Origin: Idiomarina sp.
Lineage (GTDB): Bacteria; Pseudomonadota; Gammaproteobacteria; Enterobacterales; Alteromonadaceae
Direction of reading: 5' to 3'
Assembly: GCA_020831965.1 (NCBI GenBank)
Contig: JAFIFP010000007.1
Span: forward strand, 1-64,000
Length of the DNA stretch: 64,000 nt
Both the position numbers and the translations under genes were made by a program. Shown in pieces: positions 1 through 64,000 of the stretch. The number at the start of each line of letters is the position of its first letter. Positions within the stretch are counted from its first letter, which is position 1. Below the pieces are notes generated by a model. It saw only the letters and a program-made list of their open reading frames with translations, was not told the origin of the DNA and ran no database searches.

Positions 1-441
1 TTCTTTCTGCCGATTGAACTCCGGAAGTTGCCCAAACTTCTCTACAGATTGAGCCATAAGCTCATACTCTGCATTGCAAACCGTCCCCATAGCTCGAAGA
101 TCCTCCGCGGATTCTAATGCCGGCGAGCATTCAACATGCCATAAAGACACATATAGCTTTCTGACCAATGAATCATAGTTTTGGTATTTGTATAGCATCC
201 TGTCTGCACCTCCATGTTGGCATCTTTTCTGGGCAATGGTGTTATCAAATTGCTGTAGGCGTCCTCGCAGCCCCGCAACGGCATTGCTCATGCCAACATA
301 AACAACTTCATCTTTGAGTGAAAACGGCTGGCCGAAAAAATCATTTTCTGAAACTGCCACGACGTAGATGCCTGGGTAAGCAATGCCAGGGTATTCGTTT
401 CGAGACGACCATTTATACCAATGACTGAATGACAGTTTCAT
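1..441 (-). CDS. GIY-YIG-like nuclease-domain protein, 3' end outside window
   Basis: The reading frame opens at the ATG at 441-439, just after AGGAAACT, and stays open to the window edge, so the C terminus is missing. Residues 18-65 look like a GIY-YIG fold: PGIYVVAV is followed about 25 residues later by EVVYVGMS and then a conserved LRGRLQQF helix. GIY-YIG domains cleave DNA or act in repair, restriction and mobile elements; which applies here cannot be said. It lies downstream of the integron integrase in the same orientation. It is not in the cassette array, because no attC-like site separates it from intI. The family is moderately sure, the function unknown. Confidence 0.55.
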   Translation of the reverse strand, partial: MKLSFSHWYKWSSRNEYPGIAYPGIYVVAVSENDFFGQPFSLKDEVVYVGMSNAVAGLRGRLQQFDNTIAQKRCQHGGADRMLYKYQNYDSLVRKLYVSLWHVECSPALESAEDLRAMGTVCNAEYELMAQSVEKFGQLPEFNRQKE

Positions 442-688
442 AGTTTCCTGAGCAGCTAACATTTGAATACTAAGCATGCGCGGTGTATTGACGGCAAGGG
501 ACGGCGTGTGAGATTGATGAATACTGAGGATTTCATGAACGGCTCCCTGTGTTCTGCAGTACGAAATGCGCATGCTCGTTTGCGTTCGCATGCTTGCTTA
601 TTATTTATTCGATAAAGTAGACCATAAACGGCTTGTAGCCATTAGGCAAGTTGATAATCTGCGTGCTGTGGTGCAGATACGCGGCTCG
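442..688. other. Intergenic stretch between intI and the GIY-YIG gene
   Basis: About 250 bases without a credible gene. It contains several GCATGC-type motifs (around 555-600) and an AT-rich patch after 600. No attC-like site and no clear terminator were seen. Confidence 0.4.
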
Positions 689-1657
689 TTACAGCCCACC
701 TTTTATTCGGTCTAATGGGCTCATGGTTCCAGCGTAGTGTTGACCGAGCACGTGGGTGTATATTTGAGTGGTTTTGACGTCATTATGGCCGAGCAGCTCT
801 TGGACAGTACGAATGTCGCAGCCGTTCTGAAGTAAATGCGTTGCGAATGAGTGACGGAATGTATGACAATTTACTTTCTTATGAATACCTGCCGCTGACA
901 CTGCCGGTTTCAATGCCTTTCTAACAACACTGTCGTGTAGGTGATGACGACACAGTTCCCCGGTGATTGGGTGTGCGCACAGTCCTGAGGAAGGAAAAAT
1001 GAACATCCATCCAGGGCTTTTATATGCATTTGGATATTTGCGAGCCAATGCTACAGGCATGGAGGGGCCGACGCCGCGCTCATTGTCTTCCCGCTGAATG
1101 TCTAGCGCGGAGGTTATCAACTCGGTTAGGGGGGCAATTAGATGTTGGCTCAGAATGCTTTGGCGATCTTTATTGCCTTTGCCCTCACGAATAGTAACCG
1201 CGCAAGTCTTCAAACAAATGTCTTGGACGCGCAGGGCTAAACATTCGTTTACCCGCAAGCCGCTGCCATACAACACTTCAATGATAGTTTTGTTACGCCC
1301 ATCAAGTTTGTTCAATATCTTTAAAACTTCTTCCGGTGTTAAGACTACCGGCAAGCGCCGCTGCTTTTGAGCCAGCTTAAAGTCCAACTCACCGAGATCT
1401 TGTTTCAAAATTTTATGGTACATGAACACCAAAGCATTCAAGGCGACCTTTTGGGTATTGACCGCAACGTGTCGCTCACACGCCAACCAAGAAAGGAACG
1501 ACTTAACGTGCTCAGCTCCCATATCACTGGGGTGCTTGAGACGATGAAAACGAATGTACTGGCGAATCCAGTAAAGATAAGACTTCTCAGTACGCAGCGA
1601 ATTACCGCGCAATCGCATTTCTGAGCGTAGCATTTCCATGAAAGGGCTTTGAGGCAT
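689..1657 (-). CDS. intI: Integron integrase, IntI-type tyrosine recombinase
   Basis: A 322-residue tyrosine recombinase. The catalytic residues are readable: R135 in SGLRVNE, H265 and R268 in CHTFRHS, H291 in LLGHND and the nucleophile Y300 in TQIYTHV. The segment at about 203-225 (ALARKYPNAYKSPGWMFIF) is the extra helix that separates integron integrases from XerC/D, and its spacing from the catalytic residues matches IntI1 with a constant offset of about 12. The N-terminal SAM-like domain covers roughly residues 5-85. The enzyme recombines attC sites of gene cassettes with attI. It is transcribed away from the cassette array, the usual integron layout. All catalytic residues are present and it is full length, so it is probably active. 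Confidence 0.95.
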   Translation of the reverse strand: MPQSPFMEMLRSEMRLRGNSLRTEKSYLYWIRQYIRFHRLKHPSDMGAEHVKSFLSWLACERHVAVNTQKVALNALVFMYHKILKQDLGELDFKLAQKQRRLPVVLTPEEVLKILNKLDGRNKTIIEVLYGSGLRVNECLALRVQDICLKTCAVTIREGKGNKDRQSILSQHLIAPLTELITSALDIQREDNERGVGPSMPVALARKYPNAYKSPGWMFIFPSSGLCAHPITGELCRHHLHDSVVRKALKPAVSAAGIHKKVNCHTFRHSFATHLLQNGCDIRTVQELLGHNDVKTTQIYTHVLGQHYAGTMSPLDRIKGGL

Positions 1658-1682
1658 AACCTAACGTCCGATGTTGTTAGTT
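1658..1682 (+). other. Probable attI recombination region
   Basis: Directly upstream of intI lie CCTAAC and, 11 bases on, GTTAGTT (1676-1682), which fits the GTTRRRY core of an integron site. Position and core are right for attI; the accessory integrase sites cannot be verified by eye. Confidence 0.45.
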
Positions 1683-1877
1683 CCTCAAACGACAATAGAC
1701 CCAATCTGAATCTAATGTATGCTCAGTTTGGTGCGCAATCGCGCATAGTATCCACTTGCCGATCCTCCGCAAGCGCGCTAGAGTCGAACCATTGAACATA
1801 AAACGAGCGACAATAACGTCGCCATGATAAGAATAAACAAGCACGCACGGTTTGTGCACAGTGAACGCAGGGAGCAT
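1677..1877 (-). CDS. Possible reverse-oriented cassette ORF, hypothetical
   Basis: A 66-residue frame lying entirely between the attI-like core at 1676 and the GTTAGGC core at 1953, read against the usual cassette direction. No ribosome-binding site precedes its ATG and no domain is recognised. It contains a plausible mix of residues (VLVYSYHGDVIVARF). Cassettes with reversed genes exist, so it is listed at low confidence; it may equally be a non-coding cassette. The stretch from 1878 to about 2000 shows no other gene. Confidence 0.25.
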   Translation of the reverse strand: MLPAFTVHKPCVLVYSYHGDVIVARFMFNGSTLARLRRIGKWILCAIAHQTEHTLDSDWVYCRLRN

Positions 1878-1939
1878 GTCATGACATTAGTAATATCTTC
1901 AAAGCCTCCCGCAAGATTCACCCACTCAATACACCGCGC

Positions 1940-1959
1940 ATGCTTAGTATTCAAATGTT
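1940..1959 (+). other. attC-like right end of first cassette
   Basis: GCTTAGTATTC followed by GTTAGGC (1953-1959) matches the right half of attC sites (a TTAG box, then a GTTRRRY core). The left half could not be recognised. Confidence 0.4.
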
Positions 1960-2004
1960 AGGCACACAACCTAAAAGGAGGATACGGATTCTGTCAACGC
2001 AGAG

Positions 2005-2586
2005 GTGAGATGCCAACCTGATGAAGAGGTTAGAAGAAGAGTGAACAAGTCGTGGAACATCGCAAGCACACGGATCAATCCCCTGGTTGTGTTCCTCGTA
2101 TGCGCCTCCCTCACCGTGCTGAATGGTGTGGGGCAGAGGTGGGGGTACGTTCTTCCCCTCGCGCTCTTGGCGGTCAACGCAGGCTTTTCCTTCGCGTTCT
2201 GGTCTTGGCGGCTCAAGAAAAGTCGAGGCAAGCGCTGGTTAACGGTTTCGCTCGTCCTAGGTAAGGGTTCGCGAGTTGTTGCGATTGTGAGCATCTTCGT
2301 CTTGGCAGCAGCCCTTGCCGCCGCCGTAGCGTCGCCGAGCTGGGTAGAGGTACATTTTGGGAAGCTCGATACCAAGTTCTGGATCCTATGGGTTTGGGCG
2401 GTTCTTGAGGTTGTGCACAGCCACGTGTATAGGCTGACTCTTGGGATGCGGAACACTCTGGAGGAGGTTGTTGCCAATCGACGGTGGAGCGAGGCCGGAG
2501 CACCGTTGGGTGGAGCGATCGGCGGGCAACTTCGTAAGCTCCGCCATCGGTGTGCCGGAAGCTTCTCTCGGAGAATCGGTGCCTAA
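2005..2586 (+). CDS. Integron cassette membrane protein, hypothetical
   Basis: Up to 193 residues from GTG 2005; GTG 2041 (protein starting NKSWNIAS) is an equally possible start. AAGGAG at 1975-1980 is strong but lies too far from both. At least four hydrophobic segments are visible (INPLVVFLVC, YVLPLALLAV, VVAIVSIFVLAAALAA, FWILWVWAVLEVV), so this is probably an inner-membrane protein. The TAA stop (2584-2586) lies inside the GCCTAAC core of the attC site, a hallmark of a cassette gene. Its sequence is visibly richer in G+C than the next cassette, as expected for cassettes from different donors. No family was recognised. Confidence 0.65.
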   Translation: MRCQPDEEVRRRVNKSWNIASTRINPLVVFLVCASLTVLNGVGQRWGYVLPLALLAVNAGFSFAFWSWRLKKSRGKRWLTVSLVLGKGSRVVAIVSIFVLAAALAAAVASPSWVEVHFGKLDTKFWILWVWAVLEVVHSHVYRLTLGMRNTLEEVVANRRWSEAGAPLGGAIGGQLRKLRHRCAGSFSRRIGA

Positions 2587-2651
2587 CAAGTCGCTGCACC
2601 GGACGGCAATTCCGCTGTGCTCCATTGCCGCCAGTGAGCTTGGTCGTTAAA
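2581..2651 (+). repeat. attC site of the first membrane-protein cassette
   Basis: GCCTAAC core followed by AAGTCGCTGCACCGGACG on the left, and GAGCTTGGTCGTTAAAA on the right, about 71 bases. This is the familiar TAACAAGTCGC-type attC. The right core ends in A instead of the consensus pyrimidine. Confidence 0.7.
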
Positions 2652-2668
2652 AGGTAAAAAGGCAAAAT

Positions 2669-3157
2669 ATGGTTACTCAACAAGTTACAGCTATAGCATT
2701 AAGAGTCCTGTCAATTTGGTTACTGATTCATCTTCTGCTGAGTTTGCCAAGCATCGCTTTAATGGTTCCAACTTTTGAGATGTTCCATGGGCAAGAGGCT
2801 CCTAAATGGATGTTTTTCGGCATTGCGGGTGCATTTTTTGTACTTGGCTTGCTCGCTGTATTTCTTATCTTCAAGTCGGCAACGTCTGCACTGACTAGAG
2901 CAAAAAGCGACTCTGCGCTCACACTGAGTGATGATTCTCAGAAGATGCTGTTCCAGTTGGCGGGTTTGTATTTTATTGTCAATGCTTTGGCTTATCTGCC
3001 ACGGTCGCTCGTGCCAATATCCAATGCACCTGATTTGTCATATGCTCATTTTATGACGTCGGCGGGATTGATATTGCAGTTGGTCATTGGGCTGTGGCTG
3101 GCGAGCCGTTCTGACTTTTGGGTAAAGCTGTTTCGCAAGTTGAGAGGTCGAGGATAA
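2669..3157 (+). CDS. Integron cassette membrane protein, hypothetical
   Basis: 162 residues with an AAAAAGG ribosome-binding site just upstream of the ATG. Four membrane segments are apparent, at about 8-30, 47-70, 92-112 and 128-146, with a basic C-terminal tail (KLFRKLRGRG). It lies between two attC-like sites, so it is the sole gene of a cassette. Its base composition is more A+T rich than the preceding cassette. No family was recognised; four-helix proteins of this size are common among integron cassettes and nearly always uncharacterised. Confidence 0.65.
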   Translation: MVTQQVTAIALRVLSIWLLIHLLLSLPSIALMVPTFEMFHGQEAPKWMFFGIAGAFFVLGLLAVFLIFKSATSALTRAKSDSALTLSDDSQKMLFQLAGLYFIVNALAYLPRSLVPISNAPDLSYAHFMTSAGLILQLVIGLWLASRSDFWVKLFRKLRGRG

Positions 3158-3161
3158 TGTC

Positions 3162-3233
3162 TTTTAACAAGTCGCATCAGTTCGTGCCAACGGCGCCGAA
3201 CTACTACAACGCACCAGTTATTTAGCGCATTAG
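3162..3233 (+). repeat. attC-like site of the second membrane-protein cassette
   Basis: TTTTAACAAGTCGCATCAG at the left resembles the preceding attC (TAACAAGTCGC). At the right, TTATTTAGCGCATTAGCT has the TTAG box and a degenerate core (ATTAGCT for GTTRRRY). The degenerate core may make it a weak recombination site. Confidence 0.5.
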
Positions 3234-3259
3234 CTACGGCAATCAACATGTTCATCATA

Positions 3260-3288
3260 TTGTACATGTCGGGGCTTGAGGCTATACT
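3260..3288 (+). promoter_or_regulatory. Sigma70-type promoter of the toxin-antitoxin cassette
   Basis: TTGTAC (3260-3265), a 17-base spacer and TATACT (3283-3288), 31 bases before the antitoxin ATG. Toxin-antitoxin cassettes usually carry their own promoter, unlike most cassette genes. Confidence 0.65.
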
Positions 3289-3318
3289 TGTACTGTGAAA
3301 CCTACATGTGGAGGTTGT

Positions 3319-3573
3319 ATGAGAATTGTGTCTTTTACAGAAGCAAGAAATAGTCTGAAAGCGGTACTAGATTCCGTGGTCAATGACGCGGATACAGCGG
3401 TGATTACTCGCCGTGATTCGGAAGATGCTGTTGTTATGTCACTAGACTATTACAACAGTTTGATGGAAACGGTGCACTTACTGCGTTCACCAGCAAATGC
3501 TGAGCATTTGAATCGCTCAATTGAGCAATTTAAAGCTGGTAAGTTCAACCACAGGGACTTAATTGATGAGTAG
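3319..3573 (+). CDS. Antitoxin, Phd/YefM family
   Basis: 84 residues from the ATG at 3319, preceded by GGAGG at 3309-3313. The N terminus (FTEARNSLKAVLDSV) and the segment VVMSLDYYNSLMETVHLL are diagnostic of YefM, whose N-terminal domain binds operator DNA and whose C-terminal helix (FNHRDLIDE) wraps and blocks the YoeB toxin. The stop overlaps the toxin start by 8 bases. Located in the integron array, where such pairs are thought to stabilise cassettes against loss. Confidence 0.9.
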   Translation: MRIVSFTEARNSLKAVLDSVVNDADTAVITRRDSEDAVVMSLDYYNSLMETVHLLRSPANAEHLNRSIEQFKAGKFNHRDLIDE

Positions 3574-3829
3574 TCGTTTATTGTCATGGACTGACGAATC
3601 TTGGAGTGATTACTTGCATTGGCAAACCCAGGACAATAAAACGCTTAAACGAATAAACAAACTCATAACCAACGTTAGACGCTCTCCGTTTGAGGGTATT
3701 GGAAAGCCTGAGCCGTTAAAGGAAAACTTAGCTGGTTTTTGGTCGCGACGTATAGATGATACGAATCGATTGGTTTACGCAGTTGATGAGAAGGCGATGA
3801 CGATCATTTCGTGTCGTTATCACTATTAG
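3566..3829 (+). CDS. Toxin, Txe/YoeB family mRNA interferase
   Basis: 87 residues from ATG 3566 (a TTG lies one codon upstream); the start overlaps the antitoxin end by 8 bases, implying coupled translation. Family features are clear: WTDESWSDYLHWQ at the N terminus, KTLKRINKLI, GKPEPLKENL, FWSRRIDDTNRLVY and the C-terminal SCRYHY that carries the catalytic His and terminal Tyr. YoeB toxins cleave mRNA at the ribosomal A site. All expected residues are present, so the toxin should be functional. Confidence 0.92.
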   Translation: MSSRLLSWTDESWSDYLHWQTQDNKTLKRINKLITNVRRSPFEGIGKPEPLKENLAGFWSRRIDDTNRLVYAVDEKAMTIISCRYHY

Positions 3830-3832
3830 ACT

Positions 3833-3944
3833 TGGCGTTACCCGCCTCCCATGAACTTTTAGTTACAAATTTCGGTTACCGATTTCGCTCAGCCTGCGTT
3901 ACGTTGGATCTACTTTCGCTCGGCCGTTTAGCGCGGCGTTAGAC
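3833..3944 (+). repeat. attC-like site after the toxin gene
   Basis: The right end, CGGCCGTTTAGCGCGGCGTTAGAC, resembles Vibrio-type repeats and ends in a perfect GTTAGAC core (3938-3944). The left end shows GGCGTTACCCGCC instead of the expected RYYYAAC core, so the left boundary is uncertain. Confidence 0.5.
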
Positions 3945-3976
3945 GCTCTCCAAGGATATTTGAATAAGGATAGAAA

Positions 3977-4267
3977 ATGAAAGTAGTGCTGGGAATCCTG
4001 TTGGCTATGTTGTGGAGTCAGAGTTGTTTCGCGGAAACGGTTGTCGAGGTCGATGCGGCACCAGAGAAAGGTTTCCATTTCCCATTCCTGTTGAAAATAC
4101 CTGCACAAACCAAAACCAGATATTTAATTGTTGAGACGAACAATACCGGCAGAGTCACAGACAACTTCGAGGAGCACTACACAAGTGCGAAAACTGCGAT
4201 TACAGGAAATGCTATTGGGCCATGGGGAGAAATATGCGACCAGATCGCTGGCAGTGACGCAGCTTAA
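3977..4267 (+). CDS. Exported hypothetical protein, probably C-terminally truncated
   Basis: 96 residues after AAGGATAG. A signal peptide is evident (KVVLGILLAMLWSQSCFA, cleavage near residue 20). The mature part reads FHFPFLLKIPAQTKTRYLIVETNNTG, which looks like the first strand of an alpha/beta-hydrolase-like or esterase-like domain. It then breaks off after ICDQIAGSDAA, far too early for such a fold. The frame ends exactly where the next gene's frame begins, suggesting a deletion junction near 4230-4260. It follows the GTTAGAC core of an attC and so entered as a cassette or lies at the end of the array. Confidence 0.5.
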   Translation: MKVVLGILLAMLWSQSCFAETVVEVDAAPEKGFHFPFLLKIPAQTKTRYLIVETNNTGRVTDNFEEHYTSAKTAITGNAIGPWGEICDQIAGSDAA

Positions 4268-4580
4268 AGCAATCACTGTTGGCCTCTACGCTGGCGTAGT
4301 GGCGGTTATCGTTGGACTGATAGTATTTACCCTCAGCTGGAACCTTTGGGATGTTTTGGGTGGGCCGATACCTGGCTACCAATTCTTTCTGTATCCCGGT
4401 AACTTAACGCTTGTACATGTCTGGCATCCGCTCTTTACCGAAGAGCTCGCTTACTGGCGAAAGCTTGGGCTCCTCATGCTGGGACAGTTTACTGTGGTCG
4501 CAGCTGTTGTTGGAGTACTTACCGCATTGGTAAGGAAAGTCGTGTTCGTATGCCGGCACTCGGCAGTAGGAGAAAACTAA
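4254..4580 (+). CDS. Small membrane protein, start uncertain
   Basis: From GTG 4254 this gives 108 residues with two strong membrane segments (ITVGLYAGVVAVIVGLIVF and LGQFTVVAAVVGVLTALV) separated by about 50 residues rich in aromatics. The frame is open back to 4128 without a ribosome-binding site, which fits loss of the true 5' end at the junction with the preceding truncated gene. No family recognised. It may be a pseudogene. Confidence 0.4.
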   Translation: MTQLKAITVGLYAGVVAVIVGLIVFTLSWNLWDVLGGPIPGYQFFLYPGNLTLVHVWHPLFTEELAYWRKLGLLMLGQFTVVAAVVGVLTALVRKVVFVCRHSAVGEN

Positions 4581-4595
4581 CATGCGGATTTTGCA

Positions 4596-5525
4596 TTGAA
4601 GACAACTAGAGTTATTTTGCTATCGCTTGTCGTCATGTTGATAGGGTCGTGTCAACGGATGACAGCGGACAGTGATGTACAGAATGCGTTGGTTATTTCA
4701 GACGCAGAAACTTTTGCAGTGCTGTTTGAACGTTATCAAGGTGAGTTAAGTCCAGAGTTGTTAGAACAGGAATACCTTGATGTGGGTTCGGATGGTATTG
4801 CCATTTTCACGCCTTATCGCATCATTGACGCTGATAATCTGGCCAAGCAAATTGCCAACAACCGTAGCACCTATGAGAAAGCCATTTCCATGTGTCTACC
4901 AACGGTTCGCTCCTTATCGGACAACGCGGCATCTATTGTCCGCGACGTGGCTGATTTGATTGGTGAAAGCGAAACTGCGCCGGCTTATGTTGTCTTTGGC
5001 GGTAATAATTCCGGCGGCACGGCGAGTGCTGACGGACTGGTGATAGGCATCGAGGTGCTTTGTGACTTGGTAAGTGATCAAGCCGCATTTGCGCTTTTGT
5101 TTGAAGACTTTATCGCGCATGAAATTGTGCATGTGTATCAAAACCGTTTAATTCATCTCGATCGCCCTCCGACTTTGCTTGAAATGGCCCTGGTCGAGGG
5201 AGTTGCTGACTTTATTGCTGAGAAGATCTTAGGCCGGGTGAGTTCGGCCGCAGTGCAGCGCAGTGACTACGGATTGAAACATGAAGCTGAACTTTGGCAG
5301 GAATTTATCGCGGATATGCACGGCAGTGAGAGCGGTGACTGGCTGTATCGACAAGACCTAGGTGACGGCAGACCCGCGGATCTGGGCTATTGGATAGGCA
5401 AGCGCATTGCCGAATCCTATTACAAGAACGCCTCCAACAAGAAGGTAGCCGTGCGAGAGCTCGTTGGCTTCTCTGATGCCCAGGTAATACTGGACAACAG
5501 CCAATATGGCAAAGCCTTTGATTAA
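4596..5525 (+). CDS. Lipoprotein with gluzincin-like HExxH motif
   Basis: 309 residues from TTG 4596. A lipobox is visible (LVVMLIGSC, Cys19), so it is probably outer-membrane anchored. The core contains HEIVH at about residue 175 and, about 35 residues on, EGVADFIAE, the spacing expected for the third zinc ligand of a gluzincin metallopeptidase. It resembles DUF2268-type predicted zinc proteases. About 150 residues precede the motif without recognisable homology. Substrate unknown. No attC-like site follows it, so it is probably the first stable chromosomal gene after the cassette array. Confidence 0.6.
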   Translation: MKTTRVILLSLVVMLIGSCQRMTADSDVQNALVISDAETFAVLFERYQGELSPELLEQEYLDVGSDGIAIFTPYRIIDADNLAKQIANNRSTYEKAISMCLPTVRSLSDNAASIVRDVADLIGESETAPAYVVFGGNNSGGTASADGLVIGIEVLCDLVSDQAAFALLFEDFIAHEIVHVYQNRLIHLDRPPTLLEMALVEGVADFIAEKILGRVSSAAVQRSDYGLKHEAELWQEFIADMHGSESGDWLYRQDLGDGRPADLGYWIGKRIAESYYKNASNKKVAVRELVGFSDAQVILDNSQYGKAFD

Positions 5526-5577
5526 ACCTAGTTCCTGCTGATGTACGCTTGAATATGCGCGCTCGCAGAGGGCTTGC

Positions 5578-5629
5578 GAGCTGAAGTTAAGAGCTGAAGT
5601 TAAGAGCTGAAGTTACGAGCTGAAGTTGT
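5578..5629 (+). repeat. Four tandem copies of a 13-base repeat
   Basis: GAGCTGAAGTTAA occurs four times head to tail (5578, 5591, 5604, 5617), with the last copies differing in the final two bases. It lies between the lipoprotein stop and the AraC-type regulator and does not encode a continuous protein. Confidence 0.85.
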
Positions 5630-5662
5630 GAACAAGCCTAGAGCGATGGCAAGGTACTCCGC

Positions 5663-6814
5663 ATGCATATGAATTTTTCCGAAGACGTTGCTCTTCTTTC
5701 AGCCCACAGTGTAGTTTCAGGCCAGAGTGTAGTTTCCGGCAACAGCACAGTGGGTGAGTGGTTAATTGCTCCGCTGGTGTTGCTGCCAGTGAATGTTCTG
5801 CAGATCTCGGTCATCTTTTGTTGTGTACTGATGGCGGCAATGATTTGGCCACAACCACGGTTACGCGGGCTACTGCTGTTGCTGGGTTGGTATGGCGCGG
5901 TGATGCTGTTTAATTTCTTGGAAGAAACCGGTCTTAGCAGCCACATTCCTAGCATAACGCCTATTTTCAGTCTGCTGTTGGGACCTGTTTTCTACCTGCT
6001 GATTCGCCGGTTGGTTTGTGCTAGCGCACAATATCGCTGGCGTGATGTTATTCATGTAAGTCCTGCTTTAGTGCTGATACCTTTCGCCGAGCAAGTGCAG
6101 TGGGTGCTGGCATTTGGAACCTTGAGTCAGTTGGTTTATCTGGTAGTGGCAGCGCACTTATTGCGGCAGTATCAGCAGACGCTATGGGCTGAGCGTTCGG
6201 ACGCCGATCGGCTGGGTCTGCAGTGGTTGTTCTGGTTGCTCTTTGCGCTGGTGGGATTATTGTTAGTCGACTTGGTGCGGCTGAATCTACAGCCTTATTT
6301 GTCCTTCGAATTGCGTAATCAATGGTATTTTCTGCACTCTATGCTCGGGTTTGGTCTGATTTGTCTGTTGGTGCTCCGCGCCAGTCGTCAGCAGGAGTTC
6401 TTTGATGGGTTCTCTATTGCAACGGCTGCCACTGAGCACCGACAGCATAAAGAGGACGCGAAGGCGGTATTTGGACAACTCTCGGCGCTAATTGAACAGC
6501 AAAAACTATTTATGCAGCCGCGGTTGGCTGTGGCAGATCTGGCAGAGTTGACTGGGTTGAGCAGTAAAGATGTGTCCTGGGCTATCAATCAGGGCGCCGG
6601 TGTTAGTTTCTGCGATTATATTAACCAACTGCGATTGGCCGAGGTGCAACGCCAGCTTCAGGAGTCTCGCGGAAAATCCATTCTAGAAATAGCGCTCGAC
6701 GCTGGTTTCAATTCTAAGTCCACGTTTAATGCGCTGTTTAAAGCCAATACAGGGCTAACACCAAAGCAATATCAGCTTCAAAAGGTGCAAAATCCGGATT
6801 CTGGACGAACCTGA
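5663..6814 (+). CDS. AraC-family regulator with N-terminal membrane domain
   Basis: 383 residues. Residues about 25-240 contain six to seven hydrophobic helices, and the C terminus (about 325-375) is an AraC double helix-turn-helix (ILEIALDAGFNSKSTFNALF, then GLTPKQYQ). This architecture is typical of membrane-tethered AraC regulators in Alteromonadales. The signal is unknown. The N-terminal leader shows a small internal duplication (SVVSG twice). The amidohydrolase gene begins about 50 bases downstream on the same strand and may be its target or co-transcribed. Ribosome-binding site AAGG at 5650. Confidence 0.8.
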   Translation: MHMNFSEDVALLSAHSVVSGQSVVSGNSTVGEWLIAPLVLLPVNVLQISVIFCCVLMAAMIWPQPRLRGLLLLLGWYGAVMLFNFLEETGLSSHIPSITPIFSLLLGPVFYLLIRRLVCASAQYRWRDVIHVSPALVLIPFAEQVQWVLAFGTLSQLVYLVVAAHLLRQYQQTLWAERSDADRLGLQWLFWLLFALVGLLLVDLVRLNLQPYLSFELRNQWYFLHSMLGFGLICLLVLRASRQQEFFDGFSIATAATEHRQHKEDAKAVFGQLSALIEQQKLFMQPRLAVADLAELTGLSSKDVSWAINQGAGVSFCDYINQLRLAEVQRQLQESRGKSILEIALDAGFNSKSTFNALFKANTGLTPKQYQLQKVQNPDSGRT

Positions 6815-6866
6815 GCCGGAAAACTGGGAAGGTGACGGTATCTTTTAAGATGCCGGATTGCACCAA

Positions 6867-8336
6867 ATGACCCATAGAAAACGCACAAGAGCCAAAGCTG
6901 TCGCAATAACAGTAGCGATGTTGTTCCTTATCTTCTTTGCCTTGCTGTGGCATGTTGTGACTGATTTTCCGCAAGTACTAAAACCTAGGCCATCTCAAGA
7001 AACCCCCATTGGCGTGCTCATTGATAACGTGCGGTTGATTTCCATGGTACCTGGCGCGCCGGACGCAGAAGACGCACAAGCAGTGCTAGTGCTTGGCGAT
7101 CGTGTTGTTGAAGTGGGCGCTGCGGGGCAAATTGCAGCTCCGGAAGGTGTTCTCACTATTGATGCCCAAGGGAGGACCCTGATCCCAGGACTCATTGACG
7201 CTCACGTTCATCTCAATGACGAAGCTGAATTGGCGGGTTATCTCGCCCATGGCGTGACGGGGCTGCGGAATATGTCGGCTTATCCATTCCACCTGCCGCT
7301 TGCTAAGCGTATCAAAGAGGGCCGCATCCTCGGGCCAGATTTGATGACCACAGGTCAGCTGCTCAACAGTCGAGGTCCGAATGAAACCATTTTACAGCGA
7401 ACTGTTACCACAGATGCGGAGGCCCGAGCAGCAGTTCGCGACCAATATAAGGCGGGTTACCACACGCTGAAATTGTATTCCAATCTCAAGCGCGAGGCTT
7501 TCGATGCCATCATGGATGAGGCAGCCATGCTTGGTATGCAAGTAGTGGGGCATTCCCCTGAGGGAGAACGAATTGCTGGAATTCCTCATAGGAAGCCTTT
7601 TGAGATTCCATGGGAAGCGTCTCTCGGTAGAGGATTCACCACATTCGAGCATATCGAAACGCTAGTCTGGCACAGTCTTCGTGGCGAGATAGACGAGCAA
7701 GGCATGCAAGAGGTGGCGGCGAAGTTAGCCCTGTCGGGTGAGGCGGTAACCACCACGCTCATTGCGCATAAGGTCTTGGTGCTTATTGCTGAGACACAGG
7801 GTGCATATTTGCAGGGGCCCGGTTTCGACACCATTAATCCGTTAGTTCGTCTGGCGCAGCGCAGTGATGCCAAGTATTGGAGTGAGGTGGATCCAGCGGT
7901 GTACGAGGGGCCACGCGCTGAATTCTATTTGAAAGCAACGCGGATCTTGCATGAAGCCGGTGTATCTCTTATTGCAGCAACAGACGCCGGCCTCTTCGCG
8001 ATTGTTCCCGGAGCCTCCATGGCGCGAGAGTTGGAGCTGTTGGTGGAGGCAGGGCTTTCTCCCCACGACGCATTGGCTTCGGCTACTCGAATAAGCGCAC
8101 AGGTTTTGGGATTTGAGCAAACTGGAGTGATCGCGCCGGGGTATCGAGCGAATCTAGTGTTATTACCCGAAGATCCGCTACTTGATATTGGCATCGTGGA
8201 GTTCCCAACCGCAGTCATGATCGGCGGCTACTGGATGGATGAGCTAAAACTTGAAGAACTAAGAAAAGCGGCGCGCGATAGTTCACTTATCCGCTCAGCT
8301 TGGCGAGCACTACATATGCTCATGCGCAGCTATTAG
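6867..8336 (+). CDS. Membrane-anchored amidohydrolase, imidazolonepropionase-like
   Basis: 489 residues from ATG 6867 (TTG 6858 also possible). A hydrophobic anchor (VAITVAMLFLIFFALLWHVV) precedes a cyclic amidohydrolase domain. All metal-ligand motifs are present: HxH in DAHVHLND, the lysine region HTLKLYSN, GHSPEG, FEHIETL and the Asp in ATDAG. The C-terminal APGYRANLVLLPEDPL strand is typical of this subfamily, which includes prolidase-like and imidazolonepropionase-like enzymes acting on cyclic or C-terminal amides. The anchor suggests the catalytic domain faces the periplasm. Substrate unknown. Follows the AraC regulator gene. Confidence 0.8.
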   Translation: MTHRKRTRAKAVAITVAMLFLIFFALLWHVVTDFPQVLKPRPSQETPIGVLIDNVRLISMVPGAPDAEDAQAVLVLGDRVVEVGAAGQIAAPEGVLTIDAQGRTLIPGLIDAHVHLNDEAELAGYLAHGVTGLRNMSAYPFHLPLAKRIKEGRILGPDLMTTGQLLNSRGPNETILQRTVTTDAEARAAVRDQYKAGYHTLKLYSNLKREAFDAIMDEAAMLGMQVVGHSPEGERIAGIPHRKPFEIPWEASLGRGFTTFEHIETLVWHSLRGEIDEQGMQEVAAKLALSGEAVTTTLIAHKVLVLIAETQGAYLQGPGFDTINPLVRLAQRSDAKYWSEVDPAVYEGPRAEFYLKATRILHEAGVSLIAATDAGLFAIVPGASMARELELLVEAGLSPHDALASATRISAQVLGFEQTGVIAPGYRANLVLLPEDPLLDIGIVEFPTAVMIGGYWMDELKLEELRKAARDSSLIRSAWRALHMLMRSY

Positions 8337-8518
8337 CAGTGGAATCCGTCAAGATTACATTTGCCAGTCATGTATACAATCAGCTAGCATCGAATTCGAT
8401 AGGGAACCAAACTCGATTGTCGATCACTGTGAGATTTCTGGCTGAACAAAGCATTACGCCAGACGTTGCACAATAATTGCGAGCCATTATTGGCATTGCG
8501 CACTCTAAGGAACCTTCT

Positions 8519-8974
8519 ATGAAAAAGGGATTTATTCTGGCATGTGTCGCCTCATTCGTATTACTTCACGAAGGCTTGAATCATTTTTTTGTACTTCTAT
8601 ACGTCGGCAATTTTGAAGCCGCGGAAGCGGCGCAAAGGGCCTTTGGGCATTCTGGCTTTAGCGATGCTCTTTTACCTAGCTCGTTTCGCTTAATACCTTT
8701 TATTCCACTGATTCTGTGTGCCGCTTATACAGACCTCTTTGCGTCTGTGAAAGGACGGATCGCCTTGTATGTAAGTTTGGCAGTGACCATTTTTATTATA
8801 TTCGATGGGTACTGGGCGATGACGCGCCCGTTCTATACAGATGAACACATTTCCTCAACCACAGCTCTAGGTTATGTTTTTGTTCCAATCGCAGCTTTGA
8901 TGTACTCGGCGATAGCTGGCGTTGCTTCTTATGCTTTGGTTAAGGCTTACGAAGCTCGCGTGAAACCTGCGTAG
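8519..8974 (+). CDS. Hypothetical four-helix membrane protein
   Basis: 151 residues from ATG 8519, chosen because AAGGAA lies 7-8 bases upstream; an in-frame TTG at 8477 lacks one. Four hydrophobic helices: 4-22, 53-74, 81-100 and 118-142. The segment between helices 1 and 2 is amphipathic and rich in Ala and Glu. No family recognised. It stands alone between the amidohydrolase and the peptidase module. Confidence 0.6.
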   Translation: MKKGFILACVASFVLLHEGLNHFFVLLYVGNFEAAEAAQRAFGHSGFSDALLPSSFRLIPFIPLILCAAYTDLFASVKGRIALYVSLAVTIFIIFDGYWAMTRPFYTDEHISSTTALGYVFVPIAALMYSAIAGVASYALVKAYEARVKPA

Positions 8975-9165
8975 CTCATGCTTATAGATGAGCGTTTCTC
9001 GGTGAGCGATTTAAGTAAGGCACCGAAACTCACTGGAAATTGGTGAGGACAAATGGCTTTATGGTGACTACACTAACTCAAAGTTTAGGTAGTGACCTCG
9101 TTAGTTAAAAGCGACTTAATAATAAAAATAAATCCGCTAATTCAAAGCAAAAGGAGGGGCAACGC

Positions 9166-9207
9166 TTGTTGCGCAGAGATGATGTAGCGCTCAGTCAAGT
9201 TTCCTAA
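9166..9207 (+). CDS. Possible 13-residue leader peptide upstream of the peptidase
   Basis: AAGGAGGGG (9151-9159), the strongest ribosome-binding site in this region, sits 8 bases before TTG 9166. That codon opens a frame of 13 residues (MLRRDDVALSQVS) ending four bases before the peptidase ATG at 9212. The peptidase ATG itself has no ribosome-binding site of similar quality. Either translation is coupled through a leader peptide or the site is fortuitous. Confidence 0.3.
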   Translation: MLRRDDVALSQVS

Positions 9208-9211
9208 TCAC

Positions 9212-11041
9212 ATGTTTATTTGCAGAGTACCATCGACTGTTCAAGGCTCTCGATCAAGCGAGCGGAAGGCAGCGAATCGAATCATTGCAAGCTTCATACT
9301 CCTTTTCTCAGCGACACACGCTGTAGCAGAAGAGCGTCCGTTTCCTTCCGGAATGGGGGCTGTTCTCGATGATCAAGTTTATGCTGAACAACCCGCAGGA
9401 CCGCCGCTTACCCGCGGAAACTACGCAAACTTACCGTCTCGCGTGAGCTTGGAAGGCGCTACACCTACTCCAGGAGATCAAGGACGACAGGGGAGTTGTG
9501 TTGGATGGGCGGTCGCTTACGCTGCACGAACGATTGCCGAGGCGAATACGCGTTCACTGTCTCGGCAAGCGGTTGATAACTATGTTTTCTCTCCCTCCTT
9601 TGTGTACAACCAAATTCTCAGTGACGATTGCGACAGCGGCTCGCAAATTCATACCGCGTTGAACCTGATTCAGCGCCAAGGTGTGCCATTGATGCGCGAC
9701 TTTCCCTACGATGCATCGACCTGCAGTCAGCCCATTCTGGCGTCGCACCGTCGATTAGCGAGCGAGTATCGCATTAGTAGTTGGCGAGCACTATCGAGAC
9801 CTGGAGCTCGCTCCATTCATGTTCCCGTGCGCCGAGCATTAGCCGCTGAACATCCGGTCATTATTGGCATGCTTGTCTCAAATAGTTTTTCCAATACCCG
9901 CGCCATTCGAGAGAACAATGGTGTTTGGATTCCAACGTCTGAAGATTATGACACCCGTTCGAACAATCCAAATTCGTTATATGGCCATGCCATGACGGTG
10001 GTGGGATATGACGACAATCGGTTTGGTGGGGCGTTTCGAATTATCAATAGTTGGGGAACATCGTGGGGCGACAATGGCTATGTTTGGGTTCGCTATGAGG
10101 ATTTCTCGCGATTTGTCATACAAGCATTTGAAGTTATTCCTGAAAAACCCACACCACCAGCTGAACCTAATCTCGGGGGAGCCATGCGTTTCTTCCATAT
10201 CAATGATGACGAGATGCAGGCTGCACAACGCTCAGGCGGAATCTGGCGTTTGAATCAGCCGTACCCATCAGGTACGCGTTTCCGTGTTGAGCTGACCAGT
10301 GATTTCGAGGGGTATGTGTATGTTATTGGTGGTGACTTAGAAGGGAACTATGTGGAGTTGTTTCCTCGTCGCCAACAAGTGAGCTCGCGCTTGGTTCGCA
10401 ATGAAACCATGGTTATCCCAGGACCGACTGAAGATTTCTATACTCGGATGGACGACAACACGGGCACGGATTTCTATGTTGTGCTGTTTAGCCGCAGCCA
10501 AATTGATGTCAGGGCGCTGCTGCAACGAGTGAATCAAGCGGACGGTTCACCCAGGCAGCGTTTACAAGCCGGGCTAGGGCGAAGAATGGAAGGCGCTGAA
10601 GAGATTGAGTACTTGAGCCAACGTATCGGTGCTCGTGCACATGTACCCGAAGATGGCGTGCTGCCATTGATCGTGGAAATAGAGCATGTGGAACCGTCTG
10701 AGGATCAGCAAGACACGCGGGCACCGCGAATTGTCCTTAATGAACCCTCGTTTGATCCACACGAGGAACTGTCGTCAGGACAGCGAGTTTATCGTGTAAG
10801 CGAGCGAAGCTTTACTATTCGTGGAATCGCCCAAGATGAGAGCCGTATTCGTCAGGTTCAAGTCGAAGGCTCTATTGCTAGTCGTTTCTCTTCTCTTGGA
10901 CCGTTTGAAGCGCAAGTTGTGATACCTGAAGACGCTACCGAAGCCGAATTTGTGGTACGTGCGGTGGATGCCGCCGGTAATGAAGTGCGAGAACGAATCA
11001 CCGTAATTTTAGATGAAGGGCAGGCGCTTTCTGTCCGTTAA
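9212..11041 (+). CDS. Exported papain-like (C1) peptidase with DUF4384 and Ig-like domains
   Basis: 609 residues. A signal peptide is likely (ANRIIASFILLFSATHAVA, cleavage near residue 39). The papain-like domain spans about 80-310: catalytic Cys96 in QGRQGSCVGWA, His259 in YGHAMTVVGYDD and Asn279 in RIINSWGTSWG. Residues about 345-450 resemble DUF4384 (FRVELTSDFEGYVYVI ... VELFPR), a domain often paired with caspases and other signalling modules. Residues about 505-600 form an Ig/Big-like beta domain (SERSFTIRGIAQDESRI). No pro-region inhibitor is obvious. The TAA stop overlaps the ATG at 11041, so it is closely coupled to the downstream caspase-domain gene and the two very probably act together outside the cytoplasm. 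Confidence 0.85.
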   Translation: MFICRVPSTVQGSRSSERKAANRIIASFILLFSATHAVAEERPFPSGMGAVLDDQVYAEQPAGPPLTRGNYANLPSRVSLEGATPTPGDQGRQGSCVGWAVAYAARTIAEANTRSLSRQAVDNYVFSPSFVYNQILSDDCDSGSQIHTALNLIQRQGVPLMRDFPYDASTCSQPILASHRRLASEYRISSWRALSRPGARSIHVPVRRALAAEHPVIIGMLVSNSFSNTRAIRENNGVWIPTSEDYDTRSNNPNSLYGHAMTVVGYDDNRFGGAFRIINSWGTSWGDNGYVWVRYEDFSRFVIQAFEVIPEKPTPPAEPNLGGAMRFFHINDDEMQAAQRSGGIWRLNQPYPSGTRFRVELTSDFEGYVYVIGGDLEGNYVELFPRRQQVSSRLVRNETMVIPGPTEDFYTRMDDNTGTDFYVVLFSRSQIDVRALLQRVNQADGSPRQRLQAGLGRRMEGAEEIEYLSQRIGARAHVPEDGVLPLIVEIEHVEPSEDQQDTRAPRIVLNEPSFDPHEELSSGQRVYRVSERSFTIRGIAQDESRIRQVQVEGSIASRFSSLGPFEAQVVIPEDATEAEFVVRAVDAAGNEVRERITVILDEGQALSVR

Positions 11042-11058
11042 TGTTTGGGGGAACTGAT

Positions 11059-14000
11059 ATGTCGCGCCTTAACCTTTTGGGAATGTTTAGCTGGATTGCG
11101 GGGCTGTTACTACTGTTATCACCGCCAGTGTTGGCGTCCTATGAGAATGCGTCTGCGCAGGAGCTTTATCAACGTAGCCTCGATACGCCAAGTGCCATAG
11201 AACGGGTGATTATCCGTCGATATCTTGTTGAAAATCATTCAGGCTCTGTCGAAGCTGTTTTTGCTGCGGGATGGCTTGCGAATCATGAAGACCGTGAGGA
11301 TGAGGCGGTACGTCGGTATCGCGAGGTTATAGAGCGAGCGCCGGCTCTGAGTGACGCGTCTTTTAACCTAGGAGCTATTCTGCGGTCGCGTGGGCAACTG
11401 GACGACGCATTGAGAGTGTTCAAAGGTGGATTAGATGCAAATCCTAATGATTACATGCTCGTGCGAGACATCTATTTCCATTTGGCCGAAGATATGGATG
11501 CCATGTCTGAAGCGCGGCAATTTTTACAGCAACAAACGCGGCGACTCGGCAGTGACCATTGGGTCATTCAACTTATTCTGGGGTTGCATGCCCAGTTTCA
11601 GGACAGAGACTTAAGCGGTGCGGCGCGCCACTATCGTGATTCCGCCCGCGCCGGGGCACCTACTGAAGCCATGCGCCGATATGTGAATCTTTCGATTGAT
11701 CAGCTCAATGCTGATCCGGGAACGATCCTTCGTACCGGAATTGATCATGCAATAGAGCATGAGGATACTCAGTTATTACGTGACCTCGGTGACCGGCTAG
11801 CGCGTATGAACTACCGTCAAGATGCACTGCAGATGTACGAGAACTCCATGCGCATCTATCCAAATGCAGAAGCATTGAAGAATGCGACGGATAATCTGTT
11901 TAATTGGCTGCCAACTGAGACGCTGAGCTTCGTTGATGAGTGGGCGCCGCGTATGCCTGACAATTGGCAAGCACAAGCAACCCTGGCGCAAACCTATGAT
12001 AGTCATCGTTACGATTTTGAACGCGCGAGACAGCTTCGCGAGCGGTCAATTGCACTGGCACCCCACAGTCAGTCCCGCGCGCAGGCGGTTACACAGGCCG
12101 TAACCGCTTGGCATGCTACTTATGCGCTAGATATAGCGAAACGAGTGCTTGAGGAACACGCGGAGTCACTGCCTCGGGCAGCGGATCGGAATCTAATGAA
12201 TGCCTACTTGGCTGAGAATAGAACGAAGGCCGGTGATTATGTTGGCGCTCAGCAGGTATTGTCGCGATTGCCCGATGGCAATGTCGTAGGGGTCAATGAC
12301 AATTGGTTAATGGGCTTACGCGAGAGTCTTGCACGCGCGACAGGGCTGCAATCTGAGCGGGAGCAATTTTTTCAAGAGAATCCATTTTTACAGCGTTGGG
12401 ATGAACGCTTTGGTGAAAGCTTAGTCTTGTCGGTGGAGTTTGAATTGAACTCAGCGCGTATTCACCCGCGCGCTCATCGTATGCTTGCAGAGGCTGCCGC
12501 CGCATTGAAAGCAGCAGGCGGCGAGGACTATGTTTTTTTGGTGGAAGGACATACAGATATCACCGGCACGGATGCAATTAATTTGCCCCTGTCAGAACAG
12601 CGGGCGCGCTCGGTGGCTGACTTTCTCAGCAGAGAGCATGATGTGTCCCGTGAGAGATTGCAGAGCATCGGACACGGCTCGAATCATCCAATTGCGACCA
12701 ATGAAACGGAGCAAGGGAGACAAAGTAATCGCCGTGTAGAAATTCGACCATACGGTATTGTGAGTCGACCCGAAGTGGTTGTTTCAGGACATTTGGATGC
12801 AGATAACATTGCAGTATCACCAGATGGTCGTTTTATTGCTTCTGGACAGGGGCCAATTCAGCTTTGGGATACACGCAGGAACGTTAAGGTGCGTGAGTTA
12901 TTCCGTGGCGGCAGTATCCGTGATTTTTCGCCCGACAGTCGTTACCTAGCGGTTGCCAGCTCTTACACGGAAGTGAGTGGGAATGAAACGAATGCGCTCT
13001 ATATCATGGACACGAAAACCGGGCATGTTGTTGCGCAGATCCTCAGTCCAAGTCGCATAACAGACCTGTCTTGGAGTCCTTTCGGTGACGGTTTGGTGTT
13101 CGGTAACATGCTCGGCAATGTCATTTTGTTTGATATGAAATCACGAACAGTTCGCGCGGCGAATCGAGCCGGTTCCATTGAATCATCGACGTTGGTTGAG
13201 TGGTTGGCTGATGGCGAACGAATTGTCAGTACTCAAGCAGTTTCCGGCACGACGGCCAACTCGCGACTTCGTGTCTGGCGTGCGGAGGATTTACAAGAAA
13301 TAGAGAGTAGGCGCGGACGGGCATGGCCACATGCTATGCGTGCCAGCCGAGATGGCCGCTGGCTGGTCACAGTGGATAATGATCGCCAGATTGTAATTCA
13401 TGATACCTCAGATTGGTCGACCCGAACGCTACGTGCTCCTATGATTCCCAAACGCATGCAATCTCATCCAGACCGGCCATGGATGGTAATGAATGACTTT
13501 ACTCAGGGGGATGATGGCGTTGCCGTGCTCGACATCGAAGCTGGACAGATCGTGGCGACAGCCAGCACCAATAGTTTGGAAACTGGGGTTGGCTTCACGC
13601 CAGATGGCTCACAGGTTATTGTCGGCTATGAAGATCGCATTCGCTGGTTGGATAGCTCTTCATTAAGAGAAGTGAATACATTTGATGGACAGGCCGCAGG
13701 ATCCCTTGGGCTCCTGATCGATCGCGTGAACGATTATGTGATCAACACCGATGATGCAGGAACAACGGTTTTTAACCTTACTACGGGACGTCGGGTTCAC
13801 CGGATGGTGACCGAATCAGAGTTTGTCTGGAGCGCTCTCAACAGTGACGCTTCGCGTCTAGCGACAGTCGATACCAACGGCAATCTCGTTGTGTTTGATA
13901 GTAATGACTTCTCTGAGCAACGCCGTTTTCGTTTTGACTTCGATGTGACTCAAAACCTTCATGTGGAAGGTGACTATATTGTTGCGGTTGGAACCCCTCG

Positions 14001-15948
14001 TAACCAGAATCCAAGTGCACGTTCAGTAGGCCGCGTTGTGGTATTGAACAAGAGCGATTTTTCGGTAGTTTCGCGCATAGAAATGCCGCTGGTGACCGAG
14101 CTGGTGCGCTATGGCCGCGTTATTGACCCGCAAATCCGCTGGATTGCTGTTGATAGTGCGCGTAATCGAGTCGCTTTCAATACGACCTGGCAGGACGGTT
14201 TTGGTAGAGCTCGGCAGAACTCAAGAACCGTTCAAGTGTTCCGGTTAGATAACGGGCGCAGCCAAGGCGATTTCCAAATGAATCATCAAGTGAATGGTTT
14301 TCGCTTTGATCGCGAGGGACTCTTGGCAATTGGTAGACGTGGCGCGGGAGAGGCATTCTTTGATGTTTCGACGGGCGGACAAGTGCGCACGGAACCTGCA
14401 CGCACGCGCTTCGAATTGGACTTGGGTACCGGTGAAACCTTGTATTGGGCTCGAGACTACATGGCGCTCAATGATAAAACAGTACGCTTCCCTGATTCAC
14501 TGCGCCGAGTGGCGACTCATCCGGCGCGGAATCTATTAATCGCGCAGACCGCAGGGAACGAGTTATTGTTTTTTGATATCAAAACACTTGAGCGTCATTT
14601 AACGATAGTGGTGAAGCGCAATGACCAATGGATTGCATACACACCGGAAGGCCACTTTGCCAGCTCTGAGCATGGCACCGAGGGGGTCTTCTGGTCACAA
14701 GGCGATCATTTTCTGCCCTTCGATGCCTTGCGCAATCAAATGGAACGCGGACGCCTGATTCAAGAGCGGTTACGCGCGCTCATGGAGGACGATTCGCCTA
14801 CGGAGGTGGTGCATGTTGATGAGCCCTCGATTGATCCCGCGTTGTTTGAAACACCTTATCAGGTGAATCTACTGTCTGAAACGGGCATAGATACCAATGA
14901 ACCGACTTATCGAGTGCGATTGGAAGTCACCAAAGCGAGCGTCGACCTTCCTGATCCGGAAGTACGCTACCGACTGAACGGTCGCCCCGTGGCGCGAACG
15001 CGAGGCTTTGAAGAAGAAGCGGTGTGGGATAGCGAAGAGATTGTGACCATCGAGCGTCAACTTGATCTGCAAGAGGGGCATAATCGGATTGAAGTGGCGT
15101 TGCATTTCCGTAACGCGGACGTTGAACGTCAAGTTATCGAGGTCAACCGCAGAGTGCAGCAGCGCCCAGAAGAAATCAGCAGTCAGACGCAACTCTGGTT
15201 TTTTGCCGTTGGTGTATCAGATTATGAACTAAGCACACAGAATCTAGAGTTTGCTCACCGCGATGCATTGGCTCTTGAGGAAGTCATGAAGGAGCAAGAG
15301 GGTGTGCTATTTAACAAGGTGAATACGCGCGTTCTTGTTAACGACGAAGCGACTGAACGGAATGTTCGTGTTGAGCTTAATGACTTTTTACGTCAAGCAT
15401 CCGCAGAAGATTTGATTATTATTTTCCTGGCTGGACATGGTGTTCAGGACAATGAGCAAAATCTCTACTTCATGACCCATGATGGCGATATGCAGCGGCC
15501 TTTCACTGGAATGGCGATAGACCGCTTCCGCGATTTCTTGCAATCACGTCCCTTGAACCAGAAAGCTTTGTTCATGATGGACATTTGTCATGCTGGCAGC
15601 ACGGGACCGCGACGCCGTGGTCGCGTCACATCTGAAGATGCGGTCCAACAGCTTTCGGAAGGTACTGGTACGATTGTATTTGCTTCATCAACAGGTGCGC
15701 AGTCTTCACTAGAAGATGCAAGTTTTGGTGGTGGCCATGGAGCGTTTACTGCTGCATTGCTCGAGGCCTTCCGAGGTCACGCTGATCGTCAGTCGGGTAA
15801 CAATGATGGATTTAATAGCGTTCACGAAGTGATTTCTTACACATCGCGTCGTGTTCCGCAAATTACCCAAGGAGCACAACACCCGACGGTACCTATGTTG
15901 CAAAACGTCCGGGATTTCCCGCTTACGATTGCGGCACCAGAAGAGTAA
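11059..15948 (+). CDS. Exported TPR-OmpA-WD40-caspase multidomain protein
   Basis: 1629 residues from ATG 11059, chosen for GGGGGAA 5 bases upstream; ATG 11041, overlapping the previous stop as TAATG, is the alternative. Signal peptide: residues 1-26 (IAGLLLLLSPPVLA). Then TPR-like repeats (about 35-430), an OmpA-like peptidoglycan-binding domain (about 455-565, VEGHTDITGTDAINLPLSEQ), a WD40-like propeller region (about 570-1240), an Ig-like linker (about 1268-1370) and a C14 caspase domain (about 1378-1625). The caspase dyad is present: His1460 in FLAGHGVQD and Cys1510 in MMDICHAGS. OmpA and signal peptide place it in the periplasm, attached to the cell wall, which is unusual for a caspase homologue. 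It follows the papain-like peptidase gene in one transcription unit; a strong hairpin terminator follows at 15962. Confidence 0.88.
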   Translation: MSRLNLLGMFSWIAGLLLLLSPPVLASYENASAQELYQRSLDTPSAIERVIIRRYLVENHSGSVEAVFAAGWLANHEDREDEAVRRYREVIERAPALSDASFNLGAILRSRGQLDDALRVFKGGLDANPNDYMLVRDIYFHLAEDMDAMSEARQFLQQQTRRLGSDHWVIQLILGLHAQFQDRDLSGAARHYRDSARAGAPTEAMRRYVNLSIDQLNADPGTILRTGIDHAIEHEDTQLLRDLGDRLARMNYRQDALQMYENSMRIYPNAEALKNATDNLFNWLPTETLSFVDEWAPRMPDNWQAQATLAQTYDSHRYDFERARQLRERSIALAPHSQSRAQAVTQAVTAWHATYALDIAKRVLEEHAESLPRAADRNLMNAYLAENRTKAGDYVGAQQVLSRLPDGNVVGVNDNWLMGLRESLARATGLQSEREQFFQENPFLQRWDERFGESLVLSVEFELNSARIHPRAHRMLAEAAAALKAAGGEDYVFLVEGHTDITGTDAINLPLSEQRARSVADFLSREHDVSRERLQSIGHGSNHPIATNETEQGRQSNRRVEIRPYGIVSRPEVVVSGHLDADNIAVSPDGRFIASGQGPIQLWDTRRNVKVRELFRGGSIRDFSPDSRYLAVASSYTEVSGNETNALYIMDTKTGHVVAQILSPSRITDLSWSPFGDGLVFGNMLGNVILFDMKSRTVRAANRAGSIESSTLVEWLADGERIVSTQAVSGTTANSRLRVWRAEDLQEIESRRGRAWPHAMRASRDGRWLVTVDNDRQIVIHDTSDWSTRTLRAPMIPKRMQSHPDRPWMVMNDFTQGDDGVAVLDIEAGQIVATASTNSLETGVGFTPDGSQVIVGYEDRIRWLDSSSLREVNTFDGQAAGSLGLLIDRVNDYVINTDDAGTTVFNLTTGRRVHRMVTESEFVWSALNSDASRLATVDTNGNLVVFDSNDFSEQRRFRFDFDVTQNLHVEGDYIVAVGTPRNQNPSARSVGRVVVLNKSDFSVVSRIEMPLVTELVRYGRVIDPQIRWIAVDSARNRVAFNTTWQDGFGRARQNSRTVQVFRLDNGRSQGDFQMNHQVNGFRFDREGLLAIGRRGAGEAFFDVSTGGQVRTEPARTRFELDLGTGETLYWARDYMALNDKTVRFPDSLRRVATHPARNLLIAQTAGNELLFFDIKTLERHLTIVVKRNDQWIAYTPEGHFASSEHGTEGVFWSQGDHFLPFDALRNQMERGRLIQERLRALMEDDSPTEVVHVDEPSIDPALFETPYQVNLLSETGIDTNEPTYRVRLEVTKASVDLPDPEVRYRLNGRPVARTRGFEEEAVWDSEEIVTIERQLDLQEGHNRIEVALHFRNADVERQVIEVNRRVQQRPEEISSQTQLWFFAVGVSDYELSTQNLEFAHRDALALEEVMKEQEGVLFNKVNTRVLVNDEATERNVRVELNDFLRQASAEDLIIIFLAGHGVQDNEQNLYFMTHDGDMQRPFTGMAIDRFRDFLQSRPLNQKALFMMDICHAGSTGPRRRGRVTSEDAVQQLSEGTGTIVFASSTGAQSSLEDASFGGGHGAFTAALLEAFRGHADRQSGNNDGFNSVHEVISYTSRRVPQITQGAQHPTVPMLQNVRDFPLTIAAPEE

Positions 15949-15961
15949 ATAGCTAACTCAA

Positions 15962-15981
15962 TGCGGGGGAGTTCCCCCGCA
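15962..15981. terminator. Bidirectional hairpin between convergent genes
   Basis: TGCGGGGG, loop AGTT, CCCCCGCA. An 8-pair G+C-rich stem between the stop of the caspase-domain gene and the stop of the lipoprotein gene on the opposite strand. Confidence 0.7.
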
Positions 15982-15991
15982 AATGAGTCAT

Positions 15992-16675
15992 TTACTGGGG
16001 GGTGTAACGCATTCCATCAATCTGTTCGAACAGCGCTTCGCTAATGGTATAGCGGAAGTCACAGGCACGCTCGATGCTGTAAACCTGGTTGAGCAAGGTG
16101 TCGCTCAGGTAGGCATGTTCGGCAGGATATAGGTTACGGGCTACTTCGAGTGACTCAGTTCCTAGATGCGCATCGAGCCAAGAGAGTAAGTTATATGTGG
16201 CCTGATCCTGTGGGTTCAGTTCACAGGTGCCAGCATCGGTGATGAGCGGACGGTCTGATGGAAAAACATAGATAACGAGCGGTGCGGTGTCGGCTTCCGA
16301 ATTGCTATTGAGGAACTGTCTTGCCCACGCAATGCCATTGCCAAGTTCGTCGTGGCTGGCGTGTACAGGTACATATTCAAATGATGAACCAGGCAACATT
16401 AAACGAAAAAACTGTGTTTCATAATGTGAAGGTAACGTGAAGTGCCCTGATTCATCGGTTGTGGTCATAGGGTAGCCTTCACGAAACCAGACCGTTGCCC
16501 CTGTGACCGGTTCGAATGACTGCGCGTCTAATACCACACCGGTTGCTGGCGGGTTGTGATAGAGCTTGCCACGAAAGGTGCATCCCGAAAGGATGAGCGA
16601 CACTAGTGAGAAAGTGATTAACAGATAAAGTACTTTGTTGGGTACCTTGCTAGCGGATATAGTCTTAAAAAGCAT
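15992..16675 (-). CDS. Lipoprotein with carboxypeptidase-regulatory-like domain
   Basis: 227 residues from ATG 16675 (CTGGAA upstream); GTG 16705 is an alternative. The lipobox is ITFSLVSLILSGC. Next to it, ATGVVLDAQSFEPVTGATVWF resembles the CarboxypepD_reg-like beta-sandwich used by exported proteins as a binding or assembly module. The C-terminal half is alpha-helical with no known family. It converges on the caspase-domain gene and is not in its operon, but it is another envelope protein in the same neighbourhood. Confidence 0.6.
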   Translation of the reverse strand: MLFKTISASKVPNKVLYLLITFSLVSLILSGCTFRGKLYHNPPATGVVLDAQSFEPVTGATVWFREGYPMTTTDESGHFTLPSHYETQFFRLMLPGSSFEYVPVHASHDELGNGIAWARQFLNSNSEADTAPLVIYVFPSDRPLITDAGTCELNPQDQATYNLLSWLDAHLGTESLEVARNLYPAEHAYLSDTLLNQVYSIERACDFRYTISEALFEQIDGMRYTPQ

Positions 16676-16776
16676 AGTTTTTTCCAGTTTCTGCTGGGTG
16701 AACACAGTGTAGCCTATTTTTTGGGCTTCTTAATGTGAGTAAACGTTTGTACACGAGATGGAGCCTCAAACCTATC

Positions 16777-17298
16777 ATGACCACGCAACTCGTTATTAGC
16801 AGTAAAGTCCTCTCGCTTCGTGGCAGAATGAATGTAACAAACCCAGAGGGACAGGAGCTTTACTCCGCTCAAGGCGAGTGGGCCTTGTGGAGTCCAGCAT
16901 GGCGTATTCTCAAGGGTACGCGGGAAGTTGCGACTATTAAGCGACGTATGTTTTCTTGGACTCCGCGTTGGGACATTACCGGACAACTCGGTACGTTTGT
17001 GATTGAACGTCAGCTGTTCAGCTTTGTTAGGAACTACCGCGTGGTGGGTGGGCCATTTGATGGGGCGCGAACCATCGGGAATTTCTGGGACTTGAAGTTC
17101 AGGATTGAGCGAGGCGCTGAGACTATTGCACAAGCTTCAGCGAGTTTATTTAGTATTCGCAATCGACACAGCATTGAAGTGCATCCAGACCGAAGCGAGG
17201 GAGACGCTGAAGCTGAGCTGCTGACGGTCATCGCGATGGTCACTATGAAGCTCGATCAACGTCAGCGTAATTCGTCGCGCCGACAACATGGACGATAG
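16777..17298 (+). CDS. LURP-one/YxjI (Tubby C-terminal-like) family protein
   Basis: 173 residues from ATG 16777, which fits the family length; GTG 16735 would add 14. The beta-strand pattern VISSKVLSLRGRMNVTNPEG ... ILKGTREVATIKRRMFSWTPRWDI ... FVIERQLFSF matches the LURP-one-related/YxjI fold, a Tubby-like barrel related to phospholipid scramblases. Role in bacteria unknown; related proteins may bind lipid. No signal peptide, so cytosolic or peripheral. Lies between the lipoprotein and the ankyrin-like gene. Confidence 0.6.
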   Translation: MTTQLVISSKVLSLRGRMNVTNPEGQELYSAQGEWALWSPAWRILKGTREVATIKRRMFSWTPRWDITGQLGTFVIERQLFSFVRNYRVVGGPFDGARTIGNFWDLKFRIERGAETIAQASASLFSIRNRHSIEVHPDRSEGDAEAELLTVIAMVTMKLDQRQRNSSRRQHGR

Positions 17299-17417
17299 CG
17301 AGAGCCGGTAATCCTACTCATAGAGAACTACAAAAGCTCCCTTAGTCTTTGACATCATTGTCTGTCATTGCAGCAATTCGTTAACTTTTTGTCTTTTTGA
17401 ATAGGGAAATTCCCGAG

Positions 17418-19358
17418 ATGAGTCGTACGGGCCAAGAACCAAACCGTCGGTCTAAAACATGGATACTTTTTGCGTTCGTCATAGCGGTGGCTGTGCTGAT
17501 TGGCTTTCGTTATGTGAATCAACCCAAACAAAGCGCGAGCGCTCCTCTCGCGCAGACTGAACATGGCCTGCAAAGTACGTCAAACATCTCTCCTTCAAGT
17601 CCACGCGGTTTTGGCGAAGTCTCCGAACTCGATACGTCGGATTTTTCTCAATGCGAAGCCTATCTACGAAATCTCACTTTAGAAAGGGCTCGATGGGGTC
17701 GTGAAAACTATCGGGACTGGGCGCGTTATCTAGAACAGGGATATTCACTGGACGATGTGACGTTGATAGTCGAACGTTTCGCTAATCCCAACTTTGCTGC
17801 CAGCTTTCGTGCCGAACAATTACGCAAAGGTAGTAAAGTCGCGTTGCAGAACGAAGCCTTAATGGAAGAGCTTCAGCGACAGGTGCCAGAGGCTGTCGAG
17901 ATGGGGATTTCCGTTCAGCGAGGCTACCCGAACCCTTGGCTAGAGTCGTTCGAGACTATGTCAGAAAGTGAGAGAAGGCAGGTGCTAGCTGATCATCCGG
18001 TAAGCGTGGATGACGCTGCTTATTTTGTTCATGCAGGACTGTCCGACGAGTATCTTCTCATGATGCTGGATCGTATCTCAGATGTGGATGCTACGGTCAA
18101 CTTTAATAGACTCGAAGCTACTTCGTTACTTGATTATGCGATATTCGCTTCTCGGCCTGCTGTGGTTGAGATGCTACTGCGGCGAGGAGCGTCACCGACG
18201 TCCGATGCGCACTTGGGCTCTTCGATGGAGTGGGCGTTGAGTCGCCTAGGCTATGCGAATGATGATATTCGAGCGGCTGCTGTGGAGGTGGTGAGACTGC
18301 TGAAGCGGCATGGTGCCGCAGCGCGCTTTGAGTTACAGCGGGAGAATCGCGTCGAGGGTCACTTTCCTCGCCATTCTTATCGGTTTCGCGAAGAGCAAAT
18401 TTTGTCGCTCTGGCAGGATTATCAGTTGAATCTTATGCAAATTGAATCGCGTGAACTGCCCGTATTAGATGAGCATCATCCACTGATTGAAACGTTAAAT
18501 GCTAAGCGAGATGCCTATTTATCTGAAAACAAAAGCGGTGAAAATTATCGAGAGCTGCGTACACTCTGCCAGCACACGTTGAGAGAAGTTAACCGGCAGT
18601 GGCAGCCTGAGTCATCGGCTGATGTGTTAAACCGAGTGATTGCGTTGTACGAAGGATCACCGGAGCGCATCATCAGTGAATTGGCTGATATTGATCCGCT
18701 ATTGGTAGATATATATCGAACACGTTTAGTCGGCATGGCTCGGCCGGGAAGCCGCGAGAGTGAGTTGCAAGATGTCATGGAACTTCTGAATAAAGGTGAG
18801 ACGGCACAAGCGATTCGATACCTCGAAGCGCAGTCATATAGCGATGATCAGAAGCGAAGATTTGTTATCCAGATGCTCAGCTTCAATGCTTATCTATATC
18901 CAGAACTCAGTCGCAGTGCTTTATGGGTCGATGATCTTCAGTTCTTTGATTTGCTGATGGTCGGGTTGAGAGAAGACTTGATTCGGTCACTTGACCAAGC
19001 GGGAGCAAATTTACGCGGAGTAGATCGTCGAGAGAAAACCTTGTTGTATTATGCTACGCAGCGCTTAAATGTTAGTTTGGTTAGGTTTCTCAAAGAGCAA
19101 GGCTATCCATCTTCTTTCGATAGCCAAGGAGAAGATCCGCTTCATGTTGCTTTGGGACTTCGTTCGCAGGGCCAGTCGCTCGAAAACCCAGAAAAGCTTG
19201 TGGATATTTTGATGACATACCGACCAACTATCGATACTCACCATCAAAGCCGAATGGCTCTAATTCAACTCAGGTACCCTTGGCTTTATGAATCATTGAC
19301 AAACCGCCACCCTGAACTTGTGATTGATAGCGATACCCCGTTGCCACCGGTACGATAG
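17418..19358 (+). CDS. Ankyrin-repeat-like protein with N-terminal anchor
   Basis: 646 residues from ATG 17418 (AGGGA upstream; TTG 17397 possible). One hydrophobic segment near residues 12-32 (WILFAFVIAVAVLIGF) acts as signal anchor. Ankyrin-type helices are visible at about 225-300 (TSLLDYAIFASRPAVVEMLL, then RRGAS) and about 515-620 (KTLLYYATQRLNVSLVRFL, then DPLHVALGL). The middle is helical and unassigned. Such proteins serve as binding scaffolds; the anchor suggests they do so in the periplasm. Same orientation as the preceding LURP-one gene, about 120 bases downstream. Confidence 0.65.
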   Translation: MSRTGQEPNRRSKTWILFAFVIAVAVLIGFRYVNQPKQSASAPLAQTEHGLQSTSNISPSSPRGFGEVSELDTSDFSQCEAYLRNLTLERARWGRENYRDWARYLEQGYSLDDVTLIVERFANPNFAASFRAEQLRKGSKVALQNEALMEELQRQVPEAVEMGISVQRGYPNPWLESFETMSESERRQVLADHPVSVDDAAYFVHAGLSDEYLLMMLDRISDVDATVNFNRLEATSLLDYAIFASRPAVVEMLLRRGASPTSDAHLGSSMEWALSRLGYANDDIRAAAVEVVRLLKRHGAAARFELQRENRVEGHFPRHSYRFREEQILSLWQDYQLNLMQIESRELPVLDEHHPLIETLNAKRDAYLSENKSGENYRELRTLCQHTLREVNRQWQPESSADVLNRVIALYEGSPERIISELADIDPLLVDIYRTRLVGMARPGSRESELQDVMELLNKGETAQAIRYLEAQSYSDDQKRRFVIQMLSFNAYLYPELSRSALWVDDLQFFDLLMVGLREDLIRSLDQAGANLRGVDRREKTLLYYATQRLNVSLVRFLKEQGYPSSFDSQGEDPLHVALGLRSQGQSLENPEKLVDILMTYRPTIDTHHQSRMALIQLRYPWLYESLTNRHPELVIDSDTPLPPVR

Positions 19359-19390
19359 GTGGCCTTTGACCACTTCTGGTTCTGCCCTTG

Positions 19391-19426
19391 CCTCGGCATA
19401 ACAATGCCGGGGTCACAATGCCGAGG
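19391..19426. repeat. Inverted repeat between the ankyrin gene and the membrane protein
   Basis: CCTCGGCAT (19391-19399) and ATGCCGAGG (19418-19426) are perfect 9-base complements, with a second copy of the ATGCCG half (AATGCCGGGG) in the loop. No T-run follows; it may be an attenuator-like or REP-like hairpin. Confidence 0.5.
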
Positions 19427-19487
19427 TCAGAAGCGCTGGTATATGCCTCGTTACAATTCACTGATAAGAGAGAAGGACATTTCGACA

Positions 19488-19931
19488 ATGGTCAAAGACC
19501 TATTTAAGCCGAGTCCAAAGTTCGACGGAATTCGGCCGTTCAATATCTACTTTATGCGGCTTATCTATACCTTAATATTTTTTGTTCTGGGCAAAGATGT
19601 TTGGAGTTATATCTTTGCTCATCCTGGTGGTTGGGGTGAGAACGAAGCCGTGGCTTGGAGTGTTTGGGCCGCCTTTTCAACTTTGGCGCTGCTGGGGATT
19701 TTTAGAACCGTGCAAATGATTCCCATTTTGCTGTTAGAAATTTTTTATAAAGTACTCTGGCTTATACTGGTGGTGTATCCGCTTTGGCGCTCTGCTGAAC
19801 TTGTTGGTTCAGGTGTCGAAGACACAGCCTTCGCATTTGCGCTAGTAATACTGCCAATCCTTGCTGTGCCATGGGGTTATGTGTGGCAGCGATATATATT
19901 GGGAAGATCTAACACCCCAGAAATTGCTTAG
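19488..19931 (+). CDS. Hypothetical inner-membrane protein
   Basis: 147 residues from ATG 19488, supported by GAGAAGGA about 10 bases upstream; the frame opens further back without one. Four hydrophobic helices (FMRLIYTLIFFVLG, AWSVWAAFSTLALLGIF, IPILLLEIFYKVLWLILVV, AFALVILPILAVPWGYVW). Basic start FKPSPKFDGIRPFN. A widespread but uncharacterised membrane-protein type; no function can be inferred. Confidence 0.65.
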   Translation: MVKDLFKPSPKFDGIRPFNIYFMRLIYTLIFFVLGKDVWSYIFAHPGGWGENEAVAWSVWAAFSTLALLGIFRTVQMIPILLLEIFYKVLWLILVVYPLWRSAELVGSGVEDTAFAFALVILPILAVPWGYVWQRYILGRSNTPEIA

Positions 19932-19971
19932 TTTCACTGCGGAGATAAGTCGCATGAACTGCGATGACCGT

Positions 19972-20283
19972 CTAGACCGAGCGAGTGAGCTGAGGAGGAA
20001 ACTCAAGCTTTTGCACTTTGTCTAGACTGAGTTGTTTTTCGGCATGCCATAGATCGTAGGTATCCTGCATTGCTAGCCAGCTTTCAGGGCTTCTTCCCAG
20101 TGCTTTAGACAAACGCAATGCCATTTCTGGACTAATACCACTTTGAGCTTTCAAGACTCTGTTCAATGTGGAGGGAGAAACATCTAATTTGGTAGCCAAA
20201 TATCTGCAACTCAGACTAAATGGTTCCATATAGGTCACTCTAATAAACTCCCCTGGATGAACTGGGTTATACATCACAGACAT
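19972..20283 (-). CDS. higA: HigA-type antitoxin, XRE family
   Basis: 103 residues: NPVHPGEFIRVTYMEP at the N terminus and a Cro/C1 helix-turn-helix (YLATKLDVSPSTLNRVLKAQ), then ALRLSKALGRSPESWLAMQ, the VapI/HigA signature. The ATG overlaps the toxin stop by one base (TGATG). Toxin-first order is characteristic of higBA. HigA neutralises HigB and represses the operon. Confidence 0.93.
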   Translation of the reverse strand: MSVMYNPVHPGEFIRVTYMEPFSLSCRYLATKLDVSPSTLNRVLKAQSGISPEMALRLSKALGRSPESWLAMQDTYDLWHAEKQLSLDKVQKLEFPPQLTRSV

Positions 20284-20561
20284 CAGTGATAATCCTCATA
20301 ATTAAGCAGATACACATGACCATCACGAAACTCAAAGGTTAGCCGCCAGTTCCCGTTGACCACTATCGACCAATGACCCTTTCGCTCTCCTCTTAACGGA
20401 TGGAGTTTATATCCGGGAAGGTCAAGATCTGAGACTTTCATTGCGGTGTGCAGAGCAGTGAGTTGCATTCGTAATCTTTTAGCATGATTAACCTGAATGC
20501 CTCGAGTACTTCCTGTCTCGAAGTACAGCTGCAGTCCCTTGTGTTTGAAAGCCTTGATCAC
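20283..20561 (-). CDS. higB: HigB-type toxin, RelE/ParE superfamily
   Basis: 92 residues from GTG 20561. Typical HigB: IKAFKHKGLQLYFETGSTRG, HAKRLRMQLTALHTA, then LHPLRGERKGHWSIVVNGNW and RLTFEFRDGHVYLLNYEDYH. HigB is a ribosome-dependent mRNA endonuclease. No ribosome-binding site precedes the GTG, and the -10 box of the promoter ends about 7 bases before it, so the transcript may be leaderless. Confidence 0.93.
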   Translation of the reverse strand: MIKAFKHKGLQLYFETGSTRGIQVNHAKRLRMQLTALHTAMKVSDLDLPGYKLHPLRGERKGHWSIVVNGNWRLTFEFRDGHVYLLNYEDYH

Positions 20562-20567
20562 TGATGT

Positions 20568-20595
20568 AGTGTAGCGCGTTGCGCAACAGTGTCAA
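20568..20595 (-). promoter_or_regulatory. higBA promoter with palindromic operator in the spacer
   Basis: Minus strand: TTGACA (20595-20590), 16-base spacer, TACACT (20573-20568). The spacer contains the perfect palindrome GTTGCGCAAC (20578-20587), a likely HigA binding site. The predicted start of transcription falls at or next to the higB GTG. Confidence 0.7.
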
Positions 20596-20760
20596 TGTCA
20601 GTGTAAATGTCAGCGTCGGCAAAATGGTTTGTTATCAAAGTCTGATCCTATGGTTAGCGTTAGTTTGCAATTAAGATCTTAGGTTTAGATCGTGTCTCGG
20701 TCGATACCTATATAGTATCGAAATTGCGTAGATTAATGCCTTGTGAAAGGGAGATAGCTC

Positions 20761-21339
20761 ATGGCCTATGTCATTCACTCGCTCAACATGACAGCGAGCG
20801 GTCTCTGCCACCATTTGGATAGCGTGGTTGACGATGAACATCATCAATATGCCCTCGATCTGACTCTGTCTGCTGACGCCTTGATAGTCGGCAGAAATAC
20901 CTTCGATCTATTTATGGAGTTCTGGCCTGCAGCGGCAGGGCGAACGGATCTACCTAAGGGCACGTTAGCCTTAGCAAAGGCCTTTCACGACGTTGCCAAA
21001 TACGTTGTTTCCAGCCGGCAGGTTGAGCTGACGTGGAACAACACGCGTCAGATTCAAGAGGCAAGCCTCGGAAATATTCGAAGTGAATTAGAGCGTATTA
21101 AAGGAAAGGCCGTGATTTTTGGCAGTCCAGGCTTGGCGACTAGCTTGTTAAATGAAGGCTTGGTGGATGAGATTCATATTCTTGCGCAACCTTTTATCGG
21201 TGTTGAAGGTTCCCAAGCATTCAGTGGATTGAAAATGCGCGCTGATCTAAATCTTCTCGATGCAAAGGCGCTAGCGTCTGGCTCGGTTCTACTGCGTTAT
21301 CGAGTTATGAGAACAGCATCCAGCTGGCGACCCTTGTGA
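20761..21339 (+). CDS. Dihydrofolate reductase-like (RibD C-terminal) protein
   Basis: 192 residues, AAGGGAGA ribosome-binding site. The RibD-C/DHFR-like fold is recognisable: LSADALIVGRNTFDLF, then KYVVSSRQVELTWNNTR, GKAVIFGSPGLATSLLNEGL, VDEIHILAQPFIGVEGSQAF. These stand-alone proteins bind NADPH but are mostly uncharacterised; it is not a standard folA. Stands alone, ended by the hairpin at 21352. Confidence 0.75.
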   Translation: MAYVIHSLNMTASGLCHHLDSVVDDEHHQYALDLTLSADALIVGRNTFDLFMEFWPAAAGRTDLPKGTLALAKAFHDVAKYVVSSRQVELTWNNTRQIQEASLGNIRSELERIKGKAVIFGSPGLATSLLNEGLVDEIHILAQPFIGVEGSQAFSGLKMRADLNLLDAKALASGSVLLRYRVMRTASSWRPL

Positions 21340-21351
21340 CCAATGCCTGAT

Positions 21352-21383
21352 GCGCTATCCCGGCAACTACGCCGAGATAGCGC
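21352..21383. terminator. Bidirectional hairpin between the DHFR-like gene and the DUF3096 gene
   Basis: GCGCTATCCCGGC (21352-21364) and GCCGAGATAGCGC (21371-21383) pair with one mismatch around loop AACTAC. It sits between two convergent stops. The core GCTATCCCGG recurs in the hairpin at 36876. Confidence 0.65.
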
Positions 21384-21390
21384 TTAGAAA

Positions 21391-21528
21391 TCACAGGCCA
21401 AAGATTTGAATGATGCCAATTGCAATGAGATAAATAGCGACCACATAGTTAAGAAGCTTAGGCTTTAGCAGAATCAGAACACCAGCAACGATGGCAATGA
21501 CTGGAGCAAGGGTAATATGCAGATTCAT
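21391..21528 (-). CDS. Small membrane protein, DUF3096 family
   Basis: 45 residues from ATG 21528, preceded by AAGGATAGG. The sequence NLHITLAPVIAIVAGVLIL followed by KPKLLNYVVAIYLIAIG matches the DUF3096 family: two short hydrophobic helices separated by a basic turn. Function unknown; such proteins are often encoded near envelope-stress genes. First of three very small genes in a row on this strand (21.4-22.1 kb). Confidence 0.75.
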   Translation of the reverse strand: MNLHITLAPVIAIVAGVLILLKPKLLNYVVAIYLIAIGIIQIFGL

Positions 21529-21706
21529 AATCCTATCCTTTTATAGTTGAGATGATGTGTTGCTAAAAGCAGTGTGCGCCTCGCTGAAAGTTTTGGCAAT
21601 TCGTTGTTCGTTAGATATGGGTTAATCTAGAAGAAGCGCAGACTTCTGCTTAAGCTCTCTTCCGAAGTACATCAGTGTGGTCCCAAAGCGTTTACTTAAC
21701 ACTTGA

Positions 21707-21841
21707 TTAGAACAGCAAATACCAACCGAACGGCATGAGACGATTCATTAGCAGTTCGAGAGCTTGATAAATCGCAATGCACGATATGGCGAGTAGTCCG
21801 TAGCCGGTTAAAGGTAATAGCTTTTCTGTAAAAAGGTTCAT
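21707..21841 (-). CDS. Small single-pass membrane protein, hypothetical
   Basis: 44 residues from ATG 21841. AAAGGAGG lies 6 bases upstream, the reason for choosing this start in a longer open frame. One membrane helix (TGYGLLAISCIAIYQALELLM) and a C-terminal PFGWYLLF. No family recognised. Probably in one unit with the 72-residue gene upstream, although a strong hairpin separates them. Confidence 0.55.
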   Translation of the reverse strand: MNLFTEKLLPLTGYGLLAISCIAIYQALELLMNRLMPFGWYLLF

Positions 21842-21871
21842 AACGCCTCCTTTCCCTCCGCGAGCAAGTTG

Positions 21872-21900
21872 CAGTAGCAAGGCATAGAGCCTTGCTACTG
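21872..21900 (-). terminator. Perfect 12-base-pair hairpin between two small genes
   Basis: CAGTAGCAAGGC, loop ATAGA, GCCTTGCTACTG. No long T-run follows on the minus strand, so it may act as a processing or attenuation element instead of a full terminator. Confidence 0.55.
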
Positions 21901-21926
21901 TTCTGCACATATGTTTTGCACGTAAA

Positions 21927-22145
21927 TTAATCAATGCTCGTGATGATGAGCTTTGAAGCTTCGCGCAAGTGTTGCTGTGTGCTTTGCATTAGCTCTTCGA
22001 GTTGCAGCGTCAAGCGCACTTGAAAGTCTTGCTGAATCTCCTGCAACAGATCTTGCTGCTCACAGATATCAGAAGTCGGCAGTGCTAAGGTGCCAGTAGA
22101 CAGCATGGCGATACCGAGAATGTAAGATTTGAATGAAGTTGTCAT
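21927..22145 (-). CDS. Small exported protein, hypothetical
   Basis: 72 residues from ATG 22145, with TGGAGG upstream. A signal peptide is likely (SYILGIAMLSTGTLA, cleavage near residue 22). The mature part is one Gln- and Glu-rich amphipathic helix (LLQEIQQDFQVRLTLQLEEL) with one Cys near its start. Likely periplasmic and possibly self-associating. Not recognised. Confidence 0.5.
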   Translation of the reverse strand: MTTSFKSYILGIAMLSTGTLALPTSDICEQQDLLQEIQQDFQVRLTLQLEELMQSTQQHLREASKLIITSID

Positions 22146-22302
22146 GAGTGCCTCCAGTGGCGTTTGTTTAAGACAACGCCAGATTAGGTCGGGAGGACTG
22201 ATAAAACGATAACGAAGATGGGACTTTTCTGTGACATTGATAGGAGCTTAATTATAACTAAGTTATAACCAAGCTAATTCATTATAAAACAATGGGTTGA
22301 GT

Positions 22303-24462
22303 TCACTTCGGCGAAGAGCCTAAATTGTCAAAGCGAATGATAGGGCTGCTTGATGGCCTTGCAAAGCCATAAATTACTCGCCCGCGATGAACGCTGAGTT
22401 GACTCAAGCTATCGAAAGAGGGGTTGGTGAGGTTTATTGTTGTGACTTCGTTCGTATCAAGTTCTACCACGGTTACAGTTCTCCCATAGTCCAACTCAGT
22501 GTTGAAGACCACGAGAGTGTCGCCATCGATAAAGCTTCTGAAAAATATAACATCCACATCGGTTTCCAGCTGAATAGGTAGCTTGTGAATGCGTTCGAAT
22601 TCTGTGCTTAAGAGCCAGTATTGGCCGGCTTGATCCATTCCCACATACTGGGACTGCCACGGCGCAAGGTAGCGAAAGCCTTCCAATTGCAGGTTCTGTT
22701 GCTGGCTGTTCAGGTCATAGCGGTAGGCATACCAGCGACCATCTTTTTGTTCGGAGAAATACACTGCCGTGTCAGCCAAGAAAGCCTGATGCGGATCGAT
22801 ACGTTGTTGCACTGTATTTAGCTGCTCCATTTGTCCGGTATCGGTGTTGAACACTGTGAACCGACCATGATGCAGAAGCAGCAAAATAGGTTGAGTTGGA
22901 TGATGTTGCACCACTTGCATCGGTAAAATGGACTCAAAAATAGGCTTCTGACTGCCGGTTCCTGCATTGAACTTGAATAAGGTATATTTTTCAGGTTGGC
23001 GCTCAATCAAGTAGTAGGTGTCAGCTTCTGCACTAAAACTTAGTTGTGCTGCGGCCTCCGGCAGGTTAAACAGGCGCTCGGCAGGAACTCGCCAAGGTAG
23101 TCGGCTTTGATAAAACTGAGTAGGTTGGGGCGTAGGGGCCACGATCCCAAAGAACTCACCTGAAGCACTGCGGCGGACTTTTCGGAATCGGTCATCAGCA
23201 GCAATAAGGTTTTGAGCGCTACTAAGGACATCAACTCGGCGCAAAGCATGTTGTCCCGAGTAATTTGAGAGAACTATTTCGTCATTATTTAGCCACTCGA
23301 GAAAGTGGAATGTTCCATCGACTCGAATTTCGCGAAGGATGTCTCGCGTTGCCAAATCGTAGACGTGAATCGTTGAGTCGCTGCTTCGTGCGGTTTGTCT
23401 GAGCATGGCCAGCAGTGTTCGGTCTGGGGAGATCCGCGCGCTTACATCCGACATGTTCGGGAACGGATTGAAGTTAAAGGGGGTCCAGCGTTCTTCGCGA
23501 ATGCTATAGCGGAAATAGGTTAACGATGCTGAGGCTGTTTGCCGAGCACTGACAATAATCTCTTCATGACTGAGAATGAGGGGGTGCACCACAACGGTAA
23601 ACTCACTCGTGTCGATGCGAGTCGGCGGATCATCCAGATTATCAAGAAAATGCAGGTATAAATGGCTGTCTTGTTCGTCGGTGTAGCTATAGAGCAGGTA
23701 GCTGTCATCCAGACTGAACTCCGCGAAGTGTACCGCGCGAACTGGTGTATTGACGCGCTGAATTGCCCCGGTGCGAACATGCATTAAATACAATCCAGAT
23801 GCGTTCTCTAGTACGCCCGTAAATGCCAGCATATCGCCTTCCGAACTCACTGCGAGACTTGTTTTAAAGCCTGGGTAGTCAAGTAAGGTTTCATAGGAAA
23901 GTGTTTCTGATAAACCAGACGAGGTAGCTCTGTCTTGTTGCAGCCATAAGGCAACGGCAATGACTATCGCGATGAGAGCCGTTGTGGCGATACGTAGAAA
24001 GAACCACATGTTCGCTTTCTGAGTAGAAGTAACTTCACCGGTGGCGTGGGTATTTAATGTTGTTGTGTCTATTGAAGGCTGCGGCGCTCCGCTAGCGTCT
24101 ATTCTTTTGCTCTCTTCGATTACCACAGGGGGCACTAGCCATTGATACCCGCGTTTCATGCCTGAGCGAATAAAGAGGGGCTGATCCCGTTCGGTATCGT
24201 TCAAGATACTGCGGAGCTTACTTATGGTGCGTCGAACTGCGGTATCGGAAACAATGCGGCCGACCCAAACCTGTTCGTGTAATTCTTGCAAACTGACATA
24301 GCGTTGATGATGCGCAATCAGGTAACACAAGACGTCGAACACGCGTGGCTCGAGCGGAATACTGGTCTCACCTCGACGCAACTCCTGCTGCATAGTGTCC
24401 AGCACAAATTCGTTGATTTGCAGCAATTTGGGAAGATTATCAGACACTAACAAGTCAGCCAC
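22303..24462 (-). CDS. CadC-like membrane-spanning winged-helix regulator
   Basis: 719 residues from GTG 24462, chosen for AAAGGAA upstream; TTG 24480 is an alternative. Residues about 15-110 form an OmpR/PhoB-type winged helix (PLEPRVFDVLCYLIAHH, RTISKLRSILND). One membrane helix near 150-172 (FFLRIATTALIAIVIAVALW) is followed by about 540 periplasmic residues with repeated strand patterns of a TolB/PD40-like propeller. This is the CadC/ToxR plan: sensing outside and direct DNA binding inside with no phosphorelay. Start codons of this gene and the exported Tiki-like gene at 24659 face each other, so that gene is a candidate target. Confidence 0.8.
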   Translation of the reverse strand: MADLLVSDNLPKLLQINEFVLDTMQQELRRGETSIPLEPRVFDVLCYLIAHHQRYVSLQELHEQVWVGRIVSDTAVRRTISKLRSILNDTERDQPLFIRSGMKRGYQWLVPPVVIEESKRIDASGAPQPSIDTTTLNTHATGEVTSTQKANMWFFLRIATTALIAIVIAVALWLQQDRATSSGLSETLSYETLLDYPGFKTSLAVSSEGDMLAFTGVLENASGLYLMHVRTGAIQRVNTPVRAVHFAEFSLDDSYLLYSYTDEQDSHLYLHFLDNLDDPPTRIDTSEFTVVVHPLILSHEEIIVSARQTASASLTYFRYSIREERWTPFNFNPFPNMSDVSARISPDRTLLAMLRQTARSSDSTIHVYDLATRDILREIRVDGTFHFLEWLNNDEIVLSNYSGQHALRRVDVLSSAQNLIAADDRFRKVRRSASGEFFGIVAPTPQPTQFYQSRLPWRVPAERLFNLPEAAAQLSFSAEADTYYLIERQPEKYTLFKFNAGTGSQKPIFESILPMQVVQHHPTQPILLLLHHGRFTVFNTDTGQMEQLNTVQQRIDPHQAFLADTAVYFSEQKDGRWYAYRYDLNSQQQNLQLEGFRYLAPWQSQYVGMDQAGQYWLLSTEFERIHKLPIQLETDVDVIFFRSFIDGDTLVVFNTELDYGRTVTVVELDTNEVTTINLTNPSFDSLSQLSVHRGRVIYGFARPSSSPIIRFDNLGSSPK

Positions 24463-24658
24463 GGGGTTCCTTTGATGCAATGATTATACAGTGAACCCAC
24501 TCAAAAGACAGAGCACCGACAGCCGTAAACTTGTTCCAGTAGGCGCGTCCTGTCGTATGCGGTGATGAAATTTTAGGTGAACTACCGAATTAAAATCGCT
24601 ATGGTAGAAACAAGTCACTTGTATCTCGGCTACAACGTAAGATAAGGCAGTGTATTTA

Positions 24659-25888
24659 ATGAACATTACACCACTAATTTCCGCAACTCTAGCTGTCGTA
24701 ACTCTGCTGTTAGCCTCGGATACTTCTGCATCGGAGATGACGGGAACTCGGCTTAGCCACGACCACATTAAAGCCCATACGACTTATTTTGACGTTAGCA
24801 ACGGAGAAATCCTTGGCGCCAATACGCTGCTAGAGGAGTTGGAAAAATCTCACTTTGTTGCGCTTGGTGAGTTACACAATAGAGAAAGGCTTGGAGAGTT
24901 AACGGAAGCACTATTGGTAATTTTAAACTCTTTCGGTTTTGATTATTTTGCGGTGGAAACAGGGCCTTATTCTGCGCGTAAGTTGCAGGCGCTAATTGGA
25001 ACTGGTGAATCCGATGTGTCAGCGTTCTATGCAGGATATTCGTCATCGTTGTTTGATCTGATTCCTGTCCCCTTCTTTAAAGGGCTAAGTGATTTGAGGT
25101 TGCTTAAAGTTGCAGACTCACTAGGTTATGAAATGTGGGGGGTGGATCAGGAGTTTTATTTCTCTCACGCCTATTTGATTGATGAGCTTGCGCGGCTTAT
25201 GGGGAATTCACTCAGGTCTTCACAGCGCGCAATGCAAAGAAAGCTTAAGCGGCGTTTGTATTGGATGTATCGTCGTAATCAAATCTTTAGTGGTTATCAG
25301 TTAAATTGTCGTTTAATTAATAATGATGATTTTCAATCTTATTTGAGTAGCTTTGACAGTGCGTTACAACCGGATATTCAACAGATTTTGGCTGCGCTAC
25401 GCGCCACACAGGAAATCTACTGCCTGAATGAGCAAGGCAAGGCGAGCGAACCTGTTCGCGTGAGTTACTTCTTAGAGAATTTCGATACCAACTTTGCCAA
25501 TGCGAGTGCAGTCAACTCAGAACCGAAAGTGTTCTTGAAAATGGGCTCCAATCACCTCGGGCGTTATCGTAATATGTTGAACTTGAAGGATATTGGCAAT
25601 CATGTAAAACAACTTGCGGAGTTAAGGGGACAGCGGTCTGTTCATATTCGTTACCTCAATCGATTTTTAGAGGGGCGTGATATGACAGAAAATAGCAATT
25701 GGCAAGAGTCTGCTCGCTTGGCTAGCGTCGGCGATAAGGAACGTTGGTCATTGATAGACTTGCGGCCGCTACGAGAACTATTACTTGCTGGCGAATTACA
25801 GGTAAACAACTTCGAGCAGCGAGAGATTATTAACTACGATTTCATGGTCATTCCACCCAATGATGAGTGGGTGGAAAGACATTGGTAA
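24659..25888 (+). CDS. Exported Tiki/ChaN/erythromycin esterase-like protein
   Basis: 409 residues from ATG 24659 (GTG 24650 possible). Signal peptide SATLAVVTLLLASDTSASE. The segment HFVALGELHNRERLGEL carries the Gly-Glu-x-His core of the ChaN/Tiki/EreA superfamily, and YFAVETGPYSARKLQAL and EMWGVDQEF are later conserved strands. Members are metal-dependent hydrolases or haem-binding proteins; which applies is not clear. Its divergent neighbour is the CadC-like regulator, separated by about 200 bases. Confidence 0.65.
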   Translation: MNITPLISATLAVVTLLLASDTSASEMTGTRLSHDHIKAHTTYFDVSNGEILGANTLLEELEKSHFVALGELHNRERLGELTEALLVILNSFGFDYFAVETGPYSARKLQALIGTGESDVSAFYAGYSSSLFDLIPVPFFKGLSDLRLLKVADSLGYEMWGVDQEFYFSHAYLIDELARLMGNSLRSSQRAMQRKLKRRLYWMYRRNQIFSGYQLNCRLINNDDFQSYLSSFDSALQPDIQQILAALRATQEIYCLNEQGKASEPVRVSYFLENFDTNFANASAVNSEPKVFLKMGSNHLGRYRNMLNLKDIGNHVKQLAELRGQRSVHIRYLNRFLEGRDMTENSNWQESARLASVGDKERWSLIDLRPLRELLLAGELQVNNFEQREIINYDFMVIPPNDEWVERHW

Positions 25889-25929
25889 AGTTAATTAGTT
25901 AGACCACTGACAACCGTTTAAAAGCAGTT

Positions 25930-26130
25930 TTAAGTCGGCTCCAATCGCTGGAGTACCGGACGCAGTTGAAATTGACCGTAGCTAAATAGTCCTATGGCAA
26001 GAAGAGGTAATAGGTTGTAGCGCAGGCCTTCGAGAACAATCCAATGGGCCAGTTCATACCCAATGATAATTCCAGCAAATACCATAAATATAATGGCGGT
26101 CAGAGCTTTGCGTTTGAGGTTCGTATCCAT
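25930..26130 (-). CDS. Small two-helix membrane protein, hypothetical
   Basis: 66 residues from ATG 26130, with AAGGAATCAGG directly upstream; the frame continues further 5' without a ribosome-binding site. Two hydrophobic helices (ALTAIIFMVFAGIIIGYELA and YNLLPLLAIGLFSYGQF). No family recognised. Confidence 0.55.
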   Translation of the reverse strand: MDTNLKRKALTAIIFMVFAGIIIGYELAHWIVLEGLRYNLLPLLAIGLFSYGQFQLRPVLQRLEPT

Positions 26131-26382
26131 CCTGATTCCTTGTGTGCGCGTTTTGATGCTCCTACTTTTACTGATTACTAGGCCACACTCAACTGATAGG
26201 TGTTGAGAAAGCGTAACTAAGTATTGCAAAATGTTTTGAGTGGCTTCGTTAGCAGGGTTAGGAATTAACTGCTCTAGTGATTTTGGGATGTACACTCAGT
26301 TAACTTGCACTGACTCTCAGAGTCGGTACCTTTGTACGTCATGATAAAGAAGATAACGATAAAAACTGGAAGGGATGCATTT

Positions 26383-26934
26383 ATGAAAACATTAATGATG
26401 GTGATTTTCTCAGCTTTTCTCTTGGCTTTAAGTACGACCTCTGCTGTTTCTGCAATGTCTGCTCAGGCGACAGACAACGCGGAGTTGCAGCGGCTGTTCG
26501 ATGCTGATCAGGAAGCCCGTCGCAGCCAGAGAACGGATTGGGATGTGATGGACCAAGAGGATGCGGAGCGTCGTGAAGCGGTTCTCGAACTTTTTGGCGC
26601 AGGAAAGATCACTACCGGCACAGATTACTTTAACGCGGCGGTGATATTTCAACATGGTGAGAACGTGGAAGATATTCGGGTGGCGCACTCTTTCGCAACC
26701 ATGTCTGCACAACTTGGTTTTTCAAGGGCCTACTGGTTGAAGGCGGCGTCTTGGGATCGACTCATGATGTATTTTGGACAACCGCAATGGTATGGAACGC
26801 AGTTCACCATGAATGACGATGATCAATGGATTCTATACCAGGTTGCCGCAGGCGTTATTTCTGATGAACAACGTGCAGCATGGTCATTACCAAGTCTCGC
26901 GGAGGCGAAAGCGCGAGCGGAAGCAAGAAACTGA
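26383..26934 (+). CDS. Exported protein, DUF6624-like
   Basis: 183 residues from ATG 26383 (GGAAGGGA upstream). Signal peptide: MMVIFSAFLLALSTTSAVSA. The C-terminal half contains QHGENVEDIRVAHSFATMSA, KAASWDRLMMYFGQPQWYGT and the acidic NDDDQWILY, similar to DUF6624 proteins (QxYGTQ motif). Helical; function unknown. Ends next to the convergent MerR-type gene. Confidence 0.5.
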   Translation: MKTLMMVIFSAFLLALSTTSAVSAMSAQATDNAELQRLFDADQEARRSQRTDWDVMDQEDAERREAVLELFGAGKITTGTDYFNAAVIFQHGENVEDIRVAHSFATMSAQLGFSRAYWLKAASWDRLMMYFGQPQWYGTQFTMNDDDQWILYQVAAGVISDEQRAAWSLPSLAEAKARAEARN

Positions 26935-26935
26935 T

Positions 26936-27343
26936 TCAGCCCGGTTGTTCATGCTGTAGCTCTGCTTCAATAAAAGAGGCAATAATGGGGCAGGGTTGAT
27001 TGCGGCTATGTTCGCATTCATGGGCTAACTTCTCTAATGCAGCGCGAGCTGCTTGCAGTTGCTTAATCTGTTCGTCGATAGCCTGCAGTCGCTGGACCGC
27101 GAGTTTGCGGGCGTCTTCATGATGTTGAGATGCATCCATAGCAAGCAACTGTTTGATTTCATTTAAGCTAAACCCTGCTGCCTGCGCACTTTTAATAAAG
27201 GTGATGCGGCGCAGGTGTGTTTGGTCATAACGACGAACGGCTCCAGTTGCGGTAGGCGTGTCGAGCAACTCTTTACGCTGATAAAAACGCACTGTTTCGA
27301 CACTTACTCCCGCGTTTGCGGCTAACTTACCTATAGTAAACAT
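26936..27343 (-). CDS. MerR-family metal/redox regulator
   Basis: 135 residues from ATG 27343. The MerR winged helix is complete (MFTIGKLAANAGVSVETVRF, YQRKELL, VRRYDQ), followed by the dimerisation helix. The C-terminal loop C110-x7-C118 (HECEHSRNQPCPIIAS) corresponds to the Cys117/Cys126 loop of the mercury sensor MerR, but the position of Cys82 is occupied by His (SQHHED, residues 73-77). It reads away from the glutaredoxin-MauE gene and shares the operator at 27353-27384. It is therefore a MerR relative with altered ligands. Confidence 0.88.
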   Translation of the reverse strand: MFTIGKLAANAGVSVETVRFYQRKELLDTPTATGAVRRYDQTHLRRITFIKSAQAAGFSLNEIKQLLAMDASQHHEDARKLAVQRLQAIDEQIKQLQAARAALEKLAHECEHSRNQPCPIIASFIEAELQHEQPG

Positions 27344-27352
27344 ATAAAGCCC

Positions 27353-27384
27353 TTGACTCCGTACCATAGTACGGACTTTAAGCT
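27353..27384 (+). promoter_or_regulatory. MerR-type promoter/operator with long spacer
   Basis: TTGACT (27353-27358), 20-base spacer, TAAGCT (27379-27384). The spacer begins with the dyad TCCGTAC-CATA-GTACGGA (27358-27375). Length of spacer and the dyad are those of MerR-activated promoters; the half-sites are the ones remembered for the mer operator. It drives the plus-strand gene at 27419. Confidence 0.85.
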
Positions 27385-27418
27385 TCTCCATGCTATTTGC
27401 AACCTGAGGAGAATCAAA

Positions 27419-28171
27419 ATGAGTCAGAATTCGCGCAAAGCCGTGTTGTATCGGATGTTAATGCCTAAGCATCAGTGCCCTTACGGATTGAAAACATTAC
27501 ATCTGTTACGTAAAGAAGGCTTTGAAGTGGACGATCAGCATCTCACATCGCGTGACGCGGTCGACACCTTCAAAGCCGAGCATGAAGTGAAAACAACACC
27601 GCAAGTCTTGATCGATGGCGAACGAATTGGCGGCTATGAGGCGGTGCGTAGACACCTCGGTTTGCCAGTACGCGATCCAAATGCCACGAGTTATCGACCG
27701 GTTGCTGCCTTGTTTGCAATGACGGCGCTATCGGCACTGGCATTGAATAAAGGAATGCACGGTAGCTGGATTTCGGTGCACGCGGTTGAATGGTTCATTG
27801 CAATGTCCATGGTCGTGCTGGCGCTCTTGAAGCTACAGAATGTGGAGAGCTTCTCGACCATGTTTTTAAACTACGACTTAGTGGCACGACGCTGGGTACC
27901 TTACGGCTATATTTATCCCTATGCAGAGGGACTCGCGGGTGTACTGATGCTGGGAGGTCTGATGAATTGGTTGTCCATTCCGCTTGCACTCTTTATCGGT
28001 ACCGTGGGTGCAGTGTCTGTATTTAAGGCCGTATACATTGATAAGCGAGAGCTCAAATGCGCCTGTGTTGGCGGAGCGAATAACGTTCCTCTTGGGTTTG
28101 TGTCACTGACCGAAAACTTAATGATGATCGGCATGGCGTTGTGGATGTGTTACGCCCACGGGTGGTTTTAG
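27419..28171 (+). CDS. Glutaredoxin-MauE/DoxX-like fusion membrane protein
   Basis: 250 residues from ATG 27419 with GAGGAG upstream. Residues 1-80 are a glutaredoxin domain: KHQCPYGLKT (Cys20 alone, CPYG instead of CPYC), cis-Pro motif KTTPQVLIDG and GGYEAVRRHLG. The rest is a four-helix MauE-type membrane domain with the conserved CACVGG pair near residue 220. MauE/DoxX proteins pass redox equivalents across the membrane for disulphide chemistry. Transcribed from the MerR-type promoter, so probably induced by metal or electrophile stress. Confidence 0.8.
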   Translation: MSQNSRKAVLYRMLMPKHQCPYGLKTLHLLRKEGFEVDDQHLTSRDAVDTFKAEHEVKTTPQVLIDGERIGGYEAVRRHLGLPVRDPNATSYRPVAALFAMTALSALALNKGMHGSWISVHAVEWFIAMSMVVLALLKLQNVESFSTMFLNYDLVARRWVPYGYIYPYAEGLAGVLMLGGLMNWLSIPLALFIGTVGAVSVFKAVYIDKRELKCACVGGANNVPLGFVSLTENLMMIGMALWMCYAHGWF

Positions 28172-28304
28172 GTCTGTCGCTATTATCCGTGAGGCGGTTG
28201 CAGCGGATGCTCCAAGAGAAGTGAATTCCCTACACTTTTTTGATTATTTTATTCACGACTTAAGCTATTGTTAAATTAATTTATAGCGTGTCTGGAGCCA
28301 AGGA

Positions 28305-30266
28305 ATGAAAATTAGAACGCGATTAATTATGGCGTTTATTGCCGTTGCGGTTTTGCCCATGATCGTTGCTGCAATTGTTGTGATATCGAGTGTTCGTAAT
28401 CAAGCTTTGATTGAATATGAGTATTCGAGCACCAGCGAGATTCGGCAAGTCGAAAATGCTATTCGGTTGTATTTCGAAGCTATTGAGCAAAACGTTCAAT
28501 ACATCGCAACCCATCCCTTGATAGAAAGCTCAGATGGTAGCCTCTCCACCTATATGCACGTTCGCCAAGAAACCCCCATGAATCCGTTGGGCGGCAGTTC
28601 TCTAGAGCGAGAAATTTTCGAATGGTTTACGCACTTTGGTGATACGCACGACGGACACGCTTATGTTTATTTAGGAACCGAGAGCGGAGCCTATGTGCAA
28701 TGGCCACAAGGTAGTATTTCGGCTGAATATGATCCTCGCCCCCGGCCTTGGTACCGAACCGCAATGAATACGCCCGGGCGCCCCGTTCGCACGGCTGCAT
28801 ATTACTGGGAGCCCGATGACGCCACGATCGTGTCTACGGTCATGACGGTGAACAATAGGTTAGGTCGCCCGGGCGGCGTAATCGGTCTGGATGTGTCCTT
28901 GAATGAGCTGACTGAAATTATTCAGGCTATTTCACTCGGGGAAACTGGCTATTTAATGTTGTTGGAAGGCGATGGTAACGTACTTGTTGATGCCGCTAAC
29001 CCTTCACATAACTTCAATAACATTTCTGCGTTGGGTGAGGCCTATCAGTCGATACGGCAACACCAGTCTGGACTGCAGCAGATTCGGCTAAATAACACTC
29101 GCTATGTGGTGAATAGCTATGTTTCCGAGCGTCTTGGTTGGCGTTTTGTGGGGCTGATAGAGCGTTCGGAAGTGATGGCGCCCGCGCGGCGGCTTACGAC
29201 CATGTTACTGACTTTAATGGCGATCATGCTCGGAGCAATCGTGATTATAGGTCGCTACGTTGCGTTAGCGATTTCTCAGCCGATTAATGATGTGGCAGCG
29301 GGATTACGCAATATCGCTCAAGGTGAGGGGGACTTGACTCAAACCTTGCGGATTCGCCGTCAAGATGAAGTGGGTGAGTTAGCCAATTGGTTCAATCAGT
29401 TTTTAGACTCGATTCGCAGTTTGGTGGAGCGTATTAAGCATAGCGCAAAGGACGTGAAGCACTCTTCAGCGGAAGAAACCGCTGTTTCTTCTGAAATGGG
29501 CGATGTGGCAAGCCGGCAGCGAAATGCCGTAGATATGTTGTCCACGGCATTTCATGAGATGGCTGCTACCGCGAGTGAAGTTGCTAAATCATGCAGTAAC
29601 GCAGCAGCTGCGGCAGATGAGGGTTACGCGCAAGCGGAGGAAGGTAAAACCAGTATTGACGCCGCAGTAACGCAAGTGAATAACTTGAGCGAAGAGATTG
29701 AGCAGTCAGTAAAAACCATCGGTATGCTCGAAGAGGATACGCAGAATATTACGGCGATTCTGGATACGATTAATAGTATCGCGGATCAAACAAACCTGCT
29801 GGCGTTAAATGCGGCGATTGAGTCTGCTCGAGCTGGCGAGCATGGACGCGGCTTCTCGGTGGTCGCTGATGAGGTAAGAGCGTTAGCACAACGCACCGCG
29901 GACTCAACAAAAGAGATTGGCAAGCTGATCGAACTCTTAAATCAACGCACGAACGAGGCCAGTCAGCGAATGACGTCAAGTCGAGAAGCCATGTCGAGCA
30001 CTTTGGACAGAATCAGTGATGTAAGTGCCAGCTTTGAAAGTGTGCGTGGGTCCGTCGATCGGATTCGTGATATGAACACGCAAATCGCGACCGCAGCAGA
30101 AGAGCAGCATCAAGTAGCCGAAGAAATTAATCAGCATATATCCGAAGTGAATGATGACGCCATGCACGTCAATGAAATGGCAGAGAAGGTTAAAGCTACC
30201 TCGGAACGTTTGGCTGAATTGTCGAATCAGCTTGATACACTGGTCGGTTCATTCCGTACGAAATAG
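28305..30266 (+). CDS. Methyl-accepting chemotaxis protein with dCache sensor
   Basis: 653 residues; AAGGA before the ATG. First membrane helix at 8-28, a periplasmic dCache-type domain to about 285 ([20 protein letters not shown] and [12 protein letters not shown] are typical), second helix 297-322, HAMP to about 375, then the cytoplasmic signalling hairpin with tip [20 protein letters not shown]. The Cache domain usually binds amino acids or other small ligands; ligand unknown. Monocistronic; no CheB/CheR tail pentapeptide is seen at the C terminus (TLVGSFRTK). Confidence 0.93.
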
Positions 30267-30276
30267 TTTTTGACGT

Positions 30277-31818
30277 TTATCCAGGAGAGGGAAGGGGGAG
30301 TGCTTGCGCACGTACCTTCTCAAGCCAGTAACGCAACTCATGATCGAGTCGACGGTCTGCCTCGAGAAGCTGAAAGTCGCTTGTGATCACCCCGATGAAG
30401 TCTGCTAATTGAGCCGTGATCGGCAATGTTTCTCCAAGCTTATGTTCGCGCAGCATGCACGCTTGCCATGCTGCGAGCATCGTGGCCACTGTCACCTGTT
30501 CGGTAAGTTCGATCACTCGTATCGCGTCGCGAGCAGCGATAGTTCCCATACTGACTTTGTCTTGATTGTGAGATTCTGTTGAACGGGAGAACACCGACGC
30601 TGGCATGGTCAGTTTGAGTGCTTCGGCGGTCCAGGCTGAACAACCAATCTGCGCGGCCTTGAAGCCGTGGTGAATACTTTCTTCACCTTGCGGTGCCGCC
30701 GAGAGATTTGCGGGCAAACCATTATTTATTTTGCTGTCCAGTAACGTCATCATCTGTCGATCATGCAGGTCTGCAAGGTTTGCGACTTGCGCCTTTAATG
30801 TATCCATTGCCATCGCAATATGGCCACCGTAAAAGTGTCCGCCATGCAGAACGTGGCGGCTGTGTGGATCAACAATGGGATTGTCGTTGGCGCTATTTAG
30901 CTCATTCTCAATTGTTACTTTTAGAAAAGGGAGGGTGTCGCGCACTACGCCAATAATATGAGGTGCGCATCTGAGCGAGTAGCGATCTTGCAATCGTGCC
31001 GTATTCCTAGACGCCTCAGTTCCGGCTAAGTCGCTGCGAAACCAGGCCGCCACCTCTTGCTGACCCGTATGAGGCTTTACTGAAAATAGTGTTTCATCAA
31101 AGTGATAGGCATTTCCAGCAACACCGGTGCAGGTGAGAGCGGTCACGCGGCTGCTCAAGCGACTCAAGTAATCTGCTCGCTCCCAGGCTAAACAGGCCAC
31201 AGCAGTCATTACCGCTGTACCGTTCATGAGTGCAAGAGCCTCTTTAGGTTTGAGCCTGTATGGTGAAACGCCTAATTTTTCAAAAGCCTCAGCGGCTAGC
31301 ATGGTTGCCCCACGAAAGCGGACTTCTCGTTCTCCGATTAATGCGCCCGCTAGGTAGGATAGGGGGGTTAAATCGCCACTGGCGCCAACACTGCCCTCTT
31401 GGGGAATGAGGGGCAGAATATCTTCATTCAACAACAGAATGAGATACTCGAGTAGTGCAACACTTACTCCTGAATACCCCTGTGCCAGAGAGCACAAACG
31501 CACTGCAATAATGGCGCGGGTTTGTTCTGGACTGAACATGTCTCCGAGCCCGCAGCCGTGAAAACGTGTGAGGTTAATTGGCAGTTGCGAAGTCAGATCT
31601 TTCGGGACTGGAATGGTGCAACTGTCGCCGTAGCCTGTGGTCACGCCATAAACTTGCCCTTCGTGATCCAGTAAATCCTCAACCACTGCTTCACCAGCGT
31701 TAATCAAGTCGATAAACTCCGGCCGTGACGAGAGTCGCGCATGGGCATGTCGCTGAGATAAAGCTACGATATCAGCAATACTGAGGGGCTCATCGCCAAA
31801 TAGAATAGTGGGTTTCAT
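30277..31818 (-). CDS. Aromatic amino-acid ammonia-lyase, probable tyrosine ammonia-lyase
   Basis: 513 residues of the HAL/PAL/TAL family. The Ala146-Ser147-Gly148 triad (GSVGASGDLTPLSYLAG) forms the MIO cofactor; Tyr63 in TTGYGD is the catalytic tyrosine. It follows the p-coumarate:CoA ligase with an ATGA overlap and the PYP gene, so its likely role is deaminating tyrosine to p-coumarate for the PYP chromophore, not histidine catabolism; no hut genes are nearby. The selectivity positions read Arg85-Phe86-His87 (LTRFHGCG) instead of the His-Leu pair of Rhodobacter TAL, so substrate preference is not settled by sequence. Confidence 0.85.
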   Translation of the reverse strand: MKPTILFGDEPLSIADIVALSQRHAHARLSSRPEFIDLINAGEAVVEDLLDHEGQVYGVTTGYGDSCTIPVPKDLTSQLPINLTRFHGCGLGDMFSPEQTRAIIAVRLCSLAQGYSGVSVALLEYLILLLNEDILPLIPQEGSVGASGDLTPLSYLAGALIGEREVRFRGATMLAAEAFEKLGVSPYRLKPKEALALMNGTAVMTAVACLAWERADYLSRLSSRVTALTCTGVAGNAYHFDETLFSVKPHTGQQEVAAWFRSDLAGTEASRNTARLQDRYSLRCAPHIIGVVRDTLPFLKVTIENELNSANDNPIVDPHSRHVLHGGHFYGGHIAMAMDTLKAQVANLADLHDRQMMTLLDSKINNGLPANLSAAPQGEESIHHGFKAAQIGCSAWTAEALKLTMPASVFSRSTESHNQDKVSMGTIAARDAIRVIELTEQVTVATMLAAWQACMLREHKLGETLPITAQLADFIGVITSDFQLLEADRRLDHELRYWLEKVRAQALPLPSPG

Positions 31819-32861
31819 GTTGCTTCTGACCAGTCCATTTCTTTGCCAAAGGCATTGATAGGGACCTGTGTTGCAATGTGATATGCAACAGGAAACTGTT
31901 GCTCTGAAAGCTCTTGCTCAGCCCAATCACGAACACTCTGGACGAGTGCAGCTTTTTGAGGCTCATTTAATTCTTTATCGATGATGAGTAGTGCTTTCAA
32001 GCCGCGACTGTTCTGTGGCGAAAGAAGTCTCACGCGTGCGTCGGTGATGTCTGGATGTTCGGCGAGCTTCCGGGCGATCTGCGCGGGGTAGACATTCACC
32101 CCATTCACCATCACCGCATTGTCCACTCGCCCCTCGGGGCGAAACTGATGAGGGTCCACCCATGTTATTTGGTCGGGAAGTTCAAACGCCAAGTTCTGTA
32201 ACGAGTCCAGCACTACTGACTCAGATTGTTTTTTCCAGCGGGGGAGTAAAAGGTACGGCGTCGCTGGATCCATTCTTACACCAACACCGGCGGTTTCAGA
32301 ACTTCCATAAACTTCAACACTGGTGCTGAGACCAAGTTGCTTCAAGCTATGCAGGCTCTCTGGTGGGCACGGTCCGGTAGAACAAACTAGGGTGACTCCT
32401 TCAACAAATTCTTGACCGCGTTCGGCCAGCTGCTGAACCAACGAAGGAAAGGCAATCACTAGGTCACCACGTTGTAGATCACCATTGAGTACAGTAGCGT
32501 AGCTTTTCATGCCTCGACTCACAGGAACGGCGAGTGCTTCGGGCAGGAGTACGGTGAAGAGAAAGCCATAAATATGATGCGGTGGCACTAAGCTAACAAC
32601 TCGTTTTGGTGGTAAGGGCAGTTGCTGAAAAAGCTCTTTAAAAAACAGTATCTCAGCGTTTAGCGTTTGCCATTGATGTACCAGAAACTTAGGTGTTCCT
32701 GTTGAGCCTGAACTATTGAAACCGATATTGCGGCTGCCGAGATCTCTACTTTTGATGACGATCTCAGCCCATGCACCGACGGTGTGGACACGGAGTAAGT
32801 AGTCCTCAATACCACTTTGGTGCATTTGAAAGAAATTCACGACTCGAGCGGCAATAGCCAT
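31815..32861 (-). CDS. p-Coumarate:CoA ligase (pCL), main reading frame after an amber codon
   Basis: 348 residues from the first ATG after the stop. An AMP-forming ligase: phosphate-binding loop NSSGSTGTPKFLVHQW, VSLVPPHHIYGF, VYGSSETAGVG and RVDNAVMVNGVNVYPAQI. In PYP clusters this enzyme activates p-coumarate to the CoA ester that is attached to PYP Cys69. The frame stays homologous-looking upstream of its ATG (DEELTVDSLEWMAIAARVV), continuing without shift to a TAG at 32942-32940 and then to an ATG at 33071 coupled to pyp. The gene is therefore probably 418 codons long with an amber codon at position 44. The fragment alone lacks about 70 N-terminal residues but keeps all visible adenylation motifs. 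Confidence 0.85.
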   Translation of the reverse strand: MAIAARVVNFFQMHQSGIEDYLLRVHTVGAWAEIVIKSRDLGSRNIGFNSSGSTGTPKFLVHQWQTLNAEILFFKELFQQLPLPPKRVVSLVPPHHIYGFLFTVLLPEALAVPVSRGMKSYATVLNGDLQRGDLVIAFPSLVQQLAERGQEFVEGVTLVCSTGPCPPESLHSLKQLGLSTSVEVYGSSETAGVGVRMDPATPYLLLPRWKKQSESVVLDSLQNLAFELPDQITWVDPHQFRPEGRVDNAVMVNGVNVYPAQIARKLAEHPDITDARVRLLSPQNSRGLKALLIIDKELNEPQKAALVQSVRDWAEQELSEQQFPVAYHIATQVPINAFGKEMDWSEAT

Positions 32862-32939
32862 CCACTCAAGGGAGTCAACAGTCAGTTCTTCGTCGACTCC
32901 CTTACTGCGAGTGGGTAACGTTAATATCGTGTTCGCCTG

Positions 32940-33071
32940 CTAGTTAAAGCTGCGCAGGAAGTCAGAGCTTGCGTCGCGCCGCATCGACACCAGTTCATCG
33001 GCGATCAATGCGCCGATTACAGGCACGAGTGCCTTTGCCGATAGCTCCAATCCGTTGGTATAATTCTCCAT
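32940..33071 (-). pseudogene. N-terminal fragment of the pCL gene, ended by in-frame TAG
   Basis: 43 codons from ATG 33071, which overlaps the pyp stop as TAATG. The product, starting [17 protein letters not shown] and containing IGALIADELVSMRRD, looks like the start of this ligase type (ALIADEL helix). TAG at 32942-32940 is followed by CAG in the same frame as the 348-residue ligase, with no indel. Either a recent nonsense mutation, a base-call error, or a read-through codon. Confidence 0.7.
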
Positions 33072-33448
33072 TAGAGGCGTTTTACAAACACCCAATACGC
33101 ATCGCCCACAATCGCTTTTTTCATGTGAACTTTAACTTTCGTTGGCTTCATTTCATAGTCGAAAGTGTACTCAAACATCGTGTTCAAGTTGTTGTTCTTA
33201 ACGCCTTCGTCGAAGCGTCCTTTAAACTCTGTACTATTGGTACAAGGCGCGACGTCACGGAAGAAGTTTTTGCCAATCACGCTGGCAGGGTCACGGCCAG
33301 TAATGTCGCCTTCCGCTGCGTTGTACTTCAAGATTTTGCCTTGAGCGTCGAGTTCGATCGCACCAAAAGCGACTGAATCCAGCTGACCCGAATTCATTTT
33401 CGCAAGTTTGTTCTCGATATCGTCACTACCAAATTGCACAACTTCCAT
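33071..33448 (-). CDS. pyp: Photoactive yellow protein
   Basis: 125 residues, the standard PYP length, and every key residue falls at its canonical number: Tyr42 and Glu46 ([10 protein letters not shown]) bind the chromophore phenolate, Thr50 and Arg52 (TGRD) gate the pocket, and Cys69 (VAPCTNS) is the thioester attachment site for p-coumarate. It is a cytoplasmic PAS-fold blue-light receptor. AAAGGAGA precedes the ATG. First gene of pyp-pCL-TAL. The sequence is close to that remembered for Idiomarina loihiensis PYP. A small imperfect hairpin (33478-33499) lies in the 5' leader. Confidence 0.97.
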
Positions 33449-33633
33449 TTCTAATCTCCTTTATCGCCTTGTTGTGAGGAATCGCTAATAGCGGATTCGT
33501 TACTGATTTCTCGTTGGTGAGACTCGGGGATCACATCACTTCGATGAATGGGGGGCTGACAGAGGCAAATGGAGTTAGACACTCATCAGGGATTTCTGAA
33601 ATAATCAGCTGAACAGGACAACTAGGAATCTAC

Positions 33634-34164
33634 ATGGCATTGCAAGCAACTCCTTATAAAGTGAGTTTAGATATTTCCGACGTGGATCGTGGCGTCTATG
33701 AAAGCGTCAAAGTTACAATGGCGCGGCATCCGTCTGAGACCCCTTTGCGTTTAGTGGCTCGTATTCTCGCTTACGGTATGTTTTATCACGAACACCTCGC
33801 GTTTGGGCGGGGTCTTTCAGATAGTGATGAGCCAGCGCTGTGGCAGAAAAATCTAATGGGTGAAATTGAACATTGGATTGATGTGGGTCAACCCGATCCA
33901 GAGCGGATGATTAAAGCGAGCCGACGGGGGCCGCAATTGTCTGTGTTGGTGTATGGTAATGCTCGAATTTGGGCGGAGAAGGCGTTACCGAAAGTAAGTC
34001 ACTTAAAGAACATCAGTATTCTCGCATTACCGGAAGATGCGCATGCGGTGCTCGCGACATTGATTGACCGCAATATGCATTGGGGCCTAATGATTAGCGA
34101 TGGGATTTTGTATGTGAGCGACGGCGACGCGCAGACTGAAGTGCGATTGCAGACGCTGATGTAA
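33634..34164 (+). CDS. yaeQ: YaeQ family protein
   Basis: 176 residues of the YaeQ family, start at ATG 33634 with an AGGA-like site upstream. Recognisable from TPYKVSLDISDVDRGVYES, VARILAYGMFYHEHLAFGRG, WIDVGQPDPERMIKASRR and WGLMISDGILYVS. The fold is related to PD-(D/E)XK nucleases; the E. coli protein was once reported to suppress RfaH loss, but its function is not settled. Divergent from pyp. Confidence 0.93.
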   Translation: MALQATPYKVSLDISDVDRGVYESVKVTMARHPSETPLRLVARILAYGMFYHEHLAFGRGLSDSDEPALWQKNLMGEIEHWIDVGQPDPERMIKASRRGPQLSVLVYGNARIWAEKALPKVSHLKNISILALPEDAHAVLATLIDRNMHWGLMISDGILYVSDGDAQTEVRLQTLM

Positions 34165-34193
34165 ACTAGGTTTTTAGTTCAAGGAAACGAACC

Positions 34194-34455
34194 ATGCAAT
34201 TGGTGATGCCGAGTGCTGTATATGAAGCGAGCTATCGTGCTCGATATTCGGCCCTCACAGCGTGGTAAAGGTCTTGGCATCTTGTTATTGCAGCTTACAT
34301 TGGACAGAGCGCGTGCTATGGGCATTACGCCCATTCACGTGCATTGTCACAAAGCCAATGTTGCGTCGGCACAGATGATTCTTGCGAATCATGGCAGACT
34401 GGCTTCCGAAATTGACGATGCGAGCGGCGTCATTCAACGCTATCTGGTTGATTAG
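34194..34455 (+). pseudogene. GNAT acetyltransferase remnant with internal deletion and frameshift
   Basis: AAGGAAACG precedes ATG 34194, whose frame begins like a GNAT gene (QLVMPSAVYEASY). About 14 codons on, acetyltransferase homology continues only in another frame (34213-34455), with the acetyl-CoA loop RPSQRGKGLGILLLQ and VHCHKANVASAQMIL. The middle of the domain is missing. A truncated gene left by deletion is the simplest reading; a short intact 80-residue protein from 34213 is unlikely. Confidence 0.6.
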
Positions 34456-34465
34456 AACCTGTCCT

Positions 34466-34678
34466 TTAATTCAGGTCATTGAGCTTAAAGACCGACTCCA
34501 CGGCGACCTCAAAATACGACGCGATTCGTAGAGCAATCACTACGGACGGCGTAAAACGTCCTGTTTCTATGGTGCTGATAGTTTTACGCGAGACACCGAT
34601 GGCATCGGCCAGCTCTTGCTGAGATAACTTCTGGCCGGCACGCAAGGCCGCAATCGTATTGGTTAATTGCGCATCCAT
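34466..34678 (-). CDS. XRE-family regulator, YozG/Cro type
   Basis: 70 residues from ATG 34678, which is preceded by AAGGTG; an ATG at 34711 would overlap the upstream gene. The helix-turn-helix is KLSQQELADAIGVSRKTIST, then IETGRFTPSVVIALRIASYF, the pattern of stand-alone Cro/C1 regulators paired with small membrane proteins. Its ATG is one base after the stop of the membrane protein gene, so they form an operon; it probably represses at the palindromes at 35209-35269. Confidence 0.8.
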   Translation of the reverse strand: MDAQLTNTIAALRAGQKLSQQELADAIGVSRKTISTIETGRFTPSVVIALRIASYFEVAVESVFKLNDLN

Positions 34679-34679
34679 G

Positions 34680-35174
34680 CTATGCACCTTGTCCATGTTC
34701 TTGTTCGTCATCGGCGTCTCTAATCTCCCAAAGCACCGTTACACCCCAAACGAAAGTACTGGCAATGATTAACAGTGAACTGAAGGTCGAGATATTGAAG
34801 TAAATAGACAGCTCAGGTGTCATTAGCTCTTCGCCGACAATAAAGCCGGGGATGAGTAACACCACAATGGCAATGAAAGCTCTTGAATTCGCTTTCTGAT
34901 ACACAGTTTTCAGGAATTCGTCTGTATAACGGCTAAACAGCTCGCGCCAACCACCATATAAACTCTCACTCCGCCGAAATTCCAGAAAGATCATGGTAAC
35001 AAGAGCCAGTGCGCCGAGAGCAAGGACTCCTGAAGAAATGTAGGTGTTATTAAAATCAGCAGCATCCATGAGCCTCTTCGTAAGTAACACGCCAAATACG
35101 AAGGCCGAGAATAACGCCATGTAGGCAGAGAACTTAATTGAACCGTGTTGTGCTTCGGGTGACCAGTGACTCAT
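34680..35174 (-). CDS. Four-helix membrane protein partnered with the XRE regulator
   Basis: 164 residues from ATG 35174 (GGAG upstream; ATG 35192 possible). Four hydrophobic helices in two pairs: FSAYMALFSAFVFGVLLT, SGVLALGALALVTMIFL, AFIAIVVLLIPGFIVGEEL, TFSSLLIIASTFVWGVTVLW. Such proteins are commonly encoded immediately upstream of small XRE regulators; the pair is widespread but its function is not established. Confidence 0.65.
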   Translation of the reverse strand: MSHWSPEAQHGSIKFSAYMALFSAFVFGVLLTKRLMDAADFNNTYISSGVLALGALALVTMIFLEFRRSESLYGGWRELFSRYTDEFLKTVYQKANSRAFIAIVVLLIPGFIVGEELMTPELSIYFNISTFSSLLIIASTFVWGVTVLWEIRDADDEQEHGQGA

Positions 35175-35208
35175 GAGATTGCTCCATTGCATGAGATTAC
35201 AACATTAT

Positions 35209-35269
35209 ATGAAACCTTAAGGTATCAAAGTGTAACCTAAAGGTTTCATAATGCAACCCCTAGGTTACA
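35209..35269. promoter_or_regulatory. Operator-like inverted repeats upstream of the XRE operon
   Basis: ATGAAACCTTAAGGT (35209-35223) and ACCTAAAGGTTTCAT (35235-35249) are inverted copies with one mismatch; TGTAACCT (35231-35238) pairs again with AGGTTACA (35262-35269). Three spaced AACCT/AGGTT half-sites between 35209 and 35269 suggest cooperative binding, most likely by the XRE regulator. Confidence 0.6.
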
Positions 35270-35461
35270 TCTATTGAAATGATTATTCGGTAATGGCTGT
35301 AGTTCTGCGGGAAAGGACAATCTAATGAACCGAAGGGGGATACGAGGGGAGAGCTCTGGTTTCTGATAGGCTTCAAAAGTTTGCCGCGTGGCCCTAAATT
35401 GGCTTGACGCTTAAAGCGAGCCAAATCAAAGGCCGTGCGGCATCCCCTGAACTACAAAGCG

Positions 35462-36706
35462 TTAGGTCGCGGCTTTCACAAAGCTGGGACGTTGCCCGTA
35501 TGTGAGCGCACGCCATAACCATTCTGCAGGGCCGTAGTGATAGCGTTGGAGCCACCAGTTGCTAAACGCAATTTGTCCGATATAGAGCATGAGGCCCATA
35601 ACCGTTGCCATAGCTCGACCGATTTCGCCATAGAAACCTAGGCCATAGCCATAAAAAATAAAGGTGAAGACAATCGACTGCATCAGGTAGTTCGTCAATG
35701 CCATACGACCGGCCGGCGCAAGCCATTGGACTACTTTAACTCCTTTATTCACTAATAAGACCAACGTACTGATGTACGCTAAACACAATGCCATGTTAGC
35801 AACAGCCATCAGAGTGAATACTTGTGCCGAATGATAAGTCGGCATCATCATGTCAAGTTCGAGGCCCACGGTGCCGACAAACAACGCGCTGGGTAAACCA
35901 ATCAGGTATCCGAGTGCGGCCATTTTCTTGAATCTAGTGGCGTCTTTGTCAACTCCGTTAAACAGCCCTGAGCGCGCAAATGATGCACCAATGAGAAAAA
36001 TGGCAAGAATTTGTAATACAAAGAAGAGGAGTCCGGCGCCAAGATAAAGTTGGGACATTTCATAGATACGCCAGCGGACAGCCTCAGACCAAGCGCCCTC
36101 GCTGTAAATCTGGACACCTCTAAGAATGTCGGCGTCGAGTAATGCACGCTCTTTCGCCATTTCAGCCAGTATGGTGGGGCCGTCACTCGACTGTAAGGCG
36201 AAATTCATACCAAAGGCACCAAGCCACATGAGTAAAGGGGGGATGATCAAGAGCACAATCCCCCAGCGTAACAAGCTTTTCGCTGATCTATTTGCAAAAA
36301 GCAGAACTACAAATCCAACGACGGAATAGGTAAGAAGAATATCTCCCGACCAAATTAAGAAGCCATGCGCCATCCCAAAAATCGCTAAAATGAGAATTCG
36401 GCGTGAAAATAGCCAGCGTGGCGAGCCAACTTTTTCTTTGGCTCGGTCAAGGAAGATAATGAACCCCATACCAAATAAAAGAGAAAACATGGTGTAGAAC
36501 TTGCCTTGCACGAAGGTATAAGAAAACCAACCTACGGCAAAGTCAGCACCGACTTGAGTATTGTCAAACCCCAACATAATGGCTTGCATTGGGCGTTGAA
36601 AGTACTCGATGTTCATGATCAAAATCCCTAGAAGGGCGAAACCACGAATAATATCTAGATAGGGTATACGTTCACTAACATGAATGGGGCTAGCAGTCGC
36701 GTTCAT
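35462..36706 (-). CDS. DUF418/YeiB-type membrane protein
   Basis: 414 residues with about ten hydrophobic helices. The start (RIPYLDIIRGFALLGILIMN) and the segment KFYTMFSLLFGMGFIIFLDR are diagnostic of the DUF418/YeiB group, whose C terminus here (GRMALTNYLMQSIVFTFIFY, then GPAEWLWRALTYGQ) also fits. They are related to acyltransferase-3-like membrane enzymes; substrate unknown. Monocistronic, minus strand. Confidence 0.88.
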   Translation of the reverse strand: MNATASPIHVSERIPYLDIIRGFALLGILIMNIEYFQRPMQAIMLGFDNTQVGADFAVGWFSYTFVQGKFYTMFSLLFGMGFIIFLDRAKEKVGSPRWLFSRRILILAIFGMAHGFLIWSGDILLTYSVVGFVVLLFANRSAKSLLRWGIVLLIIPPLLMWLGAFGMNFALQSSDGPTILAEMAKERALLDADILRGVQIYSEGAWSEAVRWRIYEMSQLYLGAGLLFFVLQILAIFLIGASFARSGLFNGVDKDATRFKKMAALGYLIGLPSALFVGTVGLELDMMMPTYHSAQVFTLMAVANMALCLAYISTLVLLVNKGVKVVQWLAPAGRMALTNYLMQSIVFTFIFYGYGLGFYGEIGRAMATVMGLMLYIGQIAFSNWWLQRYHYGPAEWLWRALTYGQRPSFVKAAT

Positions 36707-36875
36707 AAGGTTCTCATTCTTATTGTGTATGGGCCGATGGTTTTGCTGCTATGTGTCTCTACTTCGCGTCGCTACAAGGTGGAAACATAAGCGTACAGAG
36801 TCGGTTTAATCATGAGAGCGTAGAAAGAAAGTCTGCAACTGTCTAGGGGGGAAATGTAATCAGATGTTTTCAAGA

Positions 36876-36903
36876 GCTATCCCGGGCTGCAGCCCGGGAT
36901 AGC
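36876..36903. terminator. 28-base perfect palindrome downstream of the OYE gene
   Basis: GCTATCCCGGGCT followed by its exact complement around GC. Long G+C-rich stem; the minus strand beyond it has only scattered Ts, so it may act as a transcript-end stabiliser. Shares the GCTATCCCGG core with the hairpin at 21352. Confidence 0.6.
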
Positions 36904-36933
36904 GTTGATTTTGGTTTTTGTACTGCGATAACG

Positions 36934-37977
36934 CTAAACGAGCTCGCCAAGCATCTTCGGATTGTACTTAATGAGAGGTTCTTCATTGCGTATGCGAGTC
37001 ATGTAATCTGGATTCGCAATAAATGCGCGACCAATCGCGGCAAGGTCGAAATCACCATCTGCAATACCTTGCGCAGCAGTTTCGGCGGTGAGCCCACCGA
37101 CGTTCATGAAAGTACCTGTATAACGAGCCCGAATGTAGGCACTTGCGCGACCGCCTAAATGCTCAAACTCTTGGCTATCATCAAAGATACCGAGATGCAG
37201 ATACGCAAGTTCACGCTCATTGAGCTGCGCGATAAAGTAGTCAAATACATCGCGATCCCTTGGGTCCGGTTCAATATGTGCATATGCTCCGGGAGTAATA
37301 CGAAGTGCAGTGCGCTCCGAGCCTACAGCTTTGGCTACAGCGTTTACCACTGCGAGCGCAAAGCGACTCATATTTTCTGGTGTCTCACCATATTCGTCTG
37401 TGCGTTTATTCGTATCAAAGTGCAGGAATTGGTCGATGAGATAACCATTGGCACCATGAATTTCAACACCGTCAAATCCCGCTCGCATGGCATTTTTCGC
37501 GGCTGTCACGTAGTCGTTGATGACTTCCTGAATCTCTTCAACTGTTAAGGCCTTGGGGATTTCATAACTCAGGTCGCGCATACGTGGCAGGGTACCTTCA
37601 TGCTTCACGGCACTGGGTGCGACTGGTTGTAAACCAGAGAAGTGTGAATGCGCCACGCGGCCAACATGCCAGAGTTGCATGAAGATCGTGCCACCTGCCG
37701 CATGTACCTTTGAGGTGACTTTCTTCCAGCCGTCAATTTGTGCTTCATTAAAGATACCTGGCGTATTTGGATAGCCTTGCGCATCAGGGCGAATAATGGT
37801 CGCTTCGCTAATGATCAAACCTGCCTCGGCCCGACGTGCATAGTAGCCGGCCATAAGATCGGTTGGCACAAGTTCGTCGTCGGCCATGCAGCGCGTAAGC
37901 GGTGCCATGGCAATGCGATTCTTCAGAGTCAGAGTGTTATTCAGAGAGAAAGGGTCGCACAAAATCGAGGTTGCCAT
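36934..37977 (-). CDS. Old yellow enzyme-type alkene reductase
   Basis: 347 residues, FMN-dependent TIM barrel. Motifs: NRIAMAPLTRCMAD, FMQLWHVGRVAH, DGVEIHGANGYLIDQFLH (substrate-binding His and Asn, active-site Tyr region) and NVGGLTAETA ... AIGRAFIANPD near the phosphate site. It reduces activated C=C bonds of enones, nitro compounds or related electrophiles with NADPH. Close to NemA in length and motifs. Monocistronic; the plus-strand region upstream shows no regulator beside it. Confidence 0.92.
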   Translation of the reverse strand: MATSILCDPFSLNNTLTLKNRIAMAPLTRCMADDELVPTDLMAGYYARRAEAGLIISEATIIRPDAQGYPNTPGIFNEAQIDGWKKVTSKVHAAGGTIFMQLWHVGRVAHSHFSGLQPVAPSAVKHEGTLPRMRDLSYEIPKALTVEEIQEVINDYVTAAKNAMRAGFDGVEIHGANGYLIDQFLHFDTNKRTDEYGETPENMSRFALAVVNAVAKAVGSERTALRITPGAYAHIEPDPRDRDVFDYFIAQLNERELAYLHLGIFDDSQEFEHLGGRASAYIRARYTGTFMNVGGLTAETAAQGIADGDFDLAAIGRAFIANPDYMTRIRNEEPLIKYNPKMLGELV

Positions 37978-38165
37978 GCGTACTCCGTCGGCAGAATGTC
38001 GTCAGTTACTTTTGCTGAAAAATGACTACGGATCTGTGGGCGAATTCGATCGAATGCAATGGGGATGGTTAGCGATAGTTGCGAAGCGTTTGCGCTTTCC
38101 CCCTCAAATACTACCTTTATGAATCATAAGCTTAATTTCGAGCAATTCATCCATGGGAGTTTTAT

Positions 38166-38837
38166 ATGCGCCCGCATCATCTTGCTTGGACGATATTTTG
38201 GATTCCTGTCATTGCCGTGCATGGTGCGTATTTTATAGGGTTGTGGGAAGGAGTCGCGTTCAGATGCATTCCCTACATTGAGGGGTGTACCACGATTAGC
38301 CGAGCCGCGCGGGAAGGGAATGCCATCTTCTTCTTTCGTGGACTCATGATGCCAATAGCCGCTGCCTTAATATTGTTTTGGTACATGCAATCCAAATGGC
38401 TTGCCATGATTACGCAGAAGCGGCAGGTACATATCTTCGCAATCGGCACGCTCGGGGCCATTTTTCTCATTCTTTATGTGGACTTCCTCGGTACGTCGGG
38501 TGACTTTAATCGGTTTCTACGCCGGCATGGAGTGATTGTCTATTTTGCCGCAACGGTATTGGCGCAAATGCTCAGTATCTATAGCTTGCACAAGCTTGGC
38601 GATGCGTTGGACCGTAAGTTACGGCGTTATATGAACATGCAGGTGGGACTGATCATGCTGTGCTGGGTGGTAGGCATGGCGAACCTGACTTTTAAAGAAA
38701 TGGGTTTTTTATGGGCTTATGATGCCGAAAATATTATTGAATGGCATTTTGCACTCTATATGTCTTTGTATTATCCGCTTGCCGCATTCATGTGGAAACG
38801 TACTGGTTTCGATTGGCAGTTGAGTGTCAAAAAGTAG
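38166..38837 (+). CDS. Six-helix hypothetical membrane protein
   Basis: 223 residues with six hydrophobic helices at about 8-27, 52-70, 85-105, 119-138, 155-174 and 192-210. Conserved-looking polar loops: GVAFRCIPYIEGCTTISRAA between helices 1 and 2, and DFLGTSGDFNRFLRRHG between 3 and 4. The pair Cys-Pro ... Gly-Cys near residue 35-43 could be a disulphide. Family not recognised with certainty. Confidence 0.6.
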   Translation: MRPHHLAWTIFWIPVIAVHGAYFIGLWEGVAFRCIPYIEGCTTISRAAREGNAIFFFRGLMMPIAAALILFWYMQSKWLAMITQKRQVHIFAIGTLGAIFLILYVDFLGTSGDFNRFLRRHGVIVYFAATVLAQMLSIYSLHKLGDALDRKLRRYMNMQVGLIMLCWVVGMANLTFKEMGFLWAYDAENIIEWHFALYMSLYYPLAAFMWKRTGFDWQLSVKK

Positions 38838-38940
38838 TGTTAACGCGTGAGTTTGCATTCTAAACTAGACCTTCATGTCACTTTGCACGTTTAGAAGACT
38901 ATTTTAGGTTAGAAGACTACTTTAAGCAGGGAACTAACGT

Positions 38941-39378
38941 ATGACACTCAATGGACGAACTCTCTTAATTGGCGCAGCAATCAGCAGTGCTCTTGCGGCA
39001 CTTGCTCACCTTGGTTGTATTATTTTTGGTGGTGACTGGTATCGCTTTATGGGCGCAGGTGAGCAGATGGCGCTTTTGGCAGAGCAAGGCTCTTCCTACC
39101 CAGCACAAGTGACCGCGGTAATCGTCGTCATACTTTTGGTTTGGAGTCTCTATGCTTTATCGGGCGCGGGCGTGATTCGTAAACTGCCCCTGGTACGTAC
39201 CGCACTCTGTTTGATAAGTGCAGTGCTGTTGCTTCGCGGTCTCGGCTTCTATGGCTTAATGACACACTTTCCCGACAACAGCATGACTTTTTGGTTAGTC
39301 AGCTCCGGTATTTGTCTCTTTATGGGAAGCTTATTTGCATTGGGTACTCGCGCTAAATGGCAAGAGCTATCCTCATAA
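38941..39378 (+). CDS. Four-helix hypothetical membrane protein
   Basis: 145 residues, four helices: LLIGAAISSALAALAHLGCI, AVIVVILLVWSLYALSG, ALCLISAVLLLRGLGFY and FWLVSSGICLFMGSLFALG. GIIFGGDWYRFMGAGEQM-like segment (FGGDWYRFMG) between helices 1 and 2 is the most distinctive part. Ended by the terminator at 39404. Function unknown. Confidence 0.6.
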   Translation: MTLNGRTLLIGAAISSALAALAHLGCIIFGGDWYRFMGAGEQMALLAEQGSSYPAQVTAVIVVILLVWSLYALSGAGVIRKLPLVRTALCLISAVLLLRGLGFYGLMTHFPDNSMTFWLVSSGICLFMGSLFALGTRAKWQELSS

Positions 39379-39403
39379 TCTTCAAAGGTCATGAATAGCT
39401 TTA

Positions 39404-39427
39404 AACCGCGCTTTTGCGCGGTTTTTT
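39404..39427 (+). terminator. Rho-independent terminator
   Basis: AACCGCGC, loop TTTT, GCGCGGTT followed by TTTT. Ends the 38941 gene, just before the OsmC-YcaO gene. Confidence 0.88.
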
Positions 39428-39511
39428 GTGATCTGGCAAGACTATTGGGGCCAAAAACCGGATAATAGGGATATTACGCCCGTTCAATTTGCCTCAATCG
39501 GTACCTTTTTC

Positions 39512-41701
39512 ATGGAAATAAAAGTTAACTTTCTCGACAACCTGCGTCTTGAAGCCAAGTTCGATGACTTTACGGTGATCACAGATCAGCCTATTCGGTA
39601 CAAGGGTGATGGCTCAGCGCCGAGTCCTTTTGACTACTTCCTCGCTTCCTCAGCCTTGTGCGCTGCCTACTTCGTGCGGGTGTATTGTTTGTCGCGGAAT
39701 ATTTCCACAGACAATATTCGTTTGTCACAAAACAACATTGTGGATCCCGAGAATCGCTACAACCAGATTTTTAAGATTCAGGTGGAGTTGCCGGAAGATA
39801 TTTCTGAGAAAGACCGCGAGGGGATTCTGCGCTCAATCGATCGTTGTACGGTGAAGAAAGTAGTGCAGACTGGTCCAGAGTTTCAGATTGATACCGTGGA
39901 GAGCCTAGATGATGACGCACAAGCGTTGCTGATGGGCGCACCTGAGGGCGAATCACAAACTTATATTCTGGGTAAAGATCTGCCATTGGAGCAAACTATC
40001 GCCAATATGACGCAGATCCTCGCCGATTTGGGGATGAAGATAGAAATCGCGTCTTGGCGCAATATTGTTCCGAATGTATGGTCTTTGCATATTCGTGATG
40101 CGGCGTCTCCGATGTGCTTTACCAATGGAAAGGGCAGTACCAAAGAGAGCGCACTGTGCTCGGCCTTAGGTGAGTTTATTGAGCGCCTGAACTGCAACTT
40201 CTTCTACAACGATCAGTTTTTTGGCGAAGAAATTGCGAACAGTGAATTTGTGCATTACCCGAATGAGAAATGGTTTAAGCCAGGGCCCGATGATGCCTTA
40301 CCGAGTGAAATTCTCGATGCACATTGTTTGGCGATTTATAACCCGGACGGCGAGCTGCGAGGTTCACATCTCATTGACACGAACTCCGGCAAAGCTGAGC
40401 GCGGGATTGTGTCCTTGCCCTTTGTACGGAAGTCCGACGGTGAGATCGTGTATTTCCCGTCAAACCTGATTGAAAACTTATTCTTGAGTAACGGAATGAG
40501 TGCGGGGAACACCTTGCCCGAAGCGCAAGTACAGTGTTTGTCTGAGATATTTGAGCGCGCTGTAAAACGCGAGATTATCGAGAATGAGATTGTTCTTCCG
40601 GATGTTCCGGAGCATGTGCTGGCGCGTTTCCCTGCTTTGGTCGCGGGCATCAAAGGATTAGAAGAGCAAGGCTTCCCGGTTGTGGTGAAGGATGCATCTC
40701 TCGGTGGACAGTTCCCAGTGGCGTGCGTGACCTTAATGAACCCCAGGACTGGTGGCGTTTTTGCGTCTTTTGGGGCGCATCCTACCTTGGAAGTTGCGCT
40801 AGAAAGAAGCTTAACCGAGCTCTTACAAGGGCGGAGTTTTGAGAACTTAAACGACGTACCTTTACCGACCTTTAATTCAATGGCGGTGCAGGAGCCAAAC
40901 AACTTTGTTGAGCATTTTATCGACTCGACAGGGCTTATTTCATGGCGTTTCTTTAGCGCCAATGCCGATTACGAATTCGTTGATTGGGATTTTAGTGGCA
41001 GCAATGACGAAGAAGCTGCGACGCTATTCGGGATTCTCGAAGAATTGGGCAAGGAAGTGTATGTTGCGGTGCATGATACGCTTGGTGCACCAGCCTGCCG
41101 CATTTTGGTACCAGGGTATTCGGAAGTGTATCCCGTGGAAGATCTCATTTGGGATAACACCAATGTGGCGTTGCAGTACCGAGAGGATATTCTGAACTTG
41201 CATCGGTTAGACGATGAAGCACTCGCGAACTTAGTGGAGCGTTTAGAAGAAAGCCAACTCGATAATTACACTGACATCATTACCTTTATTGGAATTGAGT
41301 TCGATGAAAACACGGTTTGGGGTCAGCTCACTATTTTGGAACTGAAGCTGCTAATTTACCTCGCCTTGGGTCAGCATGATGAAGTCCTCGAGCTGGTGGA
41401 AGAGTTTCTGCAGTACAACGACAATACTGTGGACCGCGTGTTGTTCTATCGGGCTTTGGAAGCGGTTCTGCATGTAACGCTCGATGAGGACTTGGAGCTC
41501 GCGGATTATCTTCACAACTTCCGCCGGATGTATGGTGATGAACGTCTCGATGCAGCGATCGGCTCTGTGGCAGGCTCGGTACGTTTCTATGGATTAACAC
41601 CGACGAGTATGAAGCTCGAAGGGCTGGACCGGCATCTACGATTGATTGATAGCTATAAGAAACTGCACGCTATCCGCGCCGCGCGAGCAGTGCAAGGCTA
41701 G
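39512..41701 (+). CDS. ycaO: OsmC domain-YcaO domain fusion protein
   Basis: 729 residues from ATG 39512; the longer frame from 39428 would begin inside the preceding terminator. Residues 1-135 are OsmC-like (GDGSAPSPFDYFLASSALCA holds the reactive Cys; FKIQVELPEDISE and RCTVKKVVQTGPEF follow). Residues about 150-560 are a YcaO domain (GKGSTKESALCSALGEFIER, LPEAQVQCLSEIFERAVKRE, TLEVALERSLTELLQGRSF), an ATP-dependent backbone-activating enzyme. The last 170 residues are TPR-like. The E. coli YcaO relative has been linked to methylthiolation of ribosomal protein S12; the OsmC fusion suggests a thiol role as well. Confidence 0.9.
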   Translation: MEIKVNFLDNLRLEAKFDDFTVITDQPIRYKGDGSAPSPFDYFLASSALCAAYFVRVYCLSRNISTDNIRLSQNNIVDPENRYNQIFKIQVELPEDISEKDREGILRSIDRCTVKKVVQTGPEFQIDTVESLDDDAQALLMGAPEGESQTYILGKDLPLEQTIANMTQILADLGMKIEIASWRNIVPNVWSLHIRDAASPMCFTNGKGSTKESALCSALGEFIERLNCNFFYNDQFFGEEIANSEFVHYPNEKWFKPGPDDALPSEILDAHCLAIYNPDGELRGSHLIDTNSGKAERGIVSLPFVRKSDGEIVYFPSNLIENLFLSNGMSAGNTLPEAQVQCLSEIFERAVKREIIENEIVLPDVPEHVLARFPALVAGIKGLEEQGFPVVVKDASLGGQFPVACVTLMNPRTGGVFASFGAHPTLEVALERSLTELLQGRSFENLNDVPLPTFNSMAVQEPNNFVEHFIDSTGLISWRFFSANADYEFVDWDFSGSNDEEAATLFGILEELGKEVYVAVHDTLGAPACRILVPGYSEVYPVEDLIWDNTNVALQYREDILNLHRLDDEALANLVERLEESQLDNYTDIITFIGIEFDENTVWGQLTILELKLLIYLALGQHDEVLELVEEFLQYNDNTVDRVLFYRALEAVLHVTLDEDLELADYLHNFRRMYGDERLDAAIGSVAGSVRFYGLTPTSMKLEGLDRHLRLIDSYKKLHAIRAARAVQG

Positions 41702-41720
41702 GTTAAATCGAGCAGAATAG

Positions 41721-41753
41721 AAAAGGGGCTTTCTGTGAAGAAAGCCCCTTTTT
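41721..41753. terminator. Bidirectional rho-independent terminator
   Basis: AAAAGGGGCTTTCT, loop GTGA, AGAAAGCCCCTTTT plus T. A perfect 14-pair stem with A/T tails both ways, between ycaO and prs. Confidence 0.9.
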
Positions 41754-41778
41754 ACGTAATAGGTCTTCGAGTCGTGAA

Positions 41779-42726
41779 TTAGTACTCGAACATTGCCGAG
41801 ATAGACTCTTCGTTGCTGACGCGACGGAGCGCCTCAGACAACATACCGCTGAGTGTTAACTGCGTCACCAAACCTGTTGCCTTCATTTCTTCGGACAACG
41901 GAATACTGTCGGTCACAATCACTTCATCAATCTGTGAATTGCGCAGGTTCTCTACCGCATTACCTGAAAACACCGGATGAGTTGCATAGGCAAATACGCG
42001 CTTCGCTCCGTTTTTCTTCAATGCTTCGGCGGCTTTCGCTAGTGTTCCACCGGTATCGATCATGTCATCAACCATTACGCAGTCACGGCCAGCAACATCA
42101 CCAATGATGTGCATAACTTGCGACTCGTTGGCCTTCGGGCGACGTTTGTCGATAATTGCGAGGTCTGCGTCATTCATGAGTTTCGCCATAGCGCGTGCTC
42201 GAACGACACCACCAATATCTGGCGACACCATGACAGGATCGTGGAAGGTTTGTTGCTTCATGTGTTCGAGTAACACTGGGCTACCAAACACGTTGTCCAC
42301 TGGGACATCGAAGAAACCTTGAATCTGTTCAGCGTGCAAGTCTACCGTGAGCACGCGGTCAACACCGACGCTCGACAGAAAGTCGGCCACTACTTTTGCG
42401 GTAATAGGCACACGCGCAGAACGCACACGGCGATCCTGACGGGCATAACCAAAGTAGGGGATAACTGCTGTAATACGACCTGCCGATGCTCTGCGAAGAG
42501 CGTCGACCATCACGATAAGTTCCATGAGGTTGTCGTTGGTGGGAGCACAAGTGGATTGGATGATAAAGACGTCGGAGCCGCGAACATTTTCATTAATTTG
42601 TACGCTAATTTCGCCGTCGCTAAATCGACCTACATCAGCTTCGCCAAGTTTGATGTAAAGTCGGTCGGCAATCTTGCGAGCAAGCTCAGGAACAGCATTG
42701 CCAGCAAAGAGCTTCATGTCAGGCAC
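41779..42726 (-). CDS. prs: Ribose-phosphate pyrophosphokinase
   Basis: 315 residues, the family length. [20 protein letters not shown] start, [31 protein letters not shown], the PRPP loop [20 protein letters not shown] and [13 protein letters not shown]. It makes PRPP from ribose 5-phosphate and ATP for purine, pyrimidine, His, Trp and NAD synthesis. Third gene of lolB-ispE-prs, the enteric order. Confidence 0.98.
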
Positions 42727-42776
42727 GGTAAACCTCGACCATTATTTTTAGGTGGATGCGGATAATCACAGGATAA

Positions 42777-43628
42777 TCAGCCTTCCGAACACATTGCGAG
42801 CGCTTGATACGCAGGAGAGCGATTCAGGCCTTTCGCAATAAACCCCCGATAGTTCTTCGGAAGGTCTGCCAGTGCTTGCGCTGCCGCGCCTCGAGAACTA
42901 AAAGGCGCGAATAAACAGGCACCGGTTCCCGTCATTCTGGACGGAGCGTATTCTAACAACCACTGGTGAGCCTGCGCAACCTGCGGATACAGTTTGAAGA
43001 CTAAAGCTTGGCAATCATTCTGATGTTCTTGCCAATTTGAGAGGGCTTGAGGCAGTGCTGGTGTTGCCCTAGGTAAGTCTGGATGGGTAAACACGGCCTG
43101 CGTGATTATTTCAATCCCGGGATGCACAACCAGATACCAAGACTCCTCAGGTTCAACTTTGGTTAACTGCTCGCCAACCCCCGTAGCGAAAGCGGCATGA
43201 CCAAATACAAAGATAGGAACGTCAGCACCGAGGTTTAAGCCAATAGCCATGAGTTCATTGCGACTGAGCCCAAGCTGCCAAAGATGATTCAATGCAATTA
43301 GAGTGGTTGCCGCATCGGACGAACCGCCTCCAAGCCCGCCTCCCATGGGAAGGACTTTCACCAACTCAATCTGTACGCCAAGCTCCGGGCGCCCACAATG
43401 TTGTTTCAGTGCTTCAGCGGCGCGCACGATCAAATTGTCTTCATGTGCCACGCCAGGAATAGCTGGCGACAAAAGAATCTCTGGGGTTGAGATGGGAGTG
43501 AAACCAAGTTCATCCGAGATATCCAGAAACTGGAAAATTGATTCGAGCAAATGGTACCCGTCTGGGCGCCGGCCGGTAATATGCAGGAATAAGTTTAATT
43601 TTGCCGGCGCAGGGACTGTGAGTGTCAC
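42777..43628 (-). CDS. ispE: 4-Diphosphocytidyl-2-C-methyl-D-erythritol kinase
   Basis: 283 residues from GTG 43628, which overlaps the lolB stop as GTGA and gives the E. coli length; GTG 43643 is an alternative. GHMP kinase motifs: PAPAKLNLFLHITGRRPDGY, the ATP loop LPMGGGLGGGSSDAATTLIA, and GTGACLFAPF. Phosphorylates CDP-methylerythritol in the MEP pathway to isoprenoids. Confidence 0.96.
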   Translation of the reverse strand: MTLTVPAPAKLNLFLHITGRRPDGYHLLESIFQFLDISDELGFTPISTPEILLSPAIPGVAHEDNLIVRAAEALKQHCGRPELGVQIELVKVLPMGGGLGGGSSDAATTLIALNHLWQLGLSRNELMAIGLNLGADVPIFVFGHAAFATGVGEQLTKVEPEESWYLVVHPGIEIITQAVFTHPDLPRATPALPQALSNWQEHQNDCQALVFKLYPQVAQAHQWLLEYAPSRMTGTGACLFAPFSSRGAAAQALADLPKNYRGFIAKGLNRSPAYQALAMCSEG

Positions 43629-44284
43629 CGAATGTCTTCCCACTGGCTAATTTGAATTCGAATCTTATATGCGTCGCTATCAATTTCGATGAGGTGCGGC
43701 AGCGGTACCGGACGGCGAGAACCCGGCACTTGAGCGTATTGGCTCAATGCGATGTGCCAACGATCCTCTTCAAAGCCAAACCGACGTTGTTCTAAGGTAT
43801 AGCCAGCGACCGTGCCATCTTCGTAGTACTTGAGATTATCTACTGATGCGCTGGGAATGCGTCCCGTTAAGGCTTCATTAATCAGACTGAAGGGCAGCTG
43901 TAATTGTAAATGCCACATCAAGAGTTGATCGACAGACGCGGCATAGAAGGTATCACCATTCTCGTCGGTCAACGACGCGCCAGTTGCTGTTTGCTCGAGT
44001 CGCGCGAGGGTGCCTCGCAAGGGATGATAAAGGCGAAGCTGAGCCATTTGCGGTGCCACTTGCCAGCTAATATTTGCGGCAGAGCGATTATTCTCTGTGA
44101 GCTCGAAGAAACCGATGCGTCCGCGCATCCGCCATTGCTCGATCATACGTATCTTATTTTGATGGTCTCGAACAAGTTCGGGATCCACGTCTTCGGACAC
44201 CGGAACTTGAGTTGGTGTTGTGGTACAGGCATTGAGCACAATGGCTAGTACGACGGCGGTCAGAACTTTGAACAACAGATGCAT
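43625..44284 (-). CDS. lolB: Outer-membrane lipoprotein insertion protein LolB
   Basis: 219 residues. Lipobox VVLAIVLNAC; mature region WRMRGRIGFFELTENNRSAA, ANISWQ, LRLYHPLRGTLARLEQTATG and PHLIEIDSDAYKIRIQISQW are LolB hallmarks. It receives lipoproteins from LolA and inserts them in the outer membrane. Divergent from hemA; leads lolB-ispE-prs with an overlapping downstream start. Confidence 0.96.
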   Translation of the reverse strand: MHLLFKVLTAVVLAIVLNACTTTPTQVPVSEDVDPELVRDHQNKIRMIEQWRMRGRIGFFELTENNRSAANISWQVAPQMAQLRLYHPLRGTLARLEQTATGASLTDENGDTFYAASVDQLLMWHLQLQLPFSLINEALTGRIPSASVDNLKYYEDGTVAGYTLEQRRFGFEEDRWHIALSQYAQVPGSRRPVPLPHLIEIDSDAYKIRIQISQWEDIR

Positions 44285-44348
44285 GTTTGCTTCAGCTCAG
44301 TGTGAGTCAACAACGAGATCTCTAAGTTGACCATGTTTTGCTACTTGC

Positions 44349-44377
44349 TTTCAATACTTCGGGCCATCGCATACAAT
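44349..44377 (+). promoter_or_regulatory. Possible hemA promoter
   Basis: TTTCAA (44349-44354), 17 bases, TACAAT (44372-44377), about 50 bases before the hemA ATG. The -10 box is good, the -35 box poor. Confidence 0.35.
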
Positions 44378-44426
44378 ATGCGGCCAGATCCGGCGCTCTC
44401 GAATTAGTAGGTACAACACAGATTTC

Positions 44427-45686
44427 ATGACCATTCTTGCTATCGGAATCAATCATACGACCGCTTCAGTCGACATCCGTGAAAAAGTTGCTTTCCAGCC
44501 GGAGCAACTCGAACGGGCGTTGCAGTCACTGGTCCAGCAAGGGCAAGTGCGCGAAAGCGTGATTGTGTCGACTTGTAATCGAACCGAGCTCTATTGTCAT
44601 GCGGATTCCACTGAACTTGAACCTTTACTGCAGTGGTTAGCAACCTTTCACCAATTGCCTATCGATGATCTGCGCCAATATATTTACCAACATGCTGATG
44701 AAGCAGCGGTGGGCCACCTGATGTCGGTCGCCGCAGGACTTGACTCATTAGTGTTGGGTGAACCTCAAATTCTCGGGCAGGTAAAAGAGGCCTTTCAGTC
44801 TGCTCGCGCTGCCGGTACTGTCGGCACCGTCTTTGAGCGCTTATTTCAGTCAGCATTTTCAGCGGCGAAAACCATTCGTACAGAAACGGATGTTGGGCAA
44901 AATGCGGTTTCTGTTGCCTATACTGCGGTGAGTTTGGCAAAACATATTTTCGATAAGTTGGAAGACTCGGAGGTTCTGATCGTTGGTGCCGGCGATACGG
45001 CAGAGTTGACGGCCCGGCATTTAAAAGAGCAGGGCGTCCATAAGCTTAATGTCGCGAATCGCACGCAAGCGCGTGCTGCTGAATTGACGAATATCGTCGG
45101 TGGTAAACCTTGGGCGTTGAGCCATCTGCAAGAGTTGTTGCCGAAGGCAGACATTGTGATCAGCTCTACGGCGAGTCCGGTCCCTGTTATTGGCAAAGGC
45201 TGGGTGGAAACAGCGATCCGTCAGCGTCGACATAAACCAATGTTATTTATTGATCTTGCGGTACCTCGAGATATTGAGGAAGAGGTCGGCGAACTGAGCG
45301 ACGTGTATCTTTACACGGTGGATGACTTACAAAAGATTGTCAGTAAGAACATGCAGCAACGCCAAGAAGCCGCAGCGGAAGCTCGGGATATTATCGGTCG
45401 CCATGTGCAACAATTTAAAGAATGGATGGCGAGCCTCAATAGTGTTGATTTGCTGCGTGATTATCGGACGACTCAGTCTGCTATTGCCGACCGTCAGAAA
45501 GAACGAGCTCTTGTCGCATTGGCGGCGGGCAAAGATCCCGTAGAAGTAGTGAACGAATTGACGCAACGCTTAACGAATACGTTGATGCACAAGCCAACAT
45601 TAGCGATACAGCAAGCTGCTCGCCAGAAAGACTTAGGAGCGCTGGCAGCTTATCAAAAATTATTTAAGGACGAGACGGACCAATAA
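44427..45686 (+). CDS. hemA: Glutamyl-tRNA reductase
   Basis: 419 residues. [17 protein letters not shown] at the start, the nucleophile Cys50 in [26 protein letters not shown], the NADPH-binding [13 protein letters not shown] and the C-terminal dimerisation helices. It reduces glutamyl-tRNA to glutamate-1-semialdehyde, committing to tetrapyrrole synthesis. Followed after 2 bases by prfA. Confidence 0.98.
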
Positions 45687-45688
45687 GC

Positions 45689-46777
45689 ATGTTAAAAGCC
45701 TCTTTGGTGCACAAGCTAGAATCCCTACAAGAGCGTCACGAAGAACTCGAGGTGCTTTTAGGCAGTGCTGAAATTATCACGGACCAGAACAAATTCCGGG
45801 CATTGTCGAAGGAATACTCGCAACTTGAAGAAACTGTAAAGTGTTTCAAGGCGTGGCAGCAAGCCATGGAAAATGAATCTTCGGCGCGAGAAATGCTGTC
45901 AGATCCTGAAATGAAGGAAATGGCTGAGGAAGAAATTGCCGATGCCAAACGTATTCAGGAAGAGTTGAGTGCAGATCTTCAAATTCTCTTACTACCGCGC
46001 GATCCAAATGACGATCATCCTTGCTACCTAGAAATCCGTGCGGGTGCGGGTGGCGATGAAGCCGCTATTTTCGCCGGCGACTTGTTTCGCATGTACAGCC
46101 GTTTTGCCGAGCAACAGGGTTGGCGCGTGAGTGTAGTGTCTGCAAACGAAGGGGAACACGGTGGCTTCAAAGAAGTGATTGCCCATCTGGCAGGCGACGG
46201 CGCATACGGCCGAATGAAGTTCGAGTCCGGTGGTCACCGGGTGCAACGTGTGCCAGAGACTGAGTCACAAGGCCGGATTCATACCTCAGCCTGCACGGTT
46301 GCTGTATTACCTGAAATTCCCGAAGCAGAAGCTATTCAAATTAATCCTGCAGATTTGCGCATAGATACTTATCGCGCCTCAGGTGCCGGTGGGCAGCACG
46401 TTAACCGAACCGACTCTGCGGTGCGCTTGACGCACATTCCTACTGGGGTAGTTGTTGAGTGTCAGGAAGAGCGGTCACAGCACAAGAATAAAGCGAAAGC
46501 AATGTCGGTGTTGGCGTCACGTTTACAGGCGGCGGAAGATGCGAAGCGTGCAGCTCAAGAGCAGTCGACACGGCGTAATCTGGTGGGTAGTGGCGACCGT
46601 TCAGAACGCATTCGGACCTATAACTACCCGCAGGGTCGAATTACTGACCATCGGATTAATCTTACTTTGTACCGCTTAGACGAAGTGCTTGAAGGGTCAC
46701 TCAATCTGATTCTTGATGCCATTTTGCAAGAGCACCAAGCGGATTTGCTGGCGTCCTTAGCCGACGGCGGCGAATGA
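45689..46777 (+). CDS. prfA: Peptide chain release factor 1
   Basis: 362 residues. The class I tripeptide is PET ([13 protein letters not shown]), a PxT variant consistent with UAG/UAA recognition, and the catalytic loop is [20 protein letters not shown]. Terminates translation at UAA and UAG. Its presence means amber codons in this organism are normally read as stops, which matters for the pCL gene. Overlaps prmC by 4 bases. Confidence 0.98.
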
Positions 46778-47622
46778 TCATTCGAGTCGCACTTGCTGAA
46801 GCAGTAAGGCGTTTCGATAACAGCGAAACGCCTCAGCTAGACGCACAGCTTTTGCTGATGGATGTACTCAACTGCAACCGTACCTACCTCTACACATGGC
46901 CCGATAAAGAACTTACCGAAGCACAATACGAAGCTTTTATGCAGCGTGTGGAAGCCCGGTGCGAGGGGCAGCCCATCGCACACTTGCTAGGTTTCCGTGA
47001 GTTCTGGTCCCTGCAACTTGAGGTAAATGCCAGTACGCTAATCCCACGCCCAGATACCGAACACTTAGTTGAAACCGCGCTTTCCCTTGTGACAGACCCT
47101 GTTGCAAAGGTACTAGAGCTTGGCACTGGCACTGGAGCAATTGCGTTAGCATTGGCTTCTGAACGGCCGAACTGGCAGATCGATGCGGTCGAGCGTTCAG
47201 CGGACGCACTAGCTCTCGCGATGCGGAATCGTGACCGTCATGATTTAAAGCAAGTGAGTCTATGGCAAAGTGACTGGTTTGAATCGGTTACCAGCCAGGA
47301 CTATCAGCTGATTGTTTCGAATCCACCCTATATTGATGCCACTGACCCTCATTTGAACCAAGGCGATGTTCGCTTCGAGCCGCACTCAGCGTTGGTTGCT
47401 GAAGATGAAGGATTCGCAGACTTATTTCACATTATTTTAACAGCGACCACGCACCTCTGTGCGGGAGGTTGGTTAATCCTTGAGCATGGCGCAGAGCAGG
47501 GCAAGACGCTACGCAATTATTTTGCCGAAAACGGCTACGAAAGGGTTAACACCGCGCGAGATTATGCTAACTTGGAACGAGTGACTTATGCGCAATGGAA
47601 TAAGTTAGCCCGCTCGAGTTAA
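46774..47622 (+). CDS. prmC: Release factor glutamine methyltransferase
   Basis: 282 residues; ATGA overlap with prfA. SAM site [16 protein letters not shown], catalytic [14 protein letters not shown], and [15 protein letters not shown]. It methylates the Gln of the GGQ loop in RF1 and RF2. The N-terminal helical domain (about 1-85) is present. Confidence 0.97.
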
Positions 47623-47677
47623 CAGAAATCATCATTCTGTCTTGGACTCGCGCGTCTGGATGGAGAAAATAGGCTGG

Positions 47678-49174
47678 ATGAACACTAAGTTTTTATTCGC
47701 TGAAGAGTCCGATCGGCAACAGGAGCTCCCGCAAGAGCACTGGAAAATTCTGATCGTCGACGATGAGCCGGAAGTCCATGCGGTAACCAAACTTGCCTTA
47801 AGCGACTTTCAGTTTTTGGGCCGCGGCCTCGAATTTCATAGTGCCTATTCCGGAGCAGAAGCGAAGGAACTGATTCAGGCACATCCTGATGCCGCGATTG
47901 TCCTTCTTGATGTCGTGATGGAGACAGACGATGCTGGTTTAGGCGTTGCACGCTACATTCGTGACGAACTCGGTAATCGCTACACCCGCATTATTTTGCG
48001 CACCGGTCAGCCGGGCCAAGCGCCTGAGCGCACAGTCATCGTGAATTACGATATCAACGACTACAAATCAAAAACCGAACTCACCGCACAGAAGCTGTTC
48101 ACCGCCGTGATGTCGAGTCTGCGCTCTTACCGTGACATCATTTCTATCGCTCATAGCCGTCATGGCTTAGAGAAAATCATTTCGTCGACGAATAACTTGT
48201 TTGCGTTGCAGTCGATGGAAAACTTCATTACTGGTTTGGTGCAGCAGGTCAGTTGGCTAGTGGGTGGAGCGCGTCAGACCTTATATGCAGCGGCTGACGA
48301 TCAGCATATTTCACGTGAACTTAAGATACGAGCCGCCTTTGGTGAAGATGCAGAGCAGTTACTGAATCAACCCATTAAAGCGGCACTAGCAAAAGAAGCA
48401 CTTGTGGAGCTCGATGCGGTGATTCGCACCCATAGTATTCATTATGGTGACGATTTTGTTTTAGCCTACTGTCCAAGTCAGTGCCGCCCGCAGGGAGCGT
48501 TGTTGTGTTTGACGGGGCTGTCGCGGCCGCTCTCCGAAAAAGAACGGGAATTATTGCAACTCTTTGCGGATAACGTACAGGTCGCATTAGATAACGTGAT
48601 TTGTTTGCAGGATACGGATCAACTGCTATCTGAACTGGTTGCTCGTTTGATGGAGCTTGAGCAAGAAAATTATGCCATGCGACCAAACAAGCAAAGTGCT
48701 TATGTAACTTTAGTGGCGACCCTCGGTGAGGCCCATGGCATGGGGAAAGAAGAAGTTCAGCGCGCGGCTACTGCTGCAATTCTCTTTGAACGAGCAGAAA
48801 AGCTATTTACGCTGTTAGAAGAACAGCCCGCGAGCAAGGTGTCGCCTTGCCAGCAGCGCTTAGTGCGCGCTATTCGTCCATTGCAGATGGCGCAATCCAA
48901 GGTTACCCAAGTCGCAGCACGAGCTCTTGAAGAACGGTTAGAACGCTTTGACGGAATGGGCTTGCCTGCGGGTAAACAAGGCGAAGATATTGCTCTGGAG
49001 AGTGGATTATTTAATCTAACGCGGCTGTTCTATGATCTTGCTCGCCAGGACCTCGCGCTTGAAGATGTGTTGGCGCGAATCGACGCTGAACGTGGCAAGC
49101 ACTTTGATCCAGAGCTTTGCGATACATTGAAGAAAAATGCACAATCGCTTTACCAGCGGGTATTGCAGGGTTAA
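47678..49174 (+). CDS. Response regulator with DUF3369 and degenerate HD-GYP-like domain
   Basis: 498 residues from ATG 47678; TTG 47642 would add 12. The receiver domain (about 22-150) has LIVDDEPEVHAVTKLAL, phosphoacceptor Asp in VLLDVVMETDD and a late Lys in NDYKSKTELT. DUF3369, a GAF-like sensor, spans about 160-325. The C-terminal 150 residues retain the outline of an HD-GYP phosphodiesterase (ERFDGMGLPAGKQGEDIALE, RGKHFDPELCDTL), but the HD pair is not seen and GYP reads GLP, so cyclic-di-GMP hydrolysis is unlikely. It sits between prmC and sirB2, where enterics have no regulator. Confidence 0.8.
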   Translation: MNTKFLFAEESDRQQELPQEHWKILIVDDEPEVHAVTKLALSDFQFLGRGLEFHSAYSGAEAKELIQAHPDAAIVLLDVVMETDDAGLGVARYIRDELGNRYTRIILRTGQPGQAPERTVIVNYDINDYKSKTELTAQKLFTAVMSSLRSYRDIISIAHSRHGLEKIISSTNNLFALQSMENFITGLVQQVSWLVGGARQTLYAAADDQHISRELKIRAAFGEDAEQLLNQPIKAALAKEALVELDAVIRTHSIHYGDDFVLAYCPSQCRPQGALLCLTGLSRPLSEKERELLQLFADNVQVALDNVICLQDTDQLLSELVARLMELEQENYAMRPNKQSAYVTLVATLGEAHGMGKEEVQRAATAAILFERAEKLFTLLEEQPASKVSPCQQRLVRAIRPLQMAQSKVTQVAARALEERLERFDGMGLPAGKQGEDIALESGLFNLTRLFYDLARQDLALEDVLARIDAERGKHFDPELCDTLKKNAQSLYQRVLQG

Positions 49175-49222
49175 AGTGCCCGCCATCCCCGTGTCATTCT
49201 GGCCCGCGTAATTCTGGAGTTT

Positions 49223-49621
49223 ATGTTCATGTACGAGATGTTTAAGCATTCACACGCCACCTTGGCAGTTCTCAGTTTAGTGTTTTTATTGCTACGTGTA
49301 TTTTTGGCGTGGAAAGACAGTGGTCCATTGAACAAAAAGTGGCTCAAGATTGTCCCTCATGTGATTGACGGCCTGTTAGTCGTCTCGATTATTGCGTTAC
49401 TCACAACGCTTCAGCAAACTCCTTTGAGTGGTGGTTTCTTTACTGAGAAGTTTGTTGGGTTCTTGGTTTACATTACCTGTTCGGTGCTGACTGTAATGAC
49501 GTTGCGTGGTCGCTTTTCGCCGCGTTTGAAAGTGCCTTTTCTGCTGGGCGCGATTGTGAGTTGGTTCTGGTTAGCCAACGTTGCCTTCTCTAAGCAGCCT
49601 TTGCTGTTCGCAATGATTTAA
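49223..49621 (+). CDS. sirB2: SirB2 family membrane protein
   Basis: 132 residues, four helices: KHSHATLAVLSLVFLLLRVF, HVIDGLLVVSIIALLTTL, KFVGFLVYITCSVLTVM, KVPFLLGAIVSWFWLANVAF. Matches SirB2/YchQ, found next to kdsA in enterics; function unclear. ATG 49229 is an alternative start. The usual companion sirB1 (ychA) is absent here. Confidence 0.88.
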   Translation: MFMYEMFKHSHATLAVLSLVFLLLRVFLAWKDSGPLNKKWLKIVPHVIDGLLVVSIIALLTTLQQTPLSGGFFTEKFVGFLVYITCSVLTVMTLRGRFSPRLKVPFLLGAIVSWFWLANVAFSKQPLLFAMI

Positions 49622-49639
49622 TTTCGGTTGAAGAATTAG

Positions 49640-50494
<855 letters not shown>

Positions 50495-50538
50495 GCCGCA
50501 TTCTTCAATAAAACACACAGTTTAACAAAACATTTTTT

Positions 50539-50562
50539 AAAGGGGCCGGGTGCCCCTTTTCT
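50539..50562 (+). terminator. Rho-independent terminator after kdsA
   Basis: AAAGGGGC, loop CGGGT, GCCCCTTT followed by TCTT. G+C-rich 8-pair stem. Confidence 0.85.
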
Positions 50563-50612
50563 TATTGCTTTTCTTGTTCCACTGCCGGCTCTCAGGTAAA
50601 GTATCGAAAGAA

Positions 50613-50628
50613 TTAAACGCGTGTTTAA
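50613..50628. promoter_or_regulatory. Candidate PsrA-type operator
   Basis: TTAAAC-GCGT-GTTTAA, 25 bases before the ATG of the TetR-type gene. The known PsrA motif is an inverted GAAAC/GTTTC with 2-4 bases between; here AAAC-GCGT-GTTT fits except for the outer bases. Position suggests autoregulation. Confidence 0.6.
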
Positions 50629-50652
50629 AACGAACTTCAAGCTGAGGGTGTC

Positions 50653-51294
50653 ATGAAGAAAGCCGCACAAACTTGTGAGCGCATTATTCGTGCTGCGGAG
50701 CGCCTGTTTGCAGAGCAAGGCTTTGAGGCGACCTCCTTGCGTGAAATCACACAAGTCGCGGGTGTGAATCTGGCGTCGGTCAACTATCATTTCGGTTCTA
50801 AGAAAGGTCTTATTCAAGCGGTAATGGAACGCTATCAGAGCGTATTTATGCCCGCGCTACAGCAACAGCTACAAGCGTTGCCCGCGACAAATTTAACAAC
50901 AGAGCAGGTGCTTGCTTGTTTGGTGCCGCCGTTGAATGCGTTGACACAAGTCCGTCAAGACGGGCCCGAAATCTATCTGCGGCTATTGGGCTTTGCTTAT
51001 AGCGAGATCCAAGGACACTTGCGTCGCTACACGATGAATCGATTTGGTGAAGTGATTCATCAGCTCTTTGCCTGTTTTGAAGCGGCAAACTCTCATTTAA
51101 GTGCAGATACTTTGTTTTGGCGACTACACTTTGCATTAGGAACAACGTTATTTGCTCAAGTTTCGGCCCAAGCCTTAAGCGAAATAGCCCGTGCAGATTT
51201 TCAAGAAGCAGACCCTGAACATCATATTATTGAAAGATTACTTCCGTATCTTGCCGCAGGTATCTCTGCAGCAGAACCGCCTCGAATGAAATAA
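50653..51294 (+). CDS. TetR-family regulator, PsrA-like
   Basis: 213 residues. The N-terminal helix-turn-helix (RIIRAAERLFAEQGFEATSL, REITQVAGVNLASVNYHFGS, KKGLIQAVMERY) is very close to Pseudomonas PsrA. PsrA senses long-chain fatty acids and controls fadE and beta-oxidation. It is immediately upstream of the acyl-CoA dehydrogenase and has a PsrA-like palindrome before it, both consistent with this role. C-terminal ligand domain about 80-213. Confidence 0.82.
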   Translation: MKKAAQTCERIIRAAERLFAEQGFEATSLREITQVAGVNLASVNYHFGSKKGLIQAVMERYQSVFMPALQQQLQALPATNLTTEQVLACLVPPLNALTQVRQDGPEIYLRLLGFAYSEIQGHLRRYTMNRFGEVIHQLFACFEAANSHLSADTLFWRLHFALGTTLFAQVSAQALSEIARADFQEADPEHHIIERLLPYLAAGISAAEPPRMK

Positions 51295-51331
51295 ACTAGA
51301 TGTAAGCGCATCAAGTTAGGAGTTGTCATTT

Positions 51332-53644
51332 ATGTCCATCTTTATTCTGTTGGTTGTCGCCTTGCTCATTATTCTCGGCGTTCCCGATGTGCGTCGTAGC
51401 TTGGTGTCTCGACCGGTCTTCGGCTTTTTCAAGCGCGTATTACCGCCCATGTCTGCCACCGAGCGGGAAGCCATGGAAGCTGGCGATGTTTGGTGGGACG
51501 CGGAGCTGTTTTCCGGGCGCCCAGATTGGGATCGACTGCTTGAAACCAAAGAGCCGACATTTACGGAGGAAGAGCAGGCCTTTATTGATAATCAGTTGGA
51601 AACCCTGCTGGGCATGCTGGATGACTTTGATATTGTGATGCATCAGCGCGATTTACCGGAAACGGTTTGGGATTACCTCAAGAAAGAGGGCTTCTTTGCC
51701 ATGATTATTGGTAAAGAGTATGGCGGATTAGATTTTTCAGCTGCCGCAAATTCTCACATTGTCGCGCGCATCGCATCACGTTCATTGAGTGCGGCGGTAA
51801 GTGTCATGGTGCCAAACTCATTGGGACCGGGAGAACTTCTTACTCATTACGGTACCGATGAGCAAAAGCAACGCTGGTTACCGGCACTTGCAAAAGGCGA
51901 AGAGCTTCCTTGTTTCGCGTTAACGGGACCAGAAGCAGGTTCGGACGCCGGTGGTATTCCGGACACTGGGATTGTCTGCAAAGGCGAATACCAAGGCGAG
52001 ACTGTCGTCGGGATTCGGTTGAACTGGGACAAGCGTTATATCACCTTAGCGCCGATCGCTACCGTGCTCGGGCTGGCTTTCAAACTCTACGATCCGGAAG
52101 GATTGCTGGGAGGCAAAGAAGACATAGGAATTACCTGTGCATTGATTCCGGTTGATCACCCGGGTGTTGAAACTGGAGATCGCCACTACCCCCTCGGTCA
52201 AGCCTTTATGAATGGCACGACCTACGGTAAAGACGTCTTTATTCCTTTGGAATGGATTATTGGTGGTGTGGAATATGCGGGTAAGGGATGGCGCATGCTG
52301 GTGGAGTGCTTGTCAGCAGGGCGCGGGATTTCATTGCCAGCTTTGAGTGCAGCTTCTGGCCATACCGCAGAACGTATGACTGGCGCTTATGCTTTTGTGC
52401 GGCAACAATTTGGTCTACCTATTGGCAAGTTTGAGGGCGTGCAGTCAGCCATGGGGCGCATTGGTGGCTTGAATTATAGTCTTGAGTCGATGCGTCGATT
52501 GACTGTGACTGCGCTTTGCGAGGGCTATAGTCCTTCCGTGATCACAGCAATGACAAAGTATCATATGACCGAAATGGGTCGCACCGTGATGAATGATGCC
52601 CTTGATATTCATGCCGGCAAGGGTATTCAAATGGGGCCGTTAAATTATTTAGCCAATAATTATATGGGCGTGCCGATTTCCATTACTGTAGAAGGCGCTA
52701 ATATTCTGACGCGTAACCTGATGATCTTTGGTCAGGGAGCAACGCGCTGTCACCCGTATATCCTTAAAGAAATGGAAGCGGCGTCGAATCCTGATGTAGA
52801 ACAAGGCCTGCGCGACTTTGACGCGCTCTTTATTCGCCATATGGGATTCGCGACGGCGAATACCTTCGTCAGCTTATGGCATGGTTTGACAGGGGCTCGA
52901 TTTGCCAATTCGCCCGTAAGCGGCGAGTTGTTGCGGTATTATCAACAAGTGTCACGAATGAGCCGAGCTTTGGCTCTTTGTGCTGACGTATCGATGCTGA
53001 GTTTAGGTGGTGACTTAAAGCGCCGTGAGATGATTTCTGCTCGCTTAGGTGATGTTCTATCGCACTTATATATGGCGTCGGCTGTGTTGAAACGTTATGA
53101 GGATGAAGGGCGCTTGGTCGAAGATTTACCTTTCGTAAGGTACGCATTGTCCCATCATTTGTACGAAACCGGTAAAGCCTTCTCTGGTGTATTCGAGAAT
53201 TTCCCCAAGCCATTCATTGGCGGGTTGTTGAAGTTATTAAGCTTCCCTTGGGGAATTCATTTCAAGGCGCCGAAAGACGATGCTTGCCGAGATATTGCGG
53301 AGCAAATGATGAAGCCCGGCTCAACACGGGAGCGTCACACGTTCTTATGCTACTGGCGCGATGATCCAATAGATACCACAGGGCACATGGAGCTTGCGTT
53401 CCAGCTTATGCACAAACTCAAGCCACTCTACAACAAGCTTCACAAGGCTGAGCGAACCGGTGACCTGGACGCCAACCTGTCGGGTGATGCGTGGGTTGAC
53501 GCGGCTCTTGCAGCCGAATTAATTGACGATGAAGAGGCGCGGACTTTGCGGATTTGTGAGACCTTGCGGATTCGTGCTGTGGCCGTCGACAGTTTTGCTT
53601 TTGAAGACGTGAAAGTAGGGAAATTTAAACCACTCACGCCTTGA
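51332..53644 (+). CDS. fadE: FadE-type acyl-CoA dehydrogenase
   Basis: 770 residues from ATG 51332, with TTAGGAG 9 bases upstream. N-terminal membrane helix (IFILLVVALLIILGV), acyl-CoA dehydrogenase core (CFALTGPEAGSDAGGIPDTG; GIQMGPLNYLANNYMGVPIS; SITVEGANILTRNLMIFGQG) and the C-terminal DUF1974 extension special to FadE. First step of fatty-acid beta-oxidation. Next to the PsrA-like regulator; ended by the hairpin at 53628. Confidence 0.95.
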   Translation: MSIFILLVVALLIILGVPDVRRSLVSRPVFGFFKRVLPPMSATEREAMEAGDVWWDAELFSGRPDWDRLLETKEPTFTEEEQAFIDNQLETLLGMLDDFDIVMHQRDLPETVWDYLKKEGFFAMIIGKEYGGLDFSAAANSHIVARIASRSLSAAVSVMVPNSLGPGELLTHYGTDEQKQRWLPALAKGEELPCFALTGPEAGSDAGGIPDTGIVCKGEYQGETVVGIRLNWDKRYITLAPIATVLGLAFKLYDPEGLLGGKEDIGITCALIPVDHPGVETGDRHYPLGQAFMNGTTYGKDVFIPLEWIIGGVEYAGKGWRMLVECLSAGRGISLPALSAASGHTAERMTGAYAFVRQQFGLPIGKFEGVQSAMGRIGGLNYSLESMRRLTVTALCEGYSPSVITAMTKYHMTEMGRTVMNDALDIHAGKGIQMGPLNYLANNYMGVPISITVEGANILTRNLMIFGQGATRCHPYILKEMEAASNPDVEQGLRDFDALFIRHMGFATANTFVSLWHGLTGARFANSPVSGELLRYYQQVSRMSRALALCADVSMLSLGGDLKRREMISARLGDVLSHLYMASAVLKRYEDEGRLVEDLPFVRYALSHHLYETGKAFSGVFENFPKPFIGGLLKLLSFPWGIHFKAPKDDACRDIAEQMMKPGSTRERHTFLCYWRDDPIDTTGHMELAFQLMHKLKPLYNKLHKAERTGDLDANLSGDAWVDAALAAELIDDEEARTLRICETLRIRAVAVDSFAFEDVKVGKFKPLTP

Positions 53645-53663
53645 TACTTGGGCGTGAGTGGTT
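53628..53663. terminator. Bidirectional terminator between fadE and the S41 peptidase
   Basis: AACCACTCACGCC and GGCGTGAGTGGTT, 13 perfect pairs, loop of 10 bases. The left arm overlaps the fadE stop region. T-rich on the plus strand after the stem. Confidence 0.85.
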
Positions 53664-53669
53664 CTTATC

Positions 53670-55001
53670 TTAAAGGTCGGTGCGGAACTTATCTAACAGT
53701 GGATGCCCGTATCGAGGCGTAACTGGCGACTGTTGCAGTGGCTCGAATTGCTGAGCGGTCGCGCCGCCAGGGCAGCTGCCTTCCCGCAAGTGATGTAACG
53801 CCGTTGCGAGCAACGGATCATTTGGGTTACCCCAATCGCCAACGATGGTGTCATTCGCGGGACAGGTGACCGGTAGACCATCGAAGTAATCGCCAAAACC
53901 TTCTGCGTTCACGGTTTGGAAGTTAATGGTGAAGGCAATTTCGTCGCAAATTTGCGCAGGTCGTTGACCAACAGGCTTCCCGCAGGTGCGCTCGCCAATG
54001 GTATGTACTTCTACAAAGGGCGTCAGTGCGTTGATGACCAGCTCTGAAGCAGAGCAGCTTGCGCCGGTAGTCAATACATAAACCCGATCAACATTAAGCC
54101 GGGTAATGCCTTGCCCTAGGTTGAAGCGAATGGTGTCTGGCTGATAGTTGGCATTGTACAGATAGGTGAGAAACACCTCATTCTCAACCGAGTCCCATGC
54201 AGCTTGAGAAGCAAGCTGGTTTGCTACGCGAATTAAACCGCCCCCGTTATAGCGCAAGTCGATTACGAGTTCGTCAACCCCATCGAGCGCATCATAGGCC
54301 GCATTTAAATCGGCTTCAGAGCGATTTACGAACGTATCAAAGACGAAATAACCCACATCGCGCCCGTCCACTTCAAAGCGCTCGGTCGCCATGACGGTGT
54401 TGGCTTCAACTTGACGTTTATCCATATTGGCGGAGAGTTGCGTTCCGTCGGGGCGACGCCACGATACATCGACGCGGACGCCTTCTTCGTTAGGACCAAA
54501 CATATCCTCAAAGGTGGAAGCACCACTCATAATGCGCTGGTACCACTCTGCCACTGAACGTCCATTCACTGCGGTAATTTCGTCGCCGCGGCGCAGGCCG
54601 ATTTCGTCGGCAGGCGAGTTCTCATACACATAACGAATCTGCATGACGCCCAAATCAACGCGATCACGGCGGCCAAAACCGAAGCCAAAGAAAACTGCAT
54701 TCACGAACCGGTCAAGATACTCTTGCTCGGAAATAATAAATGAGAAGTTATCTTCAGGGATTTTCATGTCGTTCAACAACGCGCTGAGGCTGGGATAGCC
54801 GACCGGTTGAATACCTGACGGAATACGATCATTCCAAAAGTAATCATTTTGCATGAAGTCGAAGAACTGAATGTTTTTCTGTGCCTGACTACAACTCGCT
54901 TCGGAGGAGGTGAGCGCTGACACATAATTTCCCGGCCAACTAAAATTACAGCTGGCGAGACCAAGTGACATTAGAGCAATACCCGCAACTTTATAGTTCA
55001 T
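53670..55001 (-). CDS. S41-family peptidase lipoprotein with PDZ domain
   Basis: 443 residues. Lipobox MSLGLASC (Cys18). A PDZ domain lies at about 105-190 (QIRYVYENSPADEIGLRRGD, EITAVNGRSVAEW), then the S41 protease core with LVIDLRYNGGGLIRVANQLA and the catalytic Ser near residue 315 in TTGASCSASELVINAL. Related to C-terminal processing peptidases but membrane-lipid anchored. The C-terminal extension after about 370 has Cys pairs that may be disulphide-bonded (TCPANDT, EGSCPGG). Substrate unknown. Confidence 0.88.
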   Translation of the reverse strand: MNYKVAGIALMSLGLASCNFSWPGNYVSALTSSEASCSQAQKNIQFFDFMQNDYFWNDRIPSGIQPVGYPSLSALLNDMKIPEDNFSFIISEQEYLDRFVNAVFFGFGFGRRDRVDLGVMQIRYVYENSPADEIGLRRGDEITAVNGRSVAEWYQRIMSGASTFEDMFGPNEEGVRVDVSWRRPDGTQLSANMDKRQVEANTVMATERFEVDGRDVGYFVFDTFVNRSEADLNAAYDALDGVDELVIDLRYNGGGLIRVANQLASQAAWDSVENEVFLTYLYNANYQPDTIRFNLGQGITRLNVDRVYVLTTGASCSASELVINALTPFVEVHTIGERTCGKPVGQRPAQICDEIAFTINFQTVNAEGFGDYFDGLPVTCPANDTIVGDWGNPNDPLLATALHHLREGSCPGGATAQQFEPLQQSPVTPRYGHPLLDKFRTDL

Positions 55002-55104
55002 AATGGTTCTACTACCGTTAACTATTCAGTAACATAATGCGCTATGGCTGACGAAAAATCCAGCCGCCATAACCCCAATAAAACAGCTGTTTACAGGACC
55101 CCGC

Positions 55105-56094
55105 ATGACCGGAATCATTGTTGATATAGAAGGTATACGTTTAGACCAGAGCGATCGTTCAATATTGCAGGACGAGCGGGTGAAGGGAGTCATTTTATTT
55201 TCTCGTAACTTTGAATCCGTGAGCCAAGTTTGTGCATTAGTGCAAGAGATTCGTGATTGTGTGGGGCGACCGTTTTTGATTAGTGTTGATCATGAAGGGG
55301 GGCGAGTGCAGCGTTTCCGCGAGGGATTTACCGCAATACCTGCGATGGCCTCGATTCTGACTCATGCGAACAGCCTCGAAGCGGCGCAAGCAGATGCACG
55401 AGAATTAGGTTGGTTGATGGCGATAGAGCTGCGTGAGCTCGATATCGACTTGAGTTATGCGCCTGTGCTTGATGTGTACGGTGACAGTACGGTGATTGGT
55501 GATCGCGCGTTTGCGAAAGAACCTGCACAGATTATTCCATTAACGCGCGCTTTTATTGAAGGTATGCGTCAGGCGGGCATGCGCTGCGTGGGTAAGCATT
55601 TTCCTGGGCACGGCACCGTTGTTGCCGACTCTCACATTGATATTCCAGTGGATGATCGCCCTGAAGAGGACATTTCCGCATGGGACTTGCAGCCTTTTAA
55701 AGCACTCGCGCCTGTTCTTGACGCCGTGATGCCGGCGCATGTGATTTATAGCCAAGTGGATGAGTTGCCCGCCGGCTTTTCGCCTTATTGGCTGCAAACG
55801 GTGTTGCGGCAACGCTTGGGATTCGGTGGGGTTATTATCAGTGACGACCTTCTGATGGAAGGCGCGCGTGTTGTTGGTGATGTACCAGAGCGAGCAAGAG
55901 CCGCTTTTGCCGCTGGCGGCGACTTACTTTTGGTGTGTAATAACCGAGCGGCTGCGTTAGACGTATTGAGTGAAGTGGAGTGGCCGGAGCGTCAACGAGA
56001 TGCAGCAAGTCTTCTATTGGGCCTGCCGGTTGCTGCACCGAGCCAAGAGCGACTTGATGCAGCGCGCGCACTTGCGGCGCAATTGGCAAGTTAA
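55105..56094 (+). CDS. nagZ: Beta-N-acetylhexosaminidase
   Basis: 329 residues, glycoside hydrolase family 3. [47 protein letters not shown] (catalytic His/Asp loop) and [12 protein letters not shown] (nucleophile Asp). Removes GlcNAc from muropeptides in the cytoplasm during peptidoglycan recycling. Its stop overlaps the queC stop on the other strand. Confidence 0.96.
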
Positions 56095-56804
56095 GCGGAT
56101 TCGTATTGCAACGGGTCCGTGACGCCATGAGCCGCGAAGGATTGCAACCGCTCACGACAAGCACTGCAATGCCCGCAGGCGAGCTCACGACCGTTGTAGC
56201 AGGTCCATGTTCGGCTGTAGTCCAACTGCATTGCTAAGCCGTCGGCAAGGATGTCAGCTTTCGACTGGTACAAATAGGGTGATACCACGTCGATAGGCTC
56301 GTAATTCGCAAGATGACTCACGGTGTTCATTGCTTCAACGAATTCAGGGCGACAATCCGGATAGATGGCGTGATCCCCCGAGTGCGCGCCATACCATACG
56401 GCCTTGGCTTCGAGCGAAACGGCGTAACCAATGGCGAGCGACAACAGAATCATATTGCGATTAGGCACCACCGTAGCTTTCATGTTGGCTTCAGCATAAT
56501 CGGCATCGGGTACATCAATATCTGAGGTTAGTGCCGACCCAGCGAGTAAAGTATTGATACTGCGAATATCGACCACCTGATGGGGAACGCCAAGTTCTTT
56601 GCACACCGCCGCCGCAACGTCGAGTTCCTTACTATGGCGTTGTCCGTAGTGAAATGAGAGCGCATGAACATTCAGGCCTTCACGAATGGCTTTGTGGAGC
56701 ACGGTATAGGAGTCCATACCGCCAGAATAAATCACGACTGCATCGACTTGTTTTGAGGTGGCTTGGGCCGCTGTGCTTTCGTCCGACATGCTTTGCTCCG
56801 ACAT
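56091..56804 (-). CDS. queC: 7-Cyano-7-deazaguanine synthase
   Basis: 237 residues from ATG 56804, which has AGGAG 7 bases upstream; ATG 56834 is less likely. ATP loop [49 protein letters not shown], and zinc-binding [19 protein letters not shown]. Makes preQ0 for queuosine tRNA modification. Divergent from queE, the preceding enzyme of the pathway. Confidence 0.97.
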
Positions 56805-56910
56805 GCTGTGCTCCTGTATACTGATAGCCTGCAATTTTAACGAATTAACCAGCCAGACAGAAGCATTGTTCCACCTGAATTGAGGGTGTGAACCATTTCA
56901 GTGGCAGAAC

Positions 56911-56949
56911 TGATTGGCAAAAGTGATTGGCAAAAACTGATTGGCAAAA
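56911..56949 (+). repeat. Three near-tandem copies of TGATTGGCAAAA
   Basis: Copies at 56911, 56924 and 56938, separated by one to two bases, in the short leader before queE. May reflect slippage or a small regulatory repeat. Confidence 0.85.
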
Positions 56950-56962
56950 CTGAGTATATTTC

Positions 56963-57643
56963 ATGACCCAAACTAGTTTACCCGTGAATGAAGTATTTGA
57001 AACGATCCAAGGTGAAGGGGTCTTTACGGGTACACCCGCTATTTTTCTGCGCTTACAAGGCTGTCCTGTCGGCTGCCCTTGGTGTGATACCCAACAAACC
57101 TGGGAGAAGCGGGGGGAAGATCAGATTGCAGTGCATGACGTACTTGCGAAAACTGCACCAACGCCCACTTGGGCTGCACTCACTCCACATGGGTTTCTTG
57201 AGTTAATTGCAGAGAAAAAATGGACCGCCAAACATGTGGTGATCACCGGCGGTGAACCTTGCATGTACGATCTTGTGGAACTCACCGAGCTGTTACATGA
57301 GCACGGCTTTAAAACCCAAATTGAAACGAGCGGTACATTCGAGATTCTTACCTCGGAAGCGACCTGGGTGACTGTCAGCCCGAAGTTAGACATGCCAGGT
57401 GGCTTACCCGTACTCGCGTCGGCTATGGCTCGGGCCAATGAAATTAAACACCCCATCGCAATGCAAAAGCATATTGATGCTTTGGATCAGCTGCTAGCAG
57501 AGTGCCCAGTACAACCGAACACTACCATTTCCCTTCAACCCATCAGCCAACGCGCCCGGGCCACTGAACTCGCCATGCGCGTGTGCCGTGAGCGTAACTG
57601 GCGCCTGTCTGTTCAGCTACATAAATACTTGGCAATAGATTAA
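56963..57643 (+). CDS. queE: 7-Carboxy-7-deazaguanine synthase
   Basis: 226 residues. Radical-SAM CX3CX2C motif in GCPVGCPWCDTQQ, NEVFETIQGEGVFTGTPAIF at the start, VVITGGEPCMYDL and TQIETSGTFEI. Converts 6-carboxytetrahydropterin to 7-carboxy-7-deazaguanine. Upstream neighbour queC uses its product. Confidence 0.97.
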   Translation: MTQTSLPVNEVFETIQGEGVFTGTPAIFLRLQGCPVGCPWCDTQQTWEKRGEDQIAVHDVLAKTAPTPTWAALTPHGFLELIAEKKWTAKHVVITGGEPCMYDLVELTELLHEHGFKTQIETSGTFEILTSEATWVTVSPKLDMPGGLPVLASAMARANEIKHPIAMQKHIDALDQLLAECPVQPNTTISLQPISQRARATELAMRVCRERNWRLSVQLHKYLAID

Positions 57644-57739
57644 TTCACCGCGCTTTTCGCGCGCCTCAACAAATTCACTGCTAAACCCTCTATTCATGCG
57701 TGTGCATGAAGCATTTTCTATGGTGTCTCAGGAGGGGTT

Positions 57740-58009
57740 ATGGTGTTAAGAAAGAATGCCGTCCGTGGTCAGGGCATGACCGAATATATTGTGATCTTGG
57801 CACTCGTGGTGGTGTCTGCGATTGGTGTTTACTCATTCTTTGGGAAAACTGTTCGCGCTCAAATGGCTGGGGTTGCTCAAGAAATTTCTGGGCGTTCGGC
57901 TGAAGGGCAAGTTCAAGAAGCTCAGCGTGCTTCTCAAGATGCGTCCCAACGTGCGAATCGTAATTATGGTTTGCAAAATTATGATGACGCGACCAACAGC
58001 GGTGGCTAG
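57740..58009 (+). CDS. Flp-type pilin-like protein
   Basis: 89 residues; AGGAGGGG before the ATG. After a short basic leader comes GQGMTEYIVILALVVVSAIG, a type IVb prepilin-like cleavage region (Gly followed by Met and Glu five positions on) and a hydrophobic helix. The remainder is Gln- and Ala-rich (VAQEISGRSAEGQVQEAQRA). Probably the major pilin of the Tad operon that follows. Longer and more hydrophilic than classical Flp1. The prepilin peptidase gene is not in this window. Confidence 0.75.
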   Translation: MVLRKNAVRGQGMTEYIVILALVVVSAIGVYSFFGKTVRAQMAGVAQEISGRSAEGQVQEAQRASQDASQRANRNYGLQNYDDATNSGG

Positions 58010-59210
58010 CCGTACTTCTGGCCAAGTCCTGGTGCTAGTCGCATTGCTTATCGGCGGCATAGCACTGGGGACGCTTGGTATTGTTAGGTTATCCCAACAG
58101 GCGCATGAGCAAGTTCATGTGCATCATGTGGCTCAGCACGCTGCGGATGCAGCGGGAGTCATTGCTGCTCGAGATCTTAATTTTAAGGCCATTACAAATA
58201 GAGCCTTATTAGCGAATGAAATCGCTATTGGTCAACTGCTGGGCCTAAACGCGTGGTTCATGATGAGTCGAGAAACCAGCCAACGTATTGCCCTCTACAC
58301 TTCGTGGATCCCATATGTCAATGCAGTCACTCAGCACCTCGCGCGGATGATGCAGGGCCTTGAACCTGCCTTACGTCAAGGTATTGAGGCTGGTGTGATA
58401 CTTCAACAACTGATACTTGCAGGCTTAGAAGCGGCGCAATGGGTATTTCATCAAGCCGCTTGGATCACCACGATAAGTACTATCGAAGAGGTGATTAAAG
58501 GTGGTTCTGAAGACTATGAACTGGTGTTGCTGAATCACCAAACTCTGATGGATTTACAGCACGTTTGGTTTCGTTTTCAAAATCGCACACAAGGCAATCG
58601 CGCTGCACAGGAATACGTGCGCTTGACGAGCGAGAGTCGTGACGGATTTACGCGCGAGCGACGCTATCGGTGGTTTAGTACTTTTATTGTGCGGGCAGAA
58701 CGTGCCGGTGGCAGCGAAGTGCGGCATCGGAGCGATAATCGCTTGGTATGGCAAGCGGTCGATACACTATCGATACATGAAAGACTCTTTCTAAGGTGGC
58801 GTGAGAATCGTTTGGGAGCGGGGAGCTATTATCTGCTCGACCGACCGCCATTACGTTCCCGAAGCTATGATTATGGGCAAAGTTATCGTCGTAACGCTGC
58901 TGCAAGCCGAACTGCAGCCATACGTGCAAGACGACTTCAATCCAGTCATCGAGTTCCTTCTTATTATCAGCTCAATCCATCTGAATCAGGTATACCTTCG
59001 ATTACCCTAGTCGTTCGGCGACCAGAACAACATGAGCTACCGATGATTTGGGGAGCAGGGCGTGCTGAGGTCGTGTTCTCTCGGCCAGTCGACTTGTGGC
59101 CGCGTACCGATCGTCGTGGAGAACGAGCCAATCTTTTCAATGCATTATGGCGAGCACAGCCCGCGATAATTCCAGAAGTTGAACGGCAGATCTTGGGGCT
59201 ACAGGTATGA
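57981..59210 (+). CDS. TadG-like pilus assembly protein
   Basis: About 409 residues from ATG 57981 (or 57984), overlapping the pilin end by about 29 bases. N-terminal TadE/G-like signature: ASRTSGQVLVLVALLIGGIA, then HVAQHAADAAGVIAARDLNF. The rest is helical with no known fold. In Tad systems such proteins are minor pilins or surface components. The ATGA overlap with the next gene supports this operon. Confidence 0.75.
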   Translation: MMTRPTAVASRTSGQVLVLVALLIGGIALGTLGIVRLSQQAHEQVHVHHVAQHAADAAGVIAARDLNFKAITNRALLANEIAIGQLLGLNAWFMMSRETSQRIALYTSWIPYVNAVTQHLARMMQGLEPALRQGIEAGVILQQLILAGLEAAQWVFHQAAWITTISTIEEVIKGGSEDYELVLLNHQTLMDLQHVWFRFQNRTQGNRAAQEYVRLTSESRDGFTRERRYRWFSTFIVRAERAGGSEVRHRSDNRLVWQAVDTLSIHERLFLRWRENRLGAGSYYLLDRPPLRSRSYDYGQSYRRNAAASRTAAIRARRLQSSHRVPSYYQLNPSESGIPSITLVVRRPEQHELPMIWGAGRAEVVFSRPVDLWPRTDRRGERANLFNALWRAQPAIIPEVERQILGLQV

Positions 59211-59824
59211 AAGGTCAGGCGATGACAGAACTTGCTCTGGCGATCTCTTTGTTGGGGCTATTGTTACTTTGGGCTATTCCTCACTTTCATCAACATCTAC
59301 ACGCGTGGTCCGAAGTGCAACAACAAGCTCAGCTTGTCATTCATCAAGCTGAACTTCGAGAGCGACACGGGATTGAACCCTTGATGGAGGACGAGTTGAC
59401 TGAGCGTTATGGTTTTGAGCGCGCGGATGATTTGGAGTTCAAGTTGTCACGTGGTCAGGACTATGCATTCGCCGATGCGATGGGACCGGTGTGGCGTGCT
59501 ATGCAAACTGGCCAAGCAGCTTCTATGCGGCTTGATACTCTGCATTCATTGGTACTGCAGCGCGAAGATGAGGCTCCTTGGTTTGGCTATCGTCACTTAA
59601 CGGACGATTGGTCACCGCGGCGAATTAGTGATTTAACGAGTCGTCCACGCGCACTAACTTTGACGCATCAGCTGGATAGATTTGGGTTCTCATTTATTCA
59701 ACAGTGGGTCGGCGTACTGCCTTTTGCTCGTGAATTTGCACCAAGTCAATTGCAGCTCGGTTATGTTACTGCGGAACCGATCCCCGAAGCGGCTCAGTGT
59801 CGGGATAGTGCGTGTTCGCGCTAA
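59207..59824 (+). CDS. TadE-like minor pilin
   Basis: 205 residues, starts ATGA over the previous stop. KGQAMTELALAISLLGLLLL is the TadE-type prepilin region; then an amphipathic helix rich in Gln and His. Predicted pseudopilin for Tad fibre assembly. Confidence 0.7.
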   Translation: MKGQAMTELALAISLLGLLLLWAIPHFHQHLHAWSEVQQQAQLVIHQAELRERHGIEPLMEDELTERYGFERADDLEFKLSRGQDYAFADAMGPVWRAMQTGQAASMRLDTLHSLVLQREDEAPWFGYRHLTDDWSPRRISDLTSRPRALTLTHQLDRFGFSFIQQWVGVLPFAREFAPSQLQLGYVTAEPIPEAAQCRDSACSR

Positions 59825-60372
59825 GTCATCTAGTTGCAATCGGTCTATTTGTTTGGCCGGTTGATATGGAGCGCCGGCAAGTTCTGCCCGCGACGCAAGC
59901 GTTAGGTCTTCTGGTTGAGGCTTGGCAAGTATACGCACCAAACAAGCAAGTGCAGCGCTGGATCAAGGAGCAAGCAAAAGATTGTATTGAATTGCCGGGA
60001 GTACAGGATGGGCTCTGGCAGTGTGTAGGCTCAGAGACCATAGTGAGCTGGGATCACAGTGTGCATCCCTCGCTTTGGAGTATAGGCCGCTTACTAGGTG
60101 GCCAAGCTAGTGAGCTCGATATCTCAACTGAGTTCGGACCTTATCGCTTACATTATCAGGCAACGCGTCAACCGCTATTTCGAATTGATCATGAGCTACG
60201 CAATGAATTCGCTACACGACCGGGCGTTTTAGTGGATCGTCAGCGGTATCAAGGGGCCTTGTTATATCACTGGCGCCGCAGGGATGAAGAAGTCGTCGTC
60301 ACAGTCTGGTCTCGACCAGAACAATCAAATTTGAAGATACGTTTAACCATTCAAGGACGAGGTGGTTTATGA
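59812..60372 (+). CDS. Tad-locus hypothetical protein
   Basis: 186 residues from GTG 59812, overlapping the previous gene by 13 bases and the next by 4. Short hydrophobic start (SHLVAIGLFVWPVDM) then a soluble domain, with SETIVSWDHSVHPSLWSIGR and TVWSRPEQSNLKIRL. Possibly exported. No family recognised; its embedding in the operon implies a role in pilus assembly. Confidence 0.55.
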   Translation: MFALSHLVAIGLFVWPVDMERRQVLPATQALGLLVEAWQVYAPNKQVQRWIKEQAKDCIELPGVQDGLWQCVGSETIVSWDHSVHPSLWSIGRLLGGQASELDISTEFGPYRLHYQATRQPLFRIDHELRNEFATRPGVLVDRQRYQGALLYHWRRRDEEVVVTVWSRPEQSNLKIRLTIQGRGGL

Positions 60373-61136
60373 AATTAAAAGGAACTCCGACCTGGCTGTT
60401 GTTACCTGTGGTGGTAGGTTTGGTCAGTGCGTTGGCTGCTTGGTTTTTGGTACGGCAGTATGTGGAAGTGCAAGTGGCGCAGCAGCCGCGACTACCGGCT
60501 ATCCCTGAGCCTCAGTGGCTAGTTGTTGTGCCTCGAATTGACTTGTCTGCTGGAACGCGATTAACCCCGGAACTGCTCCAACTTCGTGATCTCGAAGCCC
60601 GTTCTTTGCCCATTGATGCCATTGCCGCTGAAGATGCAGAGTCAGTATTTGAGCGCACTCTTGCACACAACGTTGCTGCAGGAAATGCATTACAACAGCT
60701 GCATATTGCGCCCGAAAGCGGCGGCGCTCTGAGTTCGCGCATGCCGGCAGGAATGCGCGCATTCACGCTGGCGGCACAAAACGAATGGACTCATGTTCAG
60801 TCGCTAGATGTCGGTGACCGAGTGGACTTGTATGCAGAAGAAAGTAATGGATGGTTGTTGGTTGGTCAGAATATTAGTGTGCTGCAATTAGCCACTGATG
60901 AGGGGGAGTTGAATACTAAGCCTTATCGCTACGTGACCTTTGCGGTACCGATGCTCGCGCTTGCCCACATCCAAGAACTTAGCGATGACAGACGCCTGCA
61001 GGTGGTACTGCGTCGTCAAATTGAGGCGGATGATGCGGTTGAGAACGAAAGTCATTCACCTTTGCACTTGCGAACTGGCCTGATAGAACATTGGCGCCCG
61101 GCACAACTCGCAACGAGTGAGCTCGCAGCATGGTAG
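60369..61136 (+). CDS. cpaB: CpaB/RcpC-type pilus assembly protein
   Basis: 255 residues; ATGA-type overlap with the gene before it. Membrane helix (LLLPVVVGLVSALAAWFLV), then an SAF-like domain WLVVVPRIDLSAGTRLTPEL and RDLEARSLPIDAI, and the CpaB core GMRAFTLAAQNEWTHVQSLD, VGDRVDLYAEES. CpaB links the secretin to the inner-membrane platform of Tad pili and may bind peptidoglycan. Confidence 0.88.
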   Translation: MKLKGTPTWLLLPVVVGLVSALAAWFLVRQYVEVQVAQQPRLPAIPEPQWLVVVPRIDLSAGTRLTPELLQLRDLEARSLPIDAIAAEDAESVFERTLAHNVAAGNALQQLHIAPESGGALSSRMPAGMRAFTLAAQNEWTHVQSLDVGDRVDLYAEESNGWLLVGQNISVLQLATDEGELNTKPYRYVTFAVPMLALAHIQELSDDRRLQVVLRRQIEADDAVENESHSPLHLRTGLIEHWRPAQLATSELAAW

Positions 61137-62446
61137 CGCAGTTTCTATCGCGCTGTAATTGCCAACTGTTACTGGTAATTATGCTGAGCATGGTCAGTTT
61201 CTCGGGACATAGCGAGGATTGGATCGATCTCGAAGTTGGCCAAAGTATTCATGAGTCCATAGGGGCGATGATCTATCGAACATCCATAAGCAATCCAGAA
61301 GTCGCCGAGCTTCGAGTCACTGCAAATGAGTACGTGCTTTATGGCTTACTACCCGGTGTGACATCGGTTGATCTTTGGTTAGAGAATGGCAAGCATTTAC
61401 GCCGTGACGTTGCGGTGTACCCATTAAATCGCGGGCTTCTGAACGCATTCTTAGACATCTACTTAGCTCGAGAGCCAGATATTCGTAAGTTTGAAAGTCC
61501 GGCAACGTTAGCATTGCTAGGCGAAGTGTCACAGCCACTGTTTAGCCAGCTAGAGTCACTTCACAATCATTTTCCCGACTTACTTTTGAGTCAGCTTCGA
61601 CTGCGCGAGCAAGCGCCTGAAATGATCGAAGTTGAAGTACAAGTTGTTGAAGTAAAGCAACGCTTCTTAAGACAAATTGGAGCGGCATGGCCATCTCAAT
61701 TTGATGGCCCGTCGGTTGGACTTTTTAGCGATTGGCTTGGCGGTGATACGTTTCGAGTGCTTAGCCCGTCTAGTGCCATGTGGGCACCTGATCTCACTGA
61801 TTTAAGTGAATCAATTGGATCGGGACACCGCGCCTTTGCGGGTTGGCAAATGGGATTATCTACTTCGTTACGGGCGTTAGAAGAGCGAGGCGATGCGCAG
61901 TTATTGGCTACTCCAATCTTACGCGTTGAGTCAGGGCATACGGCTGAGTTCTTATCCGGTGGGGAGATACCTATTCCTCAGGTCACGACGCAGGGAGCGA
62001 TGGATGTCAGCTTTAGAAGTTATGGCATTCGAGTTCTGGCTACGCCTGAATTAACACCAGACGGAAGTATTAAAACAACCATTGAAACGGAAATGAGTTC
62101 ACTCGATCCCGCTGTGTCAATTCAAGGCGTACCGGGCTTACAAACTCGGCGATCTTCGAGTGTGGTGGTCTTGAAGGCTGGCGAAACTCTAGTGCTGTCG
62201 GGCTTACAAAGCCAAGAGCAGTTTTCCCAACGATCGGGCTTACCAGGGTCGCTGGAGCGTCGATGGGGGCTACTAACTGGCATAGCAGAACGAGGTCAGC
62301 AGGCGACCGAATTAATGATTTTCCTAACTCCTCGGATTGTTAGCGAAGAGAATCGTCGCCGACTCTCAGAACAGGAACGCCGTTTAGCGTGGATAAGTTG
62401 GCTACGATTGTCAGGATGTCGTGGTTTTGATCACGGGGGAATATAA
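61130..62446 (+). CDS. cpaC: CpaC/RcpA-type Tad secretin
   Basis: 438 residues with a signal peptide (LLLVIMLSMVSFSGHS). The N-terminal pilus-and-secretin domain has VGQSIHESIG and ISNPEVAELRV, ANEYVLYGLLPGVTSVDLW. The secretin core follows: EVEVQVVEVKQRFLRQIGAA, LLATPILRVESGHTAEFLSG, GEIPIPQ, ELMIFLTPRIVSEENRRR. Forms the outer-membrane pore of the Tad pilus. Confidence 0.92.
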   Translation: MVAQFLSRCNCQLLLVIMLSMVSFSGHSEDWIDLEVGQSIHESIGAMIYRTSISNPEVAELRVTANEYVLYGLLPGVTSVDLWLENGKHLRRDVAVYPLNRGLLNAFLDIYLAREPDIRKFESPATLALLGEVSQPLFSQLESLHNHFPDLLLSQLRLREQAPEMIEVEVQVVEVKQRFLRQIGAAWPSQFDGPSVGLFSDWLGGDTFRVLSPSSAMWAPDLTDLSESIGSGHRAFAGWQMGLSTSLRALEERGDAQLLATPILRVESGHTAEFLSGGEIPIPQVTTQGAMDVSFRSYGIRVLATPELTPDGSIKTTIETEMSSLDPAVSIQGVPGLQTRRSSSVVVLKAGETLVLSGLQSQEQFSQRSGLPGSLERRWGLLTGIAERGQQATELMIFLTPRIVSEENRRRLSEQERRLAWISWLRLSGCRGFDHGGI

Positions 62447-63730
62447 ATGACAGCGCCTGCATTTGAGCAAATTAAACAGCAAGCCTTAAGCTTGCTAGAC
62501 CTGCATCAGTCTCGCTTTGAAGCCATGAATGATGCGGAAATGCGTGAATTCTTGAGGACATTTATTCATGAAGCTGCAGAGAACTACTTCCCACCAGAAC
62601 CCTTAACTCACAGTAAAGTATGTTCATCGCATGAGGCTAACACCGATATCGATCAACTGGTGTCTCAGGTGATCGACGACATTGTCGGGCTCGGTCCACT
62701 GGAGTCACTGCTTAGAGATGACGAGATATCCGAGATCATGGTAAATCGCTTTGATCGGATTTTCGTTGAGCGGGAGGGGCAGTTAACGCGACTAAAGCTG
62801 AGTTTCAATGACGAACCTTCGGTACGCCGAATCATTGAGCGCATCGTTACACCCATTGGGCGACGCATTGATGACGCGTCACCAATGGTTGATGCTCGTC
62901 TCGCGTGTGGCTCTCGCGTTCATGCCATGATTCCTCCGCTTGCTGTCGATGGGGCTTGCTTAACTATTCGAAAGTTCTCTACACAGCGTTTGAGTTTGTC
63001 TGACTTAGTAACCAAGGGAAGCTGCTCTAGTGCACTCTCTGACCTGCTTGAACAGATAGTTGCCGCGCGCCTGAACTTGATGATCTGTGGCGGAACGGGG
63101 AGTGGAAAAACAACACTGCTTAACATTTTGGGAAGCTGTATCGACTCCGGCGAGCGACTTGTCACTATTGAAGATGCAGCAGAGCTATCACTGCACCATG
63201 AGAACTTGGTGCGATTAGAAGCTCGGCCGGCGAACCAAGATGGACACGGTGCTGTGCCGATACGCGAACTCGTTCGTAATGCTTTGAGGATGCGGCCTGA
63301 TCGGATCATTGTTGGTGAATGCCGTGCGGGTGAAGCATTCGACATGTTGCAGGCTATGAATACTGGTCATGACGGGTCGATGGCGACGCTGCATGCCAAT
63401 AGTCCACGTGATGGCATTCGCCGCCTAGAAACATTGGTATTGATGGCCGGTATGGATTTACCACTTATGGCTGTCCGCCAGCAAATCGCCAGTGCTGTGA
63501 AAGTCTTGGTACAGGTAACTCGAACCTGCTCTGGCAAGCGGGTTATTTCCTCACTTACCGAGGTGCAGGGAATGGAAGGCGAGATTGTCTTGTTGAGTGA
63601 AATTGTACGTTGGAATAGTGTGACGCAACTGCATGAAGTGACAGGCGATATGCCTCGTTTTATTGACAGATTGCCTGAGCAAGAGCGTCAACGCTGCCAT
63701 CAGATATTTCAGGCTGCATTATGTGGTTAG
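62447..63730 (+). CDS. cpaF: CpaF/TadA-type pilus assembly ATPase
   Basis: 427 residues. Starts directly after the cpaC stop. Walker A ICGGTGSGKTTLLNILG, Asp box VTIEDAAELSLHHENLVRLE, Walker B region RPDRIIVGECRAGEAFDMLQ, His box HDGSMATLHANSP. GspE-type secretion ATPase driving pilus extension and, in some Tad systems, retraction. Gene order cpaB-cpaC-cpaF has no tadZ/cpaE between them. Confidence 0.95.
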   Translation: MTAPAFEQIKQQALSLLDLHQSRFEAMNDAEMREFLRTFIHEAAENYFPPEPLTHSKVCSSHEANTDIDQLVSQVIDDIVGLGPLESLLRDDEISEIMVNRFDRIFVEREGQLTRLKLSFNDEPSVRRIIERIVTPIGRRIDDASPMVDARLACGSRVHAMIPPLAVDGACLTIRKFSTQRLSLSDLVTKGSCSSALSDLLEQIVAARLNLMICGGTGSGKTTLLNILGSCIDSGERLVTIEDAAELSLHHENLVRLEARPANQDGHGAVPIRELVRNALRMRPDRIIVGECRAGEAFDMLQAMNTGHDGSMATLHANSPRDGIRRLETLVLMAGMDLPLMAVRQQIASAVKVLVQVTRTCSGKRVISSLTEVQGMEGEIVLLSEIVRWNSVTQLHEVTGDMPRFIDRLPEQERQRCHQIFQAALCG

Positions 63731-64000
63731 CTGTTGGAATGCTTGTGTGTATTGCGCTGAGCGTCGCCTTTTTATCCCTCGCTTTGGTGCGCATTGGTCG
63801 TGCTTGGCTAGCTTATGCTGAAGCTCATTACGAAACAAAGATGCAGGATAACCTCACCGCGTTATTTCTATTTGTTCCTGTGCGTCAACTCATTGTCTGC
63901 TGGTGCATCATCGCGAGCGTTTGCCTGTCTTTGGTTGCATGGATAGTGGGATCAGGAGTGGTGATTGGCGGCACTCTGTTGCTCTTATCTGTGGTACCGC
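63721..64000 (+). CDS. tadB: TadB-like pilus inner-membrane platform protein, truncated by window edge
   Basis: ATG 63721 overlaps the cpaF end by 10 bases. Frame open to the edge (93 codons). A first membrane helix (WLAVGMLVCIALSVAFLSLA) and a second pair (LIVCWCIIASVCLSLVAWIV) match the start of TadB/GspF-type platform proteins, expected immediately after tadA. Confidence 0.8.
   Translation, partial: MWLAVGMLVCIALSVAFLSLALVRIGRAWLAYAEAHYETKMQDNLTALFLFVPVRQLIVCWCIIASVCLSLVAWIVGSGVVIGGTLLLLSVVP

Follow-up and report, generated by a model that had tools for sequence, protein, structure and literature searches.

A conserved pair of putatively periplasmic proteases, a papain-family peptidase and an OmpA-caspase protein, in Idiomarina and four other genomes

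Discussions of bacterial caspases mostly treat them as cytosolic or membrane-bound effectors. The cyanobacterial members are described in these terms (PMC7475262), and an earlier note on the DNA studied here, made from the sequence alone, had likewise set the locus against prokaryotic caspases that are mostly cytosolic. This contrast was too strong because exported or wall-linked caspases have already been reported singly (PMC3355149, PMC3501461). A survey of 671 prokaryotic metacaspase sequences counted 11 with a putative peptidoglycan-binding domain; the same source puts metacaspases with peptidoglycan-binding or amidase domains on record and reports metacaspase operons with OmpA (14) and with other protease domains (23 of 217) (PMC3501461). 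DUF4384 is also already known in association with caspase folds (PMC6426788, PMC7475262).

We analyzed a pair of co-directional genes in a 64,000-nucleotide stretch of an Idiomarina sp. genome (contig JAFIFP010000007.1, positions 1–64,000; hereafter, the window). Gene 1 (9212–11041, plus strand, as are all features of the pair) encodes an exported-looking C1-family (papain-like) peptidase of 609 residues (ORF list; Peptidase_C1, 1e-11), and gene 2 (11041–15948) encodes a TPR-OmpA-WD40-Ig-caspase protein (ORF list; Pfam), also exported-looking, of 1635 residues from the ATG at 11041 or 1629 residues from an in-frame ATG at 11059. An ORF check bore out the coordinates and the one-base TAATG overlap described in the earlier note (TAA at 11039–11041, ATG at 11041). 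Judged by eye, the ATG at 11059 looks the likelier start; it is preceded by GGGGGA, and the gap to gene 1 then counts 17 bases and not 18 as previously given. For gene 1, position 9212 is the only usual start codon in the vicinity, since an in-frame stop lies just upstream. The segment AAAGGAGGGG (within 9150–9207) precedes a TTG-started frame of 13 codons that ends 4 bases 5' of the gene 1 ATG, by eye a possible coupled leader peptide. A promoter and terminator scan returned counts near those of shuffled sequence (4 vs. 7.0 and 8 vs. 6.9, respectively). The GC content of the pair (0.51) and its GC3 (0.45 and 0.48) are ordinary for the window, and composition therefore does not point to recent transfer.

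The papain domain of gene 1 (9425–10147; Peptidase_C1 over residues 89–296, above the Pfam cut-off) holds the Gln-Cys-His-Asn active site expected of the C1 papain family. The earlier note had correctly named Cys96 (9497–9499), His259 (9986–9988), and Asn279 (10046–10048); together with Gln90 (9479–9481), these residues are invariant in all six papains aligned. The domain is followed by DUF4384 (10262–10498, residues 351–429; PF14326, 3.1e-9, above cut-off), which exceeds the cut-off in three of the five paired papains introduced below and falls under it in two, and by a C-terminal Ig-like domain (10796–11014, residues 529–601) that was assigned from a weak match (Glucodextran_B, E = 0.0044, below cut-off) and from the alignment, in which the Rubritalea copy lacks it. 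The earlier note was silent on the DUF4384 and Ig-like parts, as it was on an integron integrase ∼7.5 kb upstream. In the cathepsin-type C1 subgroup, I29 serves as an inhibitory propeptide. No I29 propeptide was found in gene 1 (Pfam, E 0.1), and ∼35 residues separate the presumed signal cleavage site from the start of the mature domain; there is therefore no obvious zymogen, and the sequence accordingly lends nothing to a scheme in which the caspase activates the papain.

Gene 2 opens with a TPR or helical-repeat region (11149–12333; weak Pfam TPR matches, the best at about cut-off), followed by an OmpA-like peptidoglycan-binding domain (12439–12732, residues 467–564; PF00691, 3.4e-17, above cut-off), a WD40-like beta-propeller region (12766–14508; Pfam matches at about residues 580–980, mostly below cut-offs, and a low-confidence AlphaFold2 model), an Ig-like region assigned by eye (14839–15168; no Pfam match of its own among the best 25 of 30 listed), and a C-terminal caspase domain (15208–15891; Peptidase_C14 over residues 1390–1617, 4.7e-18, above cut-off). 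The repeat assignments are marginal, with WD40 (27.1 vs. a cut-off of 27) and TPR_17 (24.7 vs. 24.4) barely above and several beta-propeller models below. Across the seven caspase homologues, the OmpA and C14 domains always exceed the Pfam cut-off, propeller matches are mostly below theirs, and two copies (Rubritalea and G1541) show no TPR match at our thresholds; TPR and propeller regions were assigned by alignment in copies without a Pfam match above threshold. In NCBIfam, the OmpA part falls with YiaD/Pal-type lipoproteins, below whole-protein cut-offs.

A C14 domain with the His-Cys dyad of caspases and orthocaspases is present in all seven homologues. The catalytic residues of gene 2 (His at 15436–15438, Cys at 15586–15588), correctly given in the earlier note as His1460 and Cys1510 (1466 and 1516 from the upstream ATG), are invariant in the seven caspases aligned. 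Loss of catalytic residues in homologues, named there as an outcome that would speak against the proposal, was thus seen in neither family (7/7 caspases and 6/6 papains keep them). Also present in 7/7 caspases are two acidic residues, D1408 and D1514 (from ATG 11041), which we matched by motif position, not structure, to the S1 pair of TbMCA2, Asp95 and Asp211 (PMC6426788); by this likeness, the caspase would cut after Arg or Lys. An Arg-rich loop 3' of the catalytic Cys (GPRRRGR, 15604–15624), whose last Arg is kept in six of seven homologues, is a plausible candidate for a processing site, cut by the protein itself or in trans. In the host genome, listed as 97.8% complete, no Peptidase_C14 match other than gene 2 appears at E 0.001.

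Structure prediction, suggested in the earlier note for both proteins, gave low-confidence AlphaFold2 models. The gene 1 model (three sequences) had a mean pLDDT of 50.2. Most of its papain part was below 50 (residues 29–200 and several later stretches), and for this reason, we draw nothing from the model or from its Foldseek list, which contained mostly Ig-like chains, with the papain-like Lpg2622 (6a0q) at rank 39. The model of gene 2 residues 571–1635 (four sequences, mean pLDDT of 61.6) aligned with WD40 propellers, the best row being 7xfr_C (Z 15.9, rmsd 4.2, 196 residues); the 50 VIA-align rows listed were mostly propellers, nearly all of them within model residues 1–577. The caspase assignment rests on Pfam.

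Both proteins start with a signal-peptide-like segment. That of gene 1 (9212–9328) has a hydrophobic core and then AVA before EE, and that of gene 2 (11059–11136) shows by eye no lipobox cysteine at the presumed cleavage site. Export was read from a simple home-made hydropathy profile (19-mers, mean hydropathy threshold of 1.6), in which neither window protein has a further 19-mer above 1.6 after its hydrophobic start. The same was true of all 11 complete N-termini at the paired loci and G370 (six caspases and five papains), and the four other paired papains have segments similar to that of gene 1. By hydropathy, then, the N-termini look like the signal peptides that the earlier note assigned to both proteins, and the cytoplasmic caspase that it regarded as contrary evidence was not encountered. 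One might still suppose that these segments are not real signal peptides and that the caspase is cytosolic or sits in the inner membrane, given that the N-region of gene 1 is long and charged and that a hydropathy profile is not a dedicated predictor. We consider this very improbable: hydrophobic segments occur at 11 of 11 complete N-termini even though their letters are only ∼20% alike, and an OmpA-like domain that retains its peptidoglycan-contact residues is most easily understood in an extracytoplasmic protein.

The Asp, Asn, Leu, and Arg of this domain (500, 508, 511, and 515 from ATG 11059), which we take to be peptidoglycan contacts with the Asp and Arg touching diaminopimelate, are found with the NxxLSxxRA motif in 7/7 homologues. 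The solved OmpA domains to which the window domain is similar include 3td3 (E 6.6e-12). The domain and its wall-contact residues are thus in line with the earlier suggestion that it would fix the caspase to peptidoglycan; the binding itself is predicted.

The pair, for which the earlier note had advised a search of other genomes, recurs in four genomes besides the host, and this recurrence argues that it is not a chance arrangement. We found the caspase architecture at seven loci, of which five are paired, one is undeterminable at a contig end, and one is unpaired. The papain gene lies directly upstream of the caspase gene, in the same order, in the window, in Halomonas, in a Rubritalea bin, and in two genomes denoted G1536 and G1541, with intervening gaps of −1 (or 17), 28, 9, 20, and 47 bases, respectively. 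A search of named genomes with gene 2 led to three loci: one in Halomonas sp. 328 (L011; papain 6074–7897, caspase 7926–12791), one in the Rubritalea MAG (L013; papain 5292–6740, caspase 6750–11786), and one in a Rhodobacteraceae MAG (G523, L012) whose contig begins inside the caspase gene; no papain match was found in that genome, although the contig with the caspase is truncated. When 295 genomes from the same Rhodobacteraceae family were searched, the full-length pairs turned up in G1536 and G1541. Together with the residues described above, a conserved pair of predicted periplasmic proteases is well supported by sequence.

Several relatives depart from this arrangement. In the same family search, G1299 matched at the caspase end only, with a WD40-caspase without OmpA; at this locus (L070, 7290–13054), the WD40-caspase is divergent beside two trypsin-like genes, one above and one just below the Pfam cut-off. 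A gene 3' of the Rhodobacteraceae caspase (L012, 4986–6581) was considered as a ClpP-fold protease and rejected, with no supporting Pfam, NCBIfam, or PDB match. In a plasmid search, no record covered 80% of either protein. A Persicobacter plasmid carries a papain with a DUF4384 match below cut-off and an N-terminus of another kind (a hydrophobic stretch at about residues 47–57), and there is no annotated caspase within 9 kb of it. The Pannonibacter plasmid examined, one of two listed, encodes a TPR-OmpA-WD40 protein without a caspase (L014, 6902–9538), and the gene overlaps a CFI-box-CTERM gene (9525–10679), the same platform with another partner. On a Pseudoroseomonas plasmid (L016, 1773–8440), a WD40-caspase comes after a glycine-zipper protein, with an M48 peptidase and a type VI secretion cluster nearby.

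Co-occurrence of the two families, another check raised in the earlier note, could be followed in the 295-genome family sample, where the full-length papain-DUF4384 protein was present in two genomes, the caspase architecture in three, and both in two (hypergeometric P = 7e-5, with classes set after the rows were seen). One of the three caspase genomes is the MAG that led to that family, in three further genomes the papain search matched nothing beyond the peptidase part, and both 295-genome searches were of equal size and shared handles. Across the five paired loci, the pairwise identities of the papain correlate with those of the caspase protein (r = 0.97, 10 non-independent comparisons), a pattern that shared descent of the hosts could also produce.

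Constraint is uneven along the proteins. Mean pairwise identity in gene 2 at the five paired loci was 60.3% for the caspase, 50.1% for the OmpA domain, 43.0% for the Ig-like region, 42.7% for the linker, 30.1% for the propeller, and 26.5% for the TPR region; in gene 1, it was 45.9% for the papain, 42.6% for the Ig-like tail (without Rubritalea), and 38.6% for the DUF4384 region. Divergence is concentrated in the repeats and spares the catalytic and wall-binding parts, a pattern that would fit repeats whose recognition target varies from host to host.

The pair is rare in the samples of genomes that we searched, most counts including the genome that started the search. None of the 16 other congeners matched the caspase part; their matches sit around the OmpA part, except for one TPR-part match in G926. 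Among 295 genomes of the order, gene 1 matched nine at 1e-3, its own included, and the other eight matched in the papain part alone (six) or the DUF4384 part alone (two). The caspase alignment found 2/229 genomes in the class sample (the host and G370) and 1/188 and 1/201 in the class and family of other hosts, in each case the host itself; the papain alignment at 1e-20 found 1/398 in the phylum sample, again the own genome. The long caspase alignment searches scored two candidates per genome, and absences in the samples of 229, 188, and 201 and in the 295 genomes of the Rhodobacteraceae family are soft. Horizontal spread or repeated loss would best account for such sporadic presence in distant lineages.

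We propose that the two genes form a sporadically distributed periplasmic protease module with a wall-fixed sensor-caspase and a co-exported papain, a reading to which we give an even chance of being right. The OmpA-like domain would fix the caspase protein to the cell wall, and its fast-changing TPR and propeller parts would recognize a ligand or partner. Recognition would release the caspase, possibly through cleavage within the Arg loop that comes after the catalytic Cys. The papain, exported alongside, would act on the same target or assist in processing the caspase; processing of the caspase by the papain is possible. The earlier interpretation, a periplasmic sensor-protease with a partner peptidase, perhaps in a proteolytic cascade that responds to envelope damage, holds in part, as regards the export-like N-termini, the OmpA contact residues, the intact active sites, and the occurrence of the pair across genomes. 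None of the neighboring genes names an envelope-damage or defense role. Because the trait is accessory and patchy, the pair most likely serves an envelope stress response or defense rather than housekeeping.

The main alternative is an ordinary periplasmic clean-up or maturation set, in which the two enzymes cleave misfolded or secreted proteins, each on its own, and no signaling switch is involved. Two exported-looking proteases with intact sites, one of them a papain without a recognizable propeptide, would fit such a set, and the Halomonas pair is preceded, as in a general protease cluster, by a protein that carries an HEYGH motif and a signal-like N-terminus (M78-like; E = 0.003, under the cut-off). 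A protein of 1600 residues with repeats and wall-binding parts is, however, much for a clean-up enzyme, and the caspase occurs rarely and patchily in the genome samples examined, so we hold this account to be somewhat unlikely.

The genomic setting of the module bears on a second alternative. An integron integrase (689–1657, minus strand; TIGR02249, 400 bits vs. a cut-off of 265) lies outside the pair, and integrases above cut-off are found in 6/17 genomes of the genus, the host included. Cassettes follow at ∼1957–3201, in which the stretches 1957–2255 and 2654–3201 have counterparts of 99% and 91% identity, respectively, in two congeners; these congener-shared blocks end and begin around an attC-like recombination site (2581–2652, plus strand), a folded inverted repeat. 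A simple heuristic scan of the first 36 kb returned this one attC site and none near the protease pair, two other attC patterns gave nothing or noise, and an attC covariance model was dropped after its eight candidate sites aligned poorly. The pair sits between the integrase with its first cassettes and a block at 20002–20595. This block, which overlaps what is by eye a small HTH antitoxin-like gene (19972–20283, minus strand), shares ∼80% identity with stretches of the integron regions of two congeners, and the array may therefore have extended beyond the pair in the past. Other neighbors noted by eye are a small antitoxin/toxin-like gene pair near the integron (3320–3830, YefM/YoeB-like) and, downstream from the pair, an ankyrin-repeat protein with a hydrophobic N-terminal segment (17397–19358).

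An integron integrase ∼7.5 kb away, a patchy distribution, and 16 congeners without the caspase are what one might expect of a periplasmic defense system. In such a system, the sensor anchored in the wall would encounter proteins that phages use for lysis or entry, or an effector from a rival, and the proteases would degrade them or bring about cell death. Caspases are known in immune loci (PMC12799240, PMC7159879), and the ankyrin protein has a weak PADLOC match to a candidate defense model (PDC-M72A, 8e-4). PADLOC matches to gene 2 are nevertheless domain-level only (caspase, 1.5e-9; ZorB via the OmpA part), and gene 1 had none; no nuclease, NTPase, or TIR match appeared among the neighboring genes scanned by Pfam, which make up part of the genes in the window. 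The viral contig collection contained no relative, and the five phage records listed, out of 13, match around the OmpA part only. We regard a dedicated defense system as fairly improbable.

The unpaired locus adds a further possibility. In G370, the same caspase architecture stands without a papain, and no papain-family match was found in that genome; the papain is therefore not strictly needed. A CHAT C-terminal fragment (caspase-like, 4.6e-25) ends 58 bases 5' of the caspase gene, on a contig that begins 616 bases upstream and looks disturbed, in a genome listed with 7% contamination. One could imagine an extracytoplasmic proteolytic relay in which the caspase, built into the wall, senses a change there, such as loose peptidoglycan, lysis proteins, or an incoming effector. 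Once released through self-cleavage or papain cleavage at its Arg loop, the caspase would set off a programmed envelope response, and different lineages could use different partner proteases (papain or, perhaps in G370, CHAT). This elaboration of the module is speculative and quite improbable. If a wall-anchored caspase with a fixed partner protease is confirmed, caspase-type control would extend to the periplasm, a compartment exposed to phage lysis, antibiotics, and rivals, and the five loci with their aligned active sites provide a compact test set for whether bacterial caspases join relays.

The pair shares parts with several known systems and differs from each. Metacaspases and orthocaspases have the C14 His-Cys dyad and the WD40 or TPR partners of gene 2, but the portions of the survey used here describe neither an in-chain OmpA domain nor a papain partner, both of which are present in the window (PMC3501461). 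The secreted Bradyrhizobium caspase A5ECX2 resembles gene 2 in its signal peptide, caspase, and putative wall-binding domain, whereas this last domain is YARHG, not OmpA, and the protein is a single case for which the portion of the report used here describes no partner protease (PMC3355149). As in the pair, alphaproteobacterial pseudo-orthocaspases join DUF4384 and a second protease domain to a caspase fold. They do so, however, in one chain with an N-terminal trypsin-like domain, a C-terminal DUF4384, and a substituted dyad, while the window has two chains, a papain, and an intact dyad (PMC6426788). The EACC1-caspase system likewise consists of two genes, with the caspase in the 3' gene and membrane proximity, but its 5' gene encodes a single-helix EACC1 protein and its caspase is N-terminal (PMC7159879); in the window, the 5' gene encodes a papain-DUF4384 protein with only an N-terminal signal, the caspase is C-terminal, and caspase_w_EACC1, although the best NCBIfam caspase match among those listed, scores 91.1 bits vs. 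a cut-off of 140. In canu caspase-nuclease loci, the caspase is also paired with a partner gene, although there the partner is a nuclease and here a protease (PMC12799240); no MBL match of the kind that the neighboring MBL-type gated nuclease of canu would give was found in the neighbors scanned. We found no description of an OmpA-caspase fusion or of this pair in the open-access literature searched. Wall-linked caspases and protease neighbors being already known, what appears to be new in this locus is the OmpA-caspase fusion with its conserved papain partner.
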